A stretch of 32,678 nt of DNA, from NCBI GenBank assembly GCA_026419545.1, contig JANZZE010000012.1, positions 1 to 32,678 of the forward strand, given 5' to 3'. Numbering within the stretch: position 1 is the stretch's first letter; the number at the start of each line of letters is the position of its first letter. Positions 1-32,678 of the stretch are shown here, in pieces. A program made the position numbers and the translations under genes. The notes under the pieces were generated by a model, which was not told the DNA's origin, ran no database searches, and saw only the letters and a program-made list of their open reading frames with translations. Origin of the DNA: Acidimicrobiales bacterium. Its GTDB lineage: Bacteria; Actinomycetota; Acidimicrobiia; Acidimicrobiales; Acidimicrobilacustridaceae.

Positions 1-195
1 CGGACGCGACGGTACCGATGCAGCGTCGTCGTGCTCAACGTTCCGATCCGCTGTGGACCCGGTCCCAGTCAGTTGGCTCGACCCGGGCGCGGTCGGTGTC
101 GGCTGCCCCGCGCGGTCGGCCCTCCCTCCACACGACGAGACCGTCAATGCGGTTACCAAAGCGATCACGCCGACGGCGTTCAGCCGGTGACGCAT
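1..195 (-). CDS. Lipoprotein, N-terminal part (cut by window edge)
   Basis: The minus strand reads open from an ATG at 195 to the window edge, 65 codons without a stop. The N-terminus is a lipoprotein signal: a basic start (MRHRLN), a hydrophobic stretch and a lipobox ending VSSC with the lipidated Cys near residue 22. A Gly/Pro/Thr/Ser-rich linker follows, typical of the tether after a lipobox. The start lies 51 nt beyond the stop of the solute-binding protein gene on the same strand, so it is probably the last visible gene of that operon. No clear ribosome binding site is seen. The folded domain lies outside the window, so no function can be given. Confidence 0.6.
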   Translation of the reverse strand, partial: MRHRLNAVGVIALVTALTVSSCGGRADRAGQPTPTAPGSSQLTGTGSTADRNVEHDDAASVPSRP

Positions 196-246
196 GATGA
201 ACAACACGGTGACCCCCTCATTAGACGGGCCGAATCTAATACGGCG

Positions 247-1935
247 TCAGGAGTCGCTGCCCAGCCTTGTCCCGCTCGTTCCTGGCTCCCCACCTCCGGA
301 CGGTTCCAGCCACACAGATCCAAGCCAAACCGTCGAACGCCATTGGCGAATGCCGGGTTCCCCTGTCGGGGTCCTCCAGTCAGCCAGTCCTCTGACCGCA
401 TTGCCGACGATCAAGGCCGATTGGACATGAACAAGGAAGACGTAGGGCAACTGCTCGGCCAGCACCTTTTGGAGCTGCTGGTATCTCTCGGCCTGAGCGG
501 TCACGTCCAGCGTCCGACGCGCGGCGTCAAGCGCCACATCGACCGACGGATCGTTGAACCGGGCGAGGTTCGCGCTCGGAACGCCCTGTCGGGGTACTCC
601 GCTACCACCGTGGAGCAGCGCGTAGTCCTCGTCGGGATGGCTACCGTCGAACAGCGCAAGCACCGCAGCTTGGAAGTCCCCACGTGCGACACGGGTGCTG
701 AGCTGCTCCTCGCTATCCGCGACTTCGATCTCAGCGAGGATCCCGACGACCGCGGTCTGCTCGATGATCCGCCGGGCTAGCTCGACCGCCAACGGTCCCG
801 GCCCGATTGTCAGCCGGAACTCCACAGGTCGACCGTTTCGGCGCTCGTGATCTCGGACAAGGTCCGCGGCATGAGCGACATCGAGGATGGGCCAGTGGGC
901 TTCACCGTAGAACCGTGAGCCCTCGCTGAAGGGACCGTCGGCGCGGAGGTACTCGCCGTTGAACACCTCCCGGGACAAGGTGTCGCGGTCAATCGAGAAT
1001 GCGAGCGCAGCACGAGCTGACCTGTCGTTGAACGGTGGCGCTGCCGTGTTCAGGACGATCACCAACTCCGGTGTGTCGTCACTCTTGTCCTTTAACACTT
1101 CGAACCCGTCGCCACCATCCATCGATGCGCGGGCCAGCTCGGCTGGATCGACGAGCCTGGCGACGTCGACTTCGCCTTGTCGCACCGCCGCGAACCGGGC
1201 GGCGTCATCTGGGCTGACCACGAAGGTGACGCGGTCAAGGCGCGGCAATCCATCCTGCCAATAGCCGACGCGCTTGGTCAGCACCAGCTCCCGACCAGCT
1301 TCCCAACGGTCCAACACGAACGGCCCACTGCCCACCGGAGCCCGCGCCGGATCGGCAGCCAGTCGCATCTGCGGCGAACTCACGAACCCGGGTTGTCCGG
1401 CCAGCATCTGAGGGAATGCTGCCCAAGGAGTCCGGAGAATTGCGACAACGGTGTCGTTGTCGATCGCGCGGATGTCGTCGACAGGTTCGAGCAACGGCCC
1501 GAGAGCAGCCGAATGGCGTGCCGCGTCAAGCGAACTCTTCACTGCCATCGCGTCGACCGGTGACCCATCGCTGAACGTGACCCCCTGGCGCAAGATGATC
1601 GTCCACTCGGTGAGATCACTGTTCGGTGAGACCTCGGTGGCAAGCCCGGGACGCAGCTCCGAGCTCTCATCGATCGTCAGCAACGGATCGAAGATGACCC
1701 GAGCGACTTGCAACTCGTCCGGGCCAAACCGAACGGTCGCTGGATCAAGACCGCTTGGATCACGCGGGAGGGCGAATCGCAAGTGGCCGCCCGAAGGCGA
1801 TCCGGGATCCGATCCCGAATCTGGAAGGGTCCGCGGGCCCCGGTCGCAGGATGCCAACGTCGCCAGCCAGGCAACGAATCCAAGGACGGCGCACAGTCGC
1901 AATACGATCGGCCACCGCCTCAAGACCCGCGACAC
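247..1935 (-). CDS. ABC transporter substrate-binding lipoprotein, family 5 (peptide/nickel type)
   Basis: This 562-residue protein should be the extracytoplasmic receptor of a family-5 (SBP_bac_5) importer, the class that binds peptides, nickel chelates or other small solutes. It starts at GTG 1935. A basic N-terminus and hydrophobic segment lead to a lipobox ending LASC with Cys30, so it is membrane-tethered. The mature start (LRFALPRDPSGLDPA, then FDPLLTIDESSELRPGLA and the WTIILRQGVTFSDGSPV block) matches the conserved N-lobe of the family, and total length is normal. Only 6 nt separate it from the glycosyltransferase stop upstream, so the two are probably co-translated. No permease or ATPase genes are in the window, so the substrate cannot be inferred. 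Confidence 0.9.
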   Translation of the reverse strand: MSRVLRRWPIVLRLCAVLGFVAWLATLASCDRGPRTLPDSGSDPGSPSGGHLRFALPRDPSGLDPATVRFGPDELQVARVIFDPLLTIDESSELRPGLATEVSPNSDLTEWTIILRQGVTFSDGSPVDAMAVKSSLDAARHSAALGPLLEPVDDIRAIDNDTVVAILRTPWAAFPQMLAGQPGFVSSPQMRLAADPARAPVGSGPFVLDRWEAGRELVLTKRVGYWQDGLPRLDRVTFVVSPDDAARFAAVRQGEVDVARLVDPAELARASMDGGDGFEVLKDKSDDTPELVIVLNTAAPPFNDRSARAALAFSIDRDTLSREVFNGEYLRADGPFSEGSRFYGEAHWPILDVAHAADLVRDHERRNGRPVEFRLTIGPGPLAVELARRIIEQTAVVGILAEIEVADSEEQLSTRVARGDFQAAVLALFDGSHPDEDYALLHGGSGVPRQGVPSANLARFNDPSVDVALDAARRTLDVTAQAERYQQLQKVLAEQLPYVFLVHVQSALIVGNAVRGLADWRTPTGEPGIRQWRSTVWLGSVWLEPSGGGEPGTSGTRLGSDS

Positions 1936-1941
1936 TGGCGT

Positions 1942-3516
1942 TCACCCAGTCGGTGCCGACCTGGCTTCGTCGACCCTAGCGCACTCGACAGATAGGGCCG
2001 ACTGAGAGGATGGGTCCTGCGTCGCAGTGTCGACAGCGGCCGGTCTCGAGCCGCGCCAACGAGCTACTGCCGCATCGACACCGATCGCCGCCAGGATCAC
2101 GAGTGAGACCTCCGCTGGCACCCGATAACGGGTGACACCGAAGCTCAGCGCTGCCGTGAGGGTGACGGCAGCCGCTATCCCGAGCAGCGGGCTGAGCGGT
2201 GTACCCCGCCGATGCAGTACCACCGCGCCGTACACCGCCAGTGGAATCAACAGCCAGTAGTACCAGAGCCCGATAAGCGACGGGTAGTACCCGCGTCCTT
2301 CGAGTTGGTCATTGAACGAGACGTTCTGGAAGGGCGCGTAGAGATCCCACATGCGCCCGATTCGAGCTAACACGACCACTGGGAGGCGCCAGAAATTTTC
2401 TTTTAGATAGTCGATGGCGAACTCCCGGGCGACGACATCGGCGTGCTCTTCGTAATAGATGAGGAGCCGATTGTCATAGGACTTCAGTACGTCGGCGCAT
2501 GTAAAGCTGTAGTACCCGACGGCGTCCCCATAGAACGCTTGGTCGCACGAGCCGTGGAGGAGCACCATGCCGGTGCCAGAGGTGACGAACACCGGCTCTT
2601 CGAACCGGCTGAGGTTGTAGAGAACCCAGGGCGCCATCAACGCACCCATCACCCCGACAACCACAGTCCCCAACGCAACCCTCTCCTTCCACGGCCGATC
2701 CTTCATCCTCCACAACAGGAAGGGGACCGTGAACGCCAGGATGAAGAACCCTTCACCTCTGGTGAGACCAGCCAACCCGAACATCGCTCCAGCAAGCGCT
2801 GCACTGGCAACGCTCGGTTGGCGTGCAAACCGATACATCGCCATCACCAACAGCGCCACGATCGGGATGTAGATCGACTCTGAGAGATAACGGAAATCGT
2901 TGATCCACATCATCGGATAGGTCGCGGCAATGAAGGCTGCGATCGGTCCCACGACCGGTCCGCGTCGGCCTGCCACCTGCCACGCCGCCGCGCCCACGAG
3001 TAGCACCCCGATCGCCCCCACGAACGGGAACACAATCCGCTGGTCCCCGGGGTTGTCGATGCCTGCCTTGTAGAGGACGGCCAGCACCACCGTGTACAGC
3101 GGAGGATGCCCAGCACCAGGGAGATATTCGGGGATTGCCGGATTCTTTGTGTTGTGGAGGAACCACGACGGCGAGTTGATGAACCCATGGCCTTCGGCCA
3201 GCAGCTTGGCCTGCGTCGTGAAGTAGAACGCGTCGCCCCAGTTGTAGTTCTGGAAGCAGCCCTCGGGTGGCTTCTCCCCGAACACCTTGGGTGACGGGCA
3301 ACTTGGGTACCAGCTGGTCACGGCAAACAGCCGAATGACCAGCCCGATCGCAGCAAAAACCAACAGCAACCCCACGCCGATACGTCGGGCTCGCGTGTTT
3401 GCGGCCTGCGGTGATTCATCCTGTGCGGGCCTCGGCTCATCGCTGGGCCGATCACCCGCAGTCGACCAGTCTTGCGCTCCTGGTCCGTCTGGTGCGGGGT
3501 CGCTGACCGCGGTCAT
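1942..3516 (-). CDS. Membrane glycosyltransferase, GT-C / PMT-2 type
   Basis: A 524-residue polytopic protein. After a roughly 45-residue Pro/Asp-rich cytoplasmic N-terminus there are about ten hydrophobic segments. The first external loop carries an acidic NWGDAFYF motif, where GT-C enzymes of the ArnT/PMT type keep their catalytic Asp, followed by the GHPPLYTVVLA segment typical of the PMT_2 domain. Such enzymes move a sugar from a polyprenyl-phosphate donor to a lipid, glycan or protein outside the membrane; acceptor and donor are unknown here. Several Cys occur in the external loops (CPSPKVFGEKPPEGC, GSCDQAFY, FTCADV), suggesting disulfides. ATG 3516 is chosen. It lies 16 nt after the SDR stop and 6 nt before the solute-binding protein start. 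Confidence 0.85.
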   Translation of the reverse strand: MTAVSDPAPDGPGAQDWSTAGDRPSDEPRPAQDESPQAANTRARRIGVGLLLVFAAIGLVIRLFAVTSWYPSCPSPKVFGEKPPEGCFQNYNWGDAFYFTTQAKLLAEGHGFINSPSWFLHNTKNPAIPEYLPGAGHPPLYTVVLAVLYKAGIDNPGDQRIVFPFVGAIGVLLVGAAAWQVAGRRGPVVGPIAAFIAATYPMMWINDFRYLSESIYIPIVALLVMAMYRFARQPSVASAALAGAMFGLAGLTRGEGFFILAFTVPFLLWRMKDRPWKERVALGTVVVGVMGALMAPWVLYNLSRFEEPVFVTSGTGMVLLHGSCDQAFYGDAVGYYSFTCADVLKSYDNRLLIYYEEHADVVAREFAIDYLKENFWRLPVVVLARIGRMWDLYAPFQNVSFNDQLEGRGYYPSLIGLWYYWLLIPLAVYGAVVLHRRGTPLSPLLGIAAAVTLTAALSFGVTRYRVPAEVSLVILAAIGVDAAVARWRGSRPAAVDTATQDPSSQSALSVECARVDEARSAPTG

Positions 3517-3532
3517 CTCCGGCTACTCCCCC

Positions 3533-4306
3533 CTACCGAGCCGTCCACCCGCCATCGACGACCAGGGTATGCCCCGTGACGTAACTAGACGCGTCACTGG
3601 CCAGGAACAGCAACGCACCGTCGAGTTCATGCTCGGCTCCCCCTCGACCCATCGGCGCGTTTCGGCGAAGGTAGGCATTCGACGCCTCGTCTTCGAACAT
3701 CGCCGTGGTCATCTCGCTGGGGAACCAGCCCGGGGCGATGGCGTTTACGCGGACGCCTTTGCGCGCCCATTGAACCGCCAGCTCGCGAGTGAGATTGACC
3801 ACTGCCCCCTTGGAGGCCGCATAGCTGGCCTGCTTGATCGGCGCCGAGGCCACCAGGCCGAGGATCGAGGCGATGTTCACAATCGAACCGCGGCCGACCG
3901 CGATCATTTCGCGCCCCACGAGCTGGGTGAGTGCGAACAACGAGTTGAGGTTCACGTCCACCACGTGCTCGAAATGCTCGAGCGGCTCGTCTTCAGCCGG
4001 AATCGGTTCACCAATACCTGCATTGTTCACGAGGATGTCGATCCGACCGTTCACGTCCAGCGCTGCCTGCACGACGGCAGCACGGTCCGGACCCCAAGTG
4101 ACATCACAGACAACCGGCACCGCCCGTTCGAGTTCGGTTGCCAGCTGTTCAAGCAGTTCCTGTCGTCGGGCGGCGAGAACGACGGTGGCGCCAGCCGCGT
4201 CGAGGACCCGGGCGAATCGCGCGCCGAGCCCGCTCGATGCGCCGGTGACGATGGCAACGCGCCCATGAAGCCCAAAGAGCGTGCCGATGTCAATGGTGAC
4301 GGACAT
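3533..4306 (-). CDS. Short-chain dehydrogenase/reductase (SDR), classical type
   Basis: 257 residues, the usual size of classical SDRs. The Rossmann cofactor motif TGASSGLG is at residues 21-28, NNAG at 94-97, a Ser at 147 and the YAASK active site with Tyr162 and Lys166. The C-terminal VDGGW signature is intact. It should be a cytoplasmic NAD(P)-dependent alcohol/ketone oxidoreductase. The residues after the first strand (AARRQE) would fit NADP, but this is weak. The substrate is unknown. It starts 12 nt after the TetR stop and is probably co-transcribed with that regulator, so it may act on the compound the regulator senses or on a product of the divergent LLM/ferritin-like run. Confidence 0.92.
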   Translation of the reverse strand: MSVTIDIGTLFGLHGRVAIVTGASSGLGARFARVLDAAGATVVLAARRQELLEQLATELERAVPVVCDVTWGPDRAAVVQAALDVNGRIDILVNNAGIGEPIPAEDEPLEHFEHVVDVNLNSLFALTQLVGREMIAVGRGSIVNIASILGLVASAPIKQASYAASKGAVVNLTRELAVQWARKGVRVNAIAPGWFPSEMTTAMFEDEASNAYLRRNAPMGRGGAEHELDGALLFLASDASSYVTGHTLVVDGGWTAR

Positions 4307-4318
4307 GAAATCATGAGC

Positions 4319-4993
4319 CTACTCGTGGGCTCGTCCTCGCCCCGCTCGTTCGAGCCGAGACTGCAGCTCCTTTGCCCTCGTTGGAGCCCACGCTGAGAAC
4401 ATGGCCACCAAGCCATCAGTGGCAAAGCTGACGAACTCCTCGTCACGTTGGGGATCCCCCTCGTCGAGCCACACCAGGACTCCATGGATGAGGTAATTGA
4501 CGATCGTCTGCGAGGCCCAACGCTTCATCACCGGGTCAGCGATCGCGTCCGCGATCATGGCATCTGCGATGACTAGGGCCTGCTGGTGCCGCTGGCTTGC
4601 GTACTCAGCAAAGTTGGGCTCCCGGTGGGCATGCACCATCAACAATCGGAAGCTGTCAGGGTCTTCACGGGCAACGGTCAGGATGGAACGGGTTATGAAG
4701 CCGCGTTGGCGTCGCTCAGGTCGCTTTAACAACCCGATAAATTCCTGCTCGAGCCGGTCTGAAACCCGGGTGAGCACCGATCGGTAGAGATCCTCTTTGG
4801 ATTCGAAGTGGCGATAGAGGATCAAACGGGTGACGCCGGCCTCCGCCGCAACGTCTTCCATGGAGGTGGCGGCAAACCCCGCGCGAGCGAAGGCTCTCGC
4901 CGCTGCAGCGAGAATCGATGCCTGCCGTTCCTCTCGACGCAGGAAACGTCTGGGTGCTGCTACGTCATTCATGGTTGGTGCTGATCGAGCCAC
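4319..4993 (-). CDS. TetR/AcrR family transcriptional regulator
   Basis: 224 residues with an N-terminal TetR helix-turn-helix at about residues 22-68 (ILAAAARAFARAGFAATSM, then VTRLILYRHFESKEDLY, the recognition helix region). The C-terminal half is a helical ligand-binding and dimer domain without a recognisable ligand signature. GTG 4993 has an AGGGAG stretch just upstream; ATG 4972 (residue 8) is an alternative start. The gene leads a minus-strand operon (SDR, glycosyltransferase, binding lipoprotein) and diverges from the ferritin-like/LLM operon. A perfect inverted repeat in the gap between them (5098-5119) is the likely operator, so it probably represses both directions and itself until an unknown ligand binds. 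Confidence 0.93.
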   Translation of the reverse strand: MARSAPTMNDVAAPRRFLRREERQASILAAAARAFARAGFAATSMEDVAAEAGVTRLILYRHFESKEDLYRSVLTRVSDRLEQEFIGLLKRPERRQRGFITRSILTVAREDPDSFRLLMVHAHREPNFAEYASQRHQQALVIADAMIADAIADPVMKRWASQTIVNYLIHGVLVWLDEGDPQRDEEFVSFATDGLVAMFSAWAPTRAKELQSRLERAGRGRAHE

Positions 4994-5090
4994 CGCTCCC
5001 TGCCGTCGCCGTCGAGACCTTCAGTTCCTTGTCTGGTTGGCGAAGGACGCTCGCCCCGAGACCACGACCTTCGTGTAGCACAGGCCACCA

Positions 5091-5118
5091 TTGCAAGGTG
5101 TATACACTCGAGTATACA
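5091..5118 (+). promoter_or_regulatory. Promoter for the ferritin-like/LLM operon
   Basis: TTGCAA at 5091-5096 (four of six matches to TTGACA), a 16-nt spacer, then TATACA at 5113-5118. The -10 box lies inside the right arm of the palindromic operator, so a bound repressor would block RNA polymerase. On the minus strand the same palindrome supplies TATACT (complement of 5111-5116) as a -10 candidate for the TetR operon. Inferred from sequence only. Confidence 0.5.
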
Positions 5119-5119
5119 C
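5098..5119. promoter_or_regulatory. Palindromic operator, probable TetR site
   Basis: A perfect inverted repeat, GTGTATAC at 5098-5105 and GTATACAC at 5112-5119, around the self-complementary XhoI-like centre within ACTCGA. It lies between the divergent starts of the TetR gene (4993) and the ferritin-like gene (5189). The size, symmetry and AT-rich arms in GC-rich surroundings are as expected for a TetR-family dimer site, and it overlaps -10 boxes in both directions. Confidence 0.7.
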
Positions 5120-5188
5120 TTTGGGTGTCGGGAAGCTCGGCCCGTGCCACCCACGGCGGGTCGACTGTTCGTCTTCAGGGGGGTTCAG

Positions 5189-6316
5189 ATGACCGAACAG
5201 GTCGAGTTCAGTACCGAAGAGCTCTTGATGTCGCACGATTACGCCGAGCCACTCGTCGTCAACGGCGTTCGGTGCCACGGAGGCTTCGACGAGGAAGGCA
5301 ACTACGTCTCGCCCCGTACGCTGTATCGCGCGCCTGCGATCGAGGCCTGGGAAGCCAAACGACGGGCGGATTTCGGCACCGACCCACTTGACGTTCCCAT
5401 AGACGCCTGGCCGGAGAACTTCCCCAACGTCGAGCAGTCCAAGTTCTTGATCCGACAGGGGATCACCGAACCGACGATCGCCGCGCTGACCCGCATCGGA
5501 ACGGTCGAGGGATTTGGGGCGATGATGCGGTACCTGCCGCTACCGGACTTCCGGCAAATTTTTGCCGATGACATCACCGGAACCGCGACCGACCACATCC
5601 GAAAGGGTTTGTTCGAGGCTCATTCTCGGGACGAGGCGGGATGGGAGCAGGAGGCAGGTCACGACAAGATGTGGTTCGCTGCTCGCGACATCGCGTTCGA
5701 GAATCCAGTCACCGAGGACCAGACGGCGCTCATGCTCGAACGGATGGGAATCACCGCGCCAGGCGGCGGCATCCCAGATCTCCAAAAGATCCGGGCGTTC
5801 ATGGAGGCCAATCGAGCATTACCGAAGGACATTCCCCTCGAGTTCGAAGGCATGCTCAGCCGGATGATCGGTCTTCTGTTCATCGAGATCTCAGCGTTTC
5901 ACGCGTTCCGATGGGCGGAAGCGGTGCTCGGCGATCCGGATCTCGTCGCCGGCGACGGCCAAGCCGGCCGGATCGTGTCCTACATCCGTCAGGACGAGAC
6001 CCCACACGTCGGTTATCTCCAAGTCGCGCTCTCCGAGATGCGTGACCGCACGTGGGTCGGTGAAACCGGGACCCGATACAACGGCGAGGAGATGATCCAG
6101 CTGCTATGGGACCGAGCCCTGCAAGAATCCCGCTTCCTTCGACGCGCCGACTTCCTCCGACTGGTGATGCGCGAGGTAGAGCGGGCCATCGGCGATCGGC
6201 CCGACCGCGATGACATCATTGACGAGTTCATCTCGCTCGGTTCCGTGCAGCGCCTCCCCGACGGCACCCTGGTCGAAATCCAGCCCAACGGCGACGAAGT
6301 TCGCGCGGCGGCCTGA
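5189..6316 (+). CDS. Ferritin-like (putative di-iron) protein
   Basis: 375 residues from ATG 5189, which has a GGGGGG stretch about 6 nt upstream; a GTG at 5144 would add 15 residues of poor character. I do not recognise a named family, but the middle and C-terminal helices carry two ExxH motifs (E155-H158 in EAGH, E270-H273 in ETPH) and a buried-looking Glu233 in FIEISAFHAF. These are the ligands expected of a ferritin-like carboxylate-bridged di-iron four-helix bundle. A role as oxygenase, oxidase or N-oxygenase is therefore possible but unproven. There is no signal peptide, so it is cytoplasmic. It is first in a run with two luciferase-like oxidoreductases (16-nt gap to the next) and is controlled from the TetR operator region. 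It may instead be a structural homologue without iron. Confidence 0.7.
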   Translation: MTEQVEFSTEELLMSHDYAEPLVVNGVRCHGGFDEEGNYVSPRTLYRAPAIEAWEAKRRADFGTDPLDVPIDAWPENFPNVEQSKFLIRQGITEPTIAALTRIGTVEGFGAMMRYLPLPDFRQIFADDITGTATDHIRKGLFEAHSRDEAGWEQEAGHDKMWFAARDIAFENPVTEDQTALMLERMGITAPGGGIPDLQKIRAFMEANRALPKDIPLEFEGMLSRMIGLLFIEISAFHAFRWAEAVLGDPDLVAGDGQAGRIVSYIRQDETPHVGYLQVALSEMRDRTWVGETGTRYNGEEMIQLLWDRALQESRFLRRADFLRLVMREVERAIGDRPDRDDIIDEFISLGSVQRLPDGTLVEIQPNGDEVRAAA

Positions 6317-6332
6317 GCTCGAGGGAGCCACC

Positions 6333-7694
6333 ATGCGATTCGGAATCTTCTACGAACACCAACTCCCGCGCCCCTGGGACCAAGACAGCGAACGCCAACT
6401 GATCCAGGACGCCCTCGAACAGATCGAACTCGCCGACAAGCTCGGAATCGACTACGTCTGGGAGGTCGAGCACCATTTCCTCGAGGAGTATTCCCACTCG
6501 AGCGCCCCCGAGGTGTTTCTCGCAGCGGTAAGTCAGCGCACCACCAACATCCGGCTGGGCCACGGCATCATCCAAACCGCGCCGCAGTACAACCACCCGG
6601 TCCGCACCGCAGAACGGGTCGCAATGCTCGATCTGGTCTCCAACGGACGAGTCGAGTTCGGCAGTGGTGAATCCTCCTCGGAAGCAGAACTCGGTGGATT
6701 CGGCATCCCGCCTGCAGTCAAGCGGGAAGCGTGGCTCGAGGGCCTGCAGGTGGCAATCCGCTGCATGACCGAGGAGCCCTTCACGGGTCATAACGGCACG
6801 TTCTGTTCGGTACCGCCACGCAACGTTGTGCCGAAACCAGTCCAGAAACCGCATCCGCCGGTCTGGGTCGCGTGCAGTCGCCGCGACACGATCCTGCTTG
6901 CTGCGGAGAAGGGGATCGGGGCGCTCACCTTCGCATTCATCGACCCCGAGGAAGCCCGGCAGTGGGTCAGCGACTACGAAGCGACCATGGCCGCAAAATG
7001 CGTGCCAGTCGGCAAGGCCGTCAACACCGACATCGCGTGCGTCACACCAATGATGTGCCACCGTAACGAAGACGAAGCCATCGCCCGCGGATTAGAAGGT
7101 GGCAACTTCTTCGGCTATTCGCTCGCTCACTATTACGTCTTCGGTGAGCACGTCCCGGGCGTCACCAATGTGTGGGAGGAGTTCCAACAGCGGCGCGACA
7201 AGCTCGGCTACTCACCAGAAGCCGCGATCGCAGCCCGTCAAGAGATCCTGGGCGCGAAGGCGGCGGCAGGTGACGTGACTGGACTGCGCGGAGCAGTCGG
7301 CACGCCCGAGCAGATCCGCGAGTTCCTGCGCCGCTACGAGGAATCGGGTGTCGACCAGGTGATCTTTGTGATGCAGGCCGGTCGGAACCGCCACGAGCAC
7401 ATCATGGAGTCGCTCGAGCTGTTCGCAGCCGAGGTGCTGCCCGAGTTCAAAGAACGCGATGAGAAACTCCGAACGGCGAAGGCTGAACGGTTTGCACCAA
7501 TCATCGAGGCGGCGTTGGCTCGGCGGTCCGACGATGCTCCTCCGATGCCCGAGGGTTACACGATGAAGGCCATCCCGAAAGCAATGGTCGATGCGGCTGG
7601 CAACGAGGAGATCAAGAACTGGATGGACAAGCTCGCCGATCGGCAAGCCACCGGTGAGCGCGACGAAGCGTTCGAACGAGCCGTTTTCGGTTAA
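6333..7694 (+). CDS. LLM class flavin-dependent monooxygenase (luciferase-like)
   Basis: 453 residues from ATG 6333, with GAGGGAG 5-6 nt upstream. The N-terminus (MRFGIFYEHQLPRPW) and the EVEHHFLEEYSHSSAPEVFL block, EHHF at residues 46-49, are hallmarks of the bacterial luciferase-like TIM-barrel family. GHGIIQTAPQYNHPVRTAERVAML and RVEFGSGESSSEAELGGF follow, the flavin phosphate-binding region. Such enzymes use FMNH2 (or F420H2) with O2 to oxygenate organic substrates. At 453 residues it is longer than the usual 330-400, with a helical C-terminal extension. It probably needs a flavin reductase encoded elsewhere. It lies 16 nt after the ferritin-like gene and is almost certainly co-transcribed with it. 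The substrate is unknown. Confidence 0.9.
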   Translation: MRFGIFYEHQLPRPWDQDSERQLIQDALEQIELADKLGIDYVWEVEHHFLEEYSHSSAPEVFLAAVSQRTTNIRLGHGIIQTAPQYNHPVRTAERVAMLDLVSNGRVEFGSGESSSEAELGGFGIPPAVKREAWLEGLQVAIRCMTEEPFTGHNGTFCSVPPRNVVPKPVQKPHPPVWVACSRRDTILLAAEKGIGALTFAFIDPEEARQWVSDYEATMAAKCVPVGKAVNTDIACVTPMMCHRNEDEAIARGLEGGNFFGYSLAHYYVFGEHVPGVTNVWEEFQQRRDKLGYSPEAAIAARQEILGAKAAAGDVTGLRGAVGTPEQIREFLRRYEESGVDQVIFVMQAGRNRHEHIMESLELFAAEVLPEFKERDEKLRTAKAERFAPIIEAALARRSDDAPPMPEGYTMKAIPKAMVDAAGNEEIKNWMDKLADRQATGERDEAFERAVFG

Positions 7695-7749
7695 CGCACC
7701 AGCTCGGGTACGTTCGCCGGCATCTGACACCACACACGAGGGGGACAGC

Positions 7750-8625
7750 ATGGACTTCGGGGTCGTCTTCGCCAACGTCGGGATGTTCGCGTCACCCGAC
7801 GGGGCTGCCGCGATCGGCAAAGCTGCCGAAGATGCTGGGTTCGATTCCGTTTGGACCGTCGAGCACGTGGTCGTCCCTGACGGCTACCAGTCTCGCTACC
7901 CCTATGACGAGAGCGGCCGGATGCCCGGCGACGGCATGATCGACATGCCCGACCCGCTGATCTGGTTGACTTGGGTTGCTGCCCACACCTCCACACTGAA
8001 CCTCGGCACCGGGATACTCATCGCGACACAGCGGAACCCGTTGGTTTTGGCAAAGGAGGTCGCATCGCTCGACCGCCTCTCGGGTGGCCGCGTGCGTCTC
8101 GGAGTTGGGGTCGGCTGGCTTGCCGAGGAGTTCGATGCGATCGGTGTGCCATTCGAACGACGGGGCGATCGGCTCGATGAGTACATCGCCGTTATGAGGA
8201 CCTTGTGGAGCGAGCACAAGGCAACCTTTCACGGAGAGTTCTGTGCTTTCGACAACGCGGTGATGTTGCCCAAACCAGCCAACGGTACGGTGCCCATCAT
8301 CATCGGGGGGCACACGAAGGCCGCGGCCCGACGAGCCGGTCGGCTCGGTGATGGCTTCTTTCCCGGCCGGACCGGCACAGAAGAACTCGGCCAACTCTTG
8401 GCGATCATGCGCAAAGCTGCAGAGGATGCCGGCCGGAACCCGGACAGCATCGAGATCACCTGCGGTTCGCAAGGGGTTTTCGGCGACGACCCGATCGGAG
8501 CGGTGCACAAACTTGAGGATCTCGGCGTGTCCCGTATCGTGATACCGCCGTTGTCGTTCTCCCCCACCGATATCGCGGAAGCACTGGGGCGCTTCGGCGA
8601 AAACGTCATCGCAAAAGTCAATTGA
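7750..8625 (+). CDS. LLM class F420-dependent oxidoreductase
   Basis: 291 residues from ATG 7750, with GAGGGGG ending 5 nt upstream. The sequence follows the short F420-dependent LLM pattern: AAEDAGFDSVWTVEHVVVP near the N-terminus, LNLGTGILIATQRNPLVLAKEVASLDRLSGGRVRLGVGVGW with the non-prolyl cis-peptide/cofactor region, and IIIGGHTKAAARRAGRLGDGFFP near the C-terminus. Family members reduce or oxidise substrates with coenzyme F420, which fits an actinobacterium. It is 55 nt after the longer LLM gene and convergent with the metallopeptidase genes. Together with the ferritin-like and first LLM genes it suggests a small oxidative catabolic module under the TetR regulator; the pathway is not identifiable from sequence. 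Confidence 0.9.
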   Translation: MDFGVVFANVGMFASPDGAAAIGKAAEDAGFDSVWTVEHVVVPDGYQSRYPYDESGRMPGDGMIDMPDPLIWLTWVAAHTSTLNLGTGILIATQRNPLVLAKEVASLDRLSGGRVRLGVGVGWLAEEFDAIGVPFERRGDRLDEYIAVMRTLWSEHKATFHGEFCAFDNAVMLPKPANGTVPIIIGGHTKAAARRAGRLGDGFFPGRTGTEELGQLLAIMRKAAEDAGRNPDSIEITCGSQGVFGDDPIGAVHKLEDLGVSRIVIPPLSFSPTDIAEALGRFGENVIAKVN

Positions 8626-8672
8626 GAATCCCGCCAACGGCTGCGTGCCCCAGACGTCGCCGTTCGTCTCAA
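8622..8672. terminator. Nested inverted repeat between convergent genes
   Basis: TTGAGA (8622-8627) pairs with TCTCAA (8667-8672), and inside it AACGGC (8636-8641) pairs with GCCGTT (8659-8664). It sits exactly in the gap between two converging genes and could serve as a bidirectional terminator, but there is no T-run and the stems are short and interrupted. Confidence 0.3.
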
Positions 8673-8680
8673 GCAAACGA

Positions 8681-10168
8681 TCAGAGCGGCGAGGTTCCCC
8701 CACCAGATGGGGGTGGGGGGAGGCAGTTGGTCAGCCGTAGGGTCTCACCATCGGGCCGCTCGATATCACCCACACCGCCAGCCTGTTTCCAGGCGTCGAG
8801 CGCTGCGGCAAGTTCGTCCAGATCATTTTGTGAATCCATCCGCCAGTCGATCCGAAAACAGCTCTGCCCATCGTCATCGGAGTACTCGACAAACCAATCG
8901 CCGCCCCAACCGGCAGCTGCGACCAACGCGCGTTCGCGACCGATACGTGACTCCAACAGCTGACGGGTCAGGAGCTCGCCCAACACACCGTCCCGGATCT
9001 TGCTTCCTTGATACGGCGGTGGCTCGACCTCGATGCGCGGCTCGCGTGCGGCGAACTTCTCGGGGTGGATGACCTGCTCGCTCGTCGTTGGCGGAGTGAC
9101 GAACGCGGAATCAAGCCCGCTCGGGCCGGAGCGCTCGAGGATGTCATTGACAAGCGCCTCACCGAGAACGTACGTCTCGATCGTCTGACTGACGACGATT
9201 GCGGGATCCCCGTTCGGATCGGTCTGCTGGTCGAGCGATGGAGGTGTCAGGTCGAACGGTGCGCCCGGGTTGAACTGGTCGTGCCACCTGCGCTCGATGC
9301 GGCGAGCATCACCTTCCGCCAGAGCACGCAACCCAAACGCGACCTCGTCCTTGCGGCTCGCGTACTCAGGACGAGAGAGCGTGAAGTGCTGATCGTCGAG
9401 GGCGTGCGTGAGTTCGTGTACCAACGCTTGCCGCAAGTCGTTCGTCAGTGGTCGGCGCTTGACGATCACGGCATTGGCGTCGGCAGAGTAGAACGCTGGC
9501 ACCGAGGACACGAGCAACGCGCGCAAGCGCCGGGCAAAGTCTTCACCTGGTGGCAACAAACCCAAGGCTCCGAGTAGTCGGCCCTGCGCCTCCAGGTCCT
9601 CGGGGCTGAACTGTTCCATCAGCCGATCCCCGAACTCCTCCTCGTCGAGAAGCAATGAGTAGACGGGTTGCACGAACCGGAGCCCTCGCTCGTTTACCAC
9701 GAAGGCAGCAAGACTTCTCAACTCGAGTTCGAGCTGACGCTCGTCGATCGTCGGCACGTTCGGCGGCGCCGAGGTCGTAGAACTCGGGACAGTCGTCGGC
9801 GCCGGCGCCGAAGTTGATCGCGGCGCCTCAGTCGCGCTGACGGTGCTCGAGGTGACCGCTGAGCTCGGGACCGACGAACCGGACCCGGCTGCCACCTCTG
9901 GGGTGGTCCTGCGACCGAGGAGGAACGATGCAGCTACGAGCACCAGCACGACCAGCCCAGCTACTAGGGCTAGCCATCGACGATCTGGCGGTGTTGTCGG
10001 GGTCGGGGACTCGGGCGGCGTTGGCCGCGGAAGTCGGCCTGGCTCAGGTGGTGAAGACGGCAAGGGCGGAGCGCCCGGAGCTGGCGACTCCGGGGCCAGC
10101 GGCGGCGAAGGCGGAAGCTCCGAAGCACCGGGCCAACGCGGCGCACGGCCGGAAACGCCGACGGTCAT
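8681..10168 (-). CDS. Membrane-anchored HExxH metallopeptidase-like protein (paralogue 1)
   Basis: 495 residues from ATG 10168. A Pro/Ser-rich cytoplasmic tail (1-62) leads to one membrane segment (about 65-85) and a Ser/Thr/Pro-rich linker, then an extracellular domain. HELTH at 251-255 within VHELTHALDDQHF gives the zinc-binding HExxH; Glu285 in ALAEGDARRIE is the likely third ligand, as in gluzincins. Later blocks (GGDWFVEYSDDDGQSCFRIDWRM and a terminal Cys) repeat in the neighbour at 10221-11792, a clear paralogue. Such proteins resemble putative metallopeptidase families of unknown function; the substrate is unknown. A longer reading from 10459 overlaps the upstream gene and was rejected, because TAACGT lies 7 nt before ATG 10168, a leaderless pattern. 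Confidence 0.85.
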   Translation of the reverse strand: MTVGVSGRAPRWPGASELPPSPPLAPESPAPGAPPLPSSPPEPGRLPRPTPPESPTPTTPPDRRWLALVAGLVVLVLVAASFLLGRRTTPEVAAGSGSSVPSSAVTSSTVSATEAPRSTSAPAPTTVPSSTTSAPPNVPTIDERQLELELRSLAAFVVNERGLRFVQPVYSLLLDEEEFGDRLMEQFSPEDLEAQGRLLGALGLLPPGEDFARRLRALLVSSVPAFYSADANAVIVKRRPLTNDLRQALVHELTHALDDQHFTLSRPEYASRKDEVAFGLRALAEGDARRIERRWHDQFNPGAPFDLTPPSLDQQTDPNGDPAIVVSQTIETYVLGEALVNDILERSGPSGLDSAFVTPPTTSEQVIHPEKFAAREPRIEVEPPPYQGSKIRDGVLGELLTRQLLESRIGRERALVAAAGWGGDWFVEYSDDDGQSCFRIDWRMDSQNDLDELAAALDAWKQAGGVGDIERPDGETLRLTNCLPPPPSGGGTSPL

Positions 10169-10175
10169 GGCTTGC

Positions 10176-10181
10176 ACGTTA
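10176..10181 (-). promoter_or_regulatory. -10 box, leaderless start of paralogue 1
   Basis: TAACGT on the minus strand, ending 7 nt before ATG 10168. The TAnnnT hexamer at this distance, with no ribosome binding site, fits a leaderless transcript starting at or next to the start codon. It lies in the 52-nt gap after the upstream paralogue. Confidence 0.45.
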
Positions 10182-10220
10182 GCGGTGGCACGCTGATCTG
10201 CGACCGCGGCACCGGCACAG

Positions 10221-11792
10221 TCATCGGCTGCAGGAGGTGAGTCGCACTGAACGCTGATCGAGTTCCTCAACCGAGGCGCGGACCTGGCTGAAAACCCACC
10301 GGCGCAACATGGTCCCGAGCTCGTCAGCATCCGTGGGTGTCTCCATTCGCCAATCGATGCGCGCACACGCCCTTCTGTCAGTACCGCGCCAGACGACGTA
10401 GGCGTCACCACCCCAGCCGCGGGCAGCTCGATCAACTTCCGTACTCGTCCCCACATCATCGAGCAACAGGCGTGTCATCAGTTCGCCGAACATTCCTGAA
10501 TCGACGATCTCGCCTTCTGCTGGCGGTGTCGCAACCGGTTCAGCGGGTTCGCGTGCGAGGTACTTGTCGACATCAAGCGCTTGTTCAGTCGTGCTCGGTG
10601 GATCGCTGAGGGCTTCGTCGACAGCGTCCTGTCCGCCGATCGCCTTGAGTTGCTCAACAAGTGACTCTCCGATGTCGTACGGCGCGCTGATCTGCTGGAT
10701 GAGAATTGCCGGAATGGAAGCAAGCTCCCTCAGATCTGGGATGAACTCGGCTTCTTCCCGATCACGCGCCGCCTTCTCCTCCGGCGTCATTTGTGCCTCA
10801 TAGGCCTGCTCGATCCGGCGGGCGTTGCCCTCGGCCACCGCACTCAGCCCGAACCCCACCTCGTCATGCCGCTCGTCGTATTCAGGGCGGTCGAGATCGA
10901 ACCATTGGTCATCGAGCGCGTGGGTCAACTCGTGCACGATCGTCTGGCGGACGTACGGCGACAGGTGATCACCCCGGACGACGAGCTCGTCTTTCTCCGG
11001 GTCGTAGAAACCAAGGACCCCGACTTCGAGGAGCTTCCGTAACGCGCCCGCCACGTCGGTGCCGGGTTCGACCATTCCAAGAGCTTCGAAGGCAGCCGCT
11101 GCCTTCTCGAGATCTTCGCGTTCTTCGTCGAAGTCCTCGAGGAGCAGGCGGTTGAACTCTTCGTCGCCAGCCACGTGGACCTGCACCTTCTGCTTGAACG
11201 TGAGCCCTCGTTTCTGCTCGACGAAACGGCTGAGCGTTTCCACCTCACGTTCGATGGTGGCCGGATCGGCTGGAGGGAAGGTGGTGGTCGAACGCGGTGC
11301 GCTTGTCGCGGGAGCGCGGCGAGTCGACGGCGGCTGTGTGGTGCTCGTGGGCAACTCGTCAACGGCGACGTCCACTCGACGGGTTCGGCCAAGCAAGAAG
11401 GCACCGCTGATGAGACCGACCACGACGAGAATGCCGACCAAGGCGAGTACGAGTCTCGACGAGTTCGGGCGCCTCGGTGGTACTGGAGACGGGGGGAGGC
11501 CGGGCTGGACGGAGCCGGGCCAACCAGGCGACACCGGTATGTGGCTTGAAGACCAGCCAGAACGACCAGGGTCGGCAGCATCACCAGGGTAGGGCCAGTA
11601 GGGCGGAGGCGGCGGCCAGGCCCCCGGCGGACCAGACCCCGGCGGCGCAGGCGGCGGAGCCTGAGGCCAATCCCCGGGCGGCTCCCAACCCTGAGACTTC
11701 CCAGGCGTCGCTGACGGTGGCGGCGGCAGCCGGTTCTTGTCCCCGGTTGAGGGCCGATCGGTTGGCGGTCGAGGCGGTTCATGTGATGGCAA
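10221..11792 (-). CDS. Membrane-anchored HExxH metallopeptidase-like protein (paralogue 2)
   Basis: 523 residues if begun at TTG 11792; an in-frame TGA two codons upstream rules out a longer protein. A very Pro/Gly/Trp-rich cytoplasmic region (1-112) precedes one membrane segment (about 114-136) and a Thr/Pro/Arg linker, then the external domain. HELTH at 287-291 and Glu321 in AVAEGNARRIE give a gluzincin-like zinc site. The same block order as paralogue 1 follows: SVLGFYD-type strand, HELTHALDDQ, GESLVEQL, TTEQAL, GGDAYVVW, ARIDWRME and a C-terminal Cys. TACCGT lies 7 nt before the TTG. The tandem pair and the small membrane protein at 11827-12243 form one minus-strand unit. Protease activity is inferred from the motif only. 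Confidence 0.85.
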   Translation of the reverse strand: MPSHEPPRPPTDRPSTGDKNRLPPPPSATPGKSQGWEPPGDWPQAPPPAPPGSGPPGAWPPPPPYWPYPGDAADPGRSGWSSSHIPVSPGWPGSVQPGLPPSPVPPRRPNSSRLVLALVGILVVVGLISGAFLLGRTRRVDVAVDELPTSTTQPPSTRRAPATSAPRSTTTFPPADPATIEREVETLSRFVEQKRGLTFKQKVQVHVAGDEEFNRLLLEDFDEEREDLEKAAAAFEALGMVEPGTDVAGALRKLLEVGVLGFYDPEKDELVVRGDHLSPYVRQTIVHELTHALDDQWFDLDRPEYDERHDEVGFGLSAVAEGNARRIEQAYEAQMTPEEKAARDREEAEFIPDLRELASIPAILIQQISAPYDIGESLVEQLKAIGGQDAVDEALSDPPSTTEQALDVDKYLAREPAEPVATPPAEGEIVDSGMFGELMTRLLLDDVGTSTEVDRAARGWGGDAYVVWRGTDRRACARIDWRMETPTDADELGTMLRRWVFSQVRASVEELDQRSVRLTSCSR

Positions 11793-11799
11793 GGGTCAA

Positions 11800-11805
11800 A
11801 CGGTA
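11800..11805 (-). promoter_or_regulatory. -10 box before the TTG start of paralogue 2
   Basis: TACCGT on the minus strand, ending 7 nt before TTG 11792. It supports the unusual TTG as a leaderless start. A GGAAGG stretch further upstream is too far from the TTG for a normal ribosome binding site. Confidence 0.4.
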
Positions 11806-11826
11806 CCTTCCCGGTCGCAGCAGTCC

Positions 11827-12243
11827 TCAGCGCTCTGGGTCGTCGAGCTCGCAATTGGTGCGCACGAGTTCAGCTACGGCGACGGTACCCAAAACTGCTG
11901 CGCCCACGAACACGAGAATTGCCGACAGCACCGCAGCGTTCCGTAGCCCGACCGGTAACGACGAGCCGAACAGGATCACGGCCGCACCAACAGCCACGCT
12001 CACGACCGCCGAAACACGGGCCAGGTTGACGCGAACCGCGGCTTCACGGCGCCGTGCCTCCGCCTCTAGTGGCTCGAGTGGCTGATCGGGGCTGCTCCTT
12101 CCTGTTCCTCCGCTCCTCGACGAATTGCCGACATCGAAATCACGGGGTTCGACTGGCTGATCGGGGCTGCTCCCGCCGGAAGCGGACTGGCTGCGTACCG
12201 AACGATCAGCATCGTCATTTCCCGGGTTCGAGTCTTCGGTCAC
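11827..12243 (-). CDS. Small two-helix membrane protein
   Basis: 138 residues from GTG 12243, with GAAGGGGA about 4 nt upstream. The N-terminal 60 residues are polar and contain a duplicated SSPDQPxEP motif, encoded by two near-identical stretches of DNA (around 12080 and 12152). A short basic/acidic helix (EAEARRREAAVRVN) follows, then two hydrophobic segments (about 77-95 and 103-125) and a short tail. I do not recognise the family. It is 34 nt upstream of the HExxH paralogues on the same strand, so it may be part of the same envelope function. Confidence 0.7.
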   Translation of the reverse strand: MTEDSNPGNDDADRSVRSQSASGGSSPDQPVEPRDFDVGNSSRSGGTGRSSPDQPLEPLEAEARRREAAVRVNLARVSAVVSVAVGAAVILFGSSLPVGLRNAAVLSAILVFVGAAVLGTVAVAELVRTNCELDDPER

Positions 12244-12340
12244 CGTCCCCTTCTACACCTCTGCTCTTGCTTCGTCCGCTTTGCCAGACTTCATCTCGAA
12301 CTTCTGCCATCCAACCGCTCGGGATCAGCCACACTTGGGC

Positions 12341-13312
12341 ATGAACGATGATCGGCGATTCGAAACGATCCGCACCGAAACCAGCGAGAAGGTCAGATCG
12401 ATCTGGCTCGCTCGTCCCGAGTCCTACAATACGATCACACCCACGCTGCGGGATGAGCTGGCGCTCGCGATAGACGATGCGAACGCTGATCCTGCGGTCC
12501 ATGTGATCCTGTTACGGGCCGAGGGCAAGGCGTTCTGCGCCGGGTACGGACTCGACTGGTCAACAGCTGCGCAAGCCTCGGAGTTGGAACCCAATGAGGA
12601 CCTAGTCGGCAAACCACCCGGGCTTGACGGCCCAGCGAAGAGCGACGTTGCTTGTGCAGCGAGCGACCGTGATGGCTTCGGAGGCAGGAGGAAGGTCTGG
12701 GACTCGGTCTCGGACCTGCGCATGATCAACACGTTCGTCGACACGTACCTGAAGCTCTGGTACTCGGCGAAACCGACCGTCGCCGCCGTCAACGGTTGGT
12801 GCATCGGCGGAGGGACGGACATGGTCCTGTGCGCAGACCTCATCATCGCAGGCGACGATGCAGTGTTCGGCTATCCCCCAGCCCGGGTCTGGGGAACTCC
12901 GACCACAGCGATGTGGGTGTACCGCATGGGCCTCGAGAAGGCGAAACGCTACCTGTTGACTGGCGACGAGATCTCCGGCGAGGAGGCAGCCCGCATCGGT
13001 CTCGTACTCGAATGCGTCCCGGCCGCCGAGCTCCAGGACCGAGCGTTCGCTCTCGCCCGGCGCATGGCCATGTTGCCGACCAACCAACTTGTGATGCTCA
13101 AATTGCTGTGCAACCAGACGGTCGAGAACATGGGCTTCGCCTCGAGCCGACTACTCGGAAGCCTCTTCGACGGCATCGCCCGCCACACTCAAGAAGGCCT
13201 TGACTTCGTTCGCCGCGCACAGGAGGTGGGGTTCCGCCAAGCCGTGTACGAGAGAGACGATCCCTTCGGCGACTACGGCAGTGGACCACGCGGTTCACGA
13301 GCACGATCATGA
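12341..13312 (+). CDS. Crotonase / enoyl-CoA hydratase family protein
   Basis: 323 residues from ATG 12341. The crotonase oxyanion-hole blocks are present: AFCAGYGLDW at 64-73 and NGWCIGGGTD at 151-160, followed by VFGYPPARVWGTPTT and LTGDEISGEEA. The AGYGLDW/CIGGGTDMVLCAD pattern belongs to a larger actinobacterial crotonase subgroup. Members act on acyl-CoA thioesters in fatty acid or aromatic acid breakdown. Residues about 80-118 form a polar stretch between the two blocks, longer than in many crotonases and of odd composition. No ribosome binding site is obvious. A 20-codon upstream extension to 12281 looks unlikely. The C-terminal residues run into a histidine-repeat DNA tract read in another frame. 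Confidence 0.9.
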   Translation: MNDDRRFETIRTETSEKVRSIWLARPESYNTITPTLRDELALAIDDANADPAVHVILLRAEGKAFCAGYGLDWSTAAQASELEPNEDLVGKPPGLDGPAKSDVACAASDRDGFGGRRKVWDSVSDLRMINTFVDTYLKLWYSAKPTVAAVNGWCIGGGTDMVLCADLIIAGDDAVFGYPPARVWGTPTTAMWVYRMGLEKAKRYLLTGDEISGEEAARIGLVLECVPAAELQDRAFALARRMAMLPTNQLVMLKLLCNQTVENMGFASSRLLGSLFDGIARHTQEGLDFVRRAQEVGFRQAVYERDDPFGDYGSGPRGSRARS

Positions 13313-13443
13313 GCATCGGCGCCACGACACGAACGTGAGCGCCCTGACAGCTCATGAGCACGATCACCAGCATCGCGACCGCGACGCAGACGTACATCCC
13401 CCCGACGGTCCGCGAGAACGATCACAAGCATCGCGACCGCGAC
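13296..13443 (+). repeat. Three 33-nt repeats encoding His-rich peptides (decayed)
   Basis: Three copies at 13296-13328, 13353-13385 and 13411-13443, spaced 57 and 58 nt. Read in one frame, copies 1 and 2 give HEHDHEHRRHD and HEHDHQHRDRD. Copy 3 gives RENDHKHRDRD only after a one-base shift. Such runs resemble the His-rich tails of small metal-binding proteins. The first copy overlaps the end of the crotonase gene in a different frame, and no good start codon is seen. I read it as the remnant of a small His-rich gene. Confidence 0.55.
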
Positions 13444-13476
13444 ACAGACGAATGTCGCCCATGGGTTCAGAGCGGA

Positions 13477-13746
13477 TTACGCAGCGCCTGCCAGTAGCGC
13501 AACGATCTCCCGGTGACCGGGAGCTTCGGCGGCTTGCACCGGTGAGTGACCGCTCGGTGCCGCGCCGATGTCAGGGGCGGCGCCGCCTTCCACGAGCACG
13601 CGGACCTCAAGAGGCTGAGGTAGCGAGATCGGCAAGTGTTTCCAGTTGCCCTGCGCGGCCCTGTCGAGCATCGACAAGCCCTCGGGGGCGACCTCAGCAT
13701 CGATGAGCCAAACCTCATGGGCCCTCCCCCACAGTCCCAGGCGAGC
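13477..13746 (-). pseudogene. Ankyrin-repeat protein, C-terminal remnant
   Basis: The minus strand is open from just after an in-frame TGA near 13747 down to TAA 13477. The end reads like the last one and a half ankyrin repeats: LSMLDRAAQGNW, then LVEGGAAPDIG and SGHSPVQAAEAPGHREIVALL. The only starts are TTG 13677 and ATG 13671, both in the middle of a repeat, and the first repeat has lost its normal helix (KHLPISLPQPLEV). The 5' part is missing, so I treat it as a fragment of a decayed gene. Confidence 0.55.
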
Positions 13747-13875
13747 TCAGTGAATCCGAAGCACCCGGCTCACAAGCGCCAAGTTTGCGGGACCAGCAAG
13801 AACAATGGTCGTCGCCCCGGTCCCCGCTGTCCCGCCCTTGACCGATTACTCGGGGCTTCATCGCAACCCAGCGCA

Positions 13876-13905
13876 TTGACCTCGACTCCTGGCGGATGGT
13901 TTACC
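13876..13905 (+). promoter_or_regulatory. Probable tRNA-Leu promoter
   Basis: TTGACC at 13876-13881, an 18-nt spacer and TTTACC at 13900-13905, ending 13 nt before the mature tRNA 5' end. Transcription would start a few bases before the tRNA. TACCGT at 13902-13907 is an alternative -10 box with a 20-nt spacer. Confidence 0.4.
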
Positions 13906-13918
13906 GTTACGTGTACTT

Positions 13919-14002
13919 GCCCGGGTGGCGTAACTGGCAGCCGCAGGGGGCTTAAACCCCCCAGACCGCAAGGTCGTGTGGGTTCGAATCCCACCCCGGG
14001 CA
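13919..14002 (+). tRNA. tRNA-Leu(UAA)
   Basis: 84 nt that fold as a class II tRNA. The acceptor stem GCCCGGG (13919-13925) pairs perfectly with CCCGGGC (13995-14001), with discriminator A at 14002. The anticodon stem is GGGGG/CCCCC around loop CTTAAAC, giving anticodon TAA (codon UUA). The long variable arm is GACC-GCAA-GGTC, and the T arm is GTGGG-TTCGAAT-CCCAC. The CCA end is not encoded. UUA is rare in high-GC actinobacteria; in streptomycetes its tRNA (bldA) limits developmental genes. No terminator hairpin is clear downstream. Confidence 0.95.
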
Positions 14003-14162
14003 CTCGTCGACTCGACCACGTTCCACCGGAGGTCCCGCGTGCAAGAGCTCACGGAGTCCGACTGTTCCTGCGCGCGCGACGGGAAAGACGCGAGCGATTG
14101 CACGCGCGTTGAGGGGTTGCGGTGGCGAGACACGCTAGGAACCCGATGACGGCAGCGGGTCG

Positions 14163-14660
14163 ATGTCATACCCCCTTGGAATACTTGGCGTAGTGGAAGC
14201 CAATGCTGTTCGGTTCGCCCAAATCGTCCGCCAACTCGGCCACGCAGCGCGCCGCTGCGGGCTGCAAGTTCCTGGCTTCCGCAGCCCTCCCCGAGTACTG
14301 GGATCCGATCGATCCATCCGCAGGCAGGCTGACGGGGTGACGGTGTCAGTGCGACTGCGCGGTCGACCGTGGCCTGCCATCGTGGCCGACATGATCGAGG
14401 GCGTCGTGGTGGCAAACCGGTTGACAGGCCAACGCGCACATGAGGCTCGGACCGCCCTGTGGCGAGCGGTGGAACAAGAGCTGATCCCAGTGCCGGTTCC
14501 GCCGTCGAGACGACTGGCAACCGGCGACCTAGCTCCAACCCGTCAGAGGCAGAGGACGGGCTTGGCTCATCGCCACGATTCCGACCAACGGTCACAACGC
14601 ACCACCGCAGCCGAGAACAGCCCTGCGACTGCGGACGGCAACCATGTCGTGGCTGCCTGA
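14163..14660 (+). CDS. Conserved-looking protein of unknown function
   Basis: 165 residues from ATG 14163; GTG 14193 is a good alternative. The first 115 residues look like a real soluble domain: an amphipathic helix (AVRFAQIVRQLGHAARRCGL), a PGFRSPPR turn, a basic strand pair (VTVSVRLRGRPWPAIVADMIEGV) and a final helix (AHEARTALWRAVEQE). The last 45 residues are Gln/Arg/Thr-rich and may be non-coding in origin, possibly behind an undetected frameshift. There is no signal peptide, membrane segment or catalytic motif that I can name. It lies 160 nt after tRNA-Leu and 134 nt before the nuclease gene. No ribosome binding site is obvious. Confidence 0.55.
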   Translation: MSYPLGILGVVEANAVRFAQIVRQLGHAARRCGLQVPGFRSPPRVLGSDRSIRRQADGVTVSVRLRGRPWPAIVADMIEGVVVANRLTGQRAHEARTALWRAVEQELIPVPVPPSRRLATGDLAPTRQRQRTGLAHRHDSDQRSQRTTAAENSPATADGNHVVAA

Positions 14661-14670
14661 CACAGACACC

Positions 14671-14759
14671 AAGCGAAATCGGCCAACACGGCGAACACCC
14701 GGCCGGGTCGGCGGCGAGCAGGCGTCGACGCCGACTGAGGCCAACACGAAGCGAAATCG
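14671..14759 (+). repeat. Short direct repeats upstream of the nuclease gene
   Basis: AAGCGAAATCG occurs at 14671-14681 and 14749-14759, and GGCCAACACG at 14681-14690 and 14739-14748, so the two blocks appear in swapped order. They lie within 125 nt of the nuclease start and could be binding sites or debris of a small duplication. Confidence 0.35.
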
Positions 14760-14782
14760 CTGGCGTCGGCTCGGTCGTGGCG

Positions 14783-14788
14783 TAGCGT
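14783..14788 (+). promoter_or_regulatory. -10 box, leaderless start of nuclease gene
   Basis: TAGCGT ends 6 nt before ATG 14795. No Shine-Dalgarno sequence is present, so the mRNA probably begins at the start codon. Confidence 0.5.
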
Positions 14789-14794
14789 GACAAC

Positions 14795-15778
14795 ATGAGC
14801 AGCAGCTCGGGCTTCCGCGAACCGGCTTTGACGGTCGCCCAGCAGGAAGTGATCGATCTTCTGGGCGCACGCCGCGAGCAACGCCCAACATTCGACCAAC
14901 AACTACGGAACGACCTATACGACCTTCTCAACGCTTCGCTGGCCGAGATCGTCGATCAACTACCCGACAACCAACCGCTCTGGGTTTCCAAGAATTCGCT
15001 CTCGGGGGTACACGGCTGTGAAGCCCGCTATGTAGCTGAGCACGCCAGCAGCTTCGAATGGAGCGTCCCCCTTGCTCGTGGCACCGTAGCGCACAAAGCG
15101 ATCGAACTATCGATGAATTGGCGAGGCGAGTTGAATCCCGGCGATCTGGTGGACGAAGCACTCGCTCGCCTCGAAGAAGGCATCGACTCACTGGCAGTGT
15201 GGTTGCAGCAATGCAGCGAGGTCGAGCGAGCTGAGCTCCGCAGCGAAGCAAATGACCGGGTCGCCAAGTTTCTCGAATGCTTTCCGCCCCTTCAGCCGCG
15301 CTGGGTGCCGGTCACCGAGAGTCGAGTCCGCATCGAGCTCTGCGGTGCCCGGATCGTGCTCTCGGGCAAAGTCGATCTCTCACTCGGCCGCGCAGAAGGC
15401 GACGTCGCTGGAAAGGTGCTGATCGATCTGAAAACCGGCGGGTTTGCCCCTAGCCATCTCGATGACCTCCGGTTCTACGCCCTTCTTGAAACGCTGCGGG
15501 TCGGAACCCCGCCTCGGCTCGTCGCTTCGTATTACCTCGATCAAGGAAAGGTCCACCCCGAGTCGGTCAGCGTTGACCTGTTGCATGCCGCGGCCGAGCG
15601 CACCATCGACGGCGTTCGCAGACTGGTCGATCTCCTCTATGGCGGGGCCCAGCCCCGGTACCGGCCCGGCCCTTCGTGCCGATGGTGCTCCGAACGCCCA
15701 CGCTGTGAGACTGGGCGAAGCTGGCTTGCGGCCGAAGCCGACGCCTTTGATCTAGACGACTTCGGTCTCGACGAATAG
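14795..15778 (+). CDS. PD-(D/E)XK nuclease, RecB/Cas4-like with Fe-S cysteines
   Basis: 327 residues. The nuclease core is visible: GTVAHKAIEL with His100, GKVDLSLG with Asp194, and IDLKTGG giving Asp211-x-Lys213, the D...DxK set that binds metal. Tyr229 in FYALL is the usual QxxxY-type position. Four Cys are placed as in the AddB/Cas4/RecB-type iron-sulfur nuclease: Cys75 before the core and Cys295, Cys298 and Cys304 after it. It probably cuts or resects DNA, perhaps in repair. No cas genes, CRISPR repeats or helicase lie nearby, so a CRISPR role is not supported. The C-terminus is acidic (DAFDLDDFGLDE). It stands alone with a leaderless-type promoter. Confidence 0.88.
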   Translation: MSSSSGFREPALTVAQQEVIDLLGARREQRPTFDQQLRNDLYDLLNASLAEIVDQLPDNQPLWVSKNSLSGVHGCEARYVAEHASSFEWSVPLARGTVAHKAIELSMNWRGELNPGDLVDEALARLEEGIDSLAVWLQQCSEVERAELRSEANDRVAKFLECFPPLQPRWVPVTESRVRIELCGARIVLSGKVDLSLGRAEGDVAGKVLIDLKTGGFAPSHLDDLRFYALLETLRVGTPPRLVASYYLDQGKVHPESVSVDLLHAAAERTIDGVRRLVDLLYGGAQPRYRPGPSCRWCSERPRCETGRSWLAAEADAFDLDDFGLDE

Positions 15779-16081
15779 CAACACAGCTGATCCACTCGAC
15801 CGCGCACGACCACCATGCCAAAGGGATCTTGTCCGAACGTTGGAACCGGATCAGTGAAATGATCGGTGCACTCGACCGCTCACAACCACCATGCCAGAGC
15901 AATCTCGAGCCGCACACCCACCGCTGCTCACGTGTTCCGCCTAGCGCAGTCGCGTACTCTCTCCCGACGCAGGAGGCAAACACGAAGCACGCAGTTGCGT
16001 AACGGTCCCCAGGTGTCCAGCCTGCCGGAGAGTTAACCCGCCGCGGGATGAAGACACAAATCCCCGGTTCGCACTCAGCGC
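15779..16081. other. Gene-free stretch with a direct repeat
   Basis: About 300 nt with no convincing gene on either strand. It holds one 31-nt direct repeat (15793-15823 and 15869-15899), and the promoter of the 45-codon ORF lies at its right end. No hairpin with a T-run was seen after the nuclease stop. Confidence 0.5.
15793..15899 (+). repeat. 31-nt imperfect direct repeat, two copies
   Basis: Copies at 15793-15823 and 15869-15899 match at 28 of 31 positions and are 76 nt apart. Both contain CACTCGACCGC and ACCACCATGCCA. They lie just after the nuclease stop. Function unknown; they could be protein-binding sites or duplication debris. Confidence 0.5.
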
Positions 16082-16087
16082 TAGCCT
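16082..16087 (+). promoter_or_regulatory. -10 box, leaderless start of the 45-codon ORF
   Basis: TAGCCT ends 6 nt before ATG 16094. There is no Shine-Dalgarno sequence, so a leaderless transcript is likely. Confidence 0.5.
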
Positions 16088-16093
16088 AGACAC

Positions 16094-16231
16094 ATGACAC
16101 GTCGGGTCATCTGGTCACCAGAATCGCTCATCGCTGTGATCCCCACGCGGGCTGACGCCACGATCGTGACCTGCCCCCTTCCACTCGCAAAGACTCCCAG
16201 TGAGACCTCCCCAGGAGGAACACATTCATGA
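16094..16231 (+). CDS. 45-residue upstream ORF coupled to the esterase gene
   Basis: ATG 16094 to TGA 16229-16231, 45 residues starting MTRRVIWSPESLIAVIPTRA. Its stop overlaps the esterase start as ATGA, the classic arrangement for translational coupling, and the esterase ribosome binding site (AGGAGGA) lies inside its last codons. A TAnnnT box sits 6 nt before its ATG. It is not hydrophobic enough to be a signal peptide and matches no family I know. It may encode a real small protein or act as a leader whose translation sets esterase expression. Confidence 0.5.
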   Translation: MTRRVIWSPESLIAVIPTRADATIVTCPLPLAKTPSETSPGGTHS

Positions 16232-17148
16232 CCCGACCACCAAGTCCGAACGTGCAACCCCGAAAGCGACGCTCCGTTCTACGCCTATCTGGACTCGCGT
16301 TCGTCACACTGCTTGCACTAGCAGCCTGCAAACCAATCGTTGCGCCTCCAGGGCCTGCGCCGCTGCGCTATCGCGACGAGGTATTCACCTCGGTCGACGT
16401 GACGCGGGACGTCCAGTATGCGACAGCTGTCATGCGGTCCACCGGCTCGCCAGTGTCACTACTCATGGATGTCTATCGACCAGCCGGGGACACCGCGACA
16501 AACCGGCCAGTCATCATCTGGGTTCACGGGGGTTCGTTCCGCACGGGGAGCAAGACCTCACCCGACATCGTCCTGCTCGCAAACGCCTTTGCGCGCAAGG
16601 GCTACGTGAGCATCTCGATCAACTACCGACTGTCCCCGCAGGGCTGCGCGGCCGCAGCACCGACGGCTGAGTGCGTGCTAGCGATCATCGATGCGAAGCA
16701 CGATGCGCAAGCAGCGGTGCGATACGTCCGCGCCAACGCCACCTCGCTCGGGGTTGATCCCAACCGAATCGCGATCGACGGCCATTCCGCTGGAGCGATC
16801 ACGGCTCTCAACGTGGGGTTCGATGCCACCGAGACCGAACCGGGCGGATCGAACCCCGGACAGTCCTCGGCCGTGGCAGCCTCTGTATCACTGTCGGGTG
16901 CTCGCCTCATGGGGACTAGCGACCCGGGCGATGCGCCGAGCTTGCTGTTCCACGGCACCGCAGACGTCCTCGTTCCCTATGCCTGGGCCCAAGCAACGGT
17001 CAACGACGCGAGAGCAGCGGGCTTGGAGTCGTATCTGACGACCTGGGACGGGGCCGGCCATGTCCCGCTGATCGAGCACCTAGACGAAATCGTCTTCCAG
17101 ACCACGAATTTCCTGTATTGGACCTTGCAGCTCGACCAGCTCGGGTGA
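16228..17148 (+). CDS. Secreted alpha/beta-hydrolase lipoprotein (carboxylesterase type)
   Basis: 306 residues from ATG 16228, with CCAGGAGGAA about 8 nt upstream. A basic N-terminus and hydrophobic segment end in a lipobox (LALAAC, Cys34), so the enzyme is lipid-anchored outside the membrane. The alpha/beta-hydrolase set is complete: oxyanion-hole HGG at 100-102, nucleophile Ser187 in GHSAG, Asp246 in GTADVLVPY and His278 in GAGHVP. The HGGSFRTGSK pattern fits the carboxylesterase/BD-FAE group, which hydrolyses esters such as short acyl or feruloyl esters. It converges on the MFS gene. Expression is probably coupled to the 45-codon ORF upstream. Confidence 0.92.
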   Translation: MTRPPSPNVQPRKRRSVLRLSGLAFVTLLALAACKPIVAPPGPAPLRYRDEVFTSVDVTRDVQYATAVMRSTGSPVSLLMDVYRPAGDTATNRPVIIWVHGGSFRTGSKTSPDIVLLANAFARKGYVSISINYRLSPQGCAAAAPTAECVLAIIDAKHDAQAAVRYVRANATSLGVDPNRIAIDGHSAGAITALNVGFDATETEPGGSNPGQSSAVAASVSLSGARLMGTSDPGDAPSLLFHGTADVLVPYAWAQATVNDARAAGLESYLTTWDGAGHVPLIEHLDEIVFQTTNFLYWTLQLDQLG

Positions 17149-17360
17149 AGAGCCGCCAGGAGCCCACCAGATCAGCGACCCGACAAATCCGAACGAGCGA
17201 TCCAAGCGCTTTCCGGGCCCGCGACTGACCGTCACCAACACGTCAGAATCTTTGCGCTATCTACAGACGCTGTCCCCTCGCTCAGCGATCGGCTGTCGCC
17301 GACTGACAAACACCTCCCCCGACACTGTGCGAGTTGCCCGCAACAGACAGGGAAGCCTCG

Positions 17361-18710
17361 TCAGGGATCGGCCGTTGCCGGTTCGGCCGGACCATCGTCA
17401 TCGAGATGAGACATGAGCCCAGACCCGGTCTTGAGCCAACCGGTCACTGCGAAGAACACCAAACCCGCTCCGACAACGGTTGCCCTTGGCCCGATGACAC
17501 TGACCGCGAGCCCCTGCAGCAACAGACCCAATGGCAAGGCCGCGGTGAGGAACATGATGTAGATCGCCAAGACCCTGCCGCGGATCGCTTCCTCAACCTG
17601 GAGTTGGATAGTGGTGTTGAGCGTCGAGGCGATTGCGAGATATCCCGCTCCGCCGACGAGCAGCGCACCGAACGCAACGGCATAGACTGGTGCCGCACCG
17701 AAGGTGACCAGCGCTCCGCCGTAGGCCACCATCGCCACGAAGAGCAAACGGCTGCGGGCGATCCGTCCCCCTGCACGGCCGATGATGGGGGCCCCGAGAA
17801 TCGAGCCGAAACCGAGTGCTGCGCCAAGCAGACCGTAGGCGAAATCACCCACACCGAACACTTCACGGGCGAACACGACGAGTTGTTGAGAGACCGGTCC
17901 GCCGAGCCCGCCAAGGGCGACGACAGCCACAAAACAAGCCAGGATGCCGGGATATCTCCGCGTTGCACGGATGGCAGTCACGAAATCGGCCCACAACGAC
18001 CTGCCCGCCGGCTGGACTCGGGGCGCGGGATTGGCCCGAATGAGCAAGAGCGCTGAGATCACGGCGAGGAACGACACGGCATTGAGCGCGAACGCTGCGG
18101 TCACGCCGATCGTTCCGAGCACGAGACCTCCGGCCAAAGGCCCGAGGAACCGCGCCGCGTTGAACTGCATCGAGTTGAGGGTCACTGCGTTCAACAAGTC
18201 GTCACGGGGCACCAGTTCGCTGACGAACGCCTGCCACGACGGAATGTTCAGTCCCCCGATGACCCCTCCCATCATGACCAGACCAATGACTACCGGGAGA
18301 GAACCTCGACCGGACGCCCAGACAATGGCCAGAGTTGCTGCCACCAACGCTTGGGCCAACTGGGTGACGAGCAGGACCGTGCGCCGGGGATGGCGATCAG
18401 CGATGGACCCACCGAGCGGACCAACGAACACTACTGGGAGGAATTGGAGGAATCCGGCAAACAGCACCCAAGCCGCACTCGCAGTCAGCTGATACACCAC
18501 GAACGGCACCGCAAGGTTCTGCATCCAGCTGCCGGCATTGGACAACAAGGCGCCCAACCAGAACAGCGCAAAATTCCGATGCCGGAAGGCCGAGAGCACA
18601 CCCCGAGAACGCCCAGTGTGCGGCGAGCAGGTCATCCTGGGCGAGCGTCCGACACCTCGCCGGCGCTGGTGCCGCATGGTACGACGGCGAGCTCGCTGGG
18701 AGGCGGTCAT
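17361..18710 (-). CDS. MFS transporter, EntS/MFS_3-like exporter
   Basis: 449 residues from ATG 18710, with about 12 hydrophobic segments. The N-terminal block (FRHRNFALFWLGALLSNAGS) and the loop after helix 2 (GSIADRHPRRTVLL, the G-x-x-x-D-R-x-x-R-R motif of MFS) are typical of the MFS_3 exporter group, which moves siderophores, drugs or other small molecules with proton exchange. NIPSWQAFVSELVPRDDLLNAVTLNS is also characteristic. The start is uncertain: ATG 18635 would trim an Arg-rich 25-residue tail and puts the first helix at the usual distance, while ATG 18710 has TAGCCT 8 nt upstream. It diverges from the acyltransferase gene. The C-terminus is acidic. Confidence 0.88.
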   Translation of the reverse strand: MTASQRARRRTMRHQRRRGVGRSPRMTCSPHTGRSRGVLSAFRHRNFALFWLGALLSNAGSWMQNLAVPFVVYQLTASAAWVLFAGFLQFLPVVFVGPLGGSIADRHPRRTVLLVTQLAQALVAATLAIVWASGRGSLPVVIGLVMMGGVIGGLNIPSWQAFVSELVPRDDLLNAVTLNSMQFNAARFLGPLAGGLVLGTIGVTAAFALNAVSFLAVISALLLIRANPAPRVQPAGRSLWADFVTAIRATRRYPGILACFVAVVALGGLGGPVSQQLVVFAREVFGVGDFAYGLLGAALGFGSILGAPIIGRAGGRIARSRLLFVAMVAYGGALVTFGAAPVYAVAFGALLVGGAGYLAIASTLNTTIQLQVEEAIRGRVLAIYIMFLTAALPLGLLLQGLAVSVIGPRATVVGAGLVFFAVTGWLKTGSGLMSHLDDDGPAEPATADP

Positions 18711-18718
18711 CCAGGGCG

Positions 18719-18724
18719 AGGCTA
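18719..18724 (-). promoter_or_regulatory. -10 box for the MFS gene
   Basis: TAGCCT on the minus strand, ending 8 nt before ATG 18710. It supports the longer start of the transporter as a leaderless one. No good -35 box at 16-18 nt is seen. Confidence 0.35.
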
Positions 18725-18764
18725 CCGATCCGCCACCGGTTCTGAGCCCAAGCACGCCCATCGG

Positions 18765-18770
18765 TAACAT
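18765..18770 (+). promoter_or_regulatory. -10 box, leaderless start of the acyltransferase
   Basis: TAACAT ends 6 nt before GTG 18777. This is the main reason for choosing GTG 18777 over ATG 18867 as the start. Confidence 0.5.
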
Positions 18771-18776
18771 GCGCGT

Positions 18777-19772
18777 GTGCACCCTGCCGAGCCAGACACC
18801 TCCGAGTCCCGCGAACCGGACGGCACCCGGGCAGGAGGCTCGGCGGAAGAACCTACGGCCAGTGTGATGGCAGAAACCCTCAACAACCTGCGCGAGCCCC
18901 AGGCAGATTCACCCGAATCGGCATCGCTGGTGCCGGTTCCAGCATCTGAAGCAGCGTCGCAAGAAGAACCGCCTCTGGAAGATCCCCGGCTCAGTGATGT
19001 CGACGAATGGGGCCGCTCCGAGCACATGCGCGAGATCGCTCGGCGCGTCTACGACCCCATGTACCGCTACTGGTTCCGGGCCGAATGGGAGGGCCTCGAG
19101 AACATTCCGACCGACGGCGGTGCCTTGCTGGTGGCGAATCACGCCGCCGCCATCCCGAGCGACGCCCCGGTGATCATCCACGGCATCGAGACCGAACTCG
19201 GCCGACCGGTCTATGGACTCGCTGACCAGTTGTTCCGCACGATGCCAGTCATTGGCGTCTACTGGGCTCGCCTCGGCGGGGTCGTCGCCCACCCCGACAA
19301 CGCCTACCGGCTACTGCGCGAGCAGAAGCAACTCGTCCTGGTCTTCCCCGAAGGCAGCAAAGGGCCGGCCAAGCACTACTCCCAGCGATACCGCTTGCGC
19401 CGATTCGGTCGGGGCGGGTTCGTCGAGATCGCCATGCGCGCCGGTGTGCCAGTGATCCCCATCGCGGTGGTCGGCGCCGAGGAATCGATGCCCATCGTCT
19501 ACAAGTCGCCCACACTGGCCAAGCTGCTCGGGCTGCCATACTTCCCGATCACTGCCAACCAGCTCGTCTTCGGCCCGCTGCTCGGCACGGTTATGTACTT
19601 CCCGGCCAAATTCCGGCTCAAGGTGCTCGAACCGGTGTATTTCGACGTGCCACCCGACCAGGACCGCTACTCGAAGAGCCGGATCATGGACGAGTCCGAA
19701 AAGATCCGGGAAAAGATCCAGGAAGCCCTCTACGACATGTTGCGTGAGCGCCGGTCGGTGTGGTTCGGCTGA
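18777..19772 (+). CDS. PlsC-type lysophospholipid acyltransferase family protein
   Basis: 331 residues from GTG 18777; ATG 18867 (residue 31) is the alternative. An acidic, Ser/Pro/Glu-rich N-terminal 75 residues precede the acyltransferase domain. The acceptor motif VANHAAAIPSD is a variant of NHxxxxD with extra spacing, seen in a subgroup of these enzymes, and FPEGSKGP is the FPEGTR-like block. VPVIPIAVVGAEE completes the core. There is no strong membrane helix, so it is probably peripheral. Family members acylate lysophosphatidate or related lipids from acyl-CoA or acyl-ACP. It is followed after 8 nt by the epimerase-like gene, and a crotonase lies further on, so the group may serve lipid metabolism. 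Confidence 0.9.
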   Translation: MHPAEPDTSESREPDGTRAGGSAEEPTASVMAETLNNLREPQADSPESASLVPVPASEAASQEEPPLEDPRLSDVDEWGRSEHMREIARRVYDPMYRYWFRAEWEGLENIPTDGGALLVANHAAAIPSDAPVIIHGIETELGRPVYGLADQLFRTMPVIGVYWARLGGVVAHPDNAYRLLREQKQLVLVFPEGSKGPAKHYSQRYRLRRFGRGGFVEIAMRAGVPVIPIAVVGAEESMPIVYKSPTLAKLLGLPYFPITANQLVFGPLLGTVMYFPAKFRLKVLEPVYFDVPPDQDRYSKSRIMDESEKIREKIQEALYDMLRERRSVWFG

Positions 19773-19780
19773 GGTCAACA

Positions 19781-20824
19781 ATGGGAAAGCGCGTGCTCAT
19801 CACCGGATTGGCCACGTTCTGGGGCGGGCTCGTCGCCAAGGCCCTCGAGCAGGACCCTGGCATCGACGTGCTGGTTGGCCTCGACACCCGAGAACCGACC
19901 GTCGAGTTGGAGCGCACCGAGTATGTGCGAACCGACGAGAACTATTCGATCCTCTCCCGGATCGTCCGCGCCGCCAAAGTCGACACGATCGTGCACACCT
20001 TCCTCGTCGTGGACTCCACGATGATGCGGGCCCGAACGATGCACGAGATCAACGTGATCGGCACCATGAACCTGTTCGCGGCCGCATCCCAACCCGGCAG
20101 CGCGGTCCGCAGTGTCGTGGTCAAGTCCTCGAGCTATGTGTACGGCGCCGCCAAAGAAGACCCCGTCTGGTTCACTGAGGAAACGCCGCGTAGCCACCCG
20201 CCTCGCCGCCGGGTGGAGCGGAGCCTCGAAGCCGTCGAGGGGTACGTACGGGACTTCGCGCTAGACAACCCGCACGTGAACGTGACCTTGCTCCGGTTCT
20301 CGAACGTGTTGGGACCCGACATCGTCACCCCGCTCAGCCGCGCCCTCGAACTGCCGCTGGTCCCGAAACTGTTCGGCTACGACCCCCGGTTCCAGTTCGT
20401 TCACGAGGACGATGTGATCCGGTCGATCCTGTTCGTGCTCGAACGCGAACTGCCCGGGATCTACAACGTGGCAGGTGATGGTCTGCTGCCCTGGACCGAG
20501 GTGGCTCACATCGCCGGAAAGCGAACGATTCCCCTGCCCCCGATCGGCGCGACTTGGGCCGCCCAACCGCTCCGCCTGTTCGGCGTGGAATTGCCTGACG
20601 AACTCCTCGACCTCCTGCGCTTCGGCCGGGGAGTCGACAACCGTCGTTTGAAGGCTGCAGGATTCCGCTATCACTACACCTCAGCGGGCGCCGTGCAAGC
20701 CTTCGTCGAAGCGGTACGGCTACGACACGCGGTCGGGAGCACCCAACCCACCTATCGCTATGAGCGCGACGTCGAGCAGTTCTTCCGCCACTCCCCCGCC
20801 GTGGTCCGCGAGGGCGACCCTTGA
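19781..20824 (+). CDS. NAD(P)-dependent epimerase/dehydratase-like protein (extended SDR)
   Basis: 347 residues from ATG 19781, with GAGG 6 nt upstream that overlaps the acyltransferase stop, so the two are coupled. The Rossmann start MGKRVLITGLATFWGGLVAKAL has the TGxxxxxG pattern with an unusual Trp. VHTFLVVDSTMMRARTMHEINVIGTMNLF and SSSYVYG follow extended-SDR order, and FQFVHEDDVIRSILFVLE with IYNVAGDG is the usual late block. The typical YxxxK active site is not seen: the expected region reads HPPRRRVERSLEAVEGYV, so catalysis is doubtful and it may be a binding or atypical reductase. Cytoplasmic. The substrate is not predictable; the neighbours suggest a lipid-linked role. Confidence 0.85.
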   Translation: MGKRVLITGLATFWGGLVAKALEQDPGIDVLVGLDTREPTVELERTEYVRTDENYSILSRIVRAAKVDTIVHTFLVVDSTMMRARTMHEINVIGTMNLFAAASQPGSAVRSVVVKSSSYVYGAAKEDPVWFTEETPRSHPPRRRVERSLEAVEGYVRDFALDNPHVNVTLLRFSNVLGPDIVTPLSRALELPLVPKLFGYDPRFQFVHEDDVIRSILFVLERELPGIYNVAGDGLLPWTEVAHIAGKRTIPLPPIGATWAAQPLRLFGVELPDELLDLLRFGRGVDNRRLKAAGFRYHYTSAGAVQAFVEAVRLRHAVGSTQPTYRYERDVEQFFRHSPAVVREGDP

Positions 20825-20922
20825 CCCCCATCAGTCCTAGGAACCGGCCGACGACCACCCGACAAGATCCGCCTCCCGCCTCACCATCAACAACGCAGTA
20901 GCAAGTCGCAGGAGCCTCGCCA

Positions 20923-21675
20923 GTGAGCACGATCCGCACCGACGTCGACGACCGCGTCGCGGTCATAACGCTCGACGATCCCGACCGGCGCAACGCCCTC
21001 ACGACGCAAATGGTCACCGAAATCGTTGCCGCCTTCGACGACTTGGAACACAACGACGAATGCCGGGCGGTGATCATCACCGGGGCGCCACCTGCGTTCT
21101 GCGCGGGAGCGGATCTAGGCCATCTGAGCGGCGCAGGCGAAGCGAGCCTTCGCGACATCTACCGTGGGTTCCTTCGCGTGGCCGAGTCGCCGCTGCCGAC
21201 GATCGCCGCGGTCAACGGAGCAGCCGTCGGCGCCGGCGTGAACATGGCACTGTGCTGTGATGTCATTCTCGTCGCCGAGTCGGCCCGGCTCGAAACCCGC
21301 TTCCTCAAACTTGGGCTTCACCCCGGTGGAGGGCACACCTGGATGATGCGCCGCCTGGTGGGACCGCAGACGACCGCAGCGCTCGTCCTGTTCAACGACG
21401 TGATCGACGGACGCGAGGCTGAGCGCCTTGGTTTCGCCTACCGGTGCCATCCCGACAACGAGCTCCTGCTCGCAGCCAGGGCGCTTGCCGCCCGCGCGGC
21501 CAAAGCTGACCCGGGGTTGCTCCGTCGGGTCAAGGAATCGATCAGGGCAATGGCCGAGGTGGACACCCACGACGAAGCGGTCGAGCTCGAACTCGAGGCC
21601 CAAGTCTGGTCGCTGAACCAACCGTGGTTCCTGGCCGCGCTGGAGCAAACCCGCCGCCAGATCAGTTCACGCTGA
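20923..21675 (+). CDS. Crotonase / enoyl-CoA hydratase family protein, catalytic Glu not apparent
   Basis: 250 residues from GTG 20923, with AGGAG 9 nt upstream, the normal size of a crotonase. Oxyanion-hole blocks are AFCAGADL and NGAAVGAGVN. The next block reads LGLHPGGGHTWMMRRLVG. By my manual alignment to the rat mitochondrial enzyme, both catalytic glutamates (Glu144 and Glu164) are replaced (about Phe and Ala). It may therefore carry out another crotonase reaction (isomerase, thioesterase, decarboxylase) or be a non-hydratase; this needs a proper alignment. It lies 98 nt after the epimerase-like gene on the same strand and converges on the GNAT gene. Confidence 0.9.
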   Translation: MSTIRTDVDDRVAVITLDDPDRRNALTTQMVTEIVAAFDDLEHNDECRAVIITGAPPAFCAGADLGHLSGAGEASLRDIYRGFLRVAESPLPTIAAVNGAAVGAGVNMALCCDVILVAESARLETRFLKLGLHPGGGHTWMMRRLVGPQTTAALVLFNDVIDGREAERLGFAYRCHPDNELLLAARALAARAAKADPGLLRRVKESIRAMAEVDTHDEAVELELEAQVWSLNQPWFLAALEQTRRQISSR

Positions 21676-21792
21676 CCGGCGCCGTTTCGTTCGACAGCCC
21701 AGGCCTCCACACGAACACTTTCGACCTGTCCACCAGCTGGTGCCTTCGGAACCACGCTCCTCAGCGCGTCGCCTCTCCGACCTTGCCGTGGC

Positions 21793-22383
21793 TTACTCCA
21801 CCCACTCGGCCAAGAGTTCATCACGGCGCTCCCACCACTCTTCGGCCGTGATGGCATAACGGATGTGGTCTTCCCAAACACCGTTGATCTCGAGGTAACG
21901 CAGCGCAATTCCTTCATCGCGGATCTTGAGCTTCTCCACGACCCGACGGCTCGCGTGGTTCCTCGGGATGATGGCGATCTGCATGCGGTGGAGGTGCAGA
22001 TCCTCGAAGACGAAGCGAGCCAACACGACGAGGCTCTCCGGCACATAACCATTGCCGGCGTGCTTCTGGTCGATCCAGTACCCGACATACGCGCTCTGAA
22101 ACGGACCGCGCTGCACCGACGACAAGTTGATCTCGCCCGCGAACTCTCCGTTGACAAAGATGCCGAAACCGAAACCGGTGCCGAGTTGTCGCTCCCGTTG
22201 CCGGGCACTACAGCGGGCGGCAAACGCATCCTTGCTCTCCACCACATCGGGTTGGCCCGGCACTCGCGCCGGTTCCCATTTGGTCAGCCACTCGACGTTG
22301 CGGCGGCGCACCTCCCGCCATGCTTTGAAATCCGCAACTTCCAACGGGCGCAGGAGCACCCGCCGTCCGAACAGGGTTGTCAT
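21793..22383 (-). CDS. GNAT family N-acetyltransferase, RimJ/RimL type
   Basis: 196 residues from ATG 22383; a longer reading to 22578 overlaps the aminotransferase gene and was discarded. The N-terminus RVLLRPLEVADFKAWREVRRRN is the RimJ/RimL pattern. FGIFVNGEFAGEINLSSV, SAYVGYWIDQKHAGNGYVPESLVVL (the acetyl-CoA pyrophosphate loop, Q/R-x-x-G-x-G/A) and HRMQIAIIPRNHASRRVVEKL follow in order. Members acetylate N-terminal amines of ribosomal or other proteins, or small amines. Cytoplasmic. It starts 25 nt after the aminotransferase stop and is likely the last gene of the minus-strand run beginning at MocA. Confidence 0.92.
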   Translation of the reverse strand: MTTLFGRRVLLRPLEVADFKAWREVRRRNVEWLTKWEPARVPGQPDVVESKDAFAARCSARQRERQLGTGFGFGIFVNGEFAGEINLSSVQRGPFQSAYVGYWIDQKHAGNGYVPESLVVLARFVFEDLHLHRMQIAIIPRNHASRRVVEKLKIRDEGIALRYLEINGVWEDHIRYAITAEEWWERRDELLAEWVE

Positions 22384-22408
22384 CGCGGCCACTCGCTCGT
22401 GAACCCGA

Positions 22409-23506
22409 TCATGACGAGAACAACTCCTCGAGCGCGGCCAACAAGAGCATGACGTTGCGGGGCCGGGCCGTGTGCCCCATGCAACCGATACGCCAAACTT
22501 TCCCTGCGACGGGACCGAGCCCACCACCAACCTCGATGCCATACCGTTCGAGCAGCGCCCGCCGCGCTGCCGCCTCATCCATTCCCGCCGGAAGCCGCTC
22601 GGTGGGCACGTAGACCGACGTCAGCTGGGGTAGGCGATGGCCTTTCTCTGCGAACAATTCGAAACCGAGATCCTCCAAACCTGCTTGGAGCGCCTCACCG
22701 CAGGCACGATGGCGTTCCCAGCACGACTCAAGCCCTTCGTCGAGCAGGACACCGAGGCCGGCGTGGAGCGCGTAGATCATGCTGATGGGGGCCGTGTGGT
22801 GATAGGCGCGACCTCCCTCTCCCATGACGTACCGGGCGATCATGTTGAGATCGAGGTACCACGAGCCGGGGCGGGCTTTGATCTGCTCGAGTGCGCGAGG
22901 ACTCACCGTCAACGGCGCCAGACCCGGTGGGACGCCCAAGCACTTCTGCGTTCCGCTGTATGCGATGTCGACACACCAGGCGTCGGTCTCGACCGGGATC
23001 CCGCCGAGCGAGGTGACGCAATCCACGAGCAGAAGGGTTCCTTCCTTACCGGTGTGAAGGCACGCGAGATCGTTTCGCACCCCAGTCGAGGTCTCGGCGT
23101 GGACGACGGCGATGATCTTGGGTGACGGATGCGCGTCGATCAGAGCCTGGGGATCAACTGGCCGTCCCCAAGGGGCTTCGACCCGGATGACCTTGGCGCC
23201 GGCACGCGCAGCGACGTCACACATGCGCTCACCGAACACACCGTTGACACCGACGACAACGGGGTCACCGGGTTCCACGAAATTGACGAACGCGGCCTCC
23301 ATCCCGGCAGAGCCGGTGCCGCTGACCGGGAAGGTGAGCGGGTTGGATGTCCGGAAAGCGGCCCGGAGCCGTTCGTTGGTCTCGTCGAGGAGCGCGAGGA
23401 ACTCCGGGTCGAGATGGCCGAGGACGGGGCGGGTCAGCGCCTCGAACACCTCGGGATAGGGGTTGCTCGGACCGGGGCCCATCAAGATGCGATCCGTCTG
23501 CACCAT
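22409..23506 (-). CDS. Class V aminotransferase, alanine/serine-glyoxylate type
   Basis: 365 residues from ATG 23506. MVQTDRILMGPGPSNPYPEV and TFPVSGTGSAGMEAAFVNF match class V PLP enzymes of the alanine-glyoxylate/serine-glyoxylate group. Asp162 in LLLVDCVTSLGG should contact the PLP ring nitrogen, and Lys188 in SGTQKCLGVPPGL should form the Schiff base. The substrate could be alanine, serine or ureidoglycine with glyoxylate; I cannot separate these by eye. The longer reading to 23659 is poor in quality. TACGAT lies 8 nt before ATG 23506, so it may have its own leaderless promoter besides read-through from ppx. Confidence 0.9.
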   Translation of the reverse strand: MVQTDRILMGPGPSNPYPEVFEALTRPVLGHLDPEFLALLDETNERLRAAFRTSNPLTFPVSGTGSAGMEAAFVNFVEPGDPVVVGVNGVFGERMCDVAARAGAKVIRVEAPWGRPVDPQALIDAHPSPKIIAVVHAETSTGVRNDLACLHTGKEGTLLLVDCVTSLGGIPVETDAWCVDIAYSGTQKCLGVPPGLAPLTVSPRALEQIKARPGSWYLDLNMIARYVMGEGGRAYHHTAPISMIYALHAGLGVLLDEGLESCWERHRACGEALQAGLEDLGFELFAEKGHRLPQLTSVYVPTERLPAGMDEAAARRALLERYGIEVGGGLGPVAGKVWRIGCMGHTARPRNVMLLLAALEELFSS

Positions 23507-23514
23507 CGGCGGGC

Positions 23515-23520
23515 ATCGTA
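23515..23520 (-). promoter_or_regulatory. -10 box before the aminotransferase
   Basis: TACGAT on the minus strand, ending 8 nt before ATG 23506, in the 56-nt gap after ppx. It fits a leaderless internal promoter. Confidence 0.4.
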
Positions 23521-23562
23521 GACGGGCAGGCGTCAGCTCGCCCGAGGACACACCAACGGCGC

Positions 23563-24474
23563 TCAGAGCAGCGAAAGGACCAAACCGTCGAGGATGTCGG
23601 CGTCGCTCACGAGACAGCTTTCGAAACCGAAGTAGCGCATGATCTCGACGAGAATACACATTCCACCGACGATGACATCAGCTCGCTCTTTCTCCAGGCC
23701 AGGGTTGTGGATGCGATCGTCGAAGGCTTCGGTTGCGAGTGTGCGGAACACATCTTCGGCTGCGGCTTTCGTCAGCCGGAAGTGGTGGATCCTGCTGCGG
23801 TCGTACTCGGCGAGACCGATCTCAACCGCGGCCGCGGTCGTGACAGTGCCTGCGAGCCCCACGAAGGTTCGGGCGTCGAGCACCGAGGGGATTTCCCGCG
23901 CGACGTCTTTCAGGTGGAGTTCGACGATTGAGAGGCATTGCACCAGTTCCTCTGGCAACGGCGGATCATGGCGCAGGTACCGCTCGGTCAGGCGGACACA
24001 ACCGATGTCGCAGGAGAGTGTTCCCTCGAGCTCGCTACGGCCGTAAGAGAACTCAGTCGATCCACCCCCAATGTCGACCACGAGGAACGGTCCGTCGCCC
24101 GGATCGAGTTCGTGGGTCGCCCCGAGAAAGGAAAGCTCACCTTCTTCCTGCCCAGAGAGCAGTTCGGGGCGCACCCCGATGATCGCCTCAGCAGGTTCGA
24201 AGAAGTCCTCTCGATTGGCGGCGTCGCGGGCTGCGGAGGTCGCTGTCATCCGCACGCGGGTTGCTCCGAAGCGATCGATGACGGCTCGGTATTCACGTAG
24301 GACCGCAAGCGTCCGCTCGATGGCTTCCGGGTCGAGGCGGCCGCTTGCATCAGTGCCACGGCCGAGCCGGGTGATGCGCATCAAGCGTTCTATGGGATGG
24401 CCGTTGCTGTCGGCGATGAGCAACCGAACCGAGTTCGTCCCACAATCGATGGCAGCGACTGGGGCGTCGATCAT
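23563..24474 (-). CDS. ppx: Ppx/GppA family exopolyphosphatase
   Basis: 303 residues from ATG 24474, which overlaps the DUF501 stop as ATGA. The ASKHA nucleotide/phosphate folds are clear: AAIDCGTNSVRLLIAD at the N-terminus and VVDIGGGSTEFSYG in the middle, with MTATSAARDAANREDFF between them and LAGTVTTAAAVEIGL later. Members cut terminal phosphate from polyphosphate or hydrolyse pppGpp. At about 300 residues it is the short Ppx1-type that lacks the C-terminal HD-like domain, as common in actinobacteria. Cytoplasmic. The DUF501-Ppx order matches the mycobacterial eno-divIC-DUF501-ppx neighbourhood, but here eno and divIC are replaced upstream by coxG and mocA. Confidence 0.93.
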   Translation of the reverse strand: MIDAPVAAIDCGTNSVRLLIADSNGHPIERLMRITRLGRGTDASGRLDPEAIERTLAVLREYRAVIDRFGATRVRMTATSAARDAANREDFFEPAEAIIGVRPELLSGQEEGELSFLGATHELDPGDGPFLVVDIGGGSTEFSYGRSELEGTLSCDIGCVRLTERYLRHDPPLPEELVQCLSIVELHLKDVAREIPSVLDARTFVGLAGTVTTAAAVEIGLAEYDRSRIHHFRLTKAAAEDVFRTLATEAFDDRIHNPGLEKERADVIVGGMCILVEIMRYFGFESCLVSDADILDGLVLSLL

Positions 24475-24947
24475 GACCGCACGCTACCGGATGGGACCGA
24501 CTCGTCCTCGTCCAGCCATGCTGCGACCAATCGCCCGACCGGGTCGTCACCACCGGCCAGGAAATACGCAAAATGTGCATGGAGGCACTTGACCCCTACA
24601 CGGGTTCCCCCGACCCCACCGAACGGTCTCGGACCCTCATGCTCACCAGGGATCCGCGAGTCGCGTTCCGCTGCATACGCTGCGTGCGCTGCCGCCAACG
24701 CGTTGGGCGCCACGAGCGCTTCTGCCCGCCGCACCCCACCGGCCGATTCCAGGCGAGCAATCCTCCGCACGAGATCTGGATCGATCAACCAGTACAGCGT
24801 CGGCATCGGTGTGCCGTCGTCGAGGAAGGGCTCATTGCGCAGCACCACCGGCAGACCAGCCGGTGACCGAACCACGACCTCGAAGCAGCCTTGGGGATCG
24901 CGACCGAGCAACTCGGCGACAACGGCCCGGTCCTGCTCACTCGGCAT
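24471..24947 (-). CDS. DUF501 family protein
   Basis: 158 residues from ATG 24947; the reading from 25001 would overlap coxG. The sequence LLGRDPQGCFEVVVRSPAGLPVVLRNEPFLDDGTPMPTLYWL, then RIARLESAGGVRRAEA and the Cys/His pair in VKCLHAHFAYFLAGGDDPVG, is the DUF501 signature. Function is unknown, but in actinobacteria it sits directly before ppx, as it does here with an ATGA overlap, so a link to polyphosphate or to the neighbouring eno/divIC functions is often assumed. The conserved YWL, C-x-H-x-H and GN/GDDPVG motifs suggest an enzyme-like pocket. It starts 10 nt after the CoxG stop. Confidence 0.92.
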   Translation of the reverse strand: MPSEQDRAVVAELLGRDPQGCFEVVVRSPAGLPVVLRNEPFLDDGTPMPTLYWLIDPDLVRRIARLESAGGVRRAEALVAPNALAAAHAAYAAERDSRIPGEHEGPRPFGGVGGTRVGVKCLHAHFAYFLAGGDDPVGRLVAAWLDEDESVPSGSVRS

Positions 24948-24957
24948 TCGCGATTCG

Positions 24958-25938
24958 TCAACCCCGACGACGGCGGCGCACAAGCCGCATGAGGACCGCA
25001 ACTGCAGCAGCGAGACCGAGCAACGGTAGGGCGCGCTTCAACACCGGCGAGCCTGCGGTTTCGAGCAAGTCGACCGGTTCCGGTTCCGGGCTCTCGACGC
25101 GATGCGCCGGCCTGGGTCCCGACGCCTCCGCAGCCTCGATCGTCGCGTCTGCACCGGCCGGAGCCGAAGAAGCGTGATCCACTGCTTGCTCGCCGGATAC
25201 AGCTCGCCGCTCGCCGTCGGCGGGAGGCGACGCCGCTGCCGCGTCGCCGTCCTCGGTCGGCCCATCGCCGGCCGAGGAAGACTGATTCGCTTCTTCGCTG
25301 TCAGCCCCAGCCGCCGTTTGCTTGGTGGCGATTTTCGCGGTCTTCTTGGTCGCCTTCTTCGCTCCGGACGCGGCTTGGGCCACTTTCACCTTGGCCACGA
25401 GTTCTGCTTCATCGGCGGGCGCGGACGCCGAGCCGTTGCCTGCGTTCGGTTCGTTCTCAGCCATTTCGACCTCCTCCGATCGTGCGCGTTCGCCAGCGAG
25501 TACCCGTTGCTCGAGGTTCTCGACGAACTGCGCCAACAGCTTCGCGCTGACGTCAGCGATGACGCCCCGACCGAACTGCGCGACCTTGCCGGTGACGTTC
25601 AAGTCGGTGAGCACGTCGACCTGGGTCGTCGAGTGATCTTTGGGAACGAGCTGCGCCGAGATCGTCGCTGACGCGTTGCCCTGGCCGCGCGTGTCCCGCC
25701 CAGAGGCCTGCACCACGGCTCGATAGTTGCGATCATCTCGCTCGACGAATCGAGCAGTGCCTTTGTACTGCGCAGTGATCGGACCCACCTTCACCTTGAC
25801 GATCCCGCGGTACTCGTCACCGTCGATTCCTTGGAGTTGGGCACCGGGTAGACACGGCGCGATGCGCTCGATGTCGGTCAGCACCGCCCAGGCTTCGTCG
25901 ATCGGTACCGGCACCTCGAACTCGTTCGTCAGCTCCAC
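24958..25938 (-). CDS. coxG: CoxG-like SRPBCC protein with C-terminal membrane anchor
   Basis: 326 residues from GTG 25938. Residues 1-150 are the CoxG/SRPBCC domain (LTNEFEVPVPIDEAWAVLTDIERIAPCLPGA, then VGPITAQYKGTARF and FGRGVIADVSAKLLAQFVENLE). A long disordered Ala/Lys/Glu-rich linker follows, with a KKATKKTAKIATK basic patch, and then a membrane helix near 298-318 with a terminal RRRRRG. In CO dehydrogenase clusters CoxG recruits the enzyme to the membrane and helps pass electrons to the quinone pool; the anchor here fits that role. Its gene overlaps the mocA stop by 10 nt, so the two are co-translated. No CoxL or CoxS is in the window. Confidence 0.88.
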   Translation of the reverse strand: MELTNEFEVPVPIDEAWAVLTDIERIAPCLPGAQLQGIDGDEYRGIVKVKVGPITAQYKGTARFVERDDRNYRAVVQASGRDTRGQGNASATISAQLVPKDHSTTQVDVLTDLNVTGKVAQFGRGVIADVSAKLLAQFVENLEQRVLAGERARSEEVEMAENEPNAGNGSASAPADEAELVAKVKVAQAASGAKKATKKTAKIATKQTAAGADSEEANQSSSAGDGPTEDGDAAAASPPADGERRAVSGEQAVDHASSAPAGADATIEAAEASGPRPAHRVESPEPEPVDLLETAGSPVLKRALPLLGLAAAVAVLMRLVRRRRRG

Positions 25939-26489
25939 TGGCCAAGGTCCTCCATGCGGTCGATGTCGCCGGGTTCGCCGTCGAACGGTATCTCGCGGAC
26001 GAGATCCGGTCTCAATCGCATCAGTTCACGAGCGCCCGAATCACCAGAGCTGGGCAAGAGACCGAACACCGCGGACGCGAGCCGCACAGGATGGCCACGC
26101 CGGCCCCCATAGCAGGCCACGGCGATGGGCGCATCGACCGCAGCGGCAACCGTGCGCCACGCGTCCACGGTAACCCCGGGTTGATCACCGAGCCCGACCA
26201 CGATCGCCTCATGAGCGCGCGCAACCGCATGGTCGACAGCGACCCGCAGCGACGTCGCCAGACCGCCAGCCCAGTCCGGGTTGTCCAGGACGGTGACGGT
26301 TGGCGGGAGCTCTGCGGCAAGCGATACGGCCCCTTGCACCACGATCGTCTCGTCCAACCCAGCAGCCAGCGCCGAGCCAACCGACCAGGCAACAACCGGC
26401 TGACCCCCGAGAACCGTCAACAGTTTGTGCCTCGGGCCACTGAAACGGCTGCCTGCACCCGCCGCCAGCACCACTGCCGCCGTCGTCAT
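25929..26489 (-). CDS. mocA: MocA-like molybdenum cofactor cytidylyltransferase
   Basis: 186 residues from ATG 26489. The nucleotidyltransferase loop is LAAGAGSRFSGPRHKLL (residues 8-24), GLGDQPGV near 99-106 supplies the metal-binding Asp, and NPDWAGGLATSLR is the family block. MocA-type enzymes attach CMP to molybdopterin to make the dinucleotide cofactor (MCD) used by CO and xanthine dehydrogenase-type enzymes. TACCGT lies 7 nt before the ATG, a leaderless pattern, and the longer reading to 26813 has no support. Its stop lies inside coxG. With coxG, xdhC and coxM nearby it clearly belongs to a molybdenum hydroxylase system. Confidence 0.88.
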   Translation of the reverse strand: MTTAAVVLAAGAGSRFSGPRHKLLTVLGGQPVVAWSVGSALAAGLDETIVVQGAVSLAAELPPTVTVLDNPDWAGGLATSLRVAVDHAVARAHEAIVVGLGDQPGVTVDAWRTVAAAVDAPIAVACYGGRRGHPVRLASAVFGLLPSSGDSGARELMRLRPDLVREIPFDGEPGDIDRMEDLGQWS

Positions 26490-26496
26490 GACCGTC

Positions 26497-26512
26497 ACGG
26501 TACGCATAAGGT
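26497..26512. promoter_or_regulatory. Back-to-back -10 boxes of two divergent leaderless genes
   Basis: On the minus strand TACCGT (complement of 26497-26502) lies 7 nt before the mocA ATG. On the plus strand TAAGGT (26507-26512) lies 7 nt before GTG 26520. Only 30 nt separate the two start codons, so each promoter's upstream region overlaps the coding start of the other gene and the two must compete or be co-regulated. Confidence 0.5.
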
Positions 26513-26519
26513 GCAAGCC

Positions 26520-26972
26520 GTGAGCAATCTCGACGAGTTCAAGTCCCCGCTTGCCAAGGTCACCATGCTCCTGGCCGATGCTGCCCAGGTTGCAGACGGC
26601 AAACTCTTCATCCTGGGCGGTGGGCTCGCCCACATCGGACCACAGCCTCAGCCGGTCGCGTTGGCCCTGTTGATCGAAGTGCCCTGGGACCGAGCGAACA
26701 TCCCCCACGACTGGAAGCTCGAATTGTTGGACGAGGACGGCATGCCGGTGATGGCTAATGAGATGCCTGTGATGGTCGCTGGCCAGTTCGAGGCCGGTCG
26801 GCCCGCGGGACACACCCCGGGTTCACCGCTGGCCGTGCCGCTCGCCATCAACTTCAGTCCCCTCCCCGTCGAACCCGGGCGCACCTATATGTGGCGATTC
26901 GCGATCAATGAGACGAGCGAATCCGATTGGAGCATCCGGTTCGCGGTCCGCCCCACCCAGCCCGGACTCTGA
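26520..26972 (+). CDS. DUF6941-like protein
   Basis: 150 residues from GTG 26520. SPLAKVTMLLADAAQVADGKLFILGGGLAHIGP is the characteristic opening of this family of unknown function, in which ADAAQV...GKLFILGGG recurs. The rest is beta-rich (ALALLIEVPWDRANIPHDWKLELLDEDG, then EPGRTYMWRFAINETSESDWSIRF). It is small and soluble with no catalytic motif. The start has no ribosome binding site but a TAAGGT box 7 nt upstream. It diverges from mocA. No role in the molybdenum system is shown. Confidence 0.8.
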   Translation: MSNLDEFKSPLAKVTMLLADAAQVADGKLFILGGGLAHIGPQPQPVALALLIEVPWDRANIPHDWKLELLDEDGMPVMANEMPVMVAGQFEAGRPAGHTPGSPLAVPLAINFSPLPVEPGRTYMWRFAINETSESDWSIRFAVRPTQPGL

Positions 26973-27049
26973 TTCGAAGACTTGGTACGGGCGTCTCACA
27001 ACCCGAGCCAGGCGCTGATCAACCGCTGCCCCCAAGCGTTGCCCGCCCG

Positions 27050-27196
27050 GAGATCAATCTCTTGATCCGCCGCGGCATGCGCCAGAGTCAGGACAAGATC
27101 CGATTCACGCCACGCGTTCGGCCACTTGGGATCAAGATCGACGTCTCGAACGTCGCCGAAGCTCTCGAGGTCCTCGAAGGTCCGACTGCCCGCTGA
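27050..27196 (+). pseudogene. vapB: VapB-like antitoxin, C-terminal part only
   Basis: The frame before VapC reads EINLLIRRGM, then a basic stretch and LGIKIDVSNVAEALEVLEG before a TGA that overlaps the VapC ATG (TGATG). LLIRRG is typical of the end of the DNA-binding domain and the tail of the toxin-neutralising part of a VapB. In frame upstream there is no ATG or GTG before the DUF6941 gene; only TTG 27062 and ATG 27077 exist, which would give about 40 residues without the DNA-binding domain. The N-terminal half appears lost. It may still make a short toxin-binding peptide. Confidence 0.55.
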
Positions 27197-27627
27197 TGCT
27201 GGTCGACGCAAACATCCTCCTCTACGCCGTCGACACCGAGAGCAGGTTCCACTCAGCGGCTTCGGCTTGGCTCACCGACGCGCTCAACGGTCCGCGCCGG
27301 ATTGGACTCCCGTGGCAATCAACCACAGCGTTCCTCCGGATAGCGACGAACCCACGTGCAGCGCGGAATCCGTTGTCACCTCGCGAGGCCTGGGAGATCG
27401 TCGACGCATGGCTCACCGCGCCTGCAGCCTGGATCCCGATGCCAGGGCCCGGCTACGTAACAATCTTTAGCGACTTGATCGTCCGATACGACCCTCATGC
27501 CGGGCTCATCAGCGACGCGGCCATTGCCGCCCTCGCAATCGAACACGGAGTTGAAGTGGTTAGCGCTGACAGCGATTTCGCCCGCTTCAGCGAGATCCGG
27601 TGGGTGAACCCATTGGCCTGCACCTGA
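27196..27627 (+). CDS. vapC: VapC-like PIN-domain toxin
   Basis: 143 residues, the normal size. The PIN acidic residues are Asp4 (LVDANILLYA), Asp107 (SDAAIAALAIEHG) and Asp125/Asp127 (VSADSDFARF). WQSTTAFLRIATNP is the usual second block, with Gln41 where some PIN proteins have an acidic residue. VapC toxins are Mg-dependent endoribonucleases that cut tRNA or rRNA and are held by VapB. The start codon is set by the TGATG overlap with the antitoxin frame. The toxin looks intact beside an N-terminally truncated antitoxin, so it is either silenced, neutralised by the short peptide, or inactive. Confidence 0.9.
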   Translation: MLVDANILLYAVDTESRFHSAASAWLTDALNGPRRIGLPWQSTTAFLRIATNPRAARNPLSPREAWEIVDAWLTAPAAWIPMPGPGYVTIFSDLIVRYDPHAGLISDAAIAALAIEHGVEVVSADSDFARFSEIRWVNPLACT

Positions 27628-27640
27628 CCCACAGGTGCAG
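27618..27640 (+). terminator. Hairpin overlapping the vapC stop
   Basis: CTGCACCTG (27618-27626) pairs perfectly with CAGGTGCAG (27632-27640) around a 5-nt loop, and covers the vapC stop codon. No T-run follows, so it may be an imperfect terminator or an mRNA 3'-end stabiliser. Confidence 0.4.
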
Positions 27641-27786
27641 TCGGCGCCCCGATGTCCCAATTGCTACGTCAGGCTCACATTCGTCAACAACGCCGCTCAT
27701 CGGTTCATTGACGGCTCCGTAGATCGCACGGCCAGTATCCCCGAGAGACCCGCCTATGCGAGCGAGTTGGTTGCGCTGGTTGCGGC

Positions 27787-28869
27787 TCAGTGAATCGCAC
27801 CGTCTGTATCCCTGAGGGAACACCCGGAACGGCCCGAGCGCAACCGGATGATCTCGGCGCAAATCGAGATGGCAGTCTCCTCAGGCGTTCGGGCCCCGAT
27901 ATCGAGACCGATCGGTGCCATCACCCGCTCGAGCGCGACCTCGTCAACACCCACCTCCCGTAGTCGGGCGAGCCGCTCGGCGTGGGTCCGCCGGCTCCCC
28001 ATCGCGCCGATGTACCCCACGTCAGTGGCGAGCGCTGCGCGGATGGCTGGCACGTCGAACTTGTGATCATGGGTCAAGACGCACACTGCGTCACGGGGTC
28101 CGAGCGCAGCGCCGATTCGTTCAAGAAACCGCTGTGGCCAGTCGACGACGACCTCATCAGCCATCGGGAACCGTTGTCGCGTGGCGAACGTCTCACGAGC
28201 GTCACACACGGTCACCCGGTATCCGAGCAACTTGGCTGCACGGGCAAGGGCAGCAGTGAAATCAACTGCGCCGAAGATCACCATGCGCGGCGGGGCGGCA
28301 AACGACTCGATGAACACCGTCACGGCGTCTTCGCGAGCCTCGCCGTGCGGCCCGTAGTGGCGGATTGCGCTCGTGGCCGCAGCCAACTCAGCAGCTGCAT
28401 CGCGACCAACCACCCGATCCAGATCTGGATCGCCCAGCGTCCCGTGCCGCGCGGCTCCCGACCTGACGATCATCTTGGCGCCAATGCCTGGACCGTCAAC
28501 GATCGTCGCCAACGCCACCGGCTCTTCTCGACGCAGTGCGTCCACCAATGGCTCGAACCCGGTGAACGGTTCGATGAACAGCTGGATGGTCCCGCCGCAG
28601 GTTAATCCCACCGCGAAGGCCTCATCGTCGCTGTGACCGAACGACACCAAGCGCCGACTGCCCGTCGGGAGTAGACGCAGCGCCTCGGTCACGACAGCAC
28701 CTTCGATGCACCCGCCGCTGACCGACCCGGACACCTCGCCGGTCTCGTTGACCGCCATGGCCGCTCCAGCCAACCGCGGGCCTGAACCCTCGACGTTGAC
28801 GACTCGCGCCACCATCACGTTCCGGCCAGCGGCGTTCCATCGCTCGATGTCATCGAGGAGGTCTCTCAC
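27787..28869 (-). CDS. xdhC: XdhC/CoxF family molybdenum hydroxylase maturation protein
   Basis: 360 residues from GTG 28869, whose GTGA overlaps the end of the coxE remnant. The N-terminal XdhC/CoxI domain has VNVEGSGPRLAGAAMAV, SGSVSGGCIEGAVV and GLTCGGTIQLF, with its two conserved Cys. The C-terminal Rossmann domain has MVIFGAVDFTAALARAAKLLGYRVTVCD and VLTHDHKFD, then YIGAMGSRRTHAERL and GLDIGARTPEETAISICAEII. XdhC-type proteins bind the molybdenum cofactor and help sulfurate and insert it into xanthine/CO dehydrogenase-type enzymes. It looks fully intact, unlike its two upstream partners. Cytoplasmic. Confidence 0.93.
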   Translation of the reverse strand: MRDLLDDIERWNAAGRNVMVARVVNVEGSGPRLAGAAMAVNETGEVSGSVSGGCIEGAVVTEALRLLPTGSRRLVSFGHSDDEAFAVGLTCGGTIQLFIEPFTGFEPLVDALRREEPVALATIVDGPGIGAKMIVRSGAARHGTLGDPDLDRVVGRDAAAELAAATSAIRHYGPHGEAREDAVTVFIESFAAPPRMVIFGAVDFTAALARAAKLLGYRVTVCDARETFATRQRFPMADEVVVDWPQRFLERIGAALGPRDAVCVLTHDHKFDVPAIRAALATDVGYIGAMGSRRTHAERLARLREVGVDEVALERVMAPIGLDIGARTPEETAISICAEIIRLRSGRSGCSLRDTDGAIH

Positions 28870-29323
28870 CGACGTATCACCTCAGCTAGCTCTTCGAACG
28901 CGGCAAGGCTGCGCCCGTCGACGAACTGGTCGACATGAGGCACCGCTGCCGCCGTTCCTCGGGCGCTCGGTTCGTAACCCTCTGATGCCTTGAGCGGGGT
29001 TCACCCACATGGTGGTCAGTGTCGTGCTCTCCTGCGTGCACAACTTCCGGATCGGTCGGCGGGCCGAGTGGATCTCCCAGCGGGAGCGCCAATCCCCCTC
29101 TCCACCACCAGTCGAAGGCTGCCTCCAGCGCTTCGCGGTGCTCGGGAGAACTGGTGAGGGTTGCACACGCTTCCCACCACAACGACACTCGATCGGGGTG
29201 CGGCAACGCCGCAATGGCCCTCCCGAACGCGACCGATGCCTCGAGTGGAACGTCGACTCCGAGAGCCCGCAGGTGAGTGACCAACGTGAGCCGGTCACAC
29301 GGAACTGCCACCGCTTCGGCCAT
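28866..29323 (-). pseudogene. coxE: coxE remnant: VWA-domain protein without its VWA domain
   Basis: The N-terminus is sound: ATG 29323 with GGAGGAAAG upstream, and about 75 residues (VTHLRALGVDVPLEASVAF, then LWWEACATLTSSPEHREALEAAFDWWWRGG) that match the start of CoxE-type VWA proteins. The C-terminus is also clear in another frame: GYEPSARGTAAAVPHVDQF, then DGRSLAAFEELAEVIRR to TGA 28866-28868, preceded by WVNP. Between them roughly 230 residues holding the MIDAS metal site are missing, and one extra base in GGGG 28996-28999 breaks the WVNP-LKASEG join. The whole span is about 150 codons where about 380-400 are normal. It overlaps xdhC (GTGA) and coxD (TGATG), so it once was a coupled operon gene. 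An assembly gap is the alternative. Confidence 0.8.
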
Positions 29324-29475
29324 CAGCTTTCCTCCACGCGCCGGCCGGTGCTGAACAGCGGTCGGCCGAGGCGGGCGGCGAGGAACACGGCCGTCGCCAA
29401 CCCGTCGTCGGCGAGATAATCGCTCTGGTCGAGGAGCCGTTCGACCGCGTCAGGGGACTCGAAAGGCCACGTCAC
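29323..29475 (-). pseudogene. coxD: coxD remnant: MoxR-type AAA+ protein cut before the P-loop
   Basis: GTG 29475 to TGA 29323-29325, 50 codons, reading VTWPFESPDAVERLLDQ then YLADDGLATAVFLAARLGRPLF. This is the opening of CoxD/MoxR ATPases up to the residues just before the Walker A loop (normally LGRPLFLEGE-GVGKT). It then jumps to STGRRVEES and a TGA that overlaps the coxE ATG. About 240 residues with all ATPase motifs are missing, while start and stop context is kept. CoxD is the AAA+ chaperone that works with CoxE to mature the active site of CO dehydrogenase. It is 9 nt after the Dabb gene stop. Confidence 0.75.
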
Positions 29476-29484
29476 CCCAATAGC

Positions 29485-29784
29485 CTACGGGCCTGCGTCA
29501 AACTGCACCGCAGCCCGGGCAGCAAGTATCGGTTGGATCCGGTCGGCGAGCAGTGCCCGATGCGCAGGGTGGTCCCGATAGGCCCGGTAGCCATCCGGGT
29601 CGTCGAAGTCCGCCACAACAGCAAAGTCATAGTTGCCGTCGTTGATGCCAGCGTCGCGGCCGAACCGGTAGCCCCGAAGCGACTGGATACGAGACGGCAA
29701 TTCGGCGAGTGCCGCTTCGACCGCGGCAATCTGCTCATCGGTGACTCCGTCGTTCCAGCGGAACAGTGCGACGTGGCAGAACAT
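29485..29784 (-). CDS. Dabb-domain protein (stress-responsive A/B barrel)
   Basis: 99 residues from ATG 29784, which has GGAG 6 nt upstream; ATG 29790 is an alternative adding two residues. The sequence MFCHVALFRWNDGVTDEQI, then YRFGRDAGINDGNYDFAVVADFDD and YRAYRDHPAHRALL, is a classic dimeric alpha/beta-barrel Dabb protein with the conserved HxxLF/W and H-P-x-H motifs. Functions vary (small-molecule cyclases, stress proteins, unknown). It precedes the coxD remnant by 9 nt and is the first gene of that minus-strand run. A direct role in the molybdenum enzyme system is not known. Confidence 0.92.
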   Translation of the reverse strand: MFCHVALFRWNDGVTDEQIAAVEAALAELPSRIQSLRGYRFGRDAGINDGNYDFAVVADFDDPDGYRAYRDHPAHRALLADRIQPILAARAAVQFDAGP

Positions 29785-29911
29785 CGGCATCTCCGTTCGG
29801 TTGGCCTCGGACCCTCAGTCGGGTGATCCCGCACGAGAGCGTGACTGGGTGATCGCGATGAACGCCACCCGTGACGCGTTGACGCAACCAATCGGGTGGC
29901 TCCGCACGATA

Positions 29912-29917
29912 TATGGT
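29912..29917 (+). promoter_or_regulatory. -10 box, leaderless start of coxM
   Basis: TATGGT ends 6 nt before GTG 29924, inside an AT-rich patch (GATATATGG) that stands out in this GC-rich DNA. No ribosome binding site is present. Confidence 0.5.
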
Positions 29918-29923
29918 GACTGA

Positions 29924-30748
29924 GTGATCCCTGCCCCGTTCGAGTACTTGCGCGCCGGGTCGGCTGAGGAAGCAATCTCGCTGCTCGCTGAGCACGGTGA
30001 CGACGCCAAGGTGCTGGCGGGCGGGCATTCGCTGCTCCCGCTCATGAAGCTGCGGCTGGCGACACCCGGTGTGCTCATCGACATCGGCGAGCTGAGAGAA
30101 CTGTCATACATCCGAGACGGTGGTGACCACGTCGCAATCGGCGCCTTGACCTGTCATCGGGACCTCGAACGCAGCGAGCTGCTCCAGCACGAGGTGCCGT
30201 TGCTTTCGTTTACCGCGCATCTCGTCGGCGATCCCCAGGTGCGGAACCGTGGAACGATCGGCGGCTCACTCGCGCATGCGGATCCAGCCTCAGACCTCCC
30301 CGCGGCGGTGCTCGGGCTCGGGGGCACACTGGTTGTCACCGGTCGGGAAGGCTCCAGGCACCTCGCGGCCGATAAGTTCTTCACCGGTTTTCTCGAATCC
30401 GCCTTGGCTCCCGACGAACTGCTGACCGAGATCAGGGTCCCAAAGACCGGCGACGCTGGCTGGTCCTACCAGAAGTTCAACCGGCGAGCACAGGATTGGG
30501 CGATCGTGGCCGTAGCAGCGGTAACCGGGCCGCAACCGCGAGTTGCTCTCGTCAACATGGGTCCCACACCCATGCGGGCTGCTGCCACCGAGGCAGCCTT
30601 GGTCAGCGGCGCAAGCGCAGCCGAAGCTGCCGAGCTCGCGGCTGACGGAACCGAACCACCCACCGACATCAACGCCACCCCGGACTACCGCGAGCATCTC
30701 GCCCGGGTGCTCACCCGGCGAGCGCTTGCCGAAGCCGGCGTCGCCTGA
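29924..30748 (+). CDS. coxM: FAD-binding subunit of a molybdenum hydroxylase (CoxM type)
   Basis: 274 residues from GTG 29924, normal for CoxM. It has both FAD-binding signatures: AGGHS at residues 32-36 (LAGGHSLLPLMKLR) and RNRGTIGGSLAHADPASDLPA at 107-127. VGDPQVRN before it and the GWSYQKFNRRAQDWAIV block later are also typical. In CO dehydrogenase-type enzymes this subunit passes electrons from the 2Fe-2S small subunit to the quinone pool. The expected partners CoxS and CoxL do not follow: the next 260 nt hold no clear gene and then YceI is on the other strand. It is divergent from the Dabb-coxD'-coxE'-xdhC run. Confidence 0.93.
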   Translation: MIPAPFEYLRAGSAEEAISLLAEHGDDAKVLAGGHSLLPLMKLRLATPGVLIDIGELRELSYIRDGGDHVAIGALTCHRDLERSELLQHEVPLLSFTAHLVGDPQVRNRGTIGGSLAHADPASDLPAAVLGLGGTLVVTGREGSRHLAADKFFTGFLESALAPDELLTEIRVPKTGDAGWSYQKFNRRAQDWAIVAVAAVTGPQPRVALVNMGPTPMRAAATEAALVSGASAAEAAELAADGTEPPTDINATPDYREHLARVLTRRALAEAGVA

Positions 30749-30850
30749 TCAAGCGTCGGCGACTGAACATCAACGAGGAATCCATCTCCCCGCAGCCCCG
30801 CAAACGGCAACTCCTGGAACCGGCCAATAATCCCGATCCCTCGAATTCCC

Positions 30851-30952
30851 TCAATTCGGCGGCTCGGGCCCTGCGCGTCCCCAACGAGCGTCGAACGGCA
30901 CCTCGATCGGTTTGGTCGCTGGTCCGGAACCCACCCGAGCCATGTGCTGCAT
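30851..30952 (-). pseudogene. YceI-like fragment downstream of the intact yceI gene
   Basis: A 33-codon minus-strand frame (ATG 30952 or 30943 to TGA 30851) contains ATKPIEVPFDARW, matching VTKPIEVPIEARW of the neighbouring YceI. A 22-nt stretch (30896-30917) is identical to 31162-31183. The flanking residues differ, so this looks like debris of a duplicated YceI gene, or a different gene that shares this piece by gene conversion. Confidence 0.4.
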
Positions 30953-31011
30953 CTCTCGCGAAGCCCCATCTGCGCCGGCGGTTTCGTTGCGGAACTGGTC
31001 CGCAGTTCGTA

Positions 31012-31704
31012 CTACTTGCTGAACTTCAGCGCGAAGTCCATCTCCCCTTGGTCATCGACTGTGACCGTGGCGATTCGAATCGGTTCAATCCCAAAGTCAG
31101 CGAGGACGATCGGGGCCCGGCCCGCCACCTCGATGGCCGCGCCAGCCCAACGCGCCTCGATCGGCACCTCGATCGGTTTGGTCACGCCGTGGAGGGTCAG
31201 CTCTCCTTTCGCGACCACGGTGATCTTCTCATTGAGCGACACGGCCGGAAGGGTGATCGGCTCGGTGAGCTTGAAAGTCGCTTCAGGGAACTGGTCGGTC
31301 TGCAAACCGCGACCCTTGATGGTGCGGTCACGCATCGTCTGGTCACTCTTGAGTTGCGTCAGATCGGCAACGACTTCGGCGGAAACCACGGTGTTGCCCT
31401 CGATGACGAGGGTCCCCTTGTAAGAGGTTGTTCTCCCCACCGCGGTCTTCTTGACCGTGTCCCCAGCAAACAGCTCCTCGATTCGGTAACCGACGAAGGA
31501 GTCCTTGTCCCCAGCGATCGCCGTCCAAGCCCCCTCAGGGGTAGCGGGCACCGTACCCTCGGCACCGAGTACTGTCGTGCCGGTACTGCTCAAGCTGGCC
31601 GGCGGTGGGGAGTCCTCACGAAGCACGAAGTACCAGAACGCGCCACCGCCTCCAACGATGAGAGCAAGGACGGCTGCCAGCGCGATCTTCGCCGACTTGT
31701 GCAT
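31012..31704 (-). CDS. YceI family protein with N-terminal membrane anchor
   Basis: 230 residues from ATG 31704, with GAGGGAG about 6 nt upstream; a GTG directly before it is the alternative. One hydrophobic helix (about 7-28) with little cleavage-site character anchors or exports it. The YceI lipocalin-like barrel follows: SFVGYRIEELFAGDTVKKTAVGRTTSYKGTLVIEG, TMRDRTIKGRGLQTDQFPEATFKLTEPI and GELTLHGVTKPIEVPIEA are all typical. YceI proteins bind isoprenoid-type lipids such as polyprenyl quinones in a hydrophobic channel. It is close to coxM but on the other strand; a quinone link is tempting but unproven. Confidence 0.92.
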   Translation of the reverse strand: MHKSAKIALAAVLALIVGGGGAFWYFVLREDSPPPASLSSTGTTVLGAEGTVPATPEGAWTAIAGDKDSFVGYRIEELFAGDTVKKTAVGRTTSYKGTLVIEGNTVVSAEVVADLTQLKSDQTMRDRTIKGRGLQTDQFPEATFKLTEPITLPAVSLNEKITVVAKGELTLHGVTKPIEVPIEARWAGAAIEVAGRAPIVLADFGIEPIRIATVTVDDQGEMDFALKFSK

Positions 31705-31861
31705 CACTGTCTCCCTCGCCTCGGCGCCAACGACCTCGCGACCAATTTAGGCGAGGCACACCAACAAGGCGTCGGCAGCCAAGAACGGCACAAATCCTCC
31801 ATCTCACCCTCTGACTCACCCTCTGGCAGGCAGGCTCACGCCATCCCTCGATCGATAGGTG

Positions 31862-32076
31862 ATGGCATTGATCAGAGGGGCATCGCGAGGCGATACCAGC
31901 TTCGATCCGCCGCTGGTGCTTGACCCAAACGCCAGCGAGGTCACCACAGTCCTCCAGCAGGCAGACGGAAAATTGCTGCTGACGGGCACTTTTTCGGTTT
32001 CGGAGGACACCGTCGGGCTGCAGCGGCCCGCGTGAACTCCAACGGGAGCGTCGACGCATCGTTCATCGGTTCTCCG
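31862..32076 (+). pseudogene. Delta-60 repeat protein remnant, frameshifted
   Basis: ATG 31862 opens a 57-codon frame ending at TGA 32033-32035. It reads GDTSFDPPLVLDPNASE, then VTTVLQQADGKLLLTGTFS, the delta-60 repeat pattern (DTSFD...ALQPDGKILVGG.F). The next repeat unit, RVNSNGSVDASF, follows at once in another frame (GTG 32032), so a one-base loss or gain separates them. No longer gene continues in any frame. The intact protein would be a large secreted beta-repeat protein; only one and a half repeats remain. Confidence 0.5.
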
Positions 32077-32168
32077 ACCGCGCCTCATGCCGGCAACGGT
32101 GCGGCGCCTTTCCAAGCCCGACCATTTCCCGGAACAAACTGCTTCTCAAGCAAGCCTCCCCTTTGGCC

Positions 32169-32174
32169 GATAAT
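32169..32174 (+). promoter_or_regulatory. -10 box before the SGNH-type lipoprotein
   Basis: GATAAT (close to TATAAT) ends 6 nt before GTG 32181. It supports that GTG as a leaderless start. Confidence 0.4.
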
Positions 32175-32180
32175 CGGTCG

Positions 32181-32660
32181 GTGCGTCTGGGGGGCTTCGC
32201 AATTCGACACTTCGGCTTGCTCGGTCGATCGGTTCGATCTGACACCGCTCACATCCGGCCAAGGTTCTGTTCGACGCCGTGGCGGTCCCGGGTCGTGCTC
32301 GTTGTGGCATTGCTGGCGATCGCAGCGGCCTCGTGCGGGTCTCCCGCCGCTGAGCGCGCCGAGACCGTGACTGCAGCCTCCGACCCTCCAGCCACCCCGA
32401 TACCGGAGCTGCCGCGGGGCCTCGTCTACATGTTCGGCGATTCAAATCTGCCGTCGAACATGCCCGGTACGTCGCTGCTGCTGCATGTGCTCCATGGGCG
32501 GATCCCCTACATCACCACGGTGGACTCACTGTGGGGACTAGGGTTCGTCACCGGCTCGGCACCCTCTCCCCAGCTGCAAGCCCCTGTGGTCGGAGCATTG
32601 CGCAGCGGCGTCTCCCGAACCGATCCAGATGTCGTCTTCATCGAACTCGGGACTGTCGAC
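32181..32660 (+). CDS. SGNH-hydrolase-like lipoprotein, N-terminal part
   Basis: 160 codons from GTG 32181 to the last genomic base; the final 18 nt of the window are adapter. A 35-residue basic N-terminus precedes a hydrophobic segment and lipobox (IAAASC, Cys52). After a Pro/Thr linker comes YMFGDSN with Ser88 in the block I GDS position. The block III position reads ELGTVD at residues 155-160, where GTND is usual; the Val is either real divergence or an error at the contig end. If it is an SGNH enzyme it would hydrolyse esters outside the membrane. Starts nearer the signal (GTG 32298 or 32304) leave too few basic residues. Confidence 0.6.
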
Positions 32661-32678
32661 CTGTCTCTTATACACATC
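32661..32678 (+). other. Tn5 mosaic end / Nextera adapter (artefact)
   Basis: The last 18 bases are CTGTCTCTTATACACATC, identical to the first 18 of the 19-bp Tn5 mosaic end used in transposase-based library kits. This is untrimmed adapter at the contig end, not genomic DNA, and is AT-richer than everything around it. The gene that runs into it is therefore truncated at 32660. Confidence 0.95.

Follow-up and report, generated by a model that had tools for sequence, protein, structure and literature searches.

A divergently transcribed TetR-family gene, an intergenic palindrome and two oxygenase-like genes in an Acidimicrobiales genome point to a small TetR-repressor regulon, the core targets of which are a ferritin-like helical-bundle protein (FLP), most likely a di-iron enzyme, and a long luciferase-like flavin monooxygenase (LLM1), both acting on one small hydrophobic compound. 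We assign this reading a probability of roughly 0.6. The operator, the pattern of co-regulation, the recurrent linkage, the fold class and the conserved residues were obtained by computation, and from these we infer the metal, the reactions with their order and the class of the substrate. The features of the locus are listed in Table 1 in the numbering of the window, i.e. the entire stretch of DNA analysed (32,678 nt; Acidimicrobiales bacterium, GCA_026419545.1, contig JANZZE010000012.1).

Table 1. Features of the FLP locus, in window coordinates
Feature	Position	Strand	Details
SDR-family dehydrogenase gene	3533..4306	-	PF13561, 204 bits; same strand as TetR, 3' of TetR
TetR-family regulator gene	4319..4993	-	PF00440, 61.9 bits; divergent from FLP
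Palindromic operator TGTATACACTCGAGTATACACT	5099..5120	+	TetR-FLP intergenic region; 90 bp 5' of FLP start; 37.1 bits with FLP-trained motif
FLP (ferritin-like helical-bundle protein, candidate di-iron oxygenase)	5189..6316	+	375 aa; no Pfam/NCBIfam family
LLM1 (long luciferase-like flavin monooxygenase)	6333..7694	+	453 aa; PF00296, 169.5 bits
LLM2 (F420-type LLM oxidoreductase)	7750..8625	+	291 aa; TIGR03619, 275.1 bits

The three genes at 5189-8625 lie where an earlier note on this DNA had placed them, in the same orientation and with intergenic gaps of 16 bp and then 55 bp; the shortness of the second gap suggests that LLM2 is part of a shared transcript. The mechanical ORF of FLP begins at 5144, compared with the assigned start at 5189. 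A crude terminator scan yielded matches no more numerous than those in shuffled sequences, and in a general reading of the linked genes, as opposed to a dedicated search, neither a flavin reductase nor a ferredoxin reductase was identified. Both LLM1 and LLM2 (202 bits) exceed the gathering score of PF00296 (27.9), and LLM2 also passes the cut-off of the F420-type model TIGR03619 (166.9); an F420 ligase (PF01996, 198 bits) is encoded in the host genome, and the use of F420 by LLM2 is a prediction. The DNA-binding domain of the TetR protein scores well above the PF00440 cut-off of 24.

The palindrome between TetR and FLP, with the consensus TGTATACnnnnGAGTWTACA at 5099-5118, is unique in the 3.07 Mb genome that contains the window when up to 2 mismatches are allowed. 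A motif trained on 32 FLP upstream regions alone, with the LLM1 promoters held out as the test, recognised 4 of the 20 unlinked LLM1 promoters with scores of 27.9-34.9 bits (G007, G013, G014 and G068, of which G014 and G068 belong to one genus), and a strong site is absent from the other 16 loci of this sample, from which several unlinked LLM1 matches of lower identity were left out. Among 5145 chunks of 160 bp, 22 exceed 20 bits, all of them promoters of FLP (18) or LLM1 (4), and the next best chunk reaches 13.0. A 20-base pattern, composed after both the FLP and the LLM1 promoters had been viewed, occurs with 0-1 mismatches in 19 places in 148 genomes (13 at FLP, 4 at unlinked LLM1 and 2 elsewhere); the 11 perfect matches consist of 8 at FLP and 3 at LLM1. 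The presence of the same operator at FLP and at LLM1 genes that stand apart from it implies that the two genes form a regulon. The operator was detected in all 19 FLP promoters with a divergent TetR gene, compared with 1 of the 13 scored promoters that lack an adjacent TetR homologue (one further locus, L004, ends inside FLP and is counted among the 33 loci discussed below, without an operator score), and in G013, where FLP has no match, the TetR homologue is divergent from LLM1 instead. None of the 11 upstream regions of FLP-linked LLM1 genes contains the operator, and G001 and G038 carry it at FLP and not at their unlinked LLM1 homologues. No third gene class with the operator was found in 60 loci not selected by the pattern. 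From the correlation between operator and adjacent TetR gene, the TetR protein is the probable binder of the palindrome and would act as a repressor.

In the proposed mechanism, the TetR protein would bind the palindrome that separates its gene from FLP, as well as the matching site in front of LLM1 where LLM1 sits elsewhere, and would hold both genes off until released by a small hydrophobic substrate or intermediate. FLP would use a di-iron site (E107; E149...H158; E233; E270xxH273) to activate O2 and to hydroxylate or otherwise oxidise the hydrophobic compound, LLM1 would add further oxygen with reduced flavin, in a Baeyer-Villiger or aldehyde-type oxidation, and the SDR dehydrogenase, often encoded nearby, may act between these two steps, with LLM2 and F420 accessory in this lineage. 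If true, this would be a previously unknown oxidation pathway with two enzymes. The uncharacterised family of FLP thereby acquires a role open to testing (di-iron oxygenase), a defined partner (LLM1) and a defined switch (the operator with TetR), and the operator provides a direct handle on the inducer, and hence on the substrate, in organisms the close named relatives of which are here metagenome bins.

A more specific form of this explanation, compatible with it, is that the ligand sensed by the regulator is an acid of lipid- or terpenoid-like character, that the regulon is a peripheral step in fatty-acid-like catabolism and that other oxygenases (P450) take the place of FLP and LLM1 in relatives. 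In the G006 genome, with no FLP and no LLM1 at E <= 1e-100, the TetR homologue lies divergent to a pair of SDR and P450 genes, and close to a second site in this genome is a gene the translation of which reads as a class III CoA-transferase. The G141 genome has a site 5' of a gene similarly read as etfB, and the nearest NCBIfam regulator model to the TetR protein is that of FasR, a fatty-acid regulator, with a score (60 bits) far short of the cut-off of 330. These are, however, single genomes, with sites that were chosen by the test itself because they had been fetched for matching the pattern, and neither the CoA-transferase nor the etfB assignment comes from a family search; we regard this narrower version as possible, with the balance tilted against it.

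Less probable, and in our estimate unlikely, is that FLP is a di-metal protein that does not oxygenate the LLM1 substrate, such as an R2lox- or rubrerythrin-like oxidase or a scavenger of peroxide or O2, within a general stress or xenobiotic regulon. R2, R2lox and NrdF are indeed among the nearest folds, and FLP genomes without LLM1 (13 of 31) would be compatible with such a role, but the single site in the window genome, together with the lack of a third gene class in the 60 loci not selected by the pattern, is unlike a broad stress regulon, and LLM1 belongs to a class of substrate-oxidising enzymes.

The association between FLP and LLM1 is also apparent in gene neighbourhoods, counted over 33 close FLP loci, with the distant paralogues (33-35% identity) left out; a simple gene caller, which mixed in antisense frames, served for spotting recurrent neighbours and not for these counts. 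A divergent TetR homologue is present in 19 loci, an SDR homologue on the same side and strand as TetR (58-74% identity) in 12, i.e. frequently but not constantly, and LLM1 adjoins FLP in 11, leaving 22 without LLM1 next door. This linkage is scattered on the FLP tree (8 changes, 7 of them forced by supported branches). Across the 148 genomes, 18 encode both FLP and LLM1, 13 FLP alone, 8 LLM1 alone and 109 neither (Fisher p 2e-9, uncorrected for kinship), where the absence of LLM1 from the 13 FLP genomes refers to homologues above ~64% identity. Given these 13 genomes and the 22 loci without an adjacent LLM1, FLP can function without LLM1. Nevertheless, the common operator, the recurrent linkage and the co-occurrence bear out the claim that the two belong together.

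The suggestion of the earlier note that the trio is a unit is not supported by the same counts: LLM2 lies within ~6.1 kb 3' of FLP in only 5 of the 33 loci, compared with 11 that have LLM1 adjacent and 19 that have the divergent TetR. Homologues of LLM2 occur in 60 of the 148 genomes at E <= 1e-70, with and without FLP, and are common across the order; LLM2 was rejected as a core gene on these grounds, and operator evidence of the kind that joins LLM1 to FLP is also missing for it. An obligatory pathway in which FLP, LLM1 and LLM2 combine di-iron, flavin and F420 chemistry on a single substrate is therefore distinctly unlikely, notwithstanding the position of LLM2 immediately after LLM1 on the same strand, its F420-type family in a genome with an F420 ligase and the homologues 3' of FLP in L040, L041, L043 and L044, which show 52-67% identity.

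The distant FLP paralogues have no TetR or LLM1 match nearby. In a sample of the phylum, FLP was detected in 5 of 396 genomes, all five from the order of the window itself; genome_contigs contributed three FLP loci, labelled Actinomycetes, Frankiaceae and Myxococcota, all from metagenome bins, and no relatives were found in viral contigs or plasmids. In the literature, searched through listings and the beginnings of abstracts, no description of an FLP-LLM1 pair was recognised, and a probe of PMC9430723 for operator motifs turned up no such passage.

The characterization of FLP as a protein without a named family holds for the libraries searched, with no match of note in Pfam or NCBIfam and none among PDB sequences. 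The AF2 model of FLP (pLDDT 91.6, pTM 0.88) is a confident bundle of long helices (94-115, 133-150, 217-247, 258-286 and 299-334) that resembles di-metal oxygenases, as the proposal of a helical-bundle fold had anticipated. The 50 best VIA matches are R2/NrdF, R2lox, HrmI, ADO, MiaE, CADD, UndA and PqqC, with Z values of 10.7-11.9, all below the Z of ~13 that helical bundles can reach through their common arrangement, and Foldseek returned nothing at E <= 0.001 (best E 0.15). The solved folds nearest to the model are mostly di-metal oxygenases (HrmI/AurF, ADO, MiaE, R2, CADD), with non-significant Foldseek E values. Weak PDB profile matches to bacterioferritin and a designed di-iron protein (E 0.19 and 0.27) both fall on the E270xxH273 helix, and a profile alignment with the AurF family places E233 and D269-E270xxH273 on the E and DExxH of that family (P 0.0009, probability 23%). 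The alignment with PF14518 was empty, and so was a control alignment of the AurF family with the haem-oxygenase-like family; hence, such alignments are weak across these families, and the silence of PF14518 says little.

Two ExxH motifs are present in FLP as claimed (E155-AG-H158 and E270-TP-H273), and only the second is conserved as a motif. E155, proposed as a metal ligand, is Glu in 24 of 30 close relatives (Q or A in the other 6) and in 9 of 18 sequences of a wider set, which takes in the paralogues at 33-35% identity (I, Q or A in the remaining 9), so that E155/H158 was discarded as the first metal motif. E233 and E270/H273, named earlier as site residues, are invariant, and so are E107, E149 and H158 (30/30 and 18/18); E149 is the better ligand candidate than E155, and E143 (V, L or D in 6 of 18) is an unlikely one. 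The six invariant residues would form a classic di-iron set of the E...ExxH...E...ExxH type, with an intact second half (E233, E270xxH273) and a first half (E107, E149, H158) arranged around a loop of variable length that spaces E149 and H158 9 residues apart and makes the first ExxH non-contiguous. Because H136, H145 and D148 are equally invariant, this ligand set is a choice. That FLP is a metal-free bundle, PqqC-like or a scaffold, in which the invariant acids and histidines bind the substrate, is improbable: PqqC, a cofactor-free enzyme, is among the VIA matches (Z 11.0), the first ExxH is interrupted, and the Foldseek and PDB profile searches are not significant, but the invariance of the six residues extends to the distant paralogues and the two weak profile matches are di-iron or bacterioferritin proteins aligned at the E270xxH273 helix.

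Among known systems, LLM1 matches the bacterial luciferase-like monooxygenases (PF00296; 7bip, LuxA) over its full length, with 7bip as the closest PDB sequence (E 1.7e-27); it differs in falling far under the cut-offs of all the NCBIfam LLM models shown and in the C-terminal extension that brings it to 453 aa. For FLP, we consider it conceivable, if somewhat doubtful, that it founds a new class of di-iron oxygenases with a loop-interrupted first ExxH and that it and a luciferase-like monooxygenase act on one compound in relay, a private operator then governing a pathway of two oxygenases, one di-iron and one flavin-dependent. Haem-oxygenase-like di-iron oxidases (PF14518), in which the HxxxD/ExxH motif is typical of the class, are represented among its VIA matches by CADD and UndA (Z ~11), but FLP and its relatives have no match to this Pfam family (score 28.9) and lack the motif, residue 266 being I or V in 30/30. 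ADO, MiaE, R2 and R2lox, ferritin-like enzymes that follow the E / ExxH / E / ExxH ligand logic, match FLP as four-helix bundles at Z 10.7-11.8, whereas they have no sequence match to it and the first motif of FLP is interrupted. The closest comparison is with the AurF-type di-iron N-oxygenases (PF11583): HrmI is the top VIA match (Z 11.9 over 205 residues, 9% identity), and Foldseek likewise ranks AurF and PolF near the top. In contrast to this family, FLP and 29 relatives have no PF11583 match (gathering score 29.6), the first ExxH is split, the position of the extra AurF histidine (H223), four residues N-terminal to the Glu of the final motif, is I or V, and the N-terminus contains a beta-hairpin region with an invariant H30-G31-G32.

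The window is one of the 344 contigs (G000:C22) of a 3.07-Mb genome, and the genes considered here lie between 3.5 and 8.6 kb, with the SDR dehydrogenase and TetR regulator genes divergent from those of the ferritin-like protein (FLP) and two luciferase-like enzymes, LLM1 and LLM2. The earlier note had placed FLP, LLM1 and LLM2 correctly; FLP, present in one copy, is indeed without a named family, with no match in Pfam, NCBIfam or the PDB sequences, and none of the 30 members of its alignment (A1), scanned singly against Pfam, passes the cut-off. Elsewhere in the window, the second of two related long proteins encoded in tandem is 40% identical in part to the first, and the pair matches only a putative metallopeptidase family, below threshold. 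A CO-dehydrogenase-like cluster combines XdhC/CoxI-type and molybdopterin dehydrogenase FAD-subunit genes and has CoxG and MobA-like genes close by.

Features of the FLP locus, its genome (G000) and other loci (L-numbers)
Feature	Location	Strand
SDR gene	window 3533-4306	-
TetR gene	window 4319-4993	-
Operator pattern	window 5099-5118	
FLP gene	window 5189-6316	+
LLM1 gene	window 6333-7694	+
LLM2 gene	window 7750-8625	+
Tandem long proteins	window 8681-11792	-
CO-dehydrogenase-like cluster	window 24958-30748	
AurF-family (PF11583) match, G000	C333:8548-9354	
AurF-family (PF11583) match, G000	C338:9951-10481	
AurF-family (PF11583) match, G000	C111:27159-27689	
FLP promoter, variant palindrome	L050:4800-4960	
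FLP promoter, variant palindrome	L059:9231-9252	
TetR/SDR/P450 locus, G006	L125:4407-7070	
Operator-like site, G141	L128:3196-3217	

Within the window's order, presumably an acidimicrobial group, 36 of 148 genomes contain an FLP match, about 30 of them (the window's excluded) at 48-67% identity and the remainder weaker or partial; in a sample of the phylum, all five FLP-containing genomes (of 396) belong to this order. Three further loci belong to bins whose labels read Actinomycetes, Frankiaceae and Myxococcota; the latter two may be misbinned. Distant paralogues (L067-L073; 33-35% identity), six of the seven lacking E143, are a second branch of this unnamed family.

The neighborhoods of 33 close FLP loci, including the window, were compared with those of the seven distant ones, where TetR, LLM1 and LLM2 are absent and the single SDR match is far away. 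Among the close loci, a divergent TetR homologue is found at 19, an SDR homologue (58-74%) on the TetR-side strand at 12, and LLM1 adjoins FLP at 11 (10 directly downstream, one, L045, directly upstream). LLM2 lies downstream, within about 6.1 kb, at only five, so that the trio proposed in the earlier note gives way to a pair plus regulator. On the maximum-likelihood FLP tree, LLM1 linkage requires eight gains or losses, at least seven forced by supported branches, and is hardly clustered, because 91 of 500 shuffles gave equally low counts; the pair has therefore been assembled, or retained, repeatedly. FLP and LLM1 (the latter at identity above about 64%) co-occur in 18 genomes, with 13 containing FLP only, 8 LLM1 only and 109 neither (Fisher p = 2.3e-9, kinship ignored).

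Side-by-side reading of upstream regions revealed a palindrome, TGTATACnnnnGAGTWTACA, between TetR and FLP. The motif, trained on 32 FLP upstream regions alone, exceeds 20 bits in 20 of these, namely, in all 19 with an adjacent TetR and in one of the 13 without. Among the held-out LLM1 promoters, 4 of 20 unlinked ones score 27.9 to 34.9 bits, as does none of the 11 FLP-linked LLM1 upstream regions. Of 5145 chunks of 160 bp, 22 scored above 20 bits, all of them promoters of FLP (18) or LLM1 (4), and no other chunk exceeded 13.0 bits. Across the 148 whole genomes, the 20-base pattern with at most one mismatch occurs at 19 places: 13 FLP promoters, four unlinked LLM1 promoters (G007, G013, G014, G068) and two others (G006, G129); all 11 perfect matches are at FLP (8) or LLM1 (3). 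The window's genome contains a single place with up to two mismatches. Since G014 and G068 belong to the same genus, the LLM1 cases represent at most three independent lineages. In G013, which has no FLP match, a TetR homologue diverges from LLM1, an arrangement resembled by G108 with a weak site (11.1 bits). Against a shared regulon count the 16 of 20 unlinked LLM1 loci without a strong site, and G001 and G038, with an operator at FLP but none at their unlinked LLM1 homologues. Two FLP promoters without an adjacent TetR homologue carry a variant palindrome (around TGTAGAC...CTACA), perhaps reflecting a shifted operator specificity. The earlier interpretation was half right: the operator and co-occurrence make the FLP-LLM1 link stronger than could be known then, but neither the trio nor E155 as metal motif was borne out.

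In the best-supported mechanism, TetR would use a private operator to repress FLP and LLM1 until a small hydrophobic ligand induces them; FLP would oxidize this ligand at a putative di-iron site, LLM1, with reduced flavin, would oxidize the product further, and SDR may convert between alcohol and ketone. Clues to the ligand are thin. The nearest NCBIfam model to TetR is FasR, far below cut-off. The following loci were selected through their pattern match: in G006, with no FLP match and no LLM1 match at E <= 1e-100, an operator-type site separates a TetR homologue from divergent SDR and cytochrome P450 genes, and a second site lies near a gene reading as CoA-transferase; in G141, which has FLP, a 23.7-bit operator-like site, some 110 bp ahead of a gene reading as etfB, could be due to chance.

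The AlphaFold2 model of FLP (30 relatives; mean pLDDT 91.6, pTM 0.88) combines a beta hairpin at the N-terminus with long helices (94-115, 133-150, 217-247, 258-286, 299-334), the predicted helical bundle that the earlier note had anticipated, but none of the top ten Foldseek PDB rows, which include PolF, stearoyl-ACP desaturase, AetD, AurF, a CADD-like protein and MiaE, reaches E <= 0.001. The VIA ranking lists HrmI (Z 11.9, 3.4 A, 205 residues), ADO, R2, MiaE, R2lox, CADD, PqqC and UndA, nearly all of them di-metal enzymes, but helical bundles may attain such a Z score in the absence of kinship.

Over 30 close relatives and a set of 18 sequences reaching down to the paralogues of 33-35% identity, invariant residues include H30, E107, H136, H145, D148, E149, H158, E233, D269, E270, H273 and E283; E149, invariant in both sets, takes the place of E155 as the candidate in the first metal motif. 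The sequences suggest a candidate site of E107, D148-E149 and, after a loop of varying length, H158, E233, and E270xxH273, which would be the usual ligand set, its first ExxH being interrupted. This reading stems from the invariant residues, PDB profile matches and an AurF-family alignment; H136 and H145 are as invariant as the proposed ligands. The wider FLP profile matched only bacterioferritin and a designed di-iron protein in the PDB, neither significantly (E = 0.19 and 0.27), both on the E270xxH273 helix. The window's genome has, besides FLP, three AurF-family matches, two over cut-off.

A literature search, judged from titles and abstract openings, recognized no description of the FLP-LLM1 pair. 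In a profile alignment with six AurF-family regions, the Glu and DExxH of that family align with E233 and D269-E270xxH273 of FLP (P = 0.0009, probability 23%). We rate the enzymes as a novel variation on known classes and the two-enzyme regulon as new.

Follow-up and report, generated by a model that had tools for sequence, protein, structure and literature searches.

In Oligotropha carboxidovorans, CoxD is required for sulfuration of the molybdenum center and CoxE acts with CoxF in copper insertion into form I CO dehydrogenase (PMC4240915, PMC3471820). The locus considered here lies in a window of 32,678 nucleotides (contig JANZZE010000012.1 of an Acidimicrobiales bacterium), where an open reading frame at 29323..29475 on the minus strand resembles the O. 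carboxidovorans CoxD, a MoxR-type AAA+ ATPase of 295 amino acids (PMC3471820), in its N-terminal ~41 residues and in its place directly upstream of coxE, but lacks Walker A, Walker B, the sensor, the arginine finger, and a recognizable C terminus. Likewise, the window shares with CoxE (VWA_CoxE, PF05762; PMC4240915) the first ~80 and the last ~42 residues, whereas the VWA core is missing, the surviving parts lie in two frames, and conserved residues have been replaced. The frame at 29323..29475 is very probably a coxD pseudogene remnant in a decaying molybdenum-hydroxylase accessory cluster, and the coxD and coxE stubs represent ordinary gene decay and no new minimal protein.

The coxD remnant consists of 50 codons, as listed among the open reading frames of the window, with a GTG start codon and a TGA stop that overlaps by one base the ATG start codon of the following frame (TGATG), as the first-pass annotation had described. 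Its CoxD-like beginning, also proposed there, was borne out by a profile search with a CoxD HMM of 297 positions built within this analysis (positions 2 to 38, 36.6 bits) and by a best match to the 309-residue CoxD of the relative G012 (58% identity over 40 amino acids, E value 1.3e-9). This similarity accounts for residues 1 to ~41 (29353-29475, minus strand) and breaks where the Walker A loop begins, close to where the annotation had placed the break; all of the AAA_5 motifs (Walker A, Walker B, sensor, and arginine finger) are absent, the open reading frame stopping earlier. A Pfam search with the remnant gave no match, while the CoxD of a relative retrieves PF07728. From CoxD position 38 to CoxE position 9, the window retains 53 nt, compared with a median of 811 nt in relatives (range, 766 to 933), so that ~760 nt were lost, close to the ~720 nt estimated earlier. 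The supposed retention of the CoxD C terminus, on the other hand, did not hold up. The last ~9 codons (29323-29352, minus strand) are of unrecognized origin, and when the tail STGRRVEES was compared with 60 CoxD C termini, 948 of 1,000 of its own shuffles scored at least as well. Judging from the sequence, the CoxD C-terminal region is unrecognizable in the remnant, and the idea that both ends were kept appears unsupported.

Nor was there a single clean deletion, as had been suggested, since coxE has also lost its core and is now in two frames. An N-terminal remnant at 29081..29323 (minus strand) covers the first ~80 codons (CoxE model positions ~9 to 73-98 of 370), with several near-invariant residues replaced, and a C-terminal remnant at 28866..29000 (minus strand) comprises the last 42 codons (model positions 328 to 369 of 370) in a different frame, its stop overlapping the start of xdhC. 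The span from CoxE position 79 to position 330, which has a median length of 747 nt in relatives, is reduced to less than 100 nt in the window; thus, the VWA core is gone, with a loss of ~0.67 kb. None of the window frames gave a Pfam match to PF05762 (VWA domain), while the CoxE of a relative scores 219.6 bits. In all, the coxDE region has suffered two separate internal losses (~0.76 and ~0.67 kb) and one frame break. Neither the internal deletion and frame break in coxE nor the absence of coxS, discussed below, had been noticed in the first-pass annotation. A search for deletion-flanking repeats in 28860-29500 yielded none that was convincing, only imperfect pairs of 11 to 15 nt. The pair is decayed: it has lost domain cores that its orthologues possess, and its frame is disrupted. 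As predicted from what is left of the two proteins, neither stub is able to act as an ATPase-VWA chaperone.

The genes around the stubs are intact. Downstream on the minus strand lie a gene for an xdhC/coxI-type maturation factor (27787..28869; PF13478 and PF02625), the core of a MobA/MocA-like nucleotidyltransferase (25929..26501), whose open reading frame extends upstream, antisense to another gene, and coxG (24958..25938; PF06240). On the other side, a gene for a Dabb-domain protein (29485..29790, minus strand) is followed by a gap of 133 nt (29791..29923) and by coxM, encoding the FAD subunit (29924..30748, plus strand; PF00941 and PF03450). A PIN-domain/VapC-like open reading frame, named from its sequence, lies between mobA and xdhC (27196-27627, plus strand); it has no obvious antitoxin gene and might have been inserted into the cluster. 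At the far end of the window, positions 32661-32678 read CTGTCTCTTATACACATC, a Nextera/Tn5 mosaic-end adapter, and the last open reading frames of the contig are untrustworthy.

For comparison we used 80 GTDB loci around xdhC and the orthologues in 61 whole genomes. Among the 80 loci, all coxDE pairs uncut by contig ends were full length, with the exception of the CoxE of L087 (8536-10001, MAG FR_3), which consists of two overlapping frames split at about model position 267, through either a frameshift or a sequencing error. In the 61 genomes, CoxE orthologues were complete except where cut by contig ends, and every short CoxD match was likewise a contig end, so that the short form, which the annotation had proposed to look for in related genomes, was found in none of them. 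In L015, L018, L032, L142, L143, and L141, from related draft genomes, contigs end within coxD/MoxR genes near the Walker A region, a pattern that conserved sequence common to paralogues might explain. In L039 (G049; 1718-5138), a whole coxL gene lies in the opposite orientation between the two xdhC domain parts, unlike most other relatives, in which these parts are adjacent or fused.

Two Microthrixaceae relatives place the stubs in a series. G002 (contig of JAKOVR010000196) has the same gene order as the window, coxG-mobA-xdhC-coxE-coxD-Dabb, with coxD adjoining the Dabb gene and a divergent coxS-coxM followed by coxL, but here all genes are whole and coxS is present, in contrast to the stubs and missing coxS of the window. 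G008 (contig of JAGQTE010000360) shares the layout without coxD and coxE, so that xdhC stands directly behind the Dabb gene; it does keep the coxS that the window lacks. In both relatives coxS occupies the position of the 133-nt gap, in which we found no coxS remnant. In a tree of XdhC, CoxM, MobA, and CoxG, the window, G008, and G002 group together (bootstrap, 96), while the window and G008 pair weakly (bootstrap, 67); G008 gave no rpoB match. With the same layout intact in G002 and devoid of coxDE in G008, the window appears to represent an intermediate stage. A literature search for coxD or coxE pseudogenes returned no relevant match.

The assessment of constraint rests on near-invariant columns, defined as those at least 90% conserved among relatives. 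Such columns were broken at 5 of 16 positions in the N-terminal CoxE part, a comparison based on 16 loci, and at 5 of 21 in the C-terminal part (24 to 31%), compared with 2 to 8% in the intact genes of the window (XdhC, 3/154; CoxM, 4/108; CoxG, 2/64; MobA, 4/49) and 4 to 7% in the CoxE proteins of relatives. Constraint on the surviving CoxE parts is thus relaxed. The CoxD part, with 0 of 9 columns broken, is too short to show decay, and its mean identity is lower than that of all 58 relatives in the HMM alignment, in which the junction columns are included. The GC3 of the stubs was not clearly shifted, and GC and GC3 gave no clear signal of decay or of foreign DNA.

These values also bear on the possibility that the organism carries intact coxDE and that two internal stretches were lost during metagenome assembly. 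The draft comprises 344 contigs, mosaic-end sequence is present at the end of this one, contigs break within coxD/MoxR genes in several related drafts, and one frame break falls in a short C run. However, if an intact gene had merely lost its middle in assembly, its ends should be undamaged, and the proportion of broken columns in the CoxE pieces therefore favors decay over simple drop-out. In addition, a search of the whole assembly found the missing CoxD and CoxE cores on no other contig, coxS is gone as well from its place beside coxM, with clean flanks, and coxDE has been lost completely in G008, which has the same layout. We consider such an artifact improbable.

Alternatively, the short frames might be retained on purpose, the 50-codon frame and the open frame from the coxE start serving as a translated leader that keeps ribosomes moving to xdhC and sustains expression of xdhC, mobA, and coxG after loss of the cores. 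The TGATG overlap would fit, as would the frame opening at the coxE start, which runs for 145 codons without a stop and terminates 16 nt short of the xdhC start. Yet in simulations that placed random deletions at comparable positions in 56 relatives, the native coxD stop was still used in 33% of cases and the fused coxE frame ended near the xdhC start in 36%, so that each property arises about one time in three. Stops are rare in the GC-rich DNA here, and the open frames and the overlap need no selection. The "clean" coxD frame is thus near chance, and the argument that it is odd for random decay is not supported. Protection of downstream translation, also put forward earlier, is difficult to reconcile with the state of the coupled gene, coxE itself being gutted, in two frames, and under relaxed constraint. 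In G008, moreover, xdhC does without any such frames behind the Dabb gene, and the short form recurs in no relative. A leader role is therefore very unlikely. A new functional mini-protein derived from the CoxD N-terminal linker is hardly credible, for although the N-terminal segment is recognizable and none of its conserved columns is broken, it lacks any ATPase motif, occurs in a single genome among those searched, ends in an unrecognizable tail, and has a broken partner in CoxE.

The assembly has just one further MoxR/VWA pair (C291), which is full length and divergent. It is of the same two-protein kind as CoxDE but related to MadB/MadC models, with 48% identity to CoxD and 25% to CoxE, and constitutes a different paralogue unlinked to the cluster. 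The sole coxL found in the genome (C30) is form II-like (AYRGAGR), is unlinked to coxDE, and most closely matches coxL genes that stand alone. Cluster-linked coxL genes of the loci examined carry the AYRGAGR motif as well, with AYACSFR in the divergent L035; given what is established about form I and form II enzymes, those of the AYRGAGR type would not be expected to undergo copper insertion. Around coxM, a search of the window for coxS and coxL remnants gave chance-level matches only. The only [2Fe-2S] Fer2_2 domain found in the assembly (C178) belongs to a different fused protein. That protein corresponds to a 561-amino-acid frame (L130, 5487-7169, minus strand) that combines the [2Fe-2S] domain with a short, reduced molybdopterin-binding-like region and lies between HesB/IscA-like and RidA-like genes.

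Returning to gene decay as the origin of the stubs, the ancestor would have had, between xdhC and the Dabb gene, a full coxD (MoxR-type AAA+ ATPase) and coxE (its VWA partner). Comparison with relatives shows that the AAA+ core and recognizable C terminus of CoxD were removed, as was the VWA core of CoxE, through two or more separate internal deletions, and that the remainder of coxE is split over two frames. CoxDE may have become dispensable because the hydroxylase of the cluster was lost or because the remaining enzyme needs no CoxDE, after which the stubs would have drifted. The lack of coxS between the Dabb gene and coxM, the lack of a linked coxL, and the presence of only the unlinked form II-like coxL point to hydroxylase loss, as seen in an assembly that is ~91% complete. 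Most likely, CoxDE was left without a client by the loss or replacement of the linked hydroxylase genes and then decayed. Chance would account for both the TGATG overlap and the open frames, given that the coxD 3' end (where the stop lies) and the coxE 5' end survived in GC-rich DNA.

In summary, the locus offers a modest example of an ATPase-VWA chaperone pair vanishing from a molybdenum-hydroxylase cluster, intact in G002, gutted in the window, and absent from G008. For annotators it holds a caution, since a CoxD-like N terminus is not evidence that the maturation pathway is present. Furthermore, it suggests that the coxM-xdhC-mobA-coxG set can outlive coxD, coxE, and coxS.
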